DNA from: Oceanitalea stevensii
GTDB lineage: Bacteria > Actinomycetota > Actinomycetes > Actinomycetales > Actinomycetaceae
Assembly: GCF_014837105.1 (NCBI RefSeq)
Contig: NZ_JACSPO010000001.1
Span: 997,662 to 1,061,661 of the forward strand
Direction: 5' to 3'
Length of the DNA: 64,000 nucleotides
Positions 1-64,000 of this stretch are shown one piece after another. The position numbers and the translations under genes are program-made. Under the pieces are notes generated by a model. That model had not been told where the DNA came from. It did not search any database and worked only from the letters and a program-made list of their open reading frames with translations. Positions within the stretch are counted from its first letter, which is position 1, and each line of letters starts with the position of its first letter.

Positions 1-296
1 CTGAGCTGCTGGCTCATGAGGAGCGAGTCACCGGGGCGGGCGAGGAAGGTGTCCGGGTCGACGCGCCGCGGCGTGCCGGGCACGTCCACCGAGGTCTCGT
101 GCCACACCGTCCCACCGACCGTGTCGATGTGGAGGTTGCCGGCGGTGATGGTGCCCAGGGGCATGTCTGCGGCAGCGTGCCAGAGGGCGACGGTGCCGCC
201 CGCGCCGGTGGCGCCCGCGAGGAGCGCGGCACCGGCGACGAGAGGAAGGGACCCGCGGCGCCGGCGAGCCCGGCGGGGGGTGGGACGAGTGGTCAC
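1..296 (-). CDS. SipW-dependent exported protein (TasA-like), 3' end outside window
   Basis: This is a partial gene of which the first 98 codons are visible. It starts with GTG preceded by AGGAG, and the GTG overlaps the stop of the SipW peptidase gene by 4 nt (GTGA), so the two are translationally coupled. The N-terminus has an Arg-rich stretch and a hydrophobic segment ending in VALWHAAADM. This is followed by a G-TITAGNL motif, the typical alternate signal of SipW substrates (compare FALW and VITSGNL in the full-length neighbour). The family is secreted, and its Bacillus relatives (TasA, CalY) form or support extracellular fibres. The role here is inferred from the signal type and from the adjacent SipW. 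The C-terminal half is not visible. Confidence 0.8.
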   Translation of the reverse strand, partial: MTTRPTPRRARRRRGSLPLVAGAALLAGATGAGGTVALWHAAADMPLGTITAGNLHIDTVGGTVWHETSVDVPGTPRRVDPDTFLARPGDSLLMSQQL

Positions 297-880
297 GACT
301 CTCCTGTGGTGATCTGCCCGGGGCCGCGACGGCGGCCGGCACGGGAGTCTGCGATGACGAGGTAGCTGCCGTACCCGATGAGGAGGCAGGCGACGGCGGT
401 GACGACGATGCCGCGGTTGGGTCCGACCGCGTCGGAGAGGTGACCGACGTAGGGGACGTGGTAGACGACCCGTCCCATGACCTGCTCGGCCGCGACGGGG
501 TCGTCGTCGGCACCGTTCGCGTCGCCGCGGGTGATGTAGGCGGTCTCGGCGCCCAGGCTGACGCCGACGACGCGGTGGGTGATCAGCGTGGGGTCCCCGG
601 TGACGGGCTGGAAGGTGACGACGTCACCGACCTCGTACCGCTCCTGCGGGACCGACACGACCATGTCGCCCGGCGAGTAGGTCGGCTCCATGGAGCCGGT
701 GAGCACCGTCAGCGCCGCACCGCCCAGCACGCGGGGGACGACGGCGACGGCGGCAGCGAGGAGGAGCAGTGCAACGAGCAGGACGGCGGTCGTCCCGGTG
801 AGGACCGCCCGCCAGAAGGTGCCCGTGGGCGCCTCGGCAGGTGCCGGCGTCGTGCCGGGGGCTGCGACGGTCGTGGCCAT
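293..880 (-). CDS. sipW: SipW-type signal peptidase I
   Basis: This 195-residue membrane protease should remove the alternate signal peptides of the two TasA-like proteins on either side of it. One membrane segment lies near residues 22-50, followed by the catalytic Ser in TGSMEPTYSPGD. The second conserved box has His (LITHRVVGV) in place of the Lys of ordinary type I peptidases, which marks the ER/SipW subtype. A GDANGADDD box and a C-terminal membrane segment (VVTAVACLLIGYGSYLVI) follow. I chose the ATG at 880 because AAGGAG lies 7 nt upstream. A longer in-frame ORF begins at 946 but runs through a G-rich hairpin without a ribosome site. The gene lies between its two probable substrates. 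Confidence 0.9.
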   Translation of the reverse strand: MATTVAAPGTTPAPAEAPTGTFWRAVLTGTTAVLLVALLLLAAAVAVVPRVLGGAALTVLTGSMEPTYSPGDMVVSVPQERYEVGDVVTFQPVTGDPTLITHRVVGVSLGAETAYITRGDANGADDDPVAAEQVMGRVVYHVPYVGHLSDAVGPNRGIVVTAVACLLIGYGSYLVIADSRAGRRRGPGQITTGES

Positions 881-912
881 GGTGCTCCTTCCTCTGCTGG
901 TCGGGTGGGGGT

Positions 913-948
913 GGGTGGGGGCCCGCCGGGGGGTGCGTGCCCCCACCC
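913..948 (-). terminator. GC-rich hairpin between TasA-like gene and sipW
   Basis: A perfect 10-bp stem (GGGTGGGGGC with GCCCCCACCC) encloses a 16-nt loop in the 77-nt gap between the TasA-like gene and sipW. No T-run follows. It could attenuate transcription so that less peptidase than substrate is made, or it could stabilise the upstream mRNA. This reading is structural inference only. Confidence 0.4.
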
Positions 949-957
949 GGGGGGCGC

Positions 958-1593
958 TCAGAAGCCGCCGACGCCTCCGTCACGCACCTGCGTGAGGGTC
1001 ACGTCGAAGGCCTCGAGCGCGGCCTGGGCCTCGACGAGGTCGCGCTCGGCGACGTCCTCGTCGAAGGTCACGCTGAGGACGACCTCGAGGTTCGGGGTGC
1101 CGGTGAGCGCGGCGGGCAGCGTGTGGAGCGGGGCCACGTTCTGCGAGTTGTCCGCGGAGGCGAAGCGCAGGGGCTGCGCCGCGGCGAGCGGGGTCGCGTC
1201 GACGATGGTCTCGCCGTCGAGACGGACCTCGTAGGTGGCGTGCTCGGCGAGCTCGGCGAGGAGCTCGCCGTCGCCGGTGACGCCGAGGCGGTCGAGGGAG
1301 AGCTCGGCGACGAGGTTGTCGCCCTGGAGCGCCGCGCTCAGGGGCAGGGTGCCCTCGACGGTGTCCCCGGGGACGATGCGGAAGGTGTCGAGGGTGATCT
1401 CGTGGTCGCCCTGGGTGCGGTCCGCCGAGACGTCCTTCCACGACACCTCGCCGGCCTCGACGTCGAGGTTGCCGGAGGTGATGACCCCGCCGGCGACCTC
1501 GGCGCTGTCGTTCCACAGCGCGAAGGTCGCGCCGCCCATGAGGAGGGCCGCGCCAGCGGCTCCGGCGACGAGGCCCGTGGTCTTCTTGTTCAT
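958..1593 (-). CDS. SipW-dependent exported TasA-like protein
   Basis: This 211-residue secreted protein has a short Lys-rich start (MNKKTTG) and a hydrophobic core. It then shows GGATFALWNDSAEV and VITSGNLDVEAG, the hallmark of alternate-signal, SipW-processed proteins of the TasA/CalY type. The mature part is acidic and beta-rich, without cysteines or a membrane anchor. It starts with ATG preceded by AAGGA. GATCAC occurs 19 nt upstream of the start, as it does near three neighbouring genes. It lies 90 nt downstream of a VWA adhesin gene and 77 nt upstream of sipW, suggesting one operon. Fibre formation is known for Bacillus TasA. Here it is inferred. Confidence 0.85.
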   Translation of the reverse strand: MNKKTTGLVAGAAGAALLMGGATFALWNDSAEVAGGVITSGNLDVEAGEVSWKDVSADRTQGDHEITLDTFRIVPGDTVEGTLPLSAALQGDNLVAELSLDRLGVTGDGELLAELAEHATYEVRLDGETIVDATPLAAAQPLRFASADNSQNVAPLHTLPAALTGTPNLEVVLSVTFDEDVAERDLVEAQAALEAFDVTLTQVRDGGVGGF

Positions 1594-1683
1594 GTTCGTG
1601 TCCTTAGCTGGTGTGATCGGTGACGGCGCGTGCGCGCCTCACCTGACCGAGCGGAGGGGCTCGGGCAGTCTTGGGGGTGAGGG

Positions 1684-3909
1684 TCAGGGGCGTGCGGTGA
1701 CGGGCCCTGAGCCCGTGCAGACCATGTGGTCGCCGACGGCGAGGTCTGTTCGTGGGCACCGGACGTCCACGCCCTGGTCGTCGGTGACGACGACGTCGGA
1801 GAGGGCGGTCTGACCGGTGTTGCGGACCGTGTAGGTCCAGGTGATGGTCGAGCCGGTCGTCACGGCGGAGCCGGCGCTCAGCTCGCGGGCGCCGTCGAGC
1901 TGCGCGGCGGACGGGACGTCCCACGCCCGCTTGACGATCTCGACGCCGGGCTCACGGGTCTGGGTGTTGGTGAAGGTGCACGTGACGTCGTCGCCGACGG
2001 CGACGTCGAGCGTGAGGCCGTCGCCGTCACGGGCCACCGCGAGGGGCCGGCCGTTGGCGGTGCAGCTCAGCGTGGACAGCGCCCAGCCCTGGGACCGCTG
2101 CGTGGAGGTCATGCGCTCCTCGAGCCGCACCGTCGCCGCGGTCGCGTCGGGTCGGGTGAAGCGCACCGTGTAGCCGACGGAGCCGGACGCTCCGGTCACC
2201 TGCGTGCCGCTCGGGGCGAGGGTCCCGCTCCCTGCGGTCCGGGTGGCGGCGAAGGTCCACCCGGCGCCCGGGCGGGCGCTCGCGCCGTAGGGCTGCGCGA
2301 CCTTGTCGACCGTGATCGTGGCCTGGCAGGTGGCGCCCTTGGCGAGGTTCTGCAGGAGGGGGGCGAGCTCGCGCCAGCCCGTCTGGAAGTAGTCGGCCGT
2401 GTTCGCGGAGGCGCCCGCGACGTACCTCGTGGGCCCGGAGACCGCGCGGAGGTTGGCGGCGTCGCCGCTCACGCCCTCCCCGACACCGACGGCGAGAACT
2501 CTCGTGCCCTCCGCCTTGAGCGCGTTCGCGGAGAAGATCGCCTGCTCGGTCTCGACGAAGCGGGTGAAGTTGCCCGGTCCGCTGACCGGGGAGCCGGAGT
2601 AGGTCGCCATGCCGTCGGTGACGACGATGGCGAGGTCGAAGGCCTGCCCGTCCGCAGCCACCTGGTGGATGCCGCGGTCCCAGTTGGTCCCGCCGGCGGC
2701 GGCGTAGGCGTTGATCCGCGAGCGGATCGTCGCCAGGTTGCCGTCGATCGGGAGGAGCTCGGGGTAGTTGCGTCCGCTCGCACTCGTGGTGCGGGGGGCG
2801 TTCTGCGCGAAGGTGAAGAGGGACAGGCGCGAGCCGGTGCCCTCGAGCGCCTCGGCGAAGGCGATGGCCGAGGCCTTGAGGTCGCCGACGGCGCCCGCGT
2901 CCGCCACGGAGCCGGACAGGTCGAGGACGAGCGCGACGTCGATGCCGGCGCCGCACGTCTGCGGCAGCTGCGGGTTGGCCCGCGAGCTCTGCCAGCGGCC
3001 GCCGGAGACCGTCCGGTCGGTGTTCCCTCCCGAGGTCGTCATGAAGTCGCGGCCGGCCGTGTAGGTGGCCCCGGCCCTCAGCTGGGTCCCGGTCCGGAAG
3101 CGGTAGGGCGTCGCCTGCTGGACGGTCCCGCCGCCCGTGACGAGCGCCGAGCTGGTGTACCAGCCCTCAGGGGCGGCCTCCTGCACCACCCAGAACTGGC
3201 GGTCCAGGTTGACGCCCGCGGGCGTGACGACGACCTGCTCGTACTCCGTGCACCACACCAGGAACCAGCTGATGCACTCGCCGGTGCGCGTGACGGCCTG
3301 CTGGGTGTCGGGCACGACGAAGCTGCAGTCGCCCTGCGCGTCGGACACGCACGTCGCCCAGCTGGCCGTGACGGGCGCGGTGGGGCCGGCGGCACCGCCG
3401 TCGTGGAGGCGCAGCCGGACGCCGGCGAGCGGGGCGACGGTGGACGCGGTGGCGCGGTCGCCACCCACCTTGACGGTGACGACGGCCGAGGTGCTGCTCG
3501 GGCTCGGCACGGCGAGGGGGGCGACGGCTCGCGTCGCGGCGCTCGGACGGCCGGTGGTGGGAGCGGCGACAGGCTCCGTCGCAGGCGCCGTCTCGGCGGC
3601 GGCCTCTCCGGCGGGGGACGGCTCCGCGGTGGGCGCCTCCGCCTCGACGGGGGACGGCTCCGCGGTGGGCGCCTCCGCCTCGACAGCGGGAGACGGCTCC
3701 ACGGTGGGCACCTGCTCCGCGGTGGCGGCGTCCTGCTCGGGGAGCTCGACGGTCGCCGGCGTGGGTGCGGCCTGCTCGGCAGCGTCGCCCGGCTCGCCGC
3801 TCGCGACGGACCCCGTCCCGCCGACGACGAGTGCCAGGGTGACGAGGGCCGTCAGGCCGCGGCGCGAGGTGCGCCCGGCCCAGCTGCCCGTTGAGGCTCG
3901 GTGCTTCAT
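1684..3909 (-). CDS. Secreted VWA-domain adhesin with SpaA-like and DUF11-like modules
   Basis: This 741-residue surface or secreted protein has a signal peptide (about 1-42). A Pro/Glu/Ala-rich linker with EAPTAEPSP repeats (about 65-120) follows, then a SpaA-like prealbumin-fold region (about 145-250). A VWA domain has the MIDAS motif DLSGS near residue 330, GGTNWD near 406 and VTDG near 431. A second SpaA-like region and a DUF11/DUF7507-type domain (about 655-741) complete it. Such proteins act as pilus-tip-like adhesins. Unlike the paralog upstream, it has no LPXTG signal or membrane anchor and ends abruptly after the last beta-strands. Possible explanations are loss of the anchor, free secretion, or non-covalent attachment. 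GATCAC lies 17 nt before the ATG. Confidence 0.8.
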   Translation of the reverse strand: MKHRASTGSWAGRTSRRGLTALVTLALVVGGTGSVASGEPGDAAEQAAPTPATVELPEQDAATAEQVPTVEPSPAVEAEAPTAEPSPVEAEAPTAEPSPAGEAAAETAPATEPVAAPTTGRPSAATRAVAPLAVPSPSSTSAVVTVKVGGDRATASTVAPLAGVRLRLHDGGAAGPTAPVTASWATCVSDAQGDCSFVVPDTQQAVTRTGECISWFLVWCTEYEQVVVTPAGVNLDRQFWVVQEAAPEGWYTSSALVTGGGTVQQATPYRFRTGTQLRAGATYTAGRDFMTTSGGNTDRTVSGGRWQSSRANPQLPQTCGAGIDVALVLDLSGSVADAGAVGDLKASAIAFAEALEGTGSRLSLFTFAQNAPRTTSASGRNYPELLPIDGNLATIRSRINAYAAAGGTNWDRGIHQVAADGQAFDLAIVVTDGMATYSGSPVSGPGNFTRFVETEQAIFSANALKAEGTRVLAVGVGEGVSGDAANLRAVSGPTRYVAGASANTADYFQTGWRELAPLLQNLAKGATCQATITVDKVAQPYGASARPGAGWTFAATRTAGSGTLAPSGTQVTGASGSVGYTVRFTRPDATAATVRLEERMTSTQRSQGWALSTLSCTANGRPLAVARDGDGLTLDVAVGDDVTCTFTNTQTREPGVEIVKRAWDVPSAAQLDGARELSAGSAVTTGSTITWTYTVRNTGQTALSDVVVTDDQGVDVRCPRTDLAVGDHMVCTGSGPVTARP
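3609..3707 (-). repeat. 36-bp tandem repeat in VWA protein linker
   Basis: About two and a half copies of a 36-bp unit encode EAPTAEPSP-type repeats in the low-complexity linker after the signal peptide. Two copies are nearly identical and the third is degenerate. Copy number may vary between strains. Confidence 0.6.
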
Positions 3910-4115
3910 GGTGTCGTGCTCCGCCCGTGATCGATGACGAGGGGAAGCACACCAGCCGGACGGGCCGCTGCGGGGGCCCGCAGCGAGTGACCGGGAGACG
4001 ACTGCTCGGGCGCACGCGGGCTAGTCACGACGCGGCGCGCGACGGCGGGGGTGAGAGCGGGCGGGCCACGCTGACGGCGCCGCCCCACAGGACCCGCGGC
4101 ATCCTGCTAAAGAAG

Positions 4116-4149
4116 GAGGGTGAGCCCTACTTTCGTAGGACTCACCCTC
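4116..4149 (-). terminator. Second terminator-like hairpin after giant VWA gene
   Basis: The stem is GAGGGTGAG, one C/A opposition, then CCTAC, with the loop TTTC and the matching arms. In minus-strand RNA the C/A opposition becomes a U-G wobble, so the hairpin is fully paired only when transcribed leftwards. It lies about 280 bp after the stop of the giant VWA gene. Confidence 0.55.
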
Positions 4150-4236
4150 ACCTCACCCGGCGCGTCGACGCACCCCCGTCGCGAGCATCGCGCACCGGCA
4201 CCTCGGGCGGACCGGGGTCCACATGCTGAGAGATGC

Positions 4237-4271
4237 GCGGACGGGGCCGTCCTGAGGACGACCCCGTCCGC
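4237..4271 (-). terminator. Terminator-like hairpin after giant VWA gene
   Basis: The stem is about 16 bp (GCGGACGGGG, a C/A opposition, CGTCC) with a TGA loop, 160 bp downstream of the LPPTG protein gene. As in the hairpin at 4116-4149, the single opposition is a U-G wobble in minus-strand RNA. No T-run follows, as is common for terminators of high-GC actinomycetes. Confidence 0.6.
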
Positions 4272-4431
4272 CGGCCACCGAGCCGGTGCGGGACTGACGC
4301 CTGGCGCCGATCACAAACGCCCTGCGGTCCCGGCGGCCGTGGGGGCCGCCCGCGTCCTCACCTGCCGGGCGGTGCTGATGAGGACACGGTGCGGGAGGTG
4401 GGGGCCGGGCGACCGGCCCCCACCAGCTCTG

Positions 4432-7400
4432 TCAGGCCTCCTTCCGGCGCCTGGTCGTGCCGAGGGCGAGACCGCCCGCGGTCAGCAGGGCCGCCAGCAG
4501 CGCCGCGCCGGCGACAGCAGCACCGGTCGGCGGCAGTCCGGGCGTCCGCGGCGGGGTGATGTGCGTCGTCGAGCACTCGATGCACACGGGCGGGGGCGTC
4601 CCCTCGCCGGTGACGACGTTGCGCAGCCGCACGTCCCAGGCGTCGTCGTCGACGACGACCCGGTAGGTGAGGGTGGCCGTCTCGCTCAGCCGCGGGATGT
4701 CCCACACGAGGTCCTCACCGTCCCAGTCGACGCTGCCCACGCTCGCCTCGATCGCGCCGGTGGTCCGGGCGTGCTCGAGGACGTCGGACAGGTCGTCGGT
4801 GACCGTGAGGTCCGTCGGGTCGACGTCGCCGGTCGGGGTGGCGGTCACCGTGTAGGTGATCGTGTCGCCCGGGTCGACGGTGCTGCCCGACACGGGGTCC
4901 GAGCTCTTCGTCAGCGTCCAGGACGGCTCCCCGATCGGACCACAGTCCTCGGCGGGGATCTCGTCGTTGCCGCTGCGCAGCACGGCCCGGTTGAAGAAGC
5001 CGCGCCCGGGGCCACCGTCGGGGTCGCAGACGAGGTTCTCGTCCGGGATGCCGGCGTCCACCTCGACGACGAAGGTGACCTCGTAGCGCTGGACCTGTCC
5101 GCCCTCGATGGCGACGAGGTCGAGGATCGGCCCCTCACCGTCCCAGTCGAGGTCCTGCGGGTCCGCGGGGTCGGTGACGTCCCAGGCCTCCTGGTCCAGG
5201 ATCGTCACCCCCTCCGCGAAGCGCGGGGCGTCGACGAGCTGGTAGTAGGCCAGTGAGTCGCTCGCGGAGTTGTCGACGACGATCGTGTAGCCCACCGTCC
5301 ACGTGCCGTCCTCCTGCTCGACCGCCGAGTCGAAGACCTTCTCGAGCTCGGGGTGGGCGGGCGGGAGGCAGTCACGGTCGGTGTCGTCCTCACCGTGCGC
5401 GGTGAGGGTTGCGGCGTTGAGGAAGCCGCCGCCGTCGGTCCCGTCCTCGCCGCTGCACTGCCCGGCCTCCCCGCCGGTGACGCCGGCGGCGACGGCGGCC
5501 GTGACGGTGACGACGTAGGTGTCGCTGTCACCACCGGCGAGCGGCCGGTCGTTGGCCAGGGTCGTCGTGAGCTCGTCGGGCAGGTCGCCCCACACCCCTG
5601 CGACGGCCGTGCCCTCGAGCGCCCACTCGGCGGTCAGCGGCGTGATGCCCTCGCTGTACTCGAGGGTGTCGCTGAGGTCGTAGACCCCGCCGACGCTCGA
5701 GTCGTTGGAGGCGACGACCTCGTAGACGACCTCCCAGGTGCCGTCGGGCAGCTGGTTCGCGGAGACGGCGGTCTTGTCGACCGACATGTCCGGGTCGGGG
5801 ATCGGCACGCACGCGTCGTCGTCGTACTCGTCGTTGCCGGAGGTGATGGTGGCCAGGTTGAACAGGCCGTGCCCGGCGTCGGAGCCGTTGAGCCCGCACT
5901 CCCGCAGCCCGCCGTCGTCGGTCTCCACGACGTCGGAGAGGCTCACGGTCACGGTGACCGTGTAGGTGTGGGTGGTGGCGGCCGGCAGGAGGACGCCGGT
6001 GACGACCTCCGTCTCGGTCACGCCGTCCCAGTCCTCGTAGACCGTGCCGTCGCGCTCGATGCTCGCGTCGAGGATGTCGACACCCTCGACGAAGTCGAAC
6101 TCGTCGGACAGGTCGTAGCTGACGGCCTGGTCGGCGTCGGGGTTGGCGACGTCGATGGTGTAGCTGACGTCCCAGGTGCCGTCGTCGCCTGCGACGAGCT
6201 CACCCGGCGTCTTCTCCACGGTCGGGGCCACCGGCTCGGCACAGGCGCGGACGGTCTCGTCCTCGTCGAGGACCGTGAGCGTGGCGGCGTTGAGGAACCC
6301 GCCGCCCTCGCTCAGCTCCTCGTCGTCGCACAGGCCCGCCTCGGTGCCGATGACGCCCTCGGCGACGTCGGCGGTGACGACGACGACGTAGGTGTCCGTC
6401 GCGCCTGCAGCGATCTCGACGTCGGTGGCGAGCACCGTCGTCGGGTTGTCGGCCACCGGCTCGGTCCACTCGCCGCCGGCGTCGGGCTCACCCGCCGGGA
6501 ACCAGGCAGCCGCCGTCGGCGTGATCCCACCGCCGTACTCGAGCGTGTCGCTCAGGCTGTAGACGCCCGGGTAGTCCTCGGGGTTGACGACGTCGATCTC
6601 GTAGGTGACCAGCCAGTCGCCGCCGGGCAGCTGGTCGGCCGAGACGGCCCGCTTGATGACGTCGAGGTCGGGCACACAGACCTCGACGACCTCCTCCGCG
6701 GACTGCTGCGTCTGCACGATCCACGCCGTGTTCGTGTACTCGACGCAGGCCCCCGGCGTGCCCTCGAGCTCGAGGGAGTAGGTGAAGACGGTGGGCGTGC
6801 CCTCCGCGTTCCACGTGGCGGTGCCGAGCGGCACCGGGTTGGCGGGATCGGTCTGGTCGTCGATCACGTCGATCGACGCGTTGATCGGGGTCTGCGCCCA
6901 GTCACCCGGCTCGATGTCGGCGGTCCCGGTGGCCGTGGTGCTCGGGGTCGGCACGGTGTCCGCCCACGTGGCGGTCGCCGTGTTCGTGCCCGAGTAGGAC
7001 GGCTGGGTGACGAAGGTGCACGTGTAGCTGAGGTCGACGGTCTCGCCGGCCGCGACGAGCACGTCCTCACCGCCGGCGACGGTGCAGACGGCCCCGCCCC
7101 CGACGTCGACGGTGTCGGTGACGTCGGCGGTGATGTCGAGCCACTCGTTGGGGTTGGCCACCGTGATGGCGCCCTGCATCGCCCAGCCGGCGTCACTGCT
7201 GCCCGTGGGGGTGGCGGTGACGGTGTAGTCGGCGGTCGCGGTCCCCGTGTCGGGGTCGACCGTCACCGTCGTCTCGTCGGCCTCCTTGTCGATCTCCCAC
7301 AGGTAGGTGCGGTCGAAGGAGACGACGACGTTCTTCTCGACCTCGAGGTCGAGGCCGGCGCAGAGCGTGACGACCTCGGTGCTCGACTCGTTGACGACGA

Positions 7401-9882
7401 AGGGCGCGAAGAGCGGCTCGGGCGAGTTGACGATGGTCGCGGTGTTCTCGAACTCGACGCACTGGCCGGGCGTGCTCGGCCACTCGAGGTCGTAGGTGAG
7501 GACGGCCGGGCCGTCGGTGGCGTCGAAGGCGTTGCCACCGGGGTAGTCGGAGAGGTCGTACTCGGTGTCGGTGACGGTGACGTACCGGTCGGTCTCGACC
7601 ACGGACGCCGCCGCGAAGTCGAAGTCCGCGGTCGCCGTGCTGCTGCCGTCGGTCCCGGGGTACGCGGCAGCGTCCCAGGTGACCGTGGCGGTGTTCGTCC
7701 CCGTCGTCGTCGGCGTCCCGCCGGTCAGGGAGCAGGAGTAGTTCACGGTGACCGAGTCGTTCGCGGGCACGGTGACGTCCGTGCCCCCCGGCACGGTGCA
7801 CGTGGAGGCCGGCAGGGCGTCGATGACGTCGACCCCCGTGAAGGGCACGTCGTTCGGGTTGGTGAGCACGACCGTGCCGCTCACCGTGAAGCCGGAGTCG
7901 GTGGGCCCCTCGGGCGTGACCGTGACGTCGTAGGTGAAGGTCCCGTCCTCGCCGGCGGGCACCTCCAGGCGGTCCTCCTCAGCCACCTTGGTGATGTCCC
8001 AGTCCCAGTCCCGGGTGAAGCTCGGCACGGCCGTCTTCGTCACGACGAGGTCGTCGTAGTCCGGCGGGACGAGGGCGTTGCGGACCGTACAGCTGACGAT
8101 CTCCTCGGCGGCGACGTCGACGGTGAAGCCGAGGGCTCCGCTGTCGGTCACCGGCAGCGTCTCACCGGTCCCGGTCACGACGCATCGCGCGTTGGCGCCG
8201 TCGACGGGGACGAGCTCGTAGCCCGCCTGCTGCGTCTCGGTGACCGTCACGCTGCGGCTCTGCACCGCCGCGGGGTAGTCGACCGCGAAGTTGACGGCGC
8301 TCGAGTCGTCGGTCGTCGCCGTCGCGGGCGTGACGTCCTCGGTCGTCGTGCCGAAGGTCCAGCCGGCCCCGCCCGGGACGACGTCACCCTCCGCGTCCAC
8401 GACCTCCTTGACCACCGTGAGCGTCCCGGCACAGTCGGCGCTGGCGATCTCCTCGAGGGTCGCCGCGAGGTCCTCGAGGTCCGTGCGGTAGAAGTCCTGA
8501 CCCTCGGTCGGGCCGGAGACGAGCGGGATGCGGATGCTCGCGCCGGGGAGGAAGGCCTCGGGACCGAAGCCGACGAGGACGACCTGGGCGCCGGTCGCCT
8601 TGACGGCGTTGGCGGAGAGGATCGCCTCGTTCACCTCGGCGATCGTCGAGACGTCACCGGGGCCCTGGCGGTCCCGGTGGAAGGTGGGCTGGCCGTCGGT
8701 GAGGAACAGGACGACGTCGTACTGCACCCCCGACTCGGCCACCTGGTGGAAGGCGCGGTCCCAGTTGGTCCCGCCACCGCCGCTCGGTGTCCGCTGGTAG
8801 CCGTTGATCCGGTTGATGATCTGCTGCGCGCTGCCCGGTGTCGCGACGCTCGTCAGCGGCAGTCCACCGTTGGTGGGCCCGGCCGCGGGAGCGGCGCTGC
8901 CGAAGGTGTAGAGCGCCACCTGCGACGGCGTGCCGGTGATGGCGTTGATGAAGTCGTTCGCGGCGGCCTTGTGCTCGTCGAGCAGCTCCTCGGTCTCGGT
9001 GACCGAGTTGGACAGGTCGAGAACCATCGCCATGTCGAGGCCGCACTGTGCCGGGGCCTCGTTGTTGGGGCGGACGCTGGCCCAGAACGGCTCGGTGACG
9101 GTGTCGCTGTACCCGAGGGGGAGCTCGATGATGCGATCGGCAACCGGGTCGTCCGCGGAGACGGGACCGGTGGCGAAGATGTAGTCGGTGTCCTGCGCCC
9201 ACTGCGTGGGGGCGACCCAGTCGCCGGGGGCTCCGGTCTGGATCGCGTAGAAGGCGTCGACGCCCCCGAGGGATCCCACGAGCTCGGCGAAGATCCCGCA
9301 CTCGCCCGTCTCGTCGGTGGTGCACTCCCCGACGAGGACGCCGTTGGGCGGACCCTCCGCCGGGATGTCGGTGATCCGGTAGAACTCGTAGTCGACGCCC
9401 TCGAGCGGGGTGGCCGTCGAGGTCTCGTCGCCCGTCCCGGTACGGTCCCCGCCGGACCGCACGATGAGCTTGACCTCGTCCTCACCCGGGTCACCCGGCG
9501 GCACGAAGAGCGGCGTGACCTCCAGGTCCGCCTCGTCGGCGGCCGGTTCCTCGACGGCGGGCTCCTCGACGGCCGGCTCCTCCACGGCCGGCTCCTCCAC
9601 GGCCGGCTCCTCCACGGCCGGTTCCTCGACGGCGGGCTCCTCGGCCGCGGGCTCCTCGGCCGCCGGCTCCTCGGTCGCAGGCTCCTCGCCCTCGGCGTCG
9701 GCGGTCTCGAGCGTCGGCTCGGAGGTGAGCTCGCTCAGCAGCTCGGCCGCCTCGGGGTCGTCCTGCGGGGTGGCCAGCGAGGCGGTGCCGCTGAGGACGA
9801 GCGTCAGGCTGGTGAGGCCGACGAGGAGGCTGCGCGACCTGCGCCGCCAGGGGGATGGGGTGCTGCGGTGACGGCTGGGCAT
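4432..9882 (-). CDS. Giant LPXTG-anchored VWA adhesin with multiple DUF11-like repeats
   Basis: This 1816-residue cell-wall protein has a signal peptide (about 1-40) and ten EEPAV-type five-residue repeats (about 65-115). A SpaA-like region, a VWA domain with MIDAS DLSNS near residue 290, GGTNWD near 372 and LTDG near 395, and a further SpaA-like region follow. Two Ig-like TxTATVTW domains come next. An A-B-A-B series of four DUF11-like domains of about 155 residues then appears, and one last DUF11 domain. The C-terminus has a sorting signal: LPPTG at 1783-1787, a hydrophobic stretch and RRRKEA. Sortase should link it to peptidoglycan, but no sortase gene is in this window. I chose the ATG at 9882 because AAGGAG lies 7 nt upstream. 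An in-frame extension to 9999 has no ribosome site. It is probably an adhesin or pilus tip. Confidence 0.88.
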   Translation of the reverse strand: MPSRHRSTPSPWRRRSRSLLVGLTSLTLVLSGTASLATPQDDPEAAELLSELTSEPTLETADAEGEEPATEEPAAEEPAAEEPAVEEPAVEEPAVEEPAVEEPAVEEPAVEEPAADEADLEVTPLFVPPGDPGEDEVKLIVRSGGDRTGTGDETSTATPLEGVDYEFYRITDIPAEGPPNGVLVGECTTDETGECGIFAELVGSLGGVDAFYAIQTGAPGDWVAPTQWAQDTDYIFATGPVSADDPVADRIIELPLGYSDTVTEPFWASVRPNNEAPAQCGLDMAMVLDLSNSVTETEELLDEHKAAANDFINAITGTPSQVALYTFGSAAPAAGPTNGGLPLTSVATPGSAQQIINRINGYQRTPSGGGGTNWDRAFHQVAESGVQYDVVLFLTDGQPTFHRDRQGPGDVSTIAEVNEAILSANAVKATGAQVVLVGFGPEAFLPGASIRIPLVSGPTEGQDFYRTDLEDLAATLEEIASADCAGTLTVVKEVVDAEGDVVPGGAGWTFGTTTEDVTPATATTDDSSAVNFAVDYPAAVQSRSVTVTETQQAGYELVPVDGANARCVVTGTGETLPVTDSGALGFTVDVAAEEIVSCTVRNALVPPDYDDLVVTKTAVPSFTRDWDWDITKVAEEDRLEVPAGEDGTFTYDVTVTPEGPTDSGFTVSGTVVLTNPNDVPFTGVDVIDALPASTCTVPGGTDVTVPANDSVTVNYSCSLTGGTPTTTGTNTATVTWDAAAYPGTDGSSTATADFDFAAASVVETDRYVTVTDTEYDLSDYPGGNAFDATDGPAVLTYDLEWPSTPGQCVEFENTATIVNSPEPLFAPFVVNESSTEVVTLCAGLDLEVEKNVVVSFDRTYLWEIDKEADETTVTVDPDTGTATADYTVTATPTGSSDAGWAMQGAITVANPNEWLDITADVTDTVDVGGGAVCTVAGGEDVLVAAGETVDLSYTCTFVTQPSYSGTNTATATWADTVPTPSTTATGTADIEPGDWAQTPINASIDVIDDQTDPANPVPLGTATWNAEGTPTVFTYSLELEGTPGACVEYTNTAWIVQTQQSAEEVVEVCVPDLDVIKRAVSADQLPGGDWLVTYEIDVVNPEDYPGVYSLSDTLEYGGGITPTAAAWFPAGEPDAGGEWTEPVADNPTTVLATDVEIAAGATDTYVVVVTADVAEGVIGTEAGLCDDEELSEGGGFLNAATLTVLDEDETVRACAEPVAPTVEKTPGELVAGDDGTWDVSYTIDVANPDADQAVSYDLSDEFDFVEGVDILDASIERDGTVYEDWDGVTETEVVTGVLLPAATTHTYTVTVTVSLSDVVETDDGGLRECGLNGSDAGHGLFNLATITSGNDEYDDDACVPIPDPDMSVDKTAVSANQLPDGTWEVVYEVVASNDSSVGGVYDLSDTLEYSEGITPLTAEWALEGTAVAGVWGDLPDELTTTLANDRPLAGGDSDTYVVTVTAAVAAGVTGGEAGQCSGEDGTDGGGFLNAATLTAHGEDDTDRDCLPPAHPELEKVFDSAVEQEDGTWTVGYTIVVDNSASDSLAYYQLVDAPRFAEGVTILDQEAWDVTDPADPQDLDWDGEGPILDLVAIEGGQVQRYEVTFVVEVDAGIPDENLVCDPDGGPGRGFFNRAVLRSGNDEIPAEDCGPIGEPSWTLTKSSDPVSGSTVDPGDTITYTVTATPTGDVDPTDLTVTDDLSDVLEHARTTGAIEASVGSVDWDGEDLVWDIPRLSETATLTYRVVVDDDAWDVRLRNVVTGEGTPPPVCIECSTTHITPPRTPGLPPTGAAVAGAALLAALLTAGGLALGTTRRRKEA
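9538..9687 (-). repeat. Ten 15-bp tandem repeats encoding EEPAV
   Basis: Ten in-frame 15-bp units encode EEPA followed by T, A or V in the wall-proximal linker of the giant adhesin. Six consecutive units encode EEPAV. Because the unit is a multiple of three, slippage would change linker length without a frameshift. Confidence 0.85.
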
Positions 9883-10115
9883 GGCGACGCTCCTTGTGAT
9901 CGGTAGGGCGCTGCCAGCCCACCACCGGCGTCGCGCGCGCGGAGGAGTGCGCCGGGATGACCGTCGGCTGATTCTCCGAGCGTCCAGGGTGAGTGACACT
10001 CGTCACATACCGCTCGGATCCGCATCCTCCTGCGGATCCCCGCGGCCCTGTCCGGAGAGGCGGCGGGGATCGGCTCCGCGAACGTCTCCGGCGCACCCGC
10101 CGGGTGCTTCACACT
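9883..10115. promoter_or_regulatory. Divergent promoter region with two inverted repeats
   Basis: This gap separates the leftward giant adhesin gene from a rightward glycosyltransferase gene. It holds a GTGAC-ACTC-GTCAC inverted repeat (9993-10006), which looks like an operator. It also holds a perfect 9-bp inverted repeat, GGATCCGCA with TGCGGATCC (10016-10039, loop of 6), and a small GCACCC/GGGTGC hairpin just before the GT start. No convincing -35/-10 pair was found. A role in controlling both genes is inference. Confidence 0.4.
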
Positions 10116-11042
10116 GTGGGCGTGCACGCACAGCCGAAGGTGTCGGTGGTGGTCCCCGTCCGGGACGACCCCCGGCTGTCCTCCTGCCTGGACGCGCTGG
10201 GCCGGCAGAGCTACCCGGCCGAGCTCGTCGAGGTGATCGTCGCGGACAACGGCGACGACCCCGCCGTCCGGGCGCTCGTCGACGCGCGTCCCGGTGTCCG
10301 GTACGTCGCCGAGCCGGCAGGTGGCTCCTACACCGCCCGCAACGCGGCGGTGCTCGTGAGCACCGGTGACGTTCTCGCGTTCACCGACTCCGACTGCCTG
10401 CCGGAGCCAGGCTGGCTCGAGCAGGCCGTCCGCGGCCTGGCGGACGGCGCCGACATCGTCGCCGGGCACGTGGCCGTCTACGCCCGGGACGCCGCCCGTC
10501 CCCACCCGGTCGAGGCCTACGAGCTCGTCCACGCCTTCCCGCAGCAGACGTACGTGTCCCGCAGCGGCGCCTCGGTCACGGCCAACATGTGCACGACGCG
10601 CGCCGCTTTCGACGCCACCGGGCCGTTCCGCTCCGAGCTGCGCTCGGGCGCCGACATCGAGTGGGCCCAGCGGGCCAACCGCCTGGGGCTGCGGACGGTC
10701 TACTGCGCGGACGCCGTCGTCCACCACCCCGCCCGGGACTCCTACGCCGCCCTGCGCACCAAGCTGCGCCGGGTCATCGCCGGCCGCCACGAGCGCGACG
10801 TCCTCGACGGCCACGACTCCCCCGCCCCCTGGCCGGCCGCGCGCTCGCTCGTCCCGCCCCTCGGCGCGGTGCGCCGGGCGCGCCGCGCACCGCAGCTCGT
10901 CTCCACCCGCGCCCGTGCCGCCTTCCTCGTCGGCGAGGTGTACCACCGCTACGTCGCGGCCTGGGTCGCGGCCGATCTCGCGGCCAGGGACCGGCTCAGG
11001 CGCCGGCGGGCACGCGCAGCCGCTCCCGCAGGTTCGCGGTAG
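10116..11042 (+). CDS. Family 2 glycosyltransferase
   Basis: This cytoplasmic GT-A fold glycosyltransferase has about 308 residues. The N-terminus reads KVSVVVPVRDD, followed by IVADNGDD. The metal-binding DxD-type site is in AFTDSDCLPEPGW, and DIEWAQRANRLGL has the position of the catalytic acid region. The C-terminus is Arg-rich and amphipathic. The start is uncertain: GTG at 10116 or 10122 both precede the conserved core, and neither has a good ribosome site. An in-frame ORF from 9993 codes for unrelated Arg-rich sequence. The gene stands alone and converges on a GT4 gene 22 bp away. Its sugar donor and acceptor cannot be predicted. Its place beside the polysaccharide locus suggests a role there. 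Confidence 0.8.
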   Translation: MGVHAQPKVSVVVPVRDDPRLSSCLDALGRQSYPAELVEVIVADNGDDPAVRALVDARPGVRYVAEPAGGSYTARNAAVLVSTGDVLAFTDSDCLPEPGWLEQAVRGLADGADIVAGHVAVYARDAARPHPVEAYELVHAFPQQTYVSRSGASVTANMCTTRAAFDATGPFRSELRSGADIEWAQRANRLGLRTVYCADAVVHHPARDSYAALRTKLRRVIAGRHERDVLDGHDSPAPWPAARSLVPPLGAVRRARRAPQLVSTRARAAFLVGEVYHRYVAAWVAADLAARDRLRRRRARAAAPAGSR

Positions 11043-11064
11043 CGGCCCCGCCACGGTCGCGGCG

Positions 11065-12246
11065 TCAGACCCGCCGTGTCGCTGAGTGCTCGGAGTAGAC
11101 CTCGAGGAGGCGTCGTCCGGCAGCCTCCCAGGTGACCCCCTGCGCCGTCCGCAGCGCATCCCCGCGCAGCCGGTCGAGCGTGCCGCGGTCGCGGGCCAGC
11201 CGCGTGAGGTGGTCCCTGAGCTGGCGGACGTCGCCCGCTCGGTGCACGAGCGCGTTCTCGTCGTGGCGACAGATCTCGGTGCACGCGTCCGAGACCACCG
11301 GCACGCTCCCGGACGCCATCGCCTCGATGCACACCAGACCGAAGCCCTCCTCCAGGCTCGGCAGCAGGGTGACGTCGGCGTCGGCCATGAGGTCGGGCAG
11401 GTCGTCACGGTGTCCCAGCACCCGCACGCTCGGGTGCGCGAGCTCCTTGCGGAGCACGGCGGCGTACTCGGGCATGATGCCGCCGGCGATCAGCAGCACG
11501 CCGTGCTCGGCGAGCGGGGAGCCGAGCCACGCCTCCAGGGCGAGGTGGAGCCCCTTCCGGACGGCGGCGTAGCCGGCGAAGAGCGCGGTGAAGGGACGCT
11601 CCGGCTCCCTCCGCGGCCGTGGGCCGAAGCGGTCGAGGTCGACCCCGTAGGTGTGCCGGACGAGCCTGGCGGGTGAGGTGCCCTCGTCCACGAAGGTCCG
11701 TGCGACGAAGTCGGACGGGCAGAGCAGCCAGTCGGCGAGCGCGAACTCCGCCTCCTCGACACGCAGGACATCGGCGTCGTAGGCGTGCTCGGAACCTTTG
11801 GGGAGGACGATCCCGAGTCGCTCGCTCTCCGCCGCCACCGTCTCGTACGCGAAACGCGTGTGCGCGTTCGGACGCTCGAGGAACGTGGGGATGCCCAGCG
11901 AACGCGCGACCGCGAGGGTGTGCCGAGCCCCCCGCGGCCACACGTGAATCACGTCGGGCTTCGTCGTCATTCGACGGAGCTGTCGCGCCACTAGGCGGTC
12001 GTGCCACTCGCACGCCCGCGTCATGCCCAGGACCCGGTAGGGGACACGCAACCTGCCGCGGCTCAACGTCGTCCGAACCGTGATGTCTGTGGGGAGTACC
12101 CGCGCGACCGACCCCGCGAGCACTGTGACCTCTGCGCCCGCGCCATGGAGCCCGAGCACCTGTTGCCATGCCGTGTAGCAGACCCGTCCAGCGCCCAGCC
12201 GCTGTGGAAAGCTGTACAGGACGCGGACCGGCTCAGTCCCGCTCAT
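11065..12246 (-). CDS. Family 4 glycosyltransferase
   Basis: This GT-B fold glycosyltransferase has 393 residues. The N-terminal half begins RVLYSFPQRLGAGRVCYTAW. The C-terminal donor-binding half contains LFAGYAAVRKGLHLALEAW and the GT4 signature SLEEGFGLVCIEAMASG, with the Glu pair expected to contact the nucleotide sugar. It starts with ATG preceded by AGGAGG 5 nt upstream and overlaps the Wzy-like gene stop by 4 nt (ATGA). It is therefore the last gene of the Wzz-Wzy-GT4 operon, and probably adds a sugar to the polysaccharide repeat unit at the inner membrane face. Its specificity is unknown. Confidence 0.88.
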   Translation of the reverse strand: MSGTEPVRVLYSFPQRLGAGRVCYTAWQQVLGLHGAGAEVTVLAGSVARVLPTDITVRTTLSRGRLRVPYRVLGMTRACEWHDRLVARQLRRMTTKPDVIHVWPRGARHTLAVARSLGIPTFLERPNAHTRFAYETVAAESERLGIVLPKGSEHAYDADVLRVEEAEFALADWLLCPSDFVARTFVDEGTSPARLVRHTYGVDLDRFGPRPRREPERPFTALFAGYAAVRKGLHLALEAWLGSPLAEHGVLLIAGGIMPEYAAVLRKELAHPSVRVLGHRDDLPDLMADADVTLLPSLEEGFGLVCIEAMASGSVPVVSDACTEICRHDENALVHRAGDVRQLRDHLTRLARDRGTLDRLRGDALRTAQGVTWEAAGRRLLEVYSEHSATRRV

Positions 12247-13742
12247 GTCGCCTCCTGCCGCATCACCGCTGCTCTCCGACGATGCTGCTCTCTCGCGCGG
12301 CGGATCCGTCCCTGGACGTCGGCGAACAAGGGCGCGGCCACGTACGTGCCGCCGCTGTCGACGACCGGGCTCCCTCGCCCGACCTGCTCCATCCTCCACA
12401 GCGCTCCTACCGCACCGATGCTCACGACGGTCGTCCCGACGAACGTCGCGAACCCGAATGAGTCGAACGTCCCGCTGGCGAGGAGACCCGCGGGAAAGAT
12501 CACCGCGAGCGCTTGTCCGAGATGCCGCGCCTCCTCGGTGGCCGCACGGAGCCGGACACTGCGGGCCATGAAGTACGGAACGGCGAAGAGAGCCAGGAAC
12601 GCCGCCAGCCCGACCACGCCCCCGCCCACCAGCGTTCCGAAGAGCTGGTTGTCGAGCAGGATGTACCGCTCGGGAATGACTGTTCCGGCCCCTCGCCCGA
12701 GCCACGGCCTCTCCTCGAACATCCGAGAGACGAAGGCCTGGTCGGCGATCCGGTTCTGCACGCTCGGGTCGTTGTCCATGTTGGTGAACATGGCTCGGAT
12801 GGTCCCCAGGACTCCCCGGTTGACGAGGTGAAAGACAGCCGTCCCGACCAGCGCGATGGCAAGGACGTTGTACCGGCGCCGCCACGGCCACACGAGCCCG
12901 AGCATCACCATCGTCACCGCCACGGTGAGGATGGCGGAGCGGGAGATCGACAACGGGATCGCGGAGGCGATCAGGGCGACGCACACCCAGTTTCCCACTC
13001 GGGCACGGCCTGGTGGACTGAAGAAGCCGTAGTGCAGAGCGATCGGCAGGACGAGAGCCAGGACGACACCGAACTCGATGTAGTGGTTCGCTGTGCCCGC
13101 CACGCGAGCGAAGTCTCCGTCCCCGCGGGCGCCGACGCCGATGAGCTCTGAGTTGTGCCGCAGGCCGGGAATGCGGATGTACCGCGTGAGATCGACGATC
13201 CGGGCGAACTGAAGGATGCCGACGAACGCCATGGTGGCAGCCAGGGCCACGAGAGTGCGCAGCAGGGTGTCGAGCTGCCGCCGCGTGACAAGACCGTCCG
13301 TGACCGCGAGTGTCACCCCCACCATCGCGACGGTGAGGATCAGCCACCGGTCCGCGGCATTCGCCTCGACCTGCGGGAGGAGCCGGTCGTAGCCCACGGC
13401 GTAGCCGACGAGCTGGACGGCGAGGAAGCCGCCCAGCAGCCAACGCACGGGCTGACGGCCGGGGGGCAGCCGACGCGGTCGGCGCATCGAGACGCACCAC
13501 AGGAAGGCGAGAAGGATCCCGACGGCGACCGACGGGCGTCCCACCGCCCCGAGACCACCGATGACGAGCCTCGCAGGGATGAGGAACTGGAGGACGAGGA
13601 AGGTGATGAGCAGGGCGAGTGCGCTGATCTGGCGGCGCCGTACCAGCACCGGCTGCCACTCCCCCACACGGGCAGGCCGGCGCAGCAGGACCGGCTCGAA
13701 GTCCTCGTGACGGCGCGTGCGCCGCTCCGTTCCCGTACTCAC
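12243..13742 (-). CDS. Wzy/O-antigen ligase family polysaccharide polymerase
   Basis: This 499-residue integral membrane protein has about ten to twelve hydrophobic segments and a large extracytoplasmic loop between them. The pattern is that of the Wzy_C/O-antigen ligase family, including RVAGTANHYIEFGVVLALVLP and FEERPWLGRGAGTVIP. It probably polymerises lipid-linked repeat units outside the membrane. It starts with GTG overlapping the Wzz-like gene stop by 4 nt (GTGA), without its own strong ribosome site, and ends overlapping the GT4 start. A ligase role is possible, but its place next to a Wzz-like protein favours a polymerase. Confidence 0.82.
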   Translation of the reverse strand: MSTGTERRTRRHEDFEPVLLRRPARVGEWQPVLVRRRQISALALLITFLVLQFLIPARLVIGGLGAVGRPSVAVGILLAFLWCVSMRRPRRLPPGRQPVRWLLGGFLAVQLVGYAVGYDRLLPQVEANAADRWLILTVAMVGVTLAVTDGLVTRRQLDTLLRTLVALAATMAFVGILQFARIVDLTRYIRIPGLRHNSELIGVGARGDGDFARVAGTANHYIEFGVVLALVLPIALHYGFFSPPGRARVGNWVCVALIASAIPLSISRSAILTVAVTMVMLGLVWPWRRRYNVLAIALVGTAVFHLVNRGVLGTIRAMFTNMDNDPSVQNRIADQAFVSRMFEERPWLGRGAGTVIPERYILLDNQLFGTLVGGGVVGLAAFLALFAVPYFMARSVRLRAATEEARHLGQALAVIFPAGLLASGTFDSFGFATFVGTTVVSIGAVGALWRMEQVGRGSPVVDSGGTYVAAPLFADVQGRIRRAREQHRRRAAVMRQEAT

Positions 13743-14461
13743 GCGTGGGCGTGGTCGCGGTCCCGACGCGGCTCGACAGCCGGTCCCGCGTCCTCGGGCC
13801 AGGCGGGCAGCCCGTCGGTGACGGGCTCGTCCGGCAGTGCGGCCGCCCCTCGCCGGCGGGCGCGACGGCGCCGGACGAGACCGACGATGTCGTCGAAGAG
13901 CACGGCGACGACGAGCGCGAGACTCGCGCCGAGCAGTCCGGTGATGGCCTGCACCTGGAGCTTGCCGTCATAGACGACGGCCTGGAGGGAGGGAGCCGCG
14001 AGGACGTCCAAGCCGTACTGGGCGGCCGGAGGGATCCCGGCGCTCGACTGGCGCTGCTCGAGCTCCTCGACAGCCAGCCCGAAGACGAAGTCGGCCGTCA
14101 CCTCGGCCTGGTCTGCGTCACCACCGCGGACGCTCACGGTCATGATGGTGCTGCGCGACCGGCTCGCCACCTCGTAGGAGGGGAGCAACCCTTCGGCCTG
14201 GACGCGCGCACGCATCTCCGCGCTGTTGAGGACGATGGCGACCGCGGCGTTCGCCTGGTCCTCCCCGCCGTACGGGTTGGGCACGGGGGCCGGCGCGCTG
14301 CCGGGCGTGATGAGTGCCGTACCCGCCACCTCGTACTCCGGCGCCACCCCGGCGCCGACCACCTGGACCGCACCCGCCGTCAAGGCAAGGAGTGGCAGGA
14401 AGATGTACCACCGGCGCAGGGTCGCCACCGTGATCTGCCAGACGTCCACTGCGGCCTCCAT
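13739..14461 (-). CDS. Wzz-like chain-length determinant protein
   Basis: This 240-residue protein has an N-terminal membrane segment (WYIFLPLLALTAG), a periplasm-like domain of about 140 residues and a C-terminal membrane segment near residue 180. A basic tail (RRRRARRRG) follows. This is the topology of polysaccharide co-polymerases that set chain length together with Wzy. No tyrosine kinase domain is fused. I chose the ATG at 14461 because the conserved N-terminus starts there. The frame stays open upstream only through a Pro-rich stretch created by a 20-base homopolymer. No Shine-Dalgarno is seen before this ATG, so the start is uncertain. It is the first gene of a three-gene operon. Confidence 0.75.
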   Translation of the reverse strand: MEAAVDVWQITVATLRRWYIFLPLLALTAGAVQVVGAGVAPEYEVAGTALITPGSAPAPVPNPYGGEDQANAAVAIVLNSAEMRARVQAEGLLPSYEVASRSRSTIMTVSVRGGDADQAEVTADFVFGLAVEELEQRQSSAGIPPAAQYGLDVLAAPSLQAVVYDGKLQVQAITGLLGASLALVVAVLFDDIVGLVRRRRARRRGAAALPDEPVTDGLPAWPEDAGPAVEPRRDRDHAHA

Positions 14462-14485
14462 GTGCGATGGGGGGGGTGGGGGGAC

Positions 14486-14505
14486 GGGGGGGGGGGGGGG
14501 GGGGG
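14486..14505. repeat. 20-base G homopolymer upstream of wzz-like gene
   Basis: There are twenty consecutive G on the plus strand, preceded by further G-rich sequence from 14469. It lies 25-44 bp upstream of the wzz-like start codon, so the transcript would carry C20. It is either a slippage-prone regulatory tract or a sequencing artefact. It directly abuts the hairpin at 14506-14532. Confidence 0.9.
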
Positions 14506-14532
14506 ACGGGTGGGGACTGTGTCCCCACCCGT
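14506..14532. repeat. Perfect 12-bp hairpin next to G20 tract
   Basis: A perfect stem, ACGGGTGGGGAC with GTCCCCACCCGT, has a 3-nt loop. It lies in the leader of the wzz-like operon and could act as an attenuator for leftward transcription. It could also simply be the structure that caused polymerase trouble at the adjacent G20. Confidence 0.6.
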
Positions 14533-15067
14533 CGGCCACCCGGTCGGGCCAGACGGCCCTGCCGATCACGGGCGTCGGTCCGTCGTCGACCCGTGGGCGG
14601 CCCTCAGCACGTCGCTGACCGGGCGGTGCCGGCGACGGGCCGAGCCATGCGGGCACCATCCACGTCGGGAGTGGTGCCCGTCACGTGACAAGGACAACAT
14701 CCGGTCCGCCGCTCCCGCCGCGTACCGGCGGATGACGACGAGCTGATCGGGCGGCGGCGGGCGGGGTGAGCTGCGGGGTGAGCTCAGCGGGGCGCCTCCC
14801 GGACGCCGGTGAGTAGTCACCCCCGTCCAGCACCTCATCCCCGCGACGTCATCCGGTCGTCATCCTTAACGCCCCTCAGCCACCGTGCGATGTTGAGACG
14901 GCTGCTCGGGCGAGCCAACGTCGTCCCGTCCGACCGGCTCAGACTGCGACGAGCGATGGAGGGCGAACTTCTCACGTGAACATCCCTCGTGACGTCCGGC
15001 GGCCCGCCACCTCCACTCCTCCACCGGCCCAGCCGCTCCCTCCGTCCCTCCACGCGAGGTGGTCGAC

Positions 15068-16534
15068 ATGACCCTGCGCACCGACCGCTACCAGGACGAC
15101 GACCAGGCGCTCCCGCCGACCGCCGTGACCGGTGAACGGCTGCGCGCGGCCCGCTCGGGCCTGCCGTGGCGCGCCGCGGTCACCCGGTACCTCGCCGCGC
15201 TCGCCGTGGCAGACCTGGGTCTCACCGCGCTCGCTGTCGCCCTGCTCGTCCGGCAGGAGCACGACCCCGTCATGGTCACGGCCCTGGCCGTCGCAGCCGG
15301 ACTGGGTCTGGTCCTCGCCGTGGCGGCGTGCCGTGGCTACCGCACCGCCTGCGCGACCTCGACCGTCGAGGACCTCTCCAGCCTCGTGCGGGCGGCGGGT
15401 GTCCTCGCGCTCGCCTCGCTCGTCGTCCACTACCTCGGTCTCGCACAGGTCCCCCGGTCGCTGTTCTTCGAGGCACTGGCCCTGTCGCTGCTCCTCGCCG
15501 GCCTGGCCCGGCTCGTCGCCCGCCCCGTGCTGCGGCGGCTGCGCTCCCGGGGCACCTTCCTGCGCCGCACGCTCGTCGTCGGCCCCGTGGACGGCCTCGG
15601 TCACCTCTTCGACGTGCTCGACGAGGCGCAGTCCCGCGGGCTCGTCGTCGTCGGCGTGTGCACACCGACGACCGACGACATCGGCAGCCGCAGTCCCGTC
15701 CTCGGGCGGTACGCGGACATACCCGACCTCGTGCGCACCCTCGACATCGACGCCGTCGTCGTCTCGGGCGGGGCGATGGAGGCCGCCGACCTGCGCCGTC
15801 TCGGCTGGCAGCTGGCGCCGCTCTCCGCCGAGATGCTCGTCCTGCCCTCGATCACGGAGGTGGCGCCACGCCGGCTGCAGCTGGAGTCGCTGGGCGGGAC
15901 CCCGCTGCTCGGCGTCACCCTCAGGCCCCCTCGTCCCTCCCTGTGGTCCAAGGCGGTCTTCGACCGGGTGCTGGGTGGCCTGCTCCTGCTCGCGGCGCTT
16001 GCCGTCATCGTGCCCGCAGCCGTCGCCGTGCGCCTCACCTCACCGGGTCCGGCCTTCTTCGTGCAGACCCGCGTCGGACTCGGTGGCCGCCCCTTCACCA
16101 TGTACAAGCTCCGCTCGATGTACACCGACGCCGAGGCCCGCCTGGCCGAGCTGGCCGACCGCAACGAGGGCAACGGGATGCTCTTCAAGCTCCGCGAGGA
16201 CCCTCGTGTGACGCGGGTCGGTCACGTGCTGCGGCGTCTGTCGATCGACGAGCTGCCCCAGCTGTGGAACGTCGTCCGGGGCGACATGTCCCTCGTCGGT
16301 CCACGGCCGGCGCTGCAGTCCGAGGTCGACCGCTTCACCGGTGACGTCCACCAGCGCCTGCGGGTGAAGCCAGGCCTCACCGGTCTGTGGCAGGTGAGCG
16401 GCCGCTCCAACCTCTCCATCGAGCAGTCGGTGCGCCTGGACCTCCGGTACGCCGACAACTGGTCGGTGCGCATGGACATCCACATCCTGTGGCGCACGGC
16501 CCATGCCGTGCTGAGTGGCAACGGTGCGTACTGA
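15068..16534 (+). CDS. Polyprenyl glycosylphosphotransferase (exopolysaccharide initiation)
   Basis: This 488-residue membrane enzyme transfers a sugar-1-phosphate from a nucleotide sugar to undecaprenyl phosphate and starts the repeat unit. About four N-terminal membrane segments and a cytoplasmic Rossmann-like domain are followed by a fifth hydrophobic segment near residue 305. The C-terminal bacterial sugar transferase domain contains FFVQTRVGLGGRPFTMYKLR, RRLSIDELPQLWNVVRGDMS and LVGPRPA, and later KPGLTGLWQVSGRS. I chose the ATG at 15068, with GAGGTGG upstream. A GTG at 15059 is an alternative. It leads the seven-gene plus-strand operon. The first sugar cannot be told from sequence. Confidence 0.93.
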   Translation: MTLRTDRYQDDDQALPPTAVTGERLRAARSGLPWRAAVTRYLAALAVADLGLTALAVALLVRQEHDPVMVTALAVAAGLGLVLAVAACRGYRTACATSTVEDLSSLVRAAGVLALASLVVHYLGLAQVPRSLFFEALALSLLLAGLARLVARPVLRRLRSRGTFLRRTLVVGPVDGLGHLFDVLDEAQSRGLVVVGVCTPTTDDIGSRSPVLGRYADIPDLVRTLDIDAVVVSGGAMEAADLRRLGWQLAPLSAEMLVLPSITEVAPRRLQLESLGGTPLLGVTLRPPRPSLWSKAVFDRVLGGLLLLAALAVIVPAAVAVRLTSPGPAFFVQTRVGLGGRPFTMYKLRSMYTDAEARLAELADRNEGNGMLFKLREDPRVTRVGHVLRRLSIDELPQLWNVVRGDMSLVGPRPALQSEVDRFTGDVHQRLRVKPGLTGLWQVSGRSNLSIEQSVRLDLRYADNWSVRMDIHILWRTAHAVLSGNGAY

Positions 16535-17474
16535 CGCCTCCGGGACCACCCCCGCGGGCACGGGGGTGGCGGTGCTCGGGTCCGTCGTGGTCCCTGCCCA
16601 CGACGAGGCGGCGGTCATCGGCCGCCTCCTCCTCGCGCTCCGCTCCGGCGGCCCCGACCTCGAGGTCGTCGTCGTCGCGAACGGCTGCACGGACGCCACT
16701 GCGGAGGTCGCCCGGGGCGTCCCGGGCGTCCGCGTCCTCGAGACGCCCGTGCCGTCGAAGATGCACGCGCTCGCCCTCGGGGACGGGCACGCCTCGCGGT
16801 TCCCCCGCTTCTACGTCGACGCCGACGTCGTCATCGGCGCCGACGGCATCGGCGAGCTCGCCGCTGCCCTGCAGGCACCCGGCGTCCACGCCGTCGGACC
16901 CGCCCGTCACCTCGACCTCGCCGCCTCGAGCTGGCTGGTACGGGCGTACTACTCGGTGTGGTGCCAGCTGCCCGGTGTCCAGCGGGAGCTGTACGGCCGC
17001 GGCGTCATCGGCGTGGACGAGGCGGGCCACCGACGGTTGGCCGGGTGGCGGGACACGATGGCGGACGACCTCCTCACCGCCATGAGCTTCGCCTCCGAGG
17101 AGCTGCGGGTCGTCCCCACCGCCGAGGTCGTCATCCGCGCCCCTCGGGAGTACGGGGACCTCCTGCGCCGACGGGTGCGGGCGATGACCGGCAACCGCCG
17201 GCTCGCCCGCGACCCTGCCGCTCCACCGCTGCGCGGTGCGGGCGGCGGCGTGCCGACCATGGCCGCCCTCATCCGGCGCGACGCCCGGCTCCTGCCGGCC
17301 GTCGCGGTCTTCCTCGGCACCGCGATCCTCGCCCGTGCCCGCGCCCGCTGGGCCCTGGCCCGCGGCAGCACCACCTGGCTGCGCGACGAGAGCAGCCGGC
17401 GGGTGGACCCACCCTCCGGCCCCGTCTCCCCCGCGACCGCCGCCTCCACCCTCCGAGCGGAGCGTTCCTCATGA
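16515..17474 (+). CDS. Family 2 glycosyltransferase
   Basis: This GT-A glycosyltransferase has about 319 residues. The core reads GSVVVPAHDEAAVIGRLL, then VVVANGCTDAT, and YVDADVVIG carries the DxD-type metal site. The C-terminal part has a hydrophobic helix and Arg-rich tail that may touch the membrane. The start is GTG at 16515 (overlapping the sugar transferase gene by 20 bp) or GTG at 16524. Translation coupling is likely in either case. The stop overlaps the ATG of the giant secreted protein (ATGA). It probably adds a sugar to the lipid-linked intermediate made by the upstream enzyme. Confidence 0.83.
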   Translation: MATVRTDASGTTPAGTGVAVLGSVVVPAHDEAAVIGRLLLALRSGGPDLEVVVVANGCTDATAEVARGVPGVRVLETPVPSKMHALALGDGHASRFPRFYVDADVVIGADGIGELAAALQAPGVHAVGPARHLDLAASSWLVRAYYSVWCQLPGVQRELYGRGVIGVDEAGHRRLAGWRDTMADDLLTAMSFASEELRVVPTAEVVIRAPREYGDLLRRRVRAMTGNRRLARDPAAPPLRGAGGGVPTMAALIRRDARLLPAVAVFLGTAILARARARWALARGSTTWLRDESSRRVDPPSGPVSPATAASTLRAERSS

Positions 17475-20400
17475 CCCGCACCACGGCCCGCAGCTGGGCC
17501 GCCGTCATCGCCCTCACCCTCCTCGCAAGCCTGCTCGGGACCCTGCCCGCAGCCTCGGCCGACGACCCGCAGATCTCCTTCAGTCTGGAGAAGAAGCGCA
17601 AGTCGCCCTCAGTGCTCGACGGCGCCACCGTCGACGGTGTCATCCACCCGTTCCTCACCGCTGACACCGGTGTCACCGCGGTCAGCTGGTGGCTCGACGA
17701 CCCGGCAGCAGCCGGGCAGCCCGTGCGGACGGACACGACCTCACCCTTCGACTACGCGCCCGGCTCCACGTCACACGCCTCCGGTTCGTTCGACACCGCC
17801 GCGCTTCCCGACGGGGAGCACACGATCACGGCACACGTGACGACCGGCGCCGGGGTCGTGACGCGTCACGCCACCTTCACCACGGACAACGACGTCCCGG
17901 CTCTCTTCACGACGTCCCGCTCTGCCGTCACGCTCACGAGCGTGGAGGGCGGGCCAGCGGCGAGCACGACCGTCGACATCGGTACCTCCGACGGCACTCC
18001 ACGCCCCTTCACGACCACCGACTCGGCCGACTGGCTGACAGTTGCCCCCTCGAGCGGGACCACGCCCGCGACGGTCTCGCTCACCGCGGCTCCCGGCCTC
18101 CCGGTCGGTACCCATACCGCCGAGGTCACCCTCGCGAGCCCGGACCTGCCGAGCACGGTCGTCACCGTGACGCTCACCGTGTCCGCCGCGCCACTGGAGG
18201 ACTTCACGGTGGTGCACGGCAAGGACGCCAAGCGCTCCAGCCCCAGCCCGCTCGACGGCGCCGAGGTCTCCGGGAACATCTACCCGCTCCTCGCCCCGGA
18301 GACCGACGTCACCTCGACCTCGTGGTGGCTCGACGACCCGCTCATGGGCGGCGCGCCCGTCCGCACCGACGGTGCGGCCCCCTTCGACTTCGGTCCCGGT
18401 TCCGTGGCACACCGCGCGGCACCGCTCGACACGACGACGCTGGCCGACGGCGAGCACACGATCACCGTGCGCGTGACGACGACGGACGGCGCCCAGCACG
18501 TCTCGACGGCCACCTTCACCACCAGCAACGGCTCGAACGCCCTGGCGTGGGAGCAGGACTCGCTTGTCGTCGAGGCCGGCGACGGGCCCCAGGTGCACAC
18601 CCTCACCCTCTCCGCCGGCGAGGCGGGCACCGTCGCCTCCCTGTCCAGCGACGCGCCGTGGCTCTCGGTCACGTCACCGACCGTGTCCCTGCCGGGCACG
18701 GTCGAGGTCCGCGTCGACCCGTCCGGCCTTGCCGGCGGTACCCACACGGGGCGCCTCACCGCGACCGCCGACGGCGCCGTCTCCGCCGTGCTCACCGTCT
18801 CGTTCCTCGTCGAGGCCGCGCCTGGTCTGGTCGTCGACCCGGGCGCCCTGTCCGTCACGGCACTCGTGGACGGGGCACCGGTGGAGGCGTCGCTGGTGGC
18901 GTCCGCGAGCGACGGCTCGGCCCTGCCTCTCACGGTCTCGGGCTCGGTCCCGTGGCTGGCCGCCGACCCGTCCACGACGGCAACCCCCGCCCAGCTCACG
19001 GTCTCCGCCGACCCGACGGGCCTCTCCGCGGGCACGCACACCGGCGAGCTCGTCCTGTCCTCGCCCGACCTGCCGGACGTCACCGTCCCAGTGACGCTCA
19101 CTGTCCAGGACGGCTCCCCGTTCCAGGTGGTGACGGGCGTCGACGCGAAACGACGCTCGCCCGCACCGCTCGCCGGACGCACGGTCAGCGGAAACATCTA
19201 CGCCTTCCTCGCGCAGACCGAGGGCGTGTCCTCGACGTCGTGGTGGGTCGACGACCCCGAGCGGACAGGGGCACCGCTCCGCACGGACTCAGCTGCCCCC
19301 TTCGACCTCGCCCCCGGCTCCGTCGCCCATGCGGCCGCCCCCTTCGACACCTCGCTCGTGCCCGACGGCGAGCACACGGTGACGGTCGCGGTCCTCACCT
19401 CCGACGGCACGACCCGCGTCGTCCACACCGCCTTCACCACCGTCAACGACACGAACTCACTCACGTGGGCCCCGGTGACCCTCGAGGTGCCTGCCACCGA
19501 GGGCGGGCAGGTGCAGGAGCGCCAGGTCGCGCTCACCGCCACGGCGCCCGGGACCACGGCCCAGATCGAGAGCACGGCCCCCTGGCTCAGCGCCACGACG
19601 AGCCAGGAGACCACCCCGGCGACCGTGGACGTCCTCGTCAACCCGGCGGGCCTGTCCGCCGGTGTCTGGCACGGCGAGCTCGTCGCCACCTCGGCCGGTG
19701 CGTTCACCGCCGTCCTGCCTGTCACGCTCGTCGTCGGTGACCCGGGCGGCTGCGCCCCGGTGTCCTGCGAGCTCATCAAGGTCGACACGCCCTACAACCT
19801 CGGCTTCCGGTACGAGGCGAAGGGGATCATCGACGTCGACGGCGTCGGCACCGGCTTCACCACTCTCCTGCCGCGGCCGGACGACACGGAGTACGTACGC
19901 GAGCGTCTCGAGGTCGACCTCGGCGAGGGCACCCTCGACATCACCGGCAGTGCCGGCTCGGTCAAGGAGAACACCCTCGACAACGCCCTCGGCGTGGGCT
20001 TCGACGGCCCGACGGCCACCACGGTCCTCACCGCCACCATCGCCGGCCCGCCGACGACGACGGGGAAGTACGAGCAGGCGGGGATCTGGTTCGGCTACGA
20101 CCAGGACCACGTCGACCGTGTCGCGCTCGTCAGCACCCCGCAGGGCTGGCGGGTCGAGCACGTCCTCGAGGTGGACGGCACCGAGGTCGCCAGGCGCAAC
20201 TCCCCCTACCTCACCATCCCCAGCGACGTCCCGGTCGAGCTGTCGATCCGCGTCGACCCCGGCACCCGACAGGCGACGGGCTACTACCGGGTGGGGGATG
20301 GTGGTCAGTCCGCCGTTCGCAGCTTCGACGTGCCCGGTGAGTTCTTCAGCTTCGACGCCGCAGGTATCGACCCGCTCATCGGCACCCGCAGCTTCGGCGG

Positions 20401-22561
20401 CGTCTTCGCGAGCAGCCGCAGCGCCACGAAGCCGGCCGAGTTCCGCTTCTCCCAGTTCTCTGTCACCGGCGAGCACGACCCCGCGGACGTCGCAGACTTC
20501 CCCTTCGACCGGTACTCCGTGCCCGTCCCGTTCCCCACGTCGATGGCCTACGGCCCGGACGGCAAGCTCTACGTCCAGTCGATGTTCGGCAAGATCTACA
20601 TCCTGTCCTTCGCGCCGGACGGCACCGTGAGCAGCACCCAGGTGGTGTCCACGCTCGGGACACGTCTTGCGCTCGGCCTGGCCGTCGACCCTGCCTCCAC
20701 CCCGAGCAACGTCATCGTGTGGGCCGGCCACTCCTCCCCCTCCGCCGACGACGGCGAGGCGGACTCGAGCATCGTCTCGCGCCTGTCCGGGCCAGGGCTC
20801 AGCTATCGCAGCGACGTCGTCACCGGCCTGCCCCGGTCGATCGCCAACCACGGCACCAACGCCATCCACTTCGGCAGCGACGGACGTCTCTACATCGCCC
20901 AGGGCGGCAACACCGGCGCGGGCGCTCCGAACACGGCCAACACCGAGTTCGGCGAACGCGCCGAGCAGCCGCTGTCCGCGGCTCTCCTCGTCGCCGACGT
21001 CAAGGCCCCCGGCTTCGACGGCGACTGCGCCGACCCGAACGACATCTACCTGTCCGGGGACTGCGACGTCACCGTCTTCGCCTCGGGCCTGCGCAACACC
21101 TATGACTTCGTCGAGCACTCCAACGGTCATCTCTACGGGCCGAACAACGGCCTGGGCGTCGTGGGCAGCTACCCACCTTCACCCCAGGCCCCCTGCACCG
21201 GCTTCGGCGACACGCGCCCGTGGACGCAGGGCGGGCACAACCCCGGCAACCAGAACGACGTCCTCAACCTCATCGAGGAGGGCCGCTACTACGGCCACCC
21301 CAACCCCGCGCGCGGGGAGTGCGTCTTCAAGGACGGCAGCTACCAGAGCACCCAGCCGTCGCCCACCTACACCCCGCCCATCGGGGACCTGGGGGCCAAC
21401 CGCTCGGCGAACGGCATCATCGAGTTCGGCGGTGACGCCTTCTGCGGGGCGCTCGACCAGCACCTCCTCATCACCAACTACTCCGTGGGCGACGACATCA
21501 CCGCGGTGACGCTCTCCGCGGACGGACGGTCCGTGGTGCGCACGCAGAGCATCGTGGGCGGCTTCACCGACCCGCTGCCGATCACGCAGGCTCCCGACGG
21601 CCGAATCGTGGTCGGGGAGTTCGCCGGATCGGGCGGCCAGATCACCTTCCTCACCCCGCGCGACATCGGCTGCTGGGCGCAGGAGGCACCTCTGCCCGTC
21701 GCGGTTCTCGACGCCGGTGGGGTCGCGATCAGCGACGCCCTCTACGTCGTCGGCGGGAAGGGGCCGGACGGCCACTCCACCCGCGCCTACCGGTACGACG
21801 TTCCCGAGGGCACATGGACGAGGGTGGCCGACCTGCCCGGGCCCGGGGTGGAGAACCCGGCAGTCACCACGGACGGCACCCGCCTCCTCGTGCTCGGCGG
21901 CTCCACCGCCCCGTTCTCCGGCGCCGTCGCCACGGCCTGGTCATACGACCCCGCGACCGACACGTGGTCACCACTGCCGTCCATGCCCACCGCCCGTGGC
22001 GGGGCCACCGCCCAGGTGGTCGACGGCCAGGTGTACGTCGCCGGTGGGATGACCGCCGACGGGGCGTCCACCGCCGTCGTCGAGCGGCTCGACCTCGCGG
22101 GCGGGACCTGGCACACCGCCCCGGCGCTCGCGACGGCGAGGGACAACCCCGGTTCCGCCGTGGCCGACGGCGTCCTCTACGTCTTCGGCGGCCGCACCCG
22201 CCTGGCCAACGGGCAGACACCGGCGGGCACGCTGGGGTCCATGGAGGCACTGCACCCCGCCGCCGGTGGAGGGTGGTCGCCGCGGGCGCCCATGCCGACC
22301 GCACGACGGACGATGGCGAGCGGTGTCATCGACGGACGGATCGTCGCCGTCGGCGGCGAGGCACGGCCCGACGGCCTGCCCTTCGACGCGACCGAGGTGT
22401 ACGACCCGGCGACCGACACGTGGACGACACTGCGCCGTCAGCCCACCGCCCGGCACGGCGCCGCAGCGGGCGTCGTCGACGGACGCCTGCACACCGTGGG
22501 TGGCGCCCAGTTCGCCGGCGCGGCCGCGAGCAACGTGCACGAGGTCCTCACCCTGCCCTGA
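17471..22561 (+). CDS. Giant secreted beta-propeller and kelch protein
   Basis: This 1696-residue secreted protein has a signal peptide (cleavage after about residue 33, near PAASA-DD). Three copies of a roughly 100-residue module lie at about 35-145, 246-360 and 552-665. Each has a KRxSPxxLDG-like start, a SWWxDDP core and a DGEHT motif. BACON-like beta-sandwich domains separate them (THTGxL and VTLTV strands). A concanavalin-like region (about 765-1000) and a six-bladed propeller resembling sugar dehydrogenase folds (about 1005-1400; NHGTNAIHFGSDGRLYIAQG) follow. A C-terminal kelch propeller (about 1405-1696; repeated YDPATDTW) ends it. It overlaps the upstream GT gene by 4 nt. No anchor is seen. 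Polysaccharide binding or modification is inferred. Enzyme activity is unproven. Confidence 0.85.
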   Translation: MTRTTARSWAAVIALTLLASLLGTLPAASADDPQISFSLEKKRKSPSVLDGATVDGVIHPFLTADTGVTAVSWWLDDPAAAGQPVRTDTTSPFDYAPGSTSHASGSFDTAALPDGEHTITAHVTTGAGVVTRHATFTTDNDVPALFTTSRSAVTLTSVEGGPAASTTVDIGTSDGTPRPFTTTDSADWLTVAPSSGTTPATVSLTAAPGLPVGTHTAEVTLASPDLPSTVVTVTLTVSAAPLEDFTVVHGKDAKRSSPSPLDGAEVSGNIYPLLAPETDVTSTSWWLDDPLMGGAPVRTDGAAPFDFGPGSVAHRAAPLDTTTLADGEHTITVRVTTTDGAQHVSTATFTTSNGSNALAWEQDSLVVEAGDGPQVHTLTLSAGEAGTVASLSSDAPWLSVTSPTVSLPGTVEVRVDPSGLAGGTHTGRLTATADGAVSAVLTVSFLVEAAPGLVVDPGALSVTALVDGAPVEASLVASASDGSALPLTVSGSVPWLAADPSTTATPAQLTVSADPTGLSAGTHTGELVLSSPDLPDVTVPVTLTVQDGSPFQVVTGVDAKRRSPAPLAGRTVSGNIYAFLAQTEGVSSTSWWVDDPERTGAPLRTDSAAPFDLAPGSVAHAAAPFDTSLVPDGEHTVTVAVLTSDGTTRVVHTAFTTVNDTNSLTWAPVTLEVPATEGGQVQERQVALTATAPGTTAQIESTAPWLSATTSQETTPATVDVLVNPAGLSAGVWHGELVATSAGAFTAVLPVTLVVGDPGGCAPVSCELIKVDTPYNLGFRYEAKGIIDVDGVGTGFTTLLPRPDDTEYVRERLEVDLGEGTLDITGSAGSVKENTLDNALGVGFDGPTATTVLTATIAGPPTTTGKYEQAGIWFGYDQDHVDRVALVSTPQGWRVEHVLEVDGTEVARRNSPYLTIPSDVPVELSIRVDPGTRQATGYYRVGDGGQSAVRSFDVPGEFFSFDAAGIDPLIGTRSFGGVFASSRSATKPAEFRFSQFSVTGEHDPADVADFPFDRYSVPVPFPTSMAYGPDGKLYVQSMFGKIYILSFAPDGTVSSTQVVSTLGTRLALGLAVDPASTPSNVIVWAGHSSPSADDGEADSSIVSRLSGPGLSYRSDVVTGLPRSIANHGTNAIHFGSDGRLYIAQGGNTGAGAPNTANTEFGERAEQPLSAALLVADVKAPGFDGDCADPNDIYLSGDCDVTVFASGLRNTYDFVEHSNGHLYGPNNGLGVVGSYPPSPQAPCTGFGDTRPWTQGGHNPGNQNDVLNLIEEGRYYGHPNPARGECVFKDGSYQSTQPSPTYTPPIGDLGANRSANGIIEFGGDAFCGALDQHLLITNYSVGDDITAVTLSADGRSVVRTQSIVGGFTDPLPITQAPDGRIVVGEFAGSGGQITFLTPRDIGCWAQEAPLPVAVLDAGGVAISDALYVVGGKGPDGHSTRAYRYDVPEGTWTRVADLPGPGVENPAVTTDGTRLLVLGGSTAPFSGAVATAWSYDPATDTWSPLPSMPTARGGATAQVVDGQVYVAGGMTADGASTAVVERLDLAGGTWHTAPALATARDNPGSAVADGVLYVFGGRTRLANGQTPAGTLGSMEALHPAAGGGWSPRAPMPTARRTMASGVIDGRIVAVGGEARPDGLPFDATEVYDPATDTWTTLRRQPTARHGAAAGVVDGRLHTVGGAQFAGAAASNVHEVLTLP

Positions 22562-22613
22562 CCCACGATCCCGGGCGGCCTCAGGGCAGCCACAGACGCA
22601 CGGAAGGCAACGC

Positions 22614-23930
22614 ATGACCACCAACAGCACGACGTCCACCACCTCCCAGCTGTCCGCGAGGGGTGCTCGGTTCGTCGTCGCGGGAGCTCCTCTCGACAAC
22701 GACAACCGAGGGGTCGAGGCACTCGGCAGCTCCGTCGTCGCCCACCTGGCCTCCGCGGAGTCGGTCGACACCGTGAGTGTCCTCGGCGACGGCTGGGGCG
22801 TGCGCGCCGATGGCTCGTGGCCGGGACACGCACGGGTGGACAGACTCGGCGTGCGTAACTCACGCCGCTGGCACCGGCGCGAGAGCTGGACCCGCATCCG
22901 GTTCGACCAGGCGCTCGGCGGCCTCGGGAACCCGGTGGCCACCCGGCTCGCGACAGCGGACGCCGTCCTGGACCTCAGCGGGGGTGACAGCTTCACGGAC
23001 CTCTACGGCGCTCGGCGACTCACGACCGTCTGCGCCCCCAAGGAGGCCGCGCTACGGGCGGGCCGGCCACTCGTTCTCCTGCCGCAGACGTTCGGACCTT
23101 TCACGACGGAGGAGGGCCGTCGCCGCGCGGAGTACCTCGTCCGCAGCTCGGCCCTTGCCTACGCGCGGGACGCGTGGAGCTACGAGCAGCTGCGCAGCCT
23201 CGCCGGCCCGTCCGCGGACCCCAGCAGGCTGCGGCAGGGCGTGGACGTGGCGTTCGCACTCCGTGCTCGCACGCCGGACGGCTCGATCGTCGACGAGCTC
23301 GCCGGGGTCGACGGCGAGGTGCTCGTCGGGGTGAACGTCAGCGGACTCCTGCGTGAGGAGTCGGCGGTCGAGCGGTTCGGCCTCGCGGGGCCGTACCTCC
23401 CCACCATGGTCTCGATGGTGAGAGCCCTCATCGGGGCGGGGGCGGTCGTCTTCCTCGTGTCGCACGTGCACGGGGCCGGTCCGACCGAGAACGACGCGAC
23501 TGCCATCGAGGCGGTCGAGGAAGCCCTGAGCCCCCGCGAGCGCACGCGCGTCCGACGCCTGTCGCCGCACCTGAGGGCCGCCGAGCTCAAGTGGTGCATC
23601 AGTCACTTCGACTGGTTCACCGGTTCACGCATGCACGCGACGATCGCCGCACTGGGATCGACGGTCCCGGCCTTCGGCTACGCCTACAGCGACAAGGCCC
23701 GCGGGGTGTTCGGCACCTGCGGGGTCGCCGACGAGGTTGTCGACGCTCGGGCGGTAGCCGGGCAGGAGGCCGTCGAGCTGGCCCTCGCCTCCTTCGCTGC
23801 CAGGGACGCGACGCGAGAGGTGCTCCGCCGTCGTGTGCCCGAGGTCGTGACCCAGTCCAGGAACCAGCTCGAGGAGGTACTCACCGCCGCCCTGTCGTGG
23901 CGCACGCAGCCTCCCGGGGCGGTCACATGA
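22614..23930 (+). CDS. Polysaccharide pyruvyl transferase
   Basis: This 438-residue enzyme belongs to the CsaB-like pyruvyl transferase family, which puts pyruvate ketals from phosphoenolpyruvate on surface polysaccharide sugars. The N-terminus shows AGAPLDNDNRGVEALGSSVV. The middle has LDLSGGDSFTDLYG and PLVLLPQTFGPF. The C-terminal part carries the family signature WFTGSRMHATIAALGSTVPAFGYAYSDK (given here only as a landmark, with HATIAA and YSDK as key parts). It starts with ATG preceded by GGAAGG, 52 nt after the giant secreted protein gene, and overlaps the FrhB-like gene by 4 nt. Pyruvylation gives the polymer negative charge and can create binding sites for surface proteins. Confidence 0.9.
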   Translation: MTTNSTTSTTSQLSARGARFVVAGAPLDNDNRGVEALGSSVVAHLASAESVDTVSVLGDGWGVRADGSWPGHARVDRLGVRNSRRWHRRESWTRIRFDQALGGLGNPVATRLATADAVLDLSGGDSFTDLYGARRLTTVCAPKEAALRAGRPLVLLPQTFGPFTTEEGRRRAEYLVRSSALAYARDAWSYEQLRSLAGPSADPSRLRQGVDVAFALRARTPDGSIVDELAGVDGEVLVGVNVSGLLREESAVERFGLAGPYLPTMVSMVRALIGAGAVVFLVSHVHGAGPTENDATAIEAVEEALSPRERTRVRRLSPHLRAAELKWCISHFDWFTGSRMHATIAALGSTVPAFGYAYSDKARGVFGTCGVADEVVDARAVAGQEAVELALASFAARDATREVLRRRVPEVVTQSRNQLEEVLTAALSWRTQPPGAVT

Positions 23931-25165
23931 TCGGCCAGCTGCCCCGGTCCATCCCGGAGGTCGTCGCCTCGCACCTGTGCACCGGCTGCGGGGCGTGCGC
24001 GTACGTCGCCGGTGACGCCCTCACGATGCACGACGTCCGGACCGTCGGGCGCCGCCCACTGCCCATCGCCGCTGTCAACGGCTCACTCACCGGCGACGCA
24101 CTCGCCGTGTGCCCCGGGCGGCAGCTCGAGCACCGCCCTGAGGCGCTCGACGGCGCCCCCTTGCGCGGGGAGTGGGGGCCGGTGCTCGCCCTGTACGAGT
24201 GCTGGTCCACCGACCCGGACGTGCGTCACCGCGGCTCCTCGGGAGGGGTGGCTACCGCGCTCGCCGCCCACGCCGTGACGAGTGGCCGCGCGACCGGCGC
24301 CCTCCAGGTCCAGGCCGACCCCGACGACCCCCTGCGCAACGTCACCGTCCGCAACACCACGTACGAGTCGATCACAGCGGCCACCGGCTCGCGGTACGCG
24401 CCTGCCAGTCCCTGCGAGCGCCTCGACCTCGTCGAGCAGGCCGAGGGCCGTACCCTCTTCGTGGGCAAGCCCTGCGACGTCGCGGCCGTGCGGAACGTCG
24501 CCGCCATCCGGCCTGCTCTTGCGGAGCGGCTCGACGTCACCGTGGCGATCTTCTGCGCGGGGACACCCTCCACGGCGGCGACGGAGGACCTCGTCCGATC
24601 TCTCGGCACCGACATCGAGGACGTCGTGTCCGTCGACTACCGCGGCGAGGGGTGGCCAGGGAACTTCCGGGTGCAGTCCGGTTCCGGCGAGGTCCGGAGC
24701 ATGACCTACGCCGAGGCCTGGAACGGCACGCTGACGAAGAACCGCCAGTGGCGCTGCCTCATCTGCCCGGACCACACCGGGGAGTTCGCCGACCTGTCCG
24801 TCGGGGACCCGTGGTACCGCGAGATCGGTCCCGACGAGCCGGGCCGGTCACTCGTCGTCGTGCGGACCGAGGCCGGGCGCGCGGCGCTGCTCGCGGCTCT
24901 GTCGGACGGCGCTCTCGACGGCGACCTGATCCCGCTGGAACGTCTCGAGCAGAGCCAGCCGAGCCTGGCCGCCACCCGCGGGGCGGTGTGGGGCCGGGTC
25001 CTCACCATGGGCCTCATGGGCCTGCGGGTGCCGCGCTACCGGAACGTGCCGGCGTTGCGGCTGTGGCTTCGGCTGCCGCTGCGCGGCAAGGTCACCTCGA
25101 TCGCCGGCACCTACCGCCGCGCACGCCTGCGCGGCCTGAACCGACCGGAAGTGAGCGCCCCGTGA
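23927..25165 (+). CDS. FrhB-like (F420 hydrogenase/dehydrogenase beta subunit family) protein
   Basis: This 412-residue protein is related to the coenzyme F420 hydrogenase beta subunit (FrhB N- and C-terminal domains). Iron-sulfur-type cysteines are visible in LCTGCGACAYV near the N-terminus, in VGKPCDVAAVRN and in WRCLICPDHTGEFADLSVGD, a strongly conserved segment of the family. Relatives often sit next to pyruvyl transferases in polysaccharide clusters. There they probably perform a redox step on a sugar or cofactor rather than hydrogen metabolism. The gene overlaps the pyruvyl transferase by 4 nt (ATGA) and the next GT by 4 nt (GTGA). Substrate and flavin or F420 use are not known. Confidence 0.85.
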   Translation: MIGQLPRSIPEVVASHLCTGCGACAYVAGDALTMHDVRTVGRRPLPIAAVNGSLTGDALAVCPGRQLEHRPEALDGAPLRGEWGPVLALYECWSTDPDVRHRGSSGGVATALAAHAVTSGRATGALQVQADPDDPLRNVTVRNTTYESITAATGSRYAPASPCERLDLVEQAEGRTLFVGKPCDVAAVRNVAAIRPALAERLDVTVAIFCAGTPSTAATEDLVRSLGTDIEDVVSVDYRGEGWPGNFRVQSGSGEVRSMTYAEAWNGTLTKNRQWRCLICPDHTGEFADLSVGDPWYREIGPDEPGRSLVVVRTEAGRAALLAALSDGALDGDLIPLERLEQSQPSLAATRGAVWGRVLTMGLMGLRVPRYRNVPALRLWLRLPLRGKVTSIAGTYRRARLRGLNRPEVSAP

Positions 25166-26007
25166 CACGCCGCGCCGACATCCTCATGATCACCTACCGC
25201 AGCGCCGGGTACCTCCACCTGAGCCTGCCCCGGCTGCTCGAGACCCTCGGCGAGCGCGACCGCGTGTGGCTCTGGCACAACGGTGACGACGAGGCGACCC
25301 TCGAGGCGCTGCGTCCCTACCGGGAGGATCCCCGGGTGCACCGTTTCCACCACAGCCGGGAGAACGTCCGGCTGCGTGAGCCCACCAACTGGCTCTGGCA
25401 GGAGTCGTCGGCCACGTACGTCTCCAAGGTCGACGACGACTGCCGGGTGAGCCCCGGCTGGCTGGACACGTTCGCGGCGGCGCACGAGGCCAACCCCCAG
25501 CTCGGTGTCGTGGGCAGCTGGCGCCACCCCGAGGAGGACTTCCTCCCGGACCTCGCCGCACGCAAGACCGTCGACCTCGCCGGCGGTCACCGGCTCATGC
25601 GCAACCTGTGGGTCCAGGGCAGCGGCTACCTGCTGCCGCGGGCACTGACCGAGCGCCACGGTGGCATCCGAGAGGACGAGGCGTTCACGCGGTACTGCAT
25701 CCGGTTGGCGCGGGGCGGTGCCCTCAACGGCTTCTACTTCCCCTTCGTGGCGGAGGACCACATGGACGACCCCCGCTCCCCCCACACGCTCATCAGGACG
25801 GATGCCGACCTCCTCGAGCGCATGCCTCTGTCGGCGAGCGCCAACGGGGTGAGAACGGTGGCCGACTGGACGGCTCAGCTGGAACGCAGCGCTCGCGTGC
25901 TCCAGACGGCGTCGCTCGACGTGCGTGCCTACGGGGGCTGGCGCCGCAGGGTCACCTCCGTCCGCCGGCGGGCACGGCGGCTCGTCGGACAGCCGGCCAC
26001 GTGGTGA
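25162..26007 (+). CDS. Family 2-like glycosyltransferase
   Basis: This 281-residue GT-A fold glycosyltransferase has DILMITYRSAGYLHLSLPRL at its start. WLWHNGDDEATLEALR follows, and YVSKVDDDCRVSPGWL carries the Asp triad expected to hold metal and nucleotide sugar. GTG at 25162 overlaps the FrhB-like stop by 4 nt, and the stop overlaps the next GT by 4 nt. No membrane segment is present, but the C-terminus is Arg-rich. It is part of the polysaccharide operon and likely adds one sugar of the repeat unit. Donor sugar unknown. Confidence 0.82.
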   Translation: MTRRADILMITYRSAGYLHLSLPRLLETLGERDRVWLWHNGDDEATLEALRPYREDPRVHRFHHSRENVRLREPTNWLWQESSATYVSKVDDDCRVSPGWLDTFAAAHEANPQLGVVGSWRHPEEDFLPDLAARKTVDLAGGHRLMRNLWVQGSGYLLPRALTERHGGIREDEAFTRYCIRLARGGALNGFYFPFVAEDHMDDPRSPHTLIRTDADLLERMPLSASANGVRTVADWTAQLERSARVLQTASLDVRAYGGWRRRVTSVRRRARRLVGQPATW

Positions 26008-26966
26008 CGGCCGTACCGGCGCCCGTGCTCCCCGGGCAGGGCGAGCAGCCGGACGTGCTCGTCGCCGTCGTCACCTACAACAGCGCCGAGATCCTCGCAC
26101 CCTTCCTCCACGCGCTGCCGGCTGCCCTCGCAGGCGCCGGCACGGCCACCGTCGTCGTGGTCGACAACGACTCCGCCGACGGCACGGCCGCTCTGGCCAG
26201 GGAGCTGGCGCCATGGGCGACCGTGCTCGAGGCGGGGGGCAACTTCGGCTACGCCGCCGGCATCAACCAGGCTCTGGACGTGACGCCCGCACGCCGCGGC
26301 ACCTACGTCCTCAACCCGGATGCCGTCCCGTCGCCGGGCAGCGTCGACGTGCTCGCTCGAGCAGCCGAGCTCGATCCCGGCATCGGGATCACCGTGCCAC
26401 GGATCATCGCCGAGGACGGTTCGCTCAAACCCTCGCTGCGCCGCGAGCCCACGGTCGGGCGGGCGCTCGGCGAGGCCGTGCTCGGCGGGCGACGCGCCTC
26501 TCGCTTCACCGCACTCGGGGAGATGGTCACCGACGTCCGGTCCTACACCGACGGCGCGGAGGCCGACTGGGCCACCGGAGCGGCGATGTTCCTCACGCCT
26601 CGCGCTCTGGCCGCGGCCGGCCGTTGGCGCGAGGACTACTTCCTCTACTCGGAGGAGACGGACTACGCGCTGCGTGTGCGCGACGCAGGGCTCTCACTCC
26701 GACTCGTGACCGGTGCCGAGGTCGTCCACCCCGGTGGCGACATGGCGGTCTCGCCCCAGCTCTGGAGCCTCGCCACCGTGAACCGTACGAGGCTGTACCG
26801 CTCGAGGCACGGCCGCACCCGGAGCGCGGCGTTCTGGCTCGCTGTTCTCCTCAACGAGGGTGTCCGTGCACTGCTCGGGCGCCCGACCCACCGCGAGGCA
26901 GCGCGAGCACTCGTGCTGGGGCTCCGGCCGCACCCGAGCTGGCCGACGAGCGTCACGACGGGCTGA
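26004..26966 (+). CDS. Family 2 glycosyltransferase (rhamnosyltransferase-like)
   Basis: This 320-residue glycosyltransferase resembles the WbbL/rhamnosyltransferase group: VAVVTYNSAEILAPFL, then VVVVDNDSADGT, GGNFGYAAGIN and YVLNPDAVPSP. Further on come DWATGAAMFLTPRAL and EDYFLYSEETDYALRVRDAG, whose acidic cluster is the probable catalytic base region. GTG at 26004 overlaps the previous stop by 4 nt. An alternative GTG lies 3 nt upstream. It is the last gene of the plus-strand operon and ends 30 bp from the converging flippase gene. Rhamnose transfer is suggested by the family resemblance, not proven. Confidence 0.85.
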   Translation: MTAVPAPVLPGQGEQPDVLVAVVTYNSAEILAPFLHALPAALAGAGTATVVVVDNDSADGTAALARELAPWATVLEAGGNFGYAAGINQALDVTPARRGTYVLNPDAVPSPGSVDVLARAAELDPGIGITVPRIIAEDGSLKPSLRREPTVGRALGEAVLGGRRASRFTALGEMVTDVRSYTDGAEADWATGAAMFLTPRALAAAGRWREDYFLYSEETDYALRVRDAGLSLRLVTGAEVVHPGGDMAVSPQLWSLATVNRTRLYRSRHGRTRSAAFWLAVLLNEGVRALLGRPTHREAARALVLGLRPHPSWPTSVTTG

Positions 26967-26996
26967 CCCTGCCGCCCAGGCGCGGCGCGCCGGCGT

Positions 26997-28544
26997 CTAC
27001 GCCTTCGCGTCTCCCCGACGCCTCGTCCGGACGGACTCGACAAGGCCCGACAGCTCCCGCCTCGCCGACGGCCACACCATCATGGCGGCCGCCCACACGA
27101 CCAGGGCAGCGGCCACCACGGCGGCGAGAGTGAGGAAGACCGAGTCCTCCCGGGCGACGACCGAGCGGACCACGACCGAGACCGCGAGCACGCCTCCCGC
27201 GATGACGGCGGGCCGCGCCATGGCCCGGAAAGGGTCCGAGAGCCTCACGGGGCTGTTCCGACAGGCGAGGACGAAGCCGGGCACGAAGAGCGCAACCTGG
27301 CTGATGGCGTACGAGGCCGCCACGCCCTCCACACCCCACCGGACACCCACGAGGAAACCTCCCACCGTCACGATCCCTCCGACCACGGCCCACACGACGT
27401 ACGGCCGGCCGCGACCGGTGCTCGTGTAGATCCACCCGGTCGTCGTGGAGACGAGCTGGACAAAGCTCGCGACGGCGAGCAGCTGGAAGATGCGCGCAGC
27501 CGCCAACCACTGCTCCCCCAGTGCCACCAGGATGACCTCGTCCGCTGCGACAGCGAGGACCACGACGAGCGGCAGGCCGGCGTGGCAGAGGCCGCTGATC
27601 GCCGTCCGGTAGGCCTTCCTGTACCGCGCGGGCTCGCCCTGCAACGCTGCCAGGGTCGGCACCATGACGGCTTGCACCGGCGTCTTGAGCTGCTTGAGCG
27701 GGAGCATGAGCAGGCTGTACGCCCGCGTGTACAACCCCAGTGCGCCCGCGTCGAGGAACCTGCCGATGATGACGTTGTCCCCCTCTCGCGAGGCGGTGTG
27801 GAAGAGGCTCGCGACCGACACGTGGGCACCGAACCGCAGGAGCGGTACGGCGTCACCGAGGCGGCGGGGCCTGCCTGGTCGCCACGGGACGGCCCACCAG
27901 TTCAGCACAGTGGCAAGGAGGAGGGCACTGACGTTCTGGATGACCAGCGACCAGACCCCCATCCCAAGGAGCGCGGCCACGACCGCCGTCGCGCTCGCGA
28001 GGAGTCCGGCGGTGGCGTTGCGCAGTGCGATACGGCGGAACTGCATCGCCCGGTTCAGAAGAGCACCGTGCTGCACGGAGACGCCTGAGACGACGAAGCC
28101 TGCCCCGAGCGCGGCACAGATGGGGACGAGGGACGGCTCGTCGTAGAACGCGGCGAGCGGGAAGCCGGAGACGGCGACCACACCGGCGAGGACGATCCCG
28201 GCAGCTGTGTTGACCCAGAAGAGCGAGTTGACCTGGTTCCAGGTGAGGTCAGGTCGTTGGACCACGGCTTGGCTCAGGCCGAGCTGGCGGAACTGGGTGA
28301 CGACGACCGTGAGGGTCAGGGCCATCGCCATGAGTCCGAAGTCGGCCGGTGTGAGGAGCCGTGCGAGGACCATCGTGGTGGCGACCTGGACCGCCGCCCC
28401 CGTCCAGCTGCCGAGAAGAGTCCAGCCCATCCCCCGAGCCGCTGAGCGTCCCAGGTCGCCGTGCCGGACGGAACGGTGGAGCCACTCGTCGAGCTCAGGC
28501 ACCCCGCGGGCAGGCACACGGGATGCGTTTCGCCGGAGACGCAC
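26997..28544 (-). CDS. Wzx-type polysaccharide flippase (MOP superfamily)
   Basis: This 515-residue membrane protein has about twelve to fourteen hydrophobic segments. Its first core segment is GMGWTLLGSWTGAAVQVATT, followed by LARLLTPADFGLMAMALTL, typical of WzxC/TuaB-like flippases. These move lipid-linked repeat units across the membrane for polymerisation by Wzy. I chose GTG at 28544 because a perfect AGGAGGT lies 6 nt upstream. The frame is open to 28670, but that part has no ribosome site and begins immediately beside the terminator of the upstream gene. A promoter should therefore lie between about 28545 and 28674. The gene converges with the plus-strand polysaccharide operon. Confidence 0.87.
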   Translation of the reverse strand: MRLRRNASRVPARGVPELDEWLHRSVRHGDLGRSAARGMGWTLLGSWTGAAVQVATTMVLARLLTPADFGLMAMALTLTVVVTQFRQLGLSQAVVQRPDLTWNQVNSLFWVNTAAGIVLAGVVAVSGFPLAAFYDEPSLVPICAALGAGFVVSGVSVQHGALLNRAMQFRRIALRNATAGLLASATAVVAALLGMGVWSLVIQNVSALLLATVLNWWAVPWRPGRPRRLGDAVPLLRFGAHVSVASLFHTASREGDNVIIGRFLDAGALGLYTRAYSLLMLPLKQLKTPVQAVMVPTLAALQGEPARYRKAYRTAISGLCHAGLPLVVVLAVAADEVILVALGEQWLAAARIFQLLAVASFVQLVSTTTGWIYTSTGRGRPYVVWAVVGGIVTVGGFLVGVRWGVEGVAASYAISQVALFVPGFVLACRNSPVRLSDPFRAMARPAVIAGGVLAVSVVVRSVVAREDSVFLTLAAVVAAALVVWAAAMMVWPSARRELSGLVESVRTRRRGDAKA

Positions 28545-28674
28545 GTACAGACCTCCTCGCCCCCGGTCATCGACGCTCTCCAGCGTAGTGACCGACACCC
28601 CGGCGCCCAGGTCGACCGAGAGGTGACCGTGACCGGCTCTCGGGGTGAGGAGTCCGCGGACTGTGGTCACAACG

Positions 28675-28713
28675 CAGCACGCCGCCCCGACACGTGGTCG
28701 AGGCGGCGTGCTG
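28675..28713 (-). terminator. Terminator of beta-helix gene
   Basis: A perfect 12-bp stem, CAGCACGCCGCC with GGCGGCGTGCTG, has a 15-nt loop. It lies 12 nt after the stop of the secreted beta-helix gene and upstream of the flippase start. No U-run follows. Confidence 0.75.
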
Positions 28714-28725
28714 GAGGGACGTCGG

Positions 28726-30060
28726 TCAGCGCACGGGCTTGCCCGTGTCGTGCCACACGTTGGTGTCGTCCCACGCGCTGGCCTCGTTCATGTTCCCGAC
28801 GGCGCCGTAGCGGAAGTCACGGCCGAAGTGGTTGCCGCTGTAGCGGGCGCTGTCGACCGCGCCGCCACTTCCACCGTTGATGGTGTAGTTGCCGCCGTTG
28901 AAGAGGTTGTCCTCGACCACGAGGTTGCTGATCGGGTCGTCCCCGAGGAGCGAGCCGATCTGGATCGCGGCGTTCATCGGGTCGTCGGTGTCCGCACGGT
29001 AAGCCTGGAAGTTGTTGCCGCGGAGGGTGATGTCGTCACCCTTGCGGATCTGCAGGCTGTCGTGGTGGCCGCCCTTCATCCGGTGCAGGCTGTGGATGAA
29101 GGTGTCCTCGACGGTGACGTCGTCTGCCTCGATACGGATCCCGTCCTCGGCAGAGTGGATGTTCGCTCCGCGGACCGTGCCGGCACCCTTGAAGAAGATC
29201 CCGATTCCGGTGCTGTTGAGGTTGTCGACCTCGACGTTCTCGATGAGAGCGCCGGTGACGCCCTTGTCGACCTTGATCGGGTACCCGTCGGTGGCGACCT
29301 CGACGATCGAGTTGCGGATGGTGACGTCGTCAGCCGCGATCGTGACGGTGCCGCGGATGTGCTTGGCCTCGACGACGGTCCCCGGCTCGGTGATCGTCAT
29401 CCCCTCGGACCGGGTGAGCTGGACGCCCTTGGGAACCCCGGTCGTCTTGGCGCTCGGGAACTCCGCGCTCGGCGCAGGCTCGGGCTTCGGGTCCGGCTTC
29501 GGAGTCGGCTCCGGCTTCGGGTCCGGCGTGGGAACCGGCTCCGGCTTCGGGGTCGGCTTCGGGGTCGGCTCAGGCGCCGGAGACGCGTCCGGTCGCTCGT
29601 CGGCGTTGAGGCTGAAGGCCTCACCATCGATCGTGCTGTCGACGACGATCGCCGGCTTGCCCTTCTGCGACATGAAGTCGTTGCGGCAGCCCTCGAGGGC
29701 CACGCGCTCGGCGTAGTAGTTGCCGAAGGTGATGCCGTTCGTCTTCTTCGGGTTCTCGCACTCGACGGTCGTGTCGATGATGCGGGCGTTCCTCACGTCG
29801 GATCCGACGCGGATGCTGTGGTTGCCCCCGTAGGAGACCTTCGTGTTCTTGATGGTGACGTCGTCCGCGAGGACGTGGATCATACCGTCGACGTGGAGCC
29901 CGTCGACGACGGTGCCGGGCTCGGTGATCGTCAGGCTTCCGGACGGGACCAGCTCGGTGTCGTCGGGGACCCCGACGGTCGCGGCTGCTGCCGTGCCGGT
30001 CACGAGACCGACGCCGCCCAGCGCGACGGCCAGGCTCATGAACGCGTGTGAAACTCGCAT
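28726..30060 (-). CDS. Secreted right-handed parallel beta-helix protein with Pro-rich linker
   Basis: This 444-residue secreted protein has a signal peptide (cleavage near GTAAA-AT, residue 26). A first set of beta-helix coils (about 30-150) shows DDVTIKNTKV and RIIDTTVECEN. A Pro/Lys/Glu linker of PTPKPEP type follows (about 157-198). A second, larger beta-helix (about 215-440) shows DDVTIRNSIVEV, EDGIRIEADDVTVEDTF and NLVVEDNLFNGGNYTING. Such folds occur in polysaccharide lyases, epimerases and tail-spike-like glycosidases. HHDSLQIRKGDD could be an active-site loop, but no catalytic set can be assigned. It probably binds or trims the polysaccharide made by this locus. The Shine-Dalgarno is weak (AGAAAGAG), so a start at the second Met (residue 8) is possible. 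Confidence 0.82.
   Translation of the reverse strand: MRVSHAFMSLAVALGGVGLVTGTAAAATVGVPDDTELVPSGSLTITEPGTVVDGLHVDGMIHVLADDVTIKNTKVSYGGNHSIRVGSDVRNARIIDTTVECENPKKTNGITFGNYYAERVALEGCRNDFMSQKGKPAIVVDSTIDGEAFSLNADERPDASPAPEPTPKPTPKPEPVPTPDPKPEPTPKPDPKPEPAPSAEFPSAKTTGVPKGVQLTRSEGMTITEPGTVVEAKHIRGTVTIAADDVTIRNSIVEVATDGYPIKVDKGVTGALIENVEVDNLNSTGIGIFFKGAGTVRGANIHSAEDGIRIEADDVTVEDTFIHSLHRMKGGHHDSLQIRKGDDITLRGNNFQAYRADTDDPMNAAIQIGSLLGDDPISNLVVEDNLFNGGNYTINGGSGGAVDSARYSGNHFGRDFRYGAVGNMNEASAWDDTNVWHDTGKPVR
29466..29590 (-). repeat. Low-complexity Pro/Lys/Glu linker repeats
   Basis: Repeated short units encode PTPKPEP- and PDPKPEP-type sequence between the two beta-helix parts of the secreted protein. This is a flexible spacer, and slippage in steps of 6 bp would keep the frame. 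Confidence 0.7.
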
Positions 30061-30247
30061 GTAGTAGCTCTTTCTCGGTTGCGGAACAGCGGCGCGAAGG
30101 CGCCGGCCATTGGGGAAAATCCGCCCGAGTCCTCCCCCATGGACCCCACCACCGTAACCGAACCGTTACCAGAACGGTGTGGACATGGCAGTGCGGGTGC
30201 CCTGACTGGGGGCATACGTCCTGGTCAGTGCGGTGTCGTGGACCTCC

Positions 30248-31261
30248 TCACACCGCGTCCAGGAGGAAGGTCCGAGGGGGCACGGCCGCCCGCACGCGCC
30301 GCGCCATCGCGGCTCGCAGGTCCTGTGCCGTGAGCTCGGCGGGGAGTCGGCGCACGGCCAGGCCGCGGCGGTCCAGCTCGTGCGCGATGAGCTCCTGGTG
30401 GTCGTCGACGTGCTCACCGTGCTGCTGCCGTCGCGGCAGCACGACGGGGCAGCGCCCGGCGTCGAGCGTGGTGAGGCACGAGCCGATGCCGGCGTGGGCG
30501 ATGACGAGGTCCGCCTCCGCGATCGCGGCGTGCAGCTCCGCGGCGGGCACGTCGGCCCGGCCCTCGACGGGGAGGCCGGAGTCGTCGGTGACCCCGACCT
30601 GCCAGAGCACCTCGGCGTCCGGTGCCAGGACATCGGGAAGCACCCGGCAGACGGCCTCGAGGGCGCGGCGGAAGCCGTAGGTCTTCATGGTGCCGAGCGT
30701 GACGACCACGCGGGCGGCCGCCCGGACCGGACGCTCCTCGGCGACGTCGTAGCCGTCGAAGAGCGAGCCGCGGTACTGCCAGCGCTCGTCCGCCCAGCGC
30801 GCGTACTGGCTGTAGGTCTGCGTGCCGGGCACCCGCGAGACGATCCTCCCGGTGAGGCTCGGCCCCTCCGCCCGGGCGGCGCTCTCGATGTAGTGCGTCC
30901 GGATCCCCAGCGCCCGCGCGACCGGCAGGAAGGCGAGCGCGATGCCCGAACCGGTGCTCACGACCCGGTCGAAGCGCCCGGTGCGCAGGATCCGGCGGGC
31001 CTCGGGCATCACGCGGACGACCTCGCCGTACCCGCGCGGCGGGATGTAGGGGACGTGGTGGACCACCTCCCCGGCCAGGAGCGAGCGCGACTGCGCCTCG
31101 TCGAAGGTCGCCCACTCGACGTCGCTCAGCACCGGCCGCAGCCTGCTGCGCAGGCGCCACAGCTGCTCGAGGTGACCACCGGTGGACGCGACGAGCAGCG
31201 TCCTGCCCGGTGACTCGAGGCCGGTCGGCCCGGAACCACGCGCTGGACTGGTGAACGTCAC
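30248..31261 (-). CDS. Fused Alg14-Alg13-like glycosyltransferase (EpsE/EpsF-like)
   Basis: This 337-residue GT-B type protein combines an Alg14-like half and an Alg13-like half in one chain. The first half has LLVASTGGHLEQLWRLRSRL and VVSTGSGIALAFLPVARALG. The second has VVVTLGTMKTYGFRRAL, then VIAHAGIGSCLTTLDAGRCP and PRRQQHGEHVDDHQ, the GT28-type donor-binding end. Relatives transfer N-acetylglucosamine or glucuronate in polysaccharide assembly. I chose GTG at 31261 because GGGAGG lies a few nt upstream. The longer open frame upstream overlaps the LuxR gene in another reading. It is a member of the polysaccharide locus, on its own minus-strand unit. Confidence 0.85.
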   Translation of the reverse strand: MTFTSPARGSGPTGLESPGRTLLVASTGGHLEQLWRLRSRLRPVLSDVEWATFDEAQSRSLLAGEVVHHVPYIPPRGYGEVVRVMPEARRILRTGRFDRVVSTGSGIALAFLPVARALGIRTHYIESAARAEGPSLTGRIVSRVPGTQTYSQYARWADERWQYRGSLFDGYDVAEERPVRAAARVVVTLGTMKTYGFRRALEAVCRVLPDVLAPDAEVLWQVGVTDDSGLPVEGRADVPAAELHAAIAEADLVIAHAGIGSCLTTLDAGRCPVVLPRRQQHGEHVDDHQELIAHELDRRGLAVRRLPAELTAQDLRAAMARRVRAAVPPRTFLLDAV

Positions 31262-31386
31262 GACGACCTCCCTGGTGGGTGCTCCACCAAGCCCACCACT
31301 CGCGGCCCGCCCCACGGCCCGGGAAATCGGGTGATCCGGACCCGAACCCCGCGTCGGTGCGGGATGAGCGGCGGGGTGACGCGCCG

Positions 31387-33900
31387 TCAGTCGTCGAGCA
31401 GGGACAGCTCTCGGGCCCGCTCGAGCGCGTGCGTCCTGTCGGAGACGCCGAGCTTGCGGTAGATGCGCCGCACGTGGGTCTTGACGGTCGACTCCGACAG
31501 GTACAGACGCCGCCCGATGTGGGCGAGCGGCACGTCGGCGCGCAGCTCGCGCAGCACCCGCAGCTCGGCGACGCTGAGCTGGCCGGCCCGCAGCGGCTCG
31601 GGGAACACGGTGTCGGTGTGGACCAGACGCGGCTCGTCGAGGAACTGGCGCGCCCAGGACCCCTCCGGGGCGATCGCCTCGAGGTCGGTCCGCGGCACGG
31701 TGAGGAACGGCAGCAGCACCTCGGTGTCGGCCGCCAGCCCCACGGCGGTCGCGAGGTCGTCGACCGCCATGTCGCGCTGCCCGGTGCGCCAGGCCGCGCA
31801 CGCGTGGAGCAGCAGCAGCTCCAGTCCCACGCGCGGACGCGTGCCCGCGAAGGTGGCGGCGTTATCGGTGAGACGCATGGTCTCGGCGTAGGCACCGACG
31901 TAGAAGGCGTGCCGCGCCCGGCTCGCGTGCGTCCACGCGCCGCCGTCCTGCGCGCCAGCGAGGAGGGCGCCGGCCCGGTCGAGCCGTCCCTCGGCGAGCG
32001 CGAGGTCCACCCGGAGCGCCATCACCGAGGCCCGGACGACCTCCGCCTGGTCCTGGCCGTGGTCGGTGGCGTAGCGCTGGAGCACGACGCGAGCGTGCTC
32101 GAAGCGGCCGTGCAGGATGTCGGCGAAGGCCGCCGCGACCCGCGTGAGCTCGAGGAGCGGGGCCAGCCCGTGCTCCCCCGCGAGCTCCGGAACGGTCGGC
32201 CACGTGCTGCGCGCCAGGCGCATCCCCGCCAGCACGGTGCGGGAGAGCGGCCGGGCCACGGCCTCCAGCCTGGTGGGGGTGGCGGCGAAACCGTCGGCGT
32301 AGGTGCCCCAGGCGTCGGCGCTCCGGGTGTGGCCGAGGAGCGCCATCGCGAGCGCCGTGCCGTGCGCCGCCTCCCGAGCCGCCGCGGAGTCGCCCAGCCG
32401 GACCGCCTCGTAGCAGGCGAGCGCGAAGCCGTAGGCGGCCCTCACGCCGTCGTTGGCGTGGAGCATCGACAGCGCCCACTGGGTGAGCAGCTCGGGGATG
32501 GCCCGCTCGACGTCGGGGTCGTGCTGCGCGTCCCCGCCGTCGGCCAGCGAGCTGTCCAGCCGGCCCAGGAGGATCTCCGCGGCCCCGAAGCTGGGCGTCC
32601 CGTCGAAACGCAGGGCCAGCCGCTGCGTCGTGGTGAGCGAGCGCACCGGCAGCGGGCTGCCCGGAGTGAGCAGGCCGCCGCGGAGGGCCGCCTCCGCCTG
32701 GTGCGCCGTGTCCCGGTCGAGCACGTAGTCACGGGCGACGACGAGCCGGGCGCTGGAGGCCACGAGCTCGCGGGGCATCGCGCGTACGGCGGCCTGGACG
32801 GCGTCGGGGTTCCGGACGAGCAGCTCGGCCCAGTGGTCCTCGAGGATGCCGAGGACGAGAGGCCACGCCTCGGCGCGCAGGGCGTAGGTGAGGGCCTCCC
32901 CCGCCAGCCGCTGCTCGCGCCGGCGCCTGCCGAGGCGGCGGTTGAGCTCCCGGAAGCGCTCGGGGCTGTCCGCCCGCAGGTTCTCCAGCAGGGCCTGGCG
33001 CAGTCCGTGCGGGTAGGAGGAGGTGCCGTCGTCGCGGGAGTCCGTGTAGGAGCTCTGCATGATGACGTCGGCGAGCGGCAGCTGCGCGGGGTCGTCGACG
33101 AGCACGTCGAGGTCGCCGGGGTGCATCGGGTAGGGAACGGCCAGCGCCGTGAGCACGTCCCGCCACTCGGCCCGCTCCTGGTCGGCGACGATGAGCGCGG
33201 TGTAGCGGGCGATGGCGGCGGCGTCGGTGACGAGCCGGCCGTCGCTCGTCCGTCGGGTCTCGAGGAGCGCCGCCCGGACCAGGGCCGGCCAGCCCGCGTA
33301 CTCGCGGATGACCCGGTCGATCTCCTCCGGCGAGAGGACCAGGCCCAGCCGCCCGGCGAGGAGTGTCGTCTCCTCGGCCGCGAGGCGCAGCTCGGGGACG
33401 TCGAGGACGGTGGCGTCCACCGTTGCGGGGCCGATGCTCACGATCGGCCTCTCGAGCCGCGTGGTGACGACGAGGTGGAGGAGCTCGTGCACCTGGGCGA
33501 GCTCGACGAGCTCGGGGTCCACGCCCACGTCCGCCACCTGGTGCAGCCCGTCGATGACGAGCACGAGCCGGCGGGTGAGCCGCCGCAGCGCCTCGTCGAC
33601 GGCGTCGAGGTCCGGCACGGAGGCGGGGGACGCGACGCCCGCACCGACGAGCGCGTCGTGGACGGCGGCCCACAGGGTGTCGCCGCCCGTGCCGTCCGGC
33701 ACGGTGAGCCAGGCGACGGACCTGTCGTCGAGCGCGCCGCTGCGCAGCCAGTACGCGACCGTGCTCGTCTTGCCGTACCCGCGCGGCGCGCGCAGCACGA
33801 CGAGCGCGGGGAGGTGGCGGATGACCGCCTCGGCGGCGGGCGTGGGGCAGAAGACGCTGGGGACACGAGGCAGCCGTGTGCGGTGAGCCCGCTCCGGCAC
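31387..33900 (-). CDS. Large LuxR-type regulator (MalT/LAL-like ATPase)
   Basis: This 837-residue STAND-type transcription regulator has an N-terminal P-loop at APRGYGKTS (residues 38-46) and a Walker B-like RLVLVIDGLH (about residue 113). A long helical TPR-like middle follows. The C-terminal LuxR helix-turn-helix (about 775-837) shows LSVAELRVLRELRADVPLAH, SESTVKTHVRRIYRKLGV and ALERARELSLL. It starts with GTG 2 bp after the stop of a paralogous regulator gene, with GGGGAG upstream inside that gene. Such proteins bind ATP and an inducer and then activate promoters. The inducer is unknown. Its position next to the polysaccharide locus suggests, but does not prove, control of that locus. Confidence 0.87.
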   Translation of the reverse strand: MPERAHRTRLPRVPSVFCPTPAAEAVIRHLPALVVLRAPRGYGKTSTVAYWLRSGALDDRSVAWLTVPDGTGGDTLWAAVHDALVGAGVASPASVPDLDAVDEALRRLTRRLVLVIDGLHQVADVGVDPELVELAQVHELLHLVVTTRLERPIVSIGPATVDATVLDVPELRLAAEETTLLAGRLGLVLSPEEIDRVIREYAGWPALVRAALLETRRTSDGRLVTDAAAIARYTALIVADQERAEWRDVLTALAVPYPMHPGDLDVLVDDPAQLPLADVIMQSSYTDSRDDGTSSYPHGLRQALLENLRADSPERFRELNRRLGRRRREQRLAGEALTYALRAEAWPLVLGILEDHWAELLVRNPDAVQAAVRAMPRELVASSARLVVARDYVLDRDTAHQAEAALRGGLLTPGSPLPVRSLTTTQRLALRFDGTPSFGAAEILLGRLDSSLADGGDAQHDPDVERAIPELLTQWALSMLHANDGVRAAYGFALACYEAVRLGDSAAAREAAHGTALAMALLGHTRSADAWGTYADGFAATPTRLEAVARPLSRTVLAGMRLARSTWPTVPELAGEHGLAPLLELTRVAAAFADILHGRFEHARVVLQRYATDHGQDQAEVVRASVMALRVDLALAEGRLDRAGALLAGAQDGGAWTHASRARHAFYVGAYAETMRLTDNAATFAGTRPRVGLELLLLHACAAWRTGQRDMAVDDLATAVGLAADTEVLLPFLTVPRTDLEAIAPEGSWARQFLDEPRLVHTDTVFPEPLRAGQLSVAELRVLRELRADVPLAHIGRRLYLSESTVKTHVRRIYRKLGVSDRTHALERARELSLLDD

Positions 33901-33902
33901 GG

Positions 33903-36377
33903 CTACCGACGCTCCCCGCCGAGACCGCGGCTGAGCACGAGGGCCTCGTCCCTGCTGGAGGCACCGAGCTTGCGGTAGACGTGGCGCAGGTGGGTCTTGG
34001 CGGTGTTGACCGACATCCCCAGCGCGGCGGCCACGCCGGCGGGCCCGGCGCTGTCCTGCAGGGCGGCGAGCACCTGCAGCTCGCGGGCGCTGAGCTCGCT
34101 CGGCACCGCGGGCGCTGAGGGGAGGGGCTGCGTCCGCTGCGCCTCGGTGGTGGACGGCAGGGGCCGCAGGGCGAGCAGCTCGGGGTCGTTGCCCGCGAGC
34201 GCGCCGAAGATCTCGGGGCTGATGAGGGCGAAGGGACGGCGCTGCCCGGTCTCGTACGCGATCCGCACCCCCCGCGCGAAGCGGCGGCGCGCGGCAGTCC
34301 CCTGTCCGAGCCGGAAGAGCGCCGCGGCGATGATGAGCTCGTTGATGAGGCGGCTGCGGGCCGTCATCCGCCTGTCCCCGAGGTCGCGGGCGGCGACGTC
34401 GATGGCCTCCTGCTCCCGCCCCTGGGCGTGGAGGAGGTAGGCGCGGGTGGAGCTGGAGACGAAGCCGTCGACGAGCCGGTCGAGCACCTGCTCGGCGACG
34501 TCCACCATCCCGCCGGCCACGAGCAGCTCGACCAGCTGGGTCCCGATCGTCGACTCCGCGATGCCGCCCGGCTCGAGGTGCCGCAGCGCGGCGCGCAGCT
34601 GCCCGACCGCCCGCGCCTGGTCCTCCGGGGTCCCGTACACCGAGGCGTACAGGCCACGGGCGTGGATCGCCAGGGCCCAGAGCTCGTCCCGGCGTCCCGG
34701 CTCCACGATGTCCGCCACGGCCTCGTGCACCTCGGGGCGCATCCCGTCGATCGTGGCGATCGCGCGCATGATCCGCCCGCCCACCCGCACGAGCCTGCTC
34801 ACCTCGTCGTCGTCACCGCCCGCGATGACGTCGGCGAGCTCCTCGTCCTCCAGGAGCCGCAGCGCGAGGTCGGTCTCCCCGTGGAAGGTCTTGGCGGTGA
34901 GCATACCGCCGATGCCCAGCAGCCGGGCGGTGCGGTCGTCGTGGCGCACGCCGTGGTCCCGGACCCGCTCGAAGGCGTAGGCGGCGGCCTCCTGCTCGCC
35001 CGCGAAGACGGCGGCGAGTCCGGACTGGATGAGGATGTGGACCTCGTCGGTGGTCTCCTGCATCTCCTGCCAGCGCTGCCTCACGGCCGCGTCGACGAAG
35101 TGGGCACCGGTGGGTGTCCACTCGCTGACCTCCGTCTCGGCCGAGGGCGCCATCCGCGGGAGGTGGCGGCGTATCACCTGCAGCCGGGGGTCGCCGTCGG
35201 CGATCTCCCGGGGGAAGGCGCCGGCGAGCTCGATGAGCCGGTGGGGGTGCTGGGTGAGGAGCGTGGACCACTCCTCCTCGATGATCCGCAGCGCGGTGTC
35301 CCACTCCTGGGCGCGGACGGCGTGACGCAGCACCCCGACGGGCCCCTCCTCCTGTGCCGCGAGGGCCATGAGAGCGATGTGCACCTCCCGCTCCAGGTGC
35401 GGGTGGAGCTCGAGCGACACGCGACGCAGCGCGTCGCGGATCGCGGGCGGGTAGGCGTAGCGCAGGCCGTCGACCGTCTCCCGCTCGCGCAGCAGCCCGC
35501 CCACGCGCAGGTTGCGCAGCTCCCGCAGCGCCGTCCCGTCCGGGACGATGGCGCGCGCAGCAGCCGCCGAGAACTCGTCCGGGATCGCGGTGCGCATGAG
35601 GAACTCGCGCAGCGCCGTCGAGCGCACGTCCGCCAGGAGGGCCTCGATGAAGCCGTCGACGGTGCCGGGGTCCACGGCGGCCTGGTGCCCTCCGACGACG
35701 GCGGCCGCGACGCAGGTCCGGACCGCGGCGGGCCAGCCGCCGAGCTCCATCGCGAGCTCCGCGGCCTCGTCCACCGTCATCGTCACGCCGTGCCGCTGGG
35801 CGAGGGCGAGGACGTCCTCGGCCTGCATGGCGAGGTCCGCGGGACGCACGACGGTGAGGTCGACCGAGAGGGCGCCCGTGGTCTCCAGCGCCCGCAGCGA
35901 GCGGGTGGAGACGACGAGCTCGAGGGCGGCACTGGAGCGCACGAGCTCGAGGAGCTCGTCGTCGATCTCGCTGCGGCCGTCCAGGTGACCGGCCTCGTGG
36001 TAGTTGTCGACGATGAGCCGCAGCGGCTCCTCGTGCCGCAGCAGCGCCCCGAGCACCGCGGCGCGGTCCGCGTCGTCCTCCGCCTCGCGCGAGTCGTACC
36101 CGTCGAGGTCGGCGGCGGTCAGTGCCGCGCGCAGCGTGGCCCAGAACCCGGGGGCCAGGCGCGAGCCCTCGTCGAGGGGGACGTAGACGGTGGGGACGCC
36201 GTCGTCCTCGCCCGTGAGCCACTCGACGAGCGCGGTCGTCTTCCCGAAGCCGCGCGGGCCGCGCAGGACGGTCAAGGGCGCGCGGGAGCCCAACGCGTCC
36301 AGGACACGCGGCGCCACGAAGGCGGCGCGACTGGCGCGAGGGAGGGGTCCGTGAACCCGCCGCCCCAGGCGATTCAT
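33903..36377 (-). CDS. Large LuxR-type regulator (MalT/LAL-like ATPase), paralog
   Basis: This 824-residue regulator has the same architecture as its downstream neighbour. The P-loop is GPRGFGKTT (residues 40-48), the Walker B-like stretch is LRLIVDNYHEAG, and a winged-helix and TPR-like middle follow. The C-terminal LuxR helix-turn-helix shows LSARELQVLAALQ, SVNTAKTHLRHVYRKLGA and DEALVLSRGLG. I chose ATG at 36377, which starts 7 bp after the map stop. An in-frame ATG at 36437 lies inside map and is less likely. There is no clear Shine-Dalgarno, so translation may depend on coupling to map. The two regulators differ throughout, so the duplication is old. Confidence 0.85.
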   Translation of the reverse strand: MNRLGRRVHGPLPRASRAAFVAPRVLDALGSRAPLTVLRGPRGFGKTTALVEWLTGEDDGVPTVYVPLDEGSRLAPGFWATLRAALTAADLDGYDSREAEDDADRAAVLGALLRHEEPLRLIVDNYHEAGHLDGRSEIDDELLELVRSSAALELVVSTRSLRALETTGALSVDLTVVRPADLAMQAEDVLALAQRHGVTMTVDEAAELAMELGGWPAAVRTCVAAAVVGGHQAAVDPGTVDGFIEALLADVRSTALREFLMRTAIPDEFSAAAARAIVPDGTALRELRNLRVGGLLRERETVDGLRYAYPPAIRDALRRVSLELHPHLEREVHIALMALAAQEEGPVGVLRHAVRAQEWDTALRIIEEEWSTLLTQHPHRLIELAGAFPREIADGDPRLQVIRRHLPRMAPSAETEVSEWTPTGAHFVDAAVRQRWQEMQETTDEVHILIQSGLAAVFAGEQEAAAYAFERVRDHGVRHDDRTARLLGIGGMLTAKTFHGETDLALRLLEDEELADVIAGGDDDEVSRLVRVGGRIMRAIATIDGMRPEVHEAVADIVEPGRRDELWALAIHARGLYASVYGTPEDQARAVGQLRAALRHLEPGGIAESTIGTQLVELLVAGGMVDVAEQVLDRLVDGFVSSSTRAYLLHAQGREQEAIDVAARDLGDRRMTARSRLINELIIAAALFRLGQGTAARRRFARGVRIAYETGQRRPFALISPEIFGALAGNDPELLALRPLPSTTEAQRTQPLPSAPAVPSELSARELQVLAALQDSAGPAGVAAALGMSVNTAKTHLRHVYRKLGASSRDEALVLSRGLGGERR

Positions 36378-36384
36378 GCCCGTA

Positions 36385-37212
36385 TCATGACAGAGGGGCG
36401 ACCGGCACGTTCCGTGTTTGGAGCTCGGCCGCTCCACCGTCCGCCGCGGTGAGCACCCAGATGCCGTCCTCGGTGAGCGCCACGGAGTGCTCCCAGTGGG
36501 CCGCCCGGGCGCCGTCGGCGGTCACGACGGTCCAGTCGTCGGCCAGGACGCGCGTCTCGATGGTGCCGCGGGTGAGCATCGGCTCGATCGCCAGGCACAT
36601 CCCCGGGCGCAGCTTCGGCCCGCGCCCGGAGGCGCGGTAGTTGAGGACGTCCGGCGGCTGGTGCATGGCGCTGCCGATGCCGTGGCCCACGTAGTCCTCG
36701 ATGATGCCGAGGGGCTCGTGGCCTGCGGCCACGTGCGCGGCGACGGCGTCCTCGACGGCCTCCCCGACGACGTCGAGCCGGCCCCCGCCCGCCAGGGCCG
36801 CGATGGCGTCCCACATGGCGGTGCGGGTCGCCTCGCTCAGTGCGTGGTCACGCGGGTCACCCTCACCGAGGACGACGGTGAAGGCGGCGTCACCGTGCCA
36901 GCCGTCGACGACGGCGCCGCAGTCGAAGGAGACGACGTCGCCGTCGGCGAGGACGCGCTCCCCCGGGATGCCGTGGACGACCTCGTCGTTGACGGAGATG
37001 CACACGTGCGCCGGGTAGCCGTGGTAGCCGAGGAAGTTCGACCGCGCACCGGCGCGGTCGAGGACCTGCCGGGCGACGTCGTCGAGCTCGGCGGTGGTCC
37101 GCCCGGGTGCCGCGGCCTCCCGGAGCGCCGCGTGGATGTCGGCGACGACGAGGCCCGCGCGGCGCATGACCCGGATCTGCTCCGGGGTCTTGTACTCGAT
37201 GCGTTCGCGCAT
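36385..37212 (-). CDS. map: Type I methionine aminopeptidase
   Basis: This 275-residue metalloprotease removes the initiator Met from new proteins in the cytoplasm. The expected metal ligands are visible: Asp in VVSFDCGAVVDGWHGDAAF (two Asp), His in YVGHGIGSAMHQPP, Glu in CLAIEPMLTRG and Glu in WEHSVALTEDG. It overlaps adk by one base (TGATG), so it belongs to the secY-adk-map unit. The start is ATG ([13 protein letters not shown]), matching the family. Downstream genes are LuxR regulators rather than infA. Confidence 0.97.
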   Translation of the reverse strand: MRERIEYKTPEQIRVMRRAGLVVADIHAALREAAAPGRTTAELDDVARQVLDRAGARSNFLGYHGYPAHVCISVNDEVVHGIPGERVLADGDVVSFDCGAVVDGWHGDAAFTVVLGEGDPRDHALSEATRTAMWDAIAALAGGGRLDVVGEAVEDAVAAHVAAGHEPLGIIEDYVGHGIGSAMHQPPDVLNYRASGRGPKLRPGMCLAIEPMLTRGTIETRVLADDWTVVTADGARAAHWEHSVALTEDGIWVLTAADGGAAELQTRNVPVAPLS

Positions 37213-37780
37213 CAGCTCGCGTTCAGCGCAGCGAGCAGACGCTCGGTGACCTCCTCGACGGCACCGATCCCGTCGACCCGCACGAGCAGCCCGCGCTCGG
37301 CGTAGTGGTCGGCCAGGGGTGCGGTCTGGTCGTGGTAGACCTCGAGGCGGCGACGGATGACGACGTCGGTGTCGTCGGCGCGGTTCTGCTCGGCCGCGCG
37401 GCCGAGGAGACGCTGCACGACGACCTCGTCGTCCGCGGTGAGCTCGACGACGGCGTCCAGGGACGTCCCGCTCGCCTCGAGCATCGCGTCGAGCTCGCGG
37501 ACCTGGTCCAGGGTGCGGGGGTAGCCGTCGAGCAGGAAGCCGTCAGCGGCGTCCTCCTGGGCCAGGCGGTCCCGGACCATGTCGTTGGTGATCTCGTCGG
37601 GCACGTACTCCCCGGCGTCCATGTACCGCTGCGCACGCTGCCCGAGCTCGGTGCGCCCGGCGACGTTGCTGCGGAAGATGTCGCCGGTGGAGATCGCCGG
37701 GATGCCGAGCGTGGAGCTCAGCCGGGTGGCCTGGGTGCCCTTGCCCGCTCCGGGCGGGCCGAGGAGGACGAGGCGGCGGC

Positions 37781-37784
<4 letters not shown>
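37212..37784 (-). CDS. adk: Adenylate kinase
   Basis: This 190-residue cytosolic kinase interconverts AMP and ATP with ADP. The P-loop is [10 protein letters not shown] (residues 9-18). The AMP-binding part contains [12 protein letters not shown], and [13 protein letters not shown] is the signature. The lid is short and lacks zinc cysteines, as usual in actinobacteria. ATG at 37784 overlaps the secY stop by 4 nt, and the stop overlaps the map start by one base. Translational coupling along secY-adk-map is therefore likely. Confidence 0.97.
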
Positions 37785-39085
<1,301 letters not shown>

Positions 39086-39195
39086 TCTTCCTCCTGCAAT
39101 GGTGACGACGGCGGGCGACATAGCCCGCGTCGGCGGTCTGGACCGCAACGTACTGTACCTGTTCCGCGACGTGGCCTGTGCCACGTCCCGGGAGC

Positions 39196-39232
39196 ACGAA
39201 CGGGCGGCCCGGTGTCCGGACCGCCCGTTCGT
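39196..39232 (-). terminator. Terminator after rplO
   Basis: A hairpin of about 16 bp lies 8 nt after the rplO stop: ACGAACGGGCGG, one C/A opposition and CCGG, with a TGT loop. The opposition is a U-G wobble in minus-strand RNA. It separates the S10-spc ribosomal unit from secY-adk-map. Confidence 0.75.
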
Positions 39233-39239
39233 CGGCGAC

Positions 39240-39716
39240 TCAGGCCTGGGTCAGGGACCCGCCTGCTGCCTCGATCTTCTCCTGCGCCGAGACCGACCAC
39301 GCGTTGGCCACGATGTCGAGCTTGACGGTGATCTCACCGCTGCCCAGCACCTTGACCAGCTGGCCGGAGCGCACGGCGCCCTTGGCGACGAGGTCGTCGA
39401 CCGTCACGGAGCCACCCTCGGGGAAGAGAGCGGACAGACGGTCCAGGTTGACGACCTGGTACTCGACGCGGAAGGGGTTCTTGAAGCCGCGGAGCTTGGG
39501 CAGCCGCATGTGCAGCGGCATCTGCCCACCCTCGAAGCCGGCCGGCACCTGGTAGCGGGCCTTGGTGCCCTTGGTGCCGCGACCCGCGGTCTTGCCGCGC
39601 TTGCCGCCCTCACCGCGTCCGACGCGGATCTTGGCGCTCTTGGCGCCGGGGGCGGGACGCAGGTGGTGCACCTTGAGGGTGCGTGCCTGCTCGGGAGTCT
39701 GCTTGGACTCTGCCAT
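39240..39716 (-). CDS. rplO: 50S ribosomal protein L15
   Basis: This 158-residue uL15 assembles late on the large subunit near the peptidyl transferase region. The family start [20 protein letters not shown] is followed by [20 protein letters not shown], the glycine-rich RNA-binding extension. It ends the long ribosomal protein run: rpmD precedes it by 2 bp and a terminator follows. Start ATG with typical context. Confidence 0.98.
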
Positions 39717-39718
39717 GG

Positions 39719-39901
39719 TTACTTGACCTCCTCGACGGAGACCAGGTGGGCCACCGTCGTGATCATGCCGCGGACCTCGGGGCGGTCCTCACGCACGACG
39801 CTCCGGCCGATCCGGCCCAGACCGAGCGTGCGCAGGGTCTGGCGCTGGTTCTCCTTGCCGCCGATCGCGGACTTCGTCTGCGTGACCTTGAGCTGTGCCA
39901 T
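39719..39901 (-). CDS. rpmD: 50S ribosomal protein L30
   Basis: This 60-residue uL30, of bacterial short form, contains [20 protein letters not shown] and [13 protein letters not shown], which are diagnostic. ATG at 39901 overlaps the rpsE stop (TGATG). A GTG one codon upstream is possible but less likely. It lies between rpsE and rplO, the standard spc order. Confidence 0.97.
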
Positions 39902-40578
39902 CACGCACCGACCTTCCCGGCAGCCTCAGCCTGCTTCTCCTCGCGCGCCTGCGCCTCGCCTGCTGCGCGGTTGCGCAGCATGACGGCGGGGGCGACACGC
40001 TCGAGCGGCAGACCACGGCGGGCCGCGACGGACTCGGGCTGCTCGAGGTTGCGCAGCGCCTGAGCGGTGGCGTGCACGATGTTGATCGCGTTCTCCGAGC
40101 CGAGCGACTTGCTCAGCACGTCGTGGATCCCGGCGCAGTCGAGGACGGCGCGGACCGGACCGCCGGCGATGACGCCGGTACCCGGGGCTGCGGGGCGCAG
40201 GAAGACCACGCCTGCCGCGGCCTCGCCGGTGACGGCGTGCGGGATCGTCTTCTGGATCATCGGGACGCGGAAGAAGTTCTTCTTCGCCTCCTCGACGCCC
40301 TTCGCGATCGCGGCCGGCACCTCCTTGGCCTTGCCGTAGCCGACGCCGACCGTCCCGTTGCCGTCCCCGACGACGACGAGAGCGGTGAAGCTGAAGCGAC
40401 GACCACCCTTGACGACCTTGGAGACGCGGTTGATCGTGACGACGCGCTCGATGAACTCGTTCCTCGGCTCGGCGGCGCCGCGACGGCCCTCGCCCCGGCG
40501 ACCGCCGGAACGCTCGCCGCCGGCGGCGGGGCCGGCGCCGGTACCGGAACCGGTCCTGCTTCGCTGCGGTGCAGCCAT
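39901..40578 (-). CDS. rpsE: 30S ribosomal protein S5
   Basis: This 225-residue uS5 maintains decoding accuracy and mRNA helicase activity at the entry channel. An N-terminal extension of about 40 residues rich in Gly, Arg and Ala precedes the double-stranded RNA-binding core ([20 protein letters not shown]). The C-terminal domain has [20 protein letters not shown] and an Ala/Glu-rich tail. I chose ATG at 40578 ([10 protein letters not shown]). The open frame further upstream is not homologous. It follows rplR after 34 bp. Confidence 0.97.
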
Positions 40579-40612
40579 CAGATGTTCCTTTGCTCTCGTA
40601 CGTTCACGCTGG

Positions 40613-40984
40613 TCACAGGGCGAGCCCGCCCTCACGGGCGCCGTCGGCGACGGCGGCCACGCGGCCGTGGTACCGGTTGCCGCCGCGGTCGAACACCGCA
40701 GACTCGACACCGGCAGCCTTGGCCCGCTCGGCGACGAGCTCGCCGACGCGACGCGCCTTGGCGACCTTCTCGTCGTCCGACGCCCGCAGGTCGGCCTCGA
40801 GGGTCGAGGCAGACGCGATGGTGGTGCCGCTCGTGTCGTCGACCAGCTGCGCGACCATGTGGCGCGAGGAGCGGGTGACGACCAGGCGCGGACGCTCGGC
40901 CGTGCCGGAGACCTTCTTGCGGACTCGGAGGTGACGGCGCCCGCGAGCGGCGTTCTTGCCCTTGCCCTTGACGGACAGTGCCAT
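40613..40984 (-). CDS. rplR: 50S ribosomal protein L18
   Basis: This 123-residue uL18 binds 5S rRNA with L5. The Arg-rich N-terminus ([19 protein letters not shown]) and [20 protein letters not shown] are family hallmarks. ATG at 40984 overlaps the rplF stop (TGATG), which suggests translational coupling. Confidence 0.98.
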
Positions 40985-41523
40985 CACTTACCTGCCTTTC
41001 CGGCCTTGCGGCGGACCTGCTCGCCGGCGTAGCGCACACCCTTGCCCTTGTAGGGCTCGGGCTTGCGGATCTTGCGGATGTTCGCGGCCAGCTCGCCGAC
41101 CTGCTGCTTGTCGATCCCGGAGACCGTGAGCTTGGTGGGGGCGTCGACGGTGACCGTCACGCCCTCCGGCGGCTCGATGACGACCGGGTGGGAGAAGCCG
41201 AGCGCCAGCTCGACGGCGGAACCCTTGGCGACGGCGCGGTAACCCGTGCCGACGATCTCGAGCTTGCGCTCGTAGCCCTGGGTGACGCCCGTGACGAGGT
41301 TGGCGATGAGCGTGCGGGTGAGGCCGTGCAGCGAACGCGACTCGCGCTCGTCGTTCGGCCGGGTCACGACGATCGCACCCGCGTCGTCGCGAACGACGGC
41401 GATGGGGGCGGGAACGGTGTGGCTGAGGGTGCCCTTGGGCCCCTTGACGGTCACGACCGAGCCCTCGATGGTGACGTCGACACCTGCGGGGACCGGGACG
41501 GGGACCTTTCCGATACGGGACAT
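40984..41523 (-). CDS. rplF: 50S ribosomal protein L6
   Basis: This 179-residue uL6 lies near the factor-binding site of the large subunit. [19 protein letters not shown] at the start and the C-terminal signature [20 protein letters not shown] are diagnostic. It follows rpsH by 18 bp and overlaps rplR by one base, in standard spc order. Confidence 0.98.
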
Positions 41524-41541
41524 GTCTCTACTCCTTCCCGG

Positions 41542-41940
41542 CTACCAGACGTAGGCGAGGACTTCCCCGCCAACGCCCTTGGTCTGTGCCTCGCGGTCGG
41601 TGAGCAGACCGGAGGAGGTGGACAGGATCGCCACGCCCAGCCCGCCGAGAACTCGGGGCAGGTTGGTGGACTTGGCGTACACGCGCAGTCCGGGCTTGGA
41701 CACGCGGCGCACACCGGCGAGCGAGCGCTCGCGCTGGGGGCCGAACTTCAGCTGGAGCGTGAGGTTCTTGCCCACCGGGGCGTCCTCGACGTCCCAGCCG
41801 GCGATGTAACCCTCGGTCTTGAGGATCTCGGCGATGTTCTGCTTGAGCTTCGAGTACGGCATGGTCACCGACTCGTGGTACGCCGAGTTGGCGTTACGCA
41901 GACGCGTGAGCATGTCTGCGATGGGGTCAGTCATTGTCAT
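41542..41940 (-). CDS. rpsH: 30S ribosomal protein S8
   Basis: This 132-residue uS8 is a primary 16S rRNA-binding protein. In many bacteria it represses the spc operon by binding its mRNA. Landmarks are [20 protein letters not shown] and LVTDREA-like [20 protein letters not shown] at the end. The start is ATG at 41940, or ATG at 41934 two codons later. Both fit the family. Confidence 0.97.
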
Positions 41941-41994
41941 CGGGCCTCGGCCCTTCCTCGTCGGGGTTTCCTACGGGACCTACGACGTAGTCGT

Positions 41995-42180
41995 TTACCA
42001 GCTGCTCTTCGTGATGCCGGGGAGCTGGCCGGCGAGGGCCATCTCCCGCAGGCAGATCCGGCACAGGCCGAACTTGCGGTAGACCGAGTGCGGACGGCCG
42101 CACCGCTGGCACCGGGTGTAGGCGCGCACCGCGAACTTGGGCTTGCGGTTCGCCTTCTGGATCAGGGCGGTCTTCGCCAC
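41995..42180 (-). CDS. rpsN: 30S ribosomal protein S14, zinc type
   Basis: This 61-residue uS14 is of the short, zinc-binding kind. Four cysteines occur in [20 protein letters not shown] followed by RIC. The C-terminus [11 protein letters not shown] is diagnostic. It starts with GTG at 42180, one base after the rplE stop, and is too short for many gene finders. Actinomycetes often carry a zinc-free paralog elsewhere for zinc limitation. This zinc-type copy is in the normal spc position. Confidence 0.97.
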
Positions 42181-42181
42181 G

Positions 42182-42748
42182 TCAGTTCTCCTTGAACGGG
42201 AAGCCGAGGTGCTTGAGCAGCGAGCGGGCCTCGTCGTCGGTCTTGGCCGTGGTGACGACCGTGATGTCCATGCCGCGCACGCGGTCGATCTTGTCCTGGT
42301 CGATCTCGTGGAACATCGACTGCTCGTTGAGACCGAAGGTGTAGTTCCCGTTGCCGTCGAACTGCTTGGGCGAGAGCCCACGGAAGTCGCGGATACGGGG
42401 CAGGGCGATCGACAGCAGGCGGTCGAGGAACTCCCACATGCGGTCGCCGCGCAGCGTGACGTGGGCGCCGATGGGCTGACCCTCACGCAGCTTGAACTGG
42501 GCGATCGACTTGCGGGCCTTGGTCACCTGCGGCTTCTGGCCGGTGATGAGAGCCAGGTCGCGGATCGCGCCCTCGATGAGCTTGGAGTCGCGTGCTGCGT
42601 CCCCCACGCCCATGTTGACGACGATCTTGGTCAGACCGGCGACCTGGTTGACGTTCGGGTGCTGGAACTCCTCGCGGAGCGCGGGGAGGATGTCCTCGCG
42701 GTAGCGCAGCTTGAGGCGCGGGCTCGTTGCGGTGGTGGTCTCGCTCAT
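42182..42748 (-). CDS. rplE: 50S ribosomal protein L5
   Basis: This 188-residue uL5 binds 5S rRNA and contacts the P-site t[43 protein letters not shown] and a C-terminal [18 protein letters not shown] identify it. I chose ATG at 42748 ([16 protein letters not shown]), two bases before the rplX stop region. The upstream open frame is not homologous. Confidence 0.98.
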
Positions 42749-42749
42749 G

Positions 42750-43091
42750 TCAGATGTCCTTACCGGAGCGCTTGGCGACGCGGACACGCTGCGTGCGCTC
42801 CACGCCGTCGCGCTCGACCGTCTCGGTGCGGATCCCGACCCGGGTGCCCTTCTTGGTCTCCGGGTCGACGACCATGACGTTGCTGGCGTGGATAGCCGCC
42901 TCGATGGTCTCGATGCCACCCGTCTTGGCGCCGCGGCCGGACTGACCGACCTTGGTGTGGCGCTTCATGCGCTGCACACCCTCGACGACGACGCGGTCAC
43001 GCTCGACGTCGACCTCGAGGACACGGCCCTGCTTGCCCTTGTCGCGGCCTGCGATGACGACCACGAGGTCGCCCTTCTTGATCCGAGCCAT
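42750..43091 (-). CDS. rplX: 50S ribosomal protein L24
   Basis: This 113-residue uL24 starts large-subunit assembly. The KOW motif is seen in [20 protein letters not shown] near the N-terminus, and [19 protein letters not shown] follows. It lies one base after rplN and one base before rplE, typical close packing of the operon. Confidence 0.98.
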
Positions 43092-43092
43092 C

Positions 43093-43461
43093 TCAGATCA
43101 CCTCCGGAGCCAGGGAGACGATGCGCATGAACTTCTTGTCGCGCAGCTCGCGGCCCACGGGGCCGAAGATGCGGGTTCCGCGCGGCTCGCCGTCAGCCTT
43201 GAGGATGACGGCGGCGTTCTCGTCGAAGCGGATGTAGGAACCGTCGGGGCGACGACGCTGCTTGGCAGCGCGCACGACGACGGCCTTGACGACGTCGCCC
43301 TTCTTGACGTTGCCGCCGGGGATGGCGTCCTTGACGGTGGCGACGATGACGTCACCGATACCGGCGTAGCGCCGGCCGGAGCCTCCGAGCACACGGATGC
43401 ACAAGATCTCCTTGGCACCGGTGTTGTCGGCGACCTTCAGTCGCGACTCCTGCTGGATCAT
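43093..43461 (-). CDS. rplN: 50S ribosomal protein L14
   Basis: This 122-residue uL14 forms part of the subunit interface and binds the silencing factor Rsf[21 protein letters not shown] and [20 protein letters not shown] are conserved signatures, and it ends in KIVSLAPEV-like [10 protein letters not shown]. It is separated from rpsQ by 73 bp, one of the larger gaps in this run. Confidence 0.98.
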
Positions 43462-43534
43462 TCGATGTACTCCTGTCGTCGAGCCGGTTCTCAGCCGGAG
43501 CTGAGCCTTGCCGAACGGATGGGGGGCTGGTGGG

Positions 43535-43819
43535 CTACTTGGCCTTCTCGACGATGTCGAGAAGTCGCCAGCGCTTGGTCGCGCTCAGCGGCCGCGTCTC
43601 CATGATGCGGACGAGGTCACCGACGCCGGCCGAGTTGGCCTCGTCGTGCGCCTTGACCTTGCTCGTGCGGCGGATGACCTTGCCGTACAGCGGGTGCTTG
43701 ACGCGGTCCTCCACCTCGACGACGACGGTCTTGTCCATCTTGTCGGACACCACGTAGCCACGGCGCACCTTGCGGTCGTTGCGCTCCTGCGTGGTGGTCT
43801 CTTCGGTGTTCTCGCTCAT
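43535..43819 (-). CDS. rpsQ: 30S ribosomal protein S17
   Basis: This 94-residue uS17 is an early 16S rRNA binder. [20 protein letters not shown] and [19 protein letters not shown] identify it. I chose ATG at 43819 ([11 protein letters not shown]). A GTG at 43831 that overlaps the rpmC stop (GTGA) would add four residues and is an equally possible coupled start. Confidence 0.96.
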
Positions 43820-43827
43820 GGCCTCGA

Positions 43828-44067
43828 TCACTTCTCGCTGCTGGGCGCGGTGCGGATGCCGAGCTCGCGCTCGTGCACGATGGTGTAGATACGGGCGATG
43901 TCGCGACGCACGGCCTTGAGCCGACCGTGGTCCTCGAGCTGCCCGGTGGCCGAGGAGAAGCGCAGCTTGAACAGCTCCTCCTTGGCCTTCGCGAGCTCTT
44001 CAGCCAGGGTCTCGTCGGTCATCCCGTCCAGGTCGAACGGAGTCAGGCCCTTGGAACCGATAGCCAT
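43828..44067 (-). CDS. rpmC: 50S ribosomal protein L29
   Basis: This 79-residue uL29 lies at the nascent-chain exit tunnel. [20 protein letters not shown] and [20 protein letters not shown] are diagnostic of the two-helix fold. ATG overlaps the rplP stop (TGATG). Confidence 0.97.
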
Positions 44068-44486
44068 CAGCCTTCACCACCCTCACGGCTCACGAAACGA
44101 GTCTTCATGGGGAGCTTGTGCTGCGCGCGGGACAGGGCCTCGCGTGCCAGCTCCTCGGGGACACCGGCCAGCTCGAAGAGCACGCGGCCGGGCTTGACGT
44201 TGGCGACCCACCACTCGGGCGAGCCCTTGCCGGAACCCATGCGGGTCTCAGCCGGCTTCTTGGTCAGCGGGCGGTCGGGGTAGATGTTGATCCACACCTT
44301 TCCACCACGCTTGATGTGCCGGGTCATGGCGATACGGGCGGCCTCGATCTGCCGGTTGGTGACGTACGCGGGCTCGAGAGCCTGGATCGCGAACTCGCCG
44401 AAGGCGATCTCGGTGCCACCCTTGGCCACGCCGGAGCGCTTGGGGTGGTGCTGCTTGCGGAACTTGGTCCGCCGGGGGATGAGCAT
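44067..44486 (-). CDS. rplP: 50S ribosomal protein L16
   Basis: This 139-residue uL16 contacts A-site tRNA near the peptidyl transferase centre. [20 protein letters not shown] and [20 protein letters not shown] are conserved. It follows rpsC by 5 bp and overlaps rpmC by one base. Confidence 0.98.
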
Positions 44487-44491
44487 CTCGC

Positions 44492-45319
44492 TCAGGCCTC
44501 CGTTCCTGACTCGGCGGGGGCTGCGGCCTGCTCGGCAGGCGCGCCCTCGGTCTGCTCGGCCTGGCGAGGACCACGGGCGCCCTCGGGCCGGCGGCCACGA
44601 GGACGGTCGGCGCCGCCACGCTCGCCGGCGCGGCCACGGCCACGCGGGGTGGCGTCGGCCTGCTCGCGGGCGAACTCACGCTCGGTCTGGTCGCCCTTGT
44701 AGATCCACACCTTGACGCCGATGCGCCCGAAGGTGGTGCGGGCCTCGAAGAAGCCGTAGTCGATGTTCGCGCGGAGGGTGTGCAGCGGCACGCGGCCCTC
44801 GCGGTAGAACTCGGAGCGGGACATCTCGGCGCCGCCGAGACGGCCGGAGCACTGCACCCGGATGCCCTTGGCGCCGGCGCGCTGGGCGGACTGCATGCCC
44901 TTGCGCATCGCACGACGGAAGGACACGCGGCTGGCGAGCTGCTCGGCGATGCCCTGGGCGACGAGCTGAGCGTCGATCTCGGGGTTCTTGACCTCGAGGA
45001 TGTTCAGCTGCACCTGCTTGCCCGTGAGCTTCTCCAGCTCACCGCGCAGGCGGTCGGCCTCGGCGCCGCGGCGGCCGATGACGATGCCCGGACGCGCGGT
45101 GTGGAGGTCGACGCGGACCCGGTCACGGGTGCGCTCGATGTCGACCTTGGAGATGCCGGCGCGCTCAAGCCCCGAAGCCATGAGCTTGCGGATGGCGACG
45201 TCCTCGCGGACGTAGTCGCGATACCGCTGCCCGGGCTTGGTGCTGTCTGCGAACCACCGCGAGCGGTGGTCAGTGGTGATGCCGAGCCGGAACCCGGTCG
45301 GGTTGACCTTCTGACCCAC
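44492..45319 (-). CDS. rpsC: 30S ribosomal protein S3
   Basis: This 275-residue uS3 forms the mRNA entry channel. The KH domain has [20 protein letters not shown], and the C-terminal domain has [21 protein letters not shown] tail of about 60 residues, rich in Arg, Gly, Glu and Ala, follows, longer than in E. coli but common in actinomycetes. It starts with GTG overlapping the rplV stop (TAGTG). Confidence 0.98.
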
Positions 45320-45720
45320 TATCGGGTCCTCCCCTTCGTTCCAGCGGCGGATGAGCTCGCGCCGACCTTGCTGTCGTCGCCCACGACCACGGTGATGTGG
45401 CTCGTGCGCTTGAGGATCCGGCTCGCGCTGCCCTTGGCCCGGGGCCGGAAGCGCTTGAGCGTCGGTCCCTCGTCCACGAATGCCGCGCTGATGACGAGAG
45501 CGTTCTCGTCGAACGCCTCACCGGCCTGGTCGGCCTTGACGCGAGCATTGGCGATCGCGCTCTCCACGACCTTACGCACCGTCTCGGCTGCCGCCTGAGG
45601 GGCGAACCGCAGCACGGTCACGGCCTCAGAGGCGCGCTGACCGCGGATGGTGTCCACGACGCGCCGAGCCTTGAGGGGCGTGACGCGCACGTATCGCGCC
45701 TGCGCCTTGGCTTCCATCAT
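45319..45720 (-). CDS. rplV: 50S ribosomal protein L22
   Basis: This 133-residue uL22 lines the exit tunnel where macrolides bind. [20 protein letters not shown] and the C-terminal [20 protein letters not shown] are conserved. I chose ATG at 45720 with AAGG upstream. ATG at 45717 and a GTG at 45759 (13 residues longer) are possible alternatives. The C-terminus has a short Ala/Ser/Gly tail. Confidence 0.95.
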
Positions 45721-45767
45721 TCCTGCCTTACTTGTCGGATGTGCGGGTTGCTGGGTCACCAGACGCC

Positions 45768-46049
45768 TCAGCGGCGTCGGGCCTTGCGGTCGTCCTTGTC
45801 GTGCCCGCGATAGGTGCGGGTCGGGGCGAACTCCCCCAGCTTGTGGCCGACCATCGACTCGGTGATGAAGACCGGGACGTGCTTGCGGCCGTCGTGCACC
45901 GCAAAGGTGTGGCCCAGGAAGTCGGGCGTGATGACCGACCGGCGGGACCAGGTCTTGATGACGTTCTTGGAGCCCGTCTCGTTGGCCGTGTCCACCTTCT
46001 TGAGCAGGTGGCCGTCGACGAAGGGACCCTTCTTGAGGCTGCGAGGCAT
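45768..46049 (-). CDS. rpsS: 30S ribosomal protein S19
   Basis: This 93-residue uS19 lies in the head of the small subunit. [20 protein letters not shown] and [20 protein letters not shown] are diagnostic. It lies between rplB (18 bp) and rplV in standard S10 order. Confidence 0.98.
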
Positions 46050-46067
46050 CTCGTCGCTCTCCTACTC

Positions 46068-46904
46068 TCAGCGCTTCTTGCCGGTGCGCCGGCGGCGCAC
46101 GATGAGCTGGTCGCTCGGCTTGTTCGGACGGCGGGTCCGGCCCTCGGGCTGACCCCAGGGGCTGACCGGGTGGCGACCACCGGAGGTCTTACCCTCACCA
46201 CCACCGTGGGGGTGGTCGACGGGGTTCATCGCGACACCACGGACGGTCGGGCGCTTGCCCTTCCACCGCATGCGGCCGGCCTTGCCCCAGTTGATGTTCG
46301 ACTGCTCGGCGTTGCCGACCTCACCGATGGTGGCGCGGCAGCGGGAGTCGACGTTGCGAATCTCACCGGAGGGCATCCGCAGCTGGGCCATCGTGCCCTC
46401 ACGGGCGACGAGCTGGACCGACGCACCGGCCGAGCGGGCGATCTTCGCGCCGCCACCGGGCTTGAGCTCGATGGCGTGGATGACCGTACCGACGGGGATG
46501 TTGCGCAGCGGCAGGTTGTTGCCCGGCTTGATGTCCGCACCGGGGCCGTTCTCGATGACGGTGCCGACCGAGATCTTGTTCGGCGCGATGATGTAGCGCT
46601 TCTCGCCGTCGGCGTAGTGCAGGAGCGCGATGCGCGCCGTGCGGTTGGGGTCGTACTCGATGTGCGCGACCTTCGCCGGCACGCCGTCCTTGTCGTGACG
46701 GCGGAAGTCGATGACGCGGTAGGCACGCTTGTGGCCACCACCCTTGTGACGGGTGGTGATCCGACCGGTGCTGTTACGGCCACCGCTCTTGCTCAGCGGG
46801 CGGACCAGCGACTTCTCGGGCTGCGACCGGGTGATCTCGACGAAGTCGGCCACGCTCGAGCCACGACGGCCCGGCGTCGTCGGCTTGTACTTACGGATTG
46901 CCAT
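46068..46904 (-). CDS. rplB: 50S ribosomal protein L2
   Basis: This 278-residue uL2 is needed for subunit joining and peptidyl transfer. [40 protein letters not shown] and the C-terminal [15 protein letters not shown] are conserved. The invariant His of the DHPHGGGEG loop is present. It follows rplW by 34 bp. Confidence 0.98.
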
Positions 46905-46938
46905 GGGTGTCGATCCTCAATCTCTCCAGCGCGCGGCG

Positions 46939-47244
46939 TCAGCCGGCAACTTCACCGAAGATGTCGATGGTGCCCTCGCGCAGCGTGACGATCGCGCGCT
47001 TGGTGTCCTTACGCTTGCCGAGGCCGGTGCGGGTCCGCCGGGTCTTGCCCTGACGGTTCGCCGTGTTCACCGAGCTGACCTTGACCTGGAAGATCGCCTC
47101 GACGGCGTTCTTGATCTCGGTCTTGTTCGAGCGCGGGTCGACGAGGAAGGTGTACTTCCCCTCGTCGATGAGGCTGTAGCTCTTCTCGGAGACCACCGGG
47201 GCGATGATGACGTCCCGGGGGTTCTTGTTGTGCTCGATGCTCAC
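46939..47244 (-). CDS. rplW: 50S ribosomal protein L23
   Basis: This 101-residue uL23 docks trigger factor and SRP at the exit tunnel. [20 protein letters not shown] and [20 protein letters not shown] are family signatures. ATG at 47244 overlaps the rplD stop by 4 nt (ATGA). Confidence 0.98.
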
Positions 47245-47897
47245 TTGCCATCCTCCTCGCGCGGCGCGGCGGTCCCGAGGAACTCCTCGAGGGCGGCGGC
47301 CGTGAACACGACGTCGTCGTTGACGAGGACGTCGTAGGTGTTGAGCTGGTCGACCCAGATGAGGTGGGTGCTGGGGACGTTGCGCAGCGACTTGAGCGTG
47401 AGCTCGTCACCGCGGGTCAGCACGACCAGGGCGCTCCGCTCGGCCACGACGTTGCGCAGCGCGGCGAGTGCGGCGGACGTCTTCGGCACGTCGCTCGAGA
47501 CGAGCTCGCTGACGACGTGGAGACGGCCGGCGCGAGCGCGGTCCGAGAGGGCGCCACGCAGGGCGGCGGCCTTCATCTTCTTGGGGGTGCGCTGGGTGTA
47601 GTCGCGCGGGACGGGCCCGTGCACGACGCCACCACCGGCGTACTGCGGCGCGCGGATCGAGCCCTGACGGGCGCGGCCGGTGCCCTTCTGGCGGTACGGC
47701 TTCTTGCCACCACCGCGGACCTCGGCCCGCGTCTTGGTCTTCGCGGTGCCCTGTCGCGCGGCGGCGAGCTGGGCGACGACGACCTGGTGGATCAGCGGCA
47801 CGTTCGTGGGGACGTCGAAGATCGCGGCGGGCAGCTCGGCGGAGCCGGACTTCTTGCCCGTGGCGTCCAGGACGTCGACGGTCTGGGTGTCAGCCAT
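47241..47897 (-). CDS. rplD: 50S ribosomal protein L4
   Basis: This 218-residue uL4 reaches into the exit tunnel. In some bacteria it represses the S10 operon. The tunnel loop [20 protein letters not shown] is intact, with no macrolide-resistance type change visible. I chose ATG at 47897 because AAGGGGG lies upstream. A GTG two codons earlier overlaps the rplC stop. Confidence 0.97.
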
Positions 47898-47899
47898 GG

Positions 47900-48568
47900 T
47901 CACGCCCCCTTCACAGCGGTACGGACGACGACGACGCCGCGCTTCGGGCCGGGGATCGGGCCGGCAACGAGCAGCAGGCCCCTCTCGACGTCGACGGCGT
48001 GGATCGTGAGGTTCTGGGTGGTCTGGCGCTTGTGGCCCATGCGACCGGCCATCCGCTGGCCACGGAACACGCGGCCGGGCGTCGAGGCCCCGCCGATCGA
48101 GCCGGGCTTGCGGTGGTTGCGGTGCGCACCGTGGGAGGCGCCGACGCCGGAGAAGCCGTGACGCTTCATGACGCCCGCGGTGCCCTTGCCCTTCGTGGTG
48201 CCGATGACGTCGACGACGGTGCCGGCCTCGAACGCGTCAGCGCGCAGCTCCTGGCCGACGGTGTAGCTGTCGGACTCGGAGGTGCGGACCTCGGTGACGA
48301 AGCGGCGCGGCGTCGTGCCGGCCTTCTCGAAGTGGCCCTTGAGGGGCTGGGTGACCTTGCGCGGGTCGATCTCGCCGAAGGCGAGCTGTACGGCGCTGTA
48401 CCCGTCGGTCTCGGGGGTCCGCAGCTGGGTCACCACATTGGTGCCCACCTGCACGACCGTCACCGGGACGAGGTGTCCGTCCTGGTCCCAGACCTGGGTC
48501 ATGCCGAGCTTGGTGCCGAGCAGGGCCGTGACCGGCCTGCTCGCAGCCTGCTTGGTGAAGGTAGTCAT
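47900..48568 (-). CDS. rplC: 50S ribosomal protein L3
   Basis: This 222-residue uL3 reaches toward the peptidyl transferase centre. [20 protein letters not shown] and [20 protein letters not shown] are conserved, including the loop near [15 protein letters not shown]. It follows rpsJ by 11 bp. Confidence 0.98.
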
Positions 48569-48579
48569 TGTGGCGAACC

Positions 48580-48888
48580 TCAGAGCTTGATCTCGATGTT
48601 GACGTCGGCGGGCAGGTCGAGCCGCATGAGCGAGTCAACGGCCTTCGGCGTCGGGTCGATGATGTCGATGAGGCGCTTGTGGGTGCGCATCTCGAACTGC
48701 TCGCGGCTGTCCTTGTACTTGTGCGGTGAACGAATGACGACGAAGACGTTCTTCTCCGTCGGCAGCGGCACCGGACCCACGACCGTCGCACCAGCGCGAG
48801 TCACCGTGTCGACGATCTTGCGCGCCGAGCTGTCGATGACTTCGTGGTCGTAGGACTTGAGCCTGATGCGGATCTTCTGTCCCGCCAT
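48580..48888 (-). CDS. rpsJ: 30S ribosomal protein S10 (NusE)
   Basis: This 102-residue uS10 is also the NusE partner of NusB in antitermination. [20 protein letters not shown] and [20 protein letters not shown] identify it. I chose ATG at 48888. The open frame upstream is not homologous. It leads the S10-spc run of 21 ribosomal protein genes. Confidence 0.98.
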
Positions 48889-49155
48889 GGCGTCGTCTAA
48901 CCTCTCTCGTACCGCTCTGTTACCGTCCCCCGCGCTCGGGCGTGTCGCGCTGTGCGCACACACCTGAGCACGGCGCATCGTCGATGCGGGGCCCTTGTGC
49001 TTGCTTGTGGAGCCAGGGCTCGGGGCCCGACTCAGCCTGACACCCGGGGGCACGCCCCCAGGCAACCGGAACAGTCTGCCAGACTCGACCGCCTCATGGC
49101 GAATCGACCCCGGCCTCACCGGTGTGTTCTTGGTCATCGGGGGGCCTGCGGCCCT

Positions 49156-49171
49156 CCGACAAGCTTGTCGG
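49156..49171. repeat. 16-bp perfect palindrome upstream of rpsJ
   Basis: CCGACAAGCTTGTCGG is a perfect palindrome about 270 bp upstream of rpsJ and about 330 bp after the tuf terminator. It contains no loop, so it looks more like a protein-binding operator than an RNA hairpin. Confidence 0.6.
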
Positions 49172-49496
49172 CGCTCGTGGTGCGGTCACCGCGAGCACGC
49201 ATGCCGGGCTCTCACCCGACCCGATCTACCCTACCAGCCCGCGCGCCTCCTTGACGAGGCCGGTCGCGTGACCTCCCGCACCGCGGACACCGGCCGTCCC
49301 TCACGGGCGGCCGACCACCTCCTCTCCCCGCCGCAGCCGGCGCACGGAGCACCGGCACCCCAGCCGCACCGCCGGCCGACGGCGCCCCGACAGCCGGGTC
49401 CCGCCCGCAGCCTGCCGGCGGCGGAGCGCGGCGGCTGTCGGTGCGCGACGCGGGGCGGGATCCAGCTCTCGGCGAGGGGGTGGAGCGGGGCGGACG

Positions 49497-49534
49497 CCGA
49501 AGGGCCCGGCGAGCGTGCTCGCCGGGCCCTTCGG
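49497..49534 (-). terminator. Terminator after tuf
   Basis: A perfect 17-bp stem (CCGAAGGGCCCGGCGAG with its complement) and a CGTG loop lie 36 nt after the tuf stop. This is the end of the rpsL-rpsG-fusA-tuf transcript. Confidence 0.85.
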
Positions 49535-49569
49535 GTCGTGCTGGTGCTGGGTCTAGGCCCAGCGCAAGA

Positions 49570-50763
<1,194 letters not shown>

Positions 50764-50884
50764 TTGTGTCCTCCTGGGACTCGGGTAGTTGTCTGCTCAT
50801 CGTCAGGTGCGTGTGCGCCTGTCGGGGAGCAAGCCCTACGGGTCGGTTTGTGAAAAGGGGGTACTGCTGGTCGACCAGTGGGAC

Positions 50885-52987
<2,103 letters not shown>

Positions 52988-53035
52988 AGGAGACTCTCTT
53001 CAGTCGATTGCGGGTGCAGGGCGAGGAGGCGCCGA

Positions 53036-53506
53036 CTACCAGCGGTAGTGCGCGAAGGCCCGGTTGGACTCGGCCATCTTGTGGGTGTCCTCGCGGCGCT
53101 TGACCGCGGCACCGAGGCCGTTGGAGGCGTCGAGGATCTCGTTCATGAGGCGCTCGGTCATCGTCTTCTCGCGACGGGCGCGGGCGTAGTCGACGAGCCA
53201 GCGCAGCGCGAGCGTCGTCTGCCGGGACGGGCGGACCTCGACGGGCACCTGGTAGGTGGCGCCGCCGACGCGGCGGGAACGGACCTCGAGGGAGGGACGG
53301 ACGTTGTCCAGCGCGCGCTTGAGGACGGCGGTGGGGTCACCGTCGGTCTTCTCGCGGACGCCCTCGAGGGCGTCGTAGACGATCCGCTCGGCGGTGGACT
53401 TCTTGCCGTCCCGCAGGATGCGGTTGACGAGCTGGGTGACGGTCGGGGACCCGTAGACCGGGTCGACGACGAGCGTCCGCTGAGGTGCGGGACCCTTGCG
53501 CGGCAT
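53036..53506 (-). CDS. rpsG: 30S ribosomal protein S7
   Basis: This 156-residue uS7 starts assembly of the 30S head. [20 protein letters not shown], then [20 protein letters not shown], and the C-terminal [14 protein letters not shown] are conserved. ATG at 53506 overlaps the rpsL stop (TAATG). In many bacteria S7 represses the str operon. Confidence 0.98.
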
Positions 53507-53880
53507 TACTTCTTCTCCTTCTTCGCGCCGTAACGGCTGCGAGCCTGCTGGCGACCACGGACACCCTGGGTGTCGAGCGCGCCGCGCACGATCTTGTAGC
53601 GGACGCCGGGGAGGTCCTTCACGCGACCACCGCGGACGAGCACGATGGAGTGCTCCTGGAGGTTGTGACCGACGCCGGGGATGTAGGCCGTGACCTCGAT
53701 CCCGCTGGACAGGCGCACGCGCGCGACCTTGCGGAGCGCCGAGTTCGGCTTCTTCGGGGTCGTCGTGTACACGCGGGTGCACACCCCGCGCCGCTGGGGG
53801 CTGCCCTTGAGGGCGGGCGTCTTCGACGTCGAGGTCTTGACGCTGCGGCCCTTGCGGACCAGCTGCTGAATCGTGGGCAC
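53506..53880 (-). CDS. rpsL: 30S ribosomal protein S12
   Basis: This 124-residue uS12 controls decoding accuracy. [20 protein letters not shown] at the start and [20 protein letters not shown] and [17 protein letters not shown] later are diagnostic. The Lys residues of PKKPNS and RVKDLPG, whose changes give streptomycin resistance, are both present. It starts with GTG at 53880 and leads the rpsL-rpsG-fusA-tuf unit. A strong promoter candidate lies about 180 bp upstream. Confidence 0.98.
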
Positions 53881-54058
53881 TACGTCTCCGTCTCGGATGT
53901 GTTTCTCTGCTTGATGTTCGCCCGGCGAACCGGGTGGGCCGCCGGCCTGACCGTCTGACGGTCGTCTGCTGGCCCCTGCCCCCCGCGCTCGGGAGTGTCG
54001 CCGAGCCTGCGGATCACAAGCACGCACGAGGGACCCGATGTCGCGGGCACCGCCCAGT

Positions 54059-54088
54059 AGCGTACTCTGCCGCAGTTTCTTGCGTCAA
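54059..54088 (-). promoter_or_regulatory. Promoter of the str operon
   Basis: The minus strand has TTGACG (54083-54088), an 18-bp spacer and TACGCT (54059-54064). Both hexamers fit the housekeeping sigma consensus well. It lies between the rpoC terminator and rpsL, giving a leader of about 170 nt. Confidence 0.75.
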
Positions 54089-54117
54089 AGCGTGGCGGCT
54101 TGACGTCCGTCACGCGT

Positions 54118-54163
54118 TCCGTGGGGGGGGGGGGGGGGGGCGGCGCTGCGGCCGCCCCACGGA
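54118..54163 (-). terminator. rpoC terminator hairpin interrupted by an 18-base C/G tract
   Basis: Five bases after the rpoC stop the minus-strand RNA reads TCCGTGGGGCGGC, loop CGCAGC, GCCGCCCC and later ACGGA. With four C it would be a perfect 13-bp hairpin. Here the C run is 18 long, so the outer five pairs are separated by a 14-base bulge. It still probably ends rpoBC transcription. Confidence 0.7.
54123..54140. repeat. 18-base G homopolymer inside the rpoC terminator
   Basis: There are eighteen consecutive G on the plus strand (C18 in the rpoC transcript), located inside one arm of the terminator hairpin. It is either a slippage-prone tract or a sequencing or assembly artefact at a strong structure. 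Confidence 0.9.
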
Positions 54164-54167
54164 CTGG

Positions 54168-58058
<3,891 letters not shown>

Positions 58059-58150
58059 GGTTTCCTACTTCCTTCGGTATGTCACCGTGTGGAATCCAAA
58101 CGGGGCCGGCGGGGCTGCCGTGACGCGGGCGTCACGGCAGCCCCGGCCTC

Positions 58151-61100
58151 CTAGATGTCGTCGACGCTGCTGGCGTCGGGACGACGCGACAGGTCGATCC
58201 CGAGCTCGTCGGCGGCCCGGTAGACCTCCTCGTCGGCGTCACGCAGCTCGATGGCGTTGCCCTCCGCGTCCAGTGCCTCGACGTTCAGGCACAGGGACTG
58301 CATCTCCTTCATGAGCACCTTGAAGGACTCGGGGATGCCGGGCTCGGGGATGTTCTCGCCCTTGACGATGGCCTCGTACACCTTGACGCGTCCGGGGATG
58401 TCGTCGGACTTGATCGTCAGGAGCTCCTGCAGCGCGTAGGCGGCGCCGTAGGCCTCCAGTGCCCACACCTCCATCTCACCGAAGCGCTGGCCACCGAACT
58501 GTGCCTTACCGCCCAGCGGCTGCTGGGTGATCATCGAGTACGGGCCGGTGGACCGGGCGTGGATCTTGTCGTCCACGAGGTGGTGGAGCTTGAGGATGTA
58601 CATGTAGCCGACCGCGACGGGCTCGGGGAAGGGCTCCCCGGAGCGGCCGTCGAACAGACGGGCCTTGCCGTCGGTGCCGACCATGCGCTCGCCGTCACGG
58701 TTGGGCGTCGTGTGGCCGAGGAGTCCGGTGAGCTCGTGCTCGTGGATGCCGTCGAACACCGGCGTCGCGACCGGAGTGCCGGCCTCTCCGCGCAGCGAGC
58801 CCTCGGGCAGGTTCTCGGTCCACGTGCCCTCGCCCTGCGGCGCGTCGGTGGCGTCCCAGCCCTGCTTGGCGACCCACCCGAGGTGGGTCTCGAGCACCTG
58901 GCCGACGTTCATGCGGCCGGGCACACCGAGCGGGTTGAGGATGATGTCGACGGGCGTGCCGTCCTCGAGGAAGGGCATGTCCTCGACCGGGAGGATCTTG
59001 GAGATGACACCCTTGTTGCCGTGGCGCCCGGCGAGCTTGTCGCCGTCGGTGATCTTGCGGCGCTGGGCGATGTAGACGCGCACCATCTGGTTGACGCCGG
59101 CGGGCAGCTCGTCGTCCTCGTCCGCGTTGAACTCCTGGATACCGATGACGGTCCCGGACTCACCGTGGGGCACCTTGAGGGACGTGTCGCGCACCTCGCG
59201 GGCCTTCTCGCCGAAGATCGCGCGGAGCAGGCGCTCCTCGCTCGTCAGCTCGGTCTCACCCTTGGGCGTGACCTTGCCGACGAGGATGTCGCCGGCGCTG
59301 ACCTCGGCACCGATGCGGATGATGCCGCGCTCGTCGAGGTCGGCGAGGACGTCCTCGGAGACGTTCGGGATGTCCCGGGTGATCTCCTCGGCGCCCAGCT
59401 TGGTGTCGCGGGCGTCGACCTCGTGCTCCTCGATGTGGATGGAGGACAGGACGTCCTCGGCCACGAGGCGCTGGGAGAGGATGATCGCGTCCTCGTAGTT
59501 GTGGCCCTCCCACGACATGAACGCGACGAGGAGGTTGCGGCCCAGGGCCAGCTCGCCGTCGTCGGTCGCGGGGCCGTCGGCCAGCGCGGAGCCGACCTCG
59601 ACGCGGTCACCCTCGTCGACCAGCACGCGCTGGTTGTAGGACGTGCCCTGGTTGGAGCGACGGAACTTCGCGACGCGGTAGATCTGGTTCGTGCCGTCGT
59701 CGGCGGCCACGTGGATCGCGTCCGCGGAGACCTCGCTGACGACGCCGGGCTTGCTCGCCGTGATGACGTCGCCGGCGTCGACCGCCGCGCGACGCTCCAT
59801 GCCGGTGCCCACGAGCGGGGCCTCGCTGCGGACCAGCGGGACCGCCTGACGCTGCATGTTGGCGCCCATGAGCGCACGGTTGGCGTCGTCGTGCTCGAGG
59901 AAGGGGATCATCGCGGTCGCGACGGAGACCATCTGACGCGCGGAGACGTCCATGTAGTCGACGTCGGCGGCGGGGACGGCGGCCATCTCGCCGCTGCCGC
60001 CGCTCGCGCGGACGAGCACCTGCTCCTCGCGGAACCGGCCCTCGTCGTCGAGCTTGGCGTTGGCCTGCGCGATGACGTAGCGGTCCTCGTCGTCGGCGGT
60101 GAGGTAGTCGACGTCGTCGGTGACCTGGCCGTCGACGACGCGACGGTAGGGGGTCTCGACGAAGCCGAAGGGGTTGATCCGCGCGAAGGTCGCGAGCGAG
60201 CCGATGAGGCCGATGTTCGGGCCCTCAGGGGTCTCGATCGGGCACATGCGGCCGTAGTGCGAGGGGTGGACGTCACGGACCTCCATCGCCGCGCGGTCAC
60301 GGGACAGACCACCCGGGCCGAGGGCGTTGAGACGACGCTTGTGCGTCAGCCCGGCCAGCGGGTTGTTCTGGTCCATGAACTGCGACAGCTGCGACGTGCC
60401 GAAGAACTCCTTGATGGAGGCGACGACCGGCCGGATGTTGATGAGGGTCTGCGGCGTGATCGCCTCGACGTCCTGCGTGGTCATGCGCTCGCGCACGACG
60501 CGCTCCATCCGGGACAGACCCGTGCGGATCTGGTTCTGGATGAGCTCGCCGACCGACCGGATGCGGCGGTTGCCGAAGTGGTCGATGTCGTCGGTCTCGA
60601 CGCGCACCGTGACCTGCTCGCCGTCGCGCTCGACGGTGTACTCCGTCTCGCCCTTGTGCAGGGCGAGGAGGTAGCGGACCGCGGCCTTGATGTCCTCGAC
60701 GCGCAGCACGGACTCGGTGAGGTCACCGCTCGTGCCGAGCTTCTTGTTCACCTTGTAGCGGCCGACCTTGGCGAGGTCGTAGCGCTTGGAGTTGAAGTAG
60801 TAGTTGTCGAGGAGGTTGCGACCGGCCTCGACCGTCGGCGGCTCGCCGGGGCGGACCTTGCGGTAGATGTCGAGCAGGGCCTCGTCCTGGGTGCTGACGT
60901 TGTCCTTCTCGAGGGTCTCCAGGAGGACCGGGTAGTCGGCGAACTCCTCGCGGATCTCGCTCTCGGTCATGCCGAGGGCGCGCAGGAAGACGGTGATCGA
61001 CTGCTTGCGCTTGCGGTCGATGCGGATCCCGACGGCGTCGCGCTTGTCGATCTCGAACTCGAGCCAGGCACCGCGCGAGGGGATGATCTTCGTCGTGAAG

Positions 61101-61666
61101 ATGTCCTTGTCGGACGTCTTGTCGGCGCTGCGCTCGAAGTACACGCCCGGGGAGCGGACGAGCTGGGAGACGACGACACGCTCGGTGCCGTTGATGATGA
61201 ACGTGCCGCGCTCGGTCATGAGCGGGAAGTCACCCATGAAGACCGTCTGCGACTTGATCTCGCCGGTCTCGTAGTTGGTGAACTCCGCCGTGACGAACAG
61301 CGGAGCGGCGTAGGTGAAGTCCTTCTCCTTGCACTCCTCCGGCGTGTACTTCGCCGGCTCGAAGCGGTGATCGTTGAAGGAGAGGGACATCGACTGGCCG
61401 AAGTCCTCGATCGGGGAGATCTCCGCGAAGATCTCCTCCAGCCCCGAGGTGCGGGGAACGTTCTTGTCGCCCTGCTCGATGGCAGCGGCGACGCGGTCGC
61501 GCCACGCCGGGTTGCCGAGGAGCCAGTCGAAGCTCTCGGTCTGCAGCCCGAGAAGATCGGGCGCCTGGAGCGGCTCCTGGATCTTGGCGAACGAGACACG
61601 GCGCGAGGCGAGCCGTGTGGCGATGTCTTCAGCGGTGGGAACAGAAGAGGTGCGCGAGGCAGCCAA
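58151..61666 (-). CDS. rpoB: RNA polymerase beta subunit
   Basis: This 1171-residue catalytic subunit starts with TTG at 61666 ([20 protein letters not shown]), with GGAAGG 7 nt upstream. The rifampicin region reads [20 protein letters not shown] then [13 protein letters not shown]. The residue equivalent to E. coli Ser531 is Asn447 here (codon at 60326-60328), while the Asp516 and His526 equivalents (Asp432, His442) are kept. [20 protein letters not shown] and [20 protein letters not shown] are further landmarks. A good promoter lies about 120 bp upstream, after the rplL terminator. Confidence 0.99.
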
Positions 61667-61791
61667 AGGGGGTCCTTCCCTGCGAATTGTGTGCACACTG
61701 CGCTGTCGGGACTGTCTCCTCGTCGCGTCGACCCAGCACACGGCAGGGTTCGGGGCGGCAGACAGGCAGGCAGAAGTCAGCGCAAAGCGAC

Positions 61792-61821
61792 AGCATACAC
61801 ACGTGCGCAGGGCAATGTCCA
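61792..61821 (-). promoter_or_regulatory. Promoter of rpoBC
   Basis: The minus strand has TGGACA (61816-61821), an 18-bp spacer and TATGCT (61792-61797). It lies between the rplL terminator and rpoB, with a leader of about 120 nt. This suggests rpoBC is transcribed at least partly apart from rplJL. Confidence 0.75.
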
Positions 61822-61927
61822 GCGCACCCTCGCGCTGCAGGCCCTGGTCTGACCGACGCCGCTCACCATACGCCATCGCCCCGGGTGGGAGAAGTTGTGG
61901 CGCGCCGGGACTTTATGGGGAACGCCG

Positions 61928-61959
61928 ACGGCCCGGCACCCCGAGGGGTGCCGGGCCGT
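61928..61959 (-). terminator. Terminator after rplL
   Basis: A perfect stem of about 14 bp (ACGGCCCGGCACCCC with its complement) and a very tight loop lie about 30 nt after the rplL stop. It separates rplJL from rpoBC, where many bacteria have only a partial attenuator. Confidence 0.8.
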
Positions 61960-61990
61960 GACGGGCCGTGAGGCCGGTGGAGCTATGAGG

Positions 61991-62380
61991 TCACTTGACG
62001 GAGACGGTGGCCCCGGCGCCCTCGAGGGCCTCCTTGGCCTTGTCCGCGGTGTCCTTGTCGACGCCCTCGAGGACGGCCTTGGGGGCCGAGTCCACGAGGT
62101 CCTTGGCCTCCTTGAGGCCGAGGCTCGTGAGCGCGCGGACCTCCTTGATGACCTGGATCTTCTTGTCGCCGATCGCGTCGAGGACGACGTCGAACTCGGT
62201 CTTCTCCTCCTCGGCCGCGCCGGCGTCGCCGCCGCCGGCCGGGGAGGCCGCGGCAACCGCGACCGGAGCAGCGGCGGTGACCTCGAAGGTCTCCTCGAAC
62301 TGCTTCACGAACTCGGAGAGCTCGATGAGGGTGAGCTCCTTGAAAGCCTCGATGAGCTCGTCGGTGGTGAGCTTCGCCAT
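61991..62380 (-). CDS. rplL: 50S ribosomal protein L7/L12
   Basis: This 129-residue stalk protein recruits translation GTPases. The N-terminal dimer domain ([20 protein letters not shown]), an Ala/Gly hinge and the C-terminal [20 protein letters not shown] and [17 protein letters not shown] are conserved. ATG at 62380 is chosen. It lies 76 bp after rplJ in the same unit. Confidence 0.98.
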
Positions 62381-62456
62381 GGGTGGCGTCCTTCCTGGTT
62401 GTTCTGCCCTGTGCTGTCTACTGCGTGGAGCAGGGTGGGGTGGGGGTACCGAAGCC

Positions 62457-62981
62457 TCAGGCGGCGTCGGCTGCCTGCTTCTCGCGCAGGGCCTCGATGG
62501 TGCGCGCGGCCTGGGTGGCCGGCGCGGTGAACATGTACGCAGCCTGGTAGAGCGCTGCCTTGAACGCGCCAGCCGCCTTGCCCAGCAGCACCTCACGGCT
62601 CTCGAGGCTCGCGAGCGTGTCGACATCCTTCGCCGACAGCGCCCGGCCCTCGAGCACGCCGCCCTTGATGACGAGCTGGGGGTTGCTCTTGGCGAAGTCA
62701 CGCAGACCCTTGGCAGCCTCGGAGGGCTCCCCGGTCACGAATGCGATCGCCGTCGGGCCGGTGAGCTGGTCCTCGAGTCCCTCGAGCCCAGCCTCCTTCG
62801 CCGCGATGGAGGTCAGCGTGTTCTTCACGACGGCGTAGCTGGCATTGGTGCCGAGCGAGCGGCGCAGCTCCTTGAGCTGGCCGACGCTGAGCCCGCGGTA
62901 CTCGGTGAGCACGACGGCGTTTGCCTCACGCAGCTGCTGCGTGAGCTCGGTGACTGCCGCCACCTTGTCAGGCCTCGCCAT
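62457..62981 (-). CDS. rplJ: 50S ribosomal protein L10
   Basis: This 174-residue uL10 anchors the L7/L12 stalk. With L12 it often represses its own mRNA leader. [40 protein letters not shown] and [17 protein letters not shown] are conserved. ATG at 62981 is chosen because AGAAGGAGG lies directly upstream. The leader carries an attenuator-like hairpin followed by six U. Confidence 0.98.
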
Positions 62982-63026
62982 GGCCCTCCTTCTCGGTCGT
63001 GCCGCCGGAGGATGAGGTCGAGCAAC

Positions 63027-63057
63027 AAAAAAGCCCCGCGCAGGGTGTGCACGGGGC
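63027..63057 (-). terminator. Attenuator-like terminator in rplJ leader
   Basis: The minus-strand RNA has a 10-bp stem (GCCCCGTGCA with TGCGCGGGGC, one U-G wobble), loop CACCC, then UUUUUU. This is a classic intrinsic terminator about 45 nt before rplJ, downstream of the rplJ promoter. A role in L10-L12 feedback by attenuation is inferred from its place. Confidence 0.75.
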
Positions 63058-63158
63058 GCGTCGCGAGACGGCGTCACATGATCACCTGCGCTGGCTCCGC
63101 TGCTGCGGACTTCGACCCGTCATGGCTGACGGGGGACCGGCGGTCTTGGGCAGAGGCA

Positions 63159-63188
63159 ACAGTACCCCGGCAGCGGCCCCCGGTCCAA
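63159..63188 (-). promoter_or_regulatory. Promoter of rplJL
   Basis: The minus strand has TTGGAC (63183-63188), an 18-bp spacer and TACTGT (63159-63164). It lies between the rplA terminator and the leader hairpin, giving a leader of about 170 nt before rplJ. Confidence 0.75.
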
Positions 63189-63221
63189 GTCCGTGGGCCG
63201 AGGTGTGCCCCACCCCACACC

Positions 63222-63259
63222 CAGCAGCGCCCCGGTCCTTGCGGGCCGGGGCGCTGCTG
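63222..63259 (-). terminator. Terminator after rplA
   Basis: A perfect 14-bp stem (CAGCAGCGCCCCGG with its complement) and a 10-nt loop lie 13 nt after the rplA stop. It ends the rplK-rplA transcript, of which rplK would lie outside the window. Confidence 0.85.
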
Positions 63260-63272
63260 ACGTGGTCTCAGG

Positions 63273-63989
63273 TCAGGACGGGGTGTCCGAGGTGAGGTTG
63301 CGCGTGAGGGTGGCGTCGAGCGGGATGCCCGGGCCCATCGTCGTGGCCATGGTGGCCTTGGAGATGTACCGGCCCTTGGAGGACGCCGGCTTGAGCCGCA
63401 GCACCTCGTCCAGGGCGGCGGCGTAGTTCTCCACCAGCTGCTCCTCGGAGAAGGAGACCTTGCCGACGATGAAGTGGAGGTTGGAGTTCTTGTCGACGCG
63501 GAACTCGATCCGCCCGCCCTTGATCTCCGTGACCGCCTTGGCGACGTCCATGGTCACCGTGCCGGTCTTCGGGTTGGGCATGAGGCCACGGGGGCCGAGC
63601 ACGCGGCCGAGGCGGCCGACCTTGCCCATGAGGTCCGGCGTCGCGACGGCGGCGTCGAAGTTCGTGTAGCCCGCGGCGACCTTCTCGATGAGCTCGTCGC
63701 CACCGACCTCATCGGCTCCGGCGGCCTCGGCCTGCGCCGCGCGCTCGCCGACGGCGAAGACGAGGACACGGGCCGACTTGCCGGTGCCGTGGGGCAGGCT
63801 GACGGTGCCGCGCACCATCTGGTCCGCCTTGCGGGGGTCGACGCCGAGACGGAAGACGACCTCGACGGTCTGGTCGAACGTCGTGGTCGCGCTCTCCTTG
63901 GCGAGGCGGACGGCCTCGAGGGGGGCGTAGACCTGGGAGCGGTCGATCTTCTCGGCCGCCTTGCGGTAGTTCTTGCTGCGCGTGGTCAT
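63273..63989 (-). CDS. rplA: 50S ribosomal protein L1
   Basis: This 238-residue uL1 forms the mobile L1 stalk at the E site. In many bacteria it represses its own operon. [39 protein letters not shown] and [20 protein letters not shown] are conserved. ATG at 63989 lies 11 bases from the window end, so the upstream gene (rplK expected) is not visible. Confidence 0.98.
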
Positions 63990-64000
63990 GCTGCTTCTCC

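Follow-up and report, generated by a model that had tools for sequence, protein, structure and literature searches.

Descriptions of polysaccharide export loci in Gram-positive bacteria centre on the enzymes for synthesis and export, while the proteins that act on the polymer after export are less known. In the window (the whole stretch of DNA that was analysed, 64,000 nucleotides), which comes from a soil actinobacterium of the genus Georgenia, a gene for a 1696-residue protein occupies 17471..22561 of the + strand, as defined by ORF translation and orthologs. It sits between genes for a GT2 glycosyltransferase (16566..17474, +; Pfam PF00535; start at either 16515 or 16566) and a polysaccharide pyruvyl transferase (22614..23930, +; PF04230, 75.8 bits).

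The surroundings are those of a Wzx/Wzy-dependent locus, in which a priming transferase (Bac_transf), a flippase (Polysacc_synt_3), a polymerase (Wzy_C), and several glycosyltransferases occur together. The priming enzyme is a polyprenyl glycosylphosphotransferase (15068..16534, +; TIGR03025, 391.8 bits), and an FrhB/FdhB-like protein (23927..25165, +; PF04432) follows the pyruvyl transferase. The O-antigen ligase/Wzy-like polymerase (12243..13649; PF04932, 48.6 bits) and the Wzx-type flippase (26997..28430; PF13440, 276 bits) are encoded on the - strand. The polysaccharide made by these genes is probably pyruvylated.

A sequence-only reading of this DNA had tied production of the protein to polymer synthesis through a 4-nt overlap with the glycosyltransferase gene. 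The overlap is present as ATGA at 17471..17474 (+), with the GT2 stop at 17474. However, 4-nt overlaps are ordinary in the window (6/47 same-strand junctions, two further ones in the same operon), and in the congener G003 a 4-nt gap separates the GT2 gene from the ortholog; special translational coupling is therefore rejected. The link to polymer synthesis is supported instead by gene neighbourhood. Three congeners have full-length orthologs (91, 88, and 75%) in the corresponding position, again flanked by GT2 and pyruvyl transferase genes. In G434, a member of another family, an ortholog at 47%, built on the same plan with three modules, lies beside Wzx, GT2, and Wzz-like genes. In the congener G004 only an in-frame vestige of 86 aa is left of the gene, while the synthesis genes are kept at 70–95% identity, and the giant protein is therefore accessory to synthesis and dispensable for keeping the pathway. 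This natural deletion already offers a comparison.

From the N-terminus, the protein consists of a Sec-type signal peptide read from the sequence (aa 1-30, 17471..17560), three SWWxDDP modules interspersed with four BACON-like domains, a concanavalin-like (lectin-like) domain, a glucose/sorbosone-dehydrogenase-like (GSDH-like) propeller, and a six-bladed Keap1-type kelch propeller, all on the + strand. The modules, BACON-like domains, lectin-like region, and two propellers of the initial description were thus all recovered by sequence, profiles, and model. A literature search returned nothing relevant on this domain architecture in exopolysaccharide clusters. Being secreted through Sec, the protein would act extracellularly, on or together with the polysaccharide of the surrounding genes. 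The reading we favour, at slightly better than an even chance, is a non-enzymatic matrix or capsule protein that is secreted, binds the polymer, and retains, cross-links, or organises it. The observed basis is the architecture, the secretion signal, the locus and conservation within it, the natural deletion with the locus kept, and a module common to other polysaccharide-locus proteins. The earlier proposal that the protein may bind or organise the polymer fits this architecture.

The SWWxDDP modules span aa 33-140 (17567..17890), aa 243-352 (18197..18526), and aa 547-660 (19109..19450), as delimited by comparison with one another and, for module 1, by profiles. Compared with module 2, modules 1 and 3 show 54% and 62% identity, and a module HMM returns E-values of 1e-45 to 1e-49 per copy, the same copies having gone into building it. 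Judged by sequence, the threefold repeat is far beyond chance. The DAKRxSP motif reported as threefold is found in modules 2 and 3, but module 1 reads EKKRKSP. Module 2 shows Ig-like strands in the model, where the module has seven strands at pLDDT 44–80; the structure search covered the module only as part of a longer stretch.

The module had also appeared undescribed, and no Pfam or NCBIfam family matches it above threshold, although it does have a relative in Big_7 (PF17957), the nearest Pfam family. Against the Big_7 cut-off of 24.1, the score is 22.6 bits (E 1.7e-4) for module 1 and 15.3 bits for module 2, and module 3 has no match, leaving no module over the cut-off. The ending DGxHTITA is common to Big_7 and module 1, whereas the SWWxDDP module is ~105–110 aa long with an extra WWxDDP...PFD segment.

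The BACON-like domains were assigned on different grounds. Domain 1 (aa 141-240, 17891..18190) scores 22.2 bits with Pfam BACON and 20.4 bits with BACON_2, both below the cut-off of 25, and neither profile (PF13004/PF19190) exceeds it anywhere in the giant protein; a paralog that carries the module scores 41.1 bits with BACON_2, over the cut-off. Domain 2 (aa 353-452, 18527..18826) has the BACON fold in the model, superimposing on residues 42-128 of 3zmr_A (BoGH5A) with Z 12.5 and an rmsd of 1.7 Å over 85 residues. Domain 3 (aa 453-546, 18827..19108), which has no module before it, was recognised by sequence pattern only, and domain 4 (aa 661-765, 19451..19765) was aligned with domains 1 and 2. 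A spacer role has been proposed for BACON domains (PMC11216935). The N-terminal half, modules and BACON-like domains together, may form a long stalk, holding the head at a distance and probably contributing further contacts to glycans. Identity to G003 is 57–65% in the BACON-like domains, 68–78% in the modules, and 78–85% across the lectin-like, GSDH-like, and kelch parts, a gradient which fits a spacer stalk carrying a functional head.

The head begins with the concanavalin-like domain (aa 766-1005, 19766..20485), a type common to other giant secreted proteins. Matches to GH43_C2/DUF1349 are weak and occur in relatives only, and a sequence search found no solved relatives of this region. AlphaFold with three close sequences gave pLDDT 20–50 over the lectin-like and GSDH-like parts, which is unusable there. 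Together with the two propellers this domain would form the head that binds the polymer.

The kelch propeller (aa 1401-1696, 21671..22558; Kelch_1 E 4e-45) is modelled with six blades at pLDDT ~70. Its best structural matches are the six-bladed binding kelch domains of Keap1/KLHL type, with a TM of ~0.75–0.8 by target length. An enzymatic kelch of galactose-oxidase or sugar mutarotase type, trimming or modifying the polymer, would agree with the Pfam matches, which include NANM and also Kelch_4, a family that takes its name from the central domain of galactose oxidase. However, galactose oxidases (AA5) have seven blades where both the model and its best matches have six, and the protein ends at the last blade, with no C-terminal E-set domain after the kelch in the Pfam scan. 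Mutarotase models score far under their cut-off (49.8 vs 416 bits), and we regard this reading as very improbable. A galactose oxidase as such is rejected on the six blades and the missing E-set domain. As to the Tyr-Cys radical copper site, the sequence of the kelch domain has one Cys, at its start.

The second propeller (aa 1010-1400, 20498..21670) bears on a different enzymatic reading, an extracellular oxidoreductase in which the GSDH-like domain uses PQQ or a similar cofactor to oxidise sugars of the exported polymer, with the kelch, lectin-like domain, and modules keeping it on its substrate. It exceeds the Pfam GSDH cut-off (34.8 vs 25 bits) and is among the best-conserved parts of the protein (85% vs G003). 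Of its conserved residues H1127, R1208, and N1209, the invariant His has a His as its counterpart in an alignment with the solved structure 3a9g, and the Arg-Asn pair is invariant in all ten aligned GSDH-like sequences, drawn from four phyla; later Arg positions are not alignable. These residues hint at a retained active site, which counts against a purely structural matrix role. The genetic linkage of the kelch-type oxidase GlxA to the glycan synthase CslA in Streptomyces (PMC3543389) also speaks for oxidation. On the other side, the match to solved PQQ-type enzymes is weak (E 0.003), and no PqqE was found over cut-off in six genomes, two of them Georgenia (G000, G003, G434, and three others), with control genomes likewise giving none over cut-off; the cofactor would thus have to be scavenged. 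With PqqE not detected and a six-bladed kelch without the galactose-oxidase C-terminal domain, the earlier suggestion that the protein may oxidise the polymer finds little support, and we consider the oxidoreductase reading unlikely.

Whether GSDH-like domains in general are encoded close to priming transferases was also assessed. In a first sample 3/9 GSDH-like proteins lay within 20 kb of such a transferase (P 0.0035). In a second sample, with the 20 kb threshold fixed beforehand, this fell to 1/14 (P 0.25), and 4/14 (P 0.0009) was reached at a looser 35 kb chosen afterwards. A general linkage was dropped on the prespecified test. The lack of any general association between the GSDH-like domain itself and polysaccharide loci counts against the matrix role.

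A multi-Ig stalk with a lectin-like and kelch head is a typical adhesin build. The protein might then serve as an adhesin or a receptor that recognises foreign glycans or surfaces, its gene merely happening to reside in the polysaccharide locus and to be regulated together with it. Some giant proteins encoded away from polysaccharide loci contain relatives of the head, and an ortholog with five modules in G750 also lies outside such a locus. A phosphatase paralog carrying three modules is likewise found outside any polysaccharide locus; the location of the G750 ortholog and the phosphatase paralog elsewhere counts against the matrix role. A search of viral contigs for relatives turned up one module and no GSDH. 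However, the same slot is kept in Georgenia, the ortholog in G434 is again in a polysaccharide locus, and the module is common to glycanases of other polysaccharide loci. We give the adhesin reading little credence and regard it as quite unlikely.

The distribution of the module extends this picture. The G434 locus also holds a beta-helix protein with two module copies, and GH26-like glycanases of G480 and G581, encoded within 10 kb of Wzx flippases, end in the module as their C-terminal domain. Module loci lay near PF13440 in 4/6 cases against 0.08 expected (P ~4e-7), at a distance picked after the loci were seen; G750, found later, turns this into 4/7. As a tentative proposal, possible rather than probable, SWWxDDP would be an undescribed Ig-like domain that binds glycans or the cell surface and marks secreted proteins dedicated to the polysaccharide that the producer itself exports, and the stalked lectin/double-propeller protein would be a previously unrecognised extracellular organiser (or modifier) of polysaccharide in Wzy-type loci. 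A conserved secreted locus protein with a glycanase-shared module would also help, as a marker, to locate the extracellular components of such systems. Counting for the matrix role are the same-slot orthologs, the G434 locus, the module on glycanases near Wzx, the G004 vestige, the Keap1-type binding fold, the BACON spacer proposal, and the lack of detectable PqqE in Georgenia. The job would likely be retention, cross-linking, or organisation of the polymer, without catalysis.

Several known systems resemble parts of this protein. The soluble aldose sugar dehydrogenases (GSDH, PF07995; e.g. 3a9g) share the propeller family and the conserved His, but the present domain belongs to a divergent subfamily that has invariant motifs of its own, and it is fused to a lectin-like domain and a kelch in a genome where no PqqE was found. 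BoGH5A of Bacteroides ovatus (3ZMR) likewise carries a BACON fold, probably a spacer, on the N-terminal side of a head that is glycan-related. Unlike BACON surface glycan proteins, the protein described here belongs to an actinobacterial polysaccharide synthesis locus, alternates BACON with SWWxDDP, and carries a propeller head and no hydrolase. Deinococcus has comparable secreted proteins in polysaccharide loci. There, an NPCBM-GSDH protein combines a lectin with a GSDH-like propeller and adjoins a priming transferase in KNUC1210, while an NPCBM-malectin-kelch protein combines a lectin with a kelch between glycosyltransferases, overlapping one by 4 nt in QL22. These are two separate proteins rather than one fused, with other carbohydrate-binding domains and no SWWxDDP stalk seen. 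GlxA/CslA of Streptomyces, a radical copper oxidase and a glycan synthase, similarly links a kelch-type propeller protein to a glycan synthesis gene (PMC3543389). In contrast to GlxA, the kelch here has six blades and no E-set domain, and is joined by an extra GSDH-like propeller, a lectin-like domain, and a stalk.

The open frame at 17471-22561 (+) encodes a giant protein of 1696 aa, which is most likely a secreted protein that binds and organises polymer. Its N terminus, MTRTTARSWAAVIALTLLASLLGTLPAASA, reads as a Sec-type signal peptide, and inspection of the C-terminal end revealed no visible membrane, LPXTG or SLH anchor. The gene lies in a Wzx/Wzy-type polysaccharide locus, where its start codon and the stop codon of a GT2 gene share an ATGA. 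It is preceded by genes for a GT2, a GT4, a Wzy-like protein, a chain-length-type protein (named from position and pattern, with no Pfam match), a priming transferase and a GT2. A polysaccharide pyruvyl transferase, an FrhB-like protein, two GT2s, Wzx, a beta-helix protein and a GT28-like protein follow.

The N-terminal part of the giant protein has four BACON-like domains alternating with three SWWxDDP modules of ~105–110 aa each; modules 1 and 3 share 54% and 62% identity with module 2. A concanavalin-like domain, a glucose/sorbosone-dehydrogenase-like (GSDH-like) propeller and a kelch propeller complete the architecture. In a model of module 2 with BACON 2, the latter is a good match to 3zmr_A (Z 12.5, rmsd 1.7 Å, 85 residues), while module 2 is, less certainly, modelled as seven-strand Ig-like. 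Concanavalin-type matches for the lectin-like part are weak and occur in relatives only (GH43_C2, DUF1349). The kelch, the sole usable portion of the C-terminal model, is six-bladed, Keap1-like and of the binding type.

Conservation is lowest in the BACON domains, intermediate in the modules and highest in the lectin, GSDH and kelch regions, a pattern that a spacer stalk with a functional head would show. BACON domains have been proposed as spacers (PMC11216935). Within the GSDH-like propeller a His aligns with a His of a sugar dehydrogenase of solved structure, and an Arg-Asn pair is invariant, which hints at a retained active site; however, profile searches of the genome found no PqqE over the cut-off, and oxidation is kept as a rival reading of low probability. 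A mostly non-enzymatic protein that would be secreted to bind and organise the exported polymer is preferred.

Genomes of Georgenia satyanarayanai are close relatives. Three congeners encode orthologs (91, 88 and 75%) in an unchanged slot of the locus. A fourth, G004, retains the whole locus with the giant gene cut by a natural in-frame deletion to an 86-aa vestige (L099:10972-11232), which fuses the first ~57 residues to the last ~29 and still starts at the GT2 gene end. Thus the ancestor of the genus probably had the gene, and keeping the pathway does not require it. In G434, from a different family of the same order, a 1623-aa ortholog with three modules adjoins Wzx, GT2 and Wzz-like genes, whereas the five-module ortholog of genome G750 neighbours hydrogenase, nuclease and unrelated genes. 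Hence the polysaccharide-locus home holds for two of the three ortholog lineages, which the GSDH-like domain tree places in one clade (100/100), apart from all other giant proteins.

The SWWxDDP module is rare across ~300 actinobacterial and 300 same-order genomes and has no name in Pfam or NCBIfam, the nearest family, Big_7, falling below cut-off. GH26-like secreted glycanases in genomes G480 and G581 carry it at the C terminus, each ≤10 kb from a Wzx-type flippase (L096:9701-11077, L097:7409-8833, L097:16967-18355, L098:9901-11283), and are candidate polymer-trimming enzymes. A beta-helix protein encoded in the G434 locus has two copies, and a malectin-like/kelch protein of G004, with a priming transferase ~12 kb away, also carries the module. 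A purple-acid-phosphatase-like paralog in the window genome (L016:6564-9815), with three modules, BACON-like domains and a phosphatase-like C terminus, sits outside any polysaccharide locus. At a distance chosen after the loci were seen, four of six module loci are linked to the flippase profile PF13440 versus 0.08 expected (4/7 with the later G750 case).

Giant secreted proteins with a GSDH-like propeller are scattered (7/396 actinobacterial genomes, 19/396 in the order). Those of G007, G315 (contig 15), G068, G179, G325 and G581 lie in or near polysaccharide loci; others lie away from them. Two Deinococcus plasmids have polysaccharide loci (L102:10542-26934, L103:16200-32884) with several NPCBM lectin proteins, one bearing a GSDH-like propeller; the NPCBM-GSDH protein is within or beside an O-antigen-ligase/GT cluster, and in one plasmid ~75 bp after the priming transferase. 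On the QL22 Deinococcus plasmid, an NPCBM lectin protein with malectin and kelch overlaps a glycosyltransferase by 4 nt. A first count of GSDH-like linkage to priming transferases was suggestive, and a second, with a 20 kb threshold set in advance, failed. The locus claim is therefore limited to the ortholog group and the SWWxDDP module.

Each part of the giant protein has a known fold or is related to one. Searches of open-licence papers turned up neither their combination nor the locus home nor the spread of the module to other polysaccharide-locus proteins, which is weak evidence of absence.

At 28726-30039 (−) the same polysaccharide locus encodes a secreted beta-helix protein that has a Pro-rich region; its distant relative in G434 bears two SWWxDDP modules. 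Adjoining the locus is a gene set at 293-9882 (−). It codes for a SipW-like signal peptidase (293-880, −), for a SipW-dependent exported protein (958-1593, −; TIGR04089 at 107.9 bits against a cut-off of 60) and for two further proteins, one of SpaA/VWA type (1684-3909, −) and one of 1816 aa that has an isopeptide-type fimbrial domain (4432-9882, −). This set resembles a TasA-type matrix-fibre set next to EPS genes.
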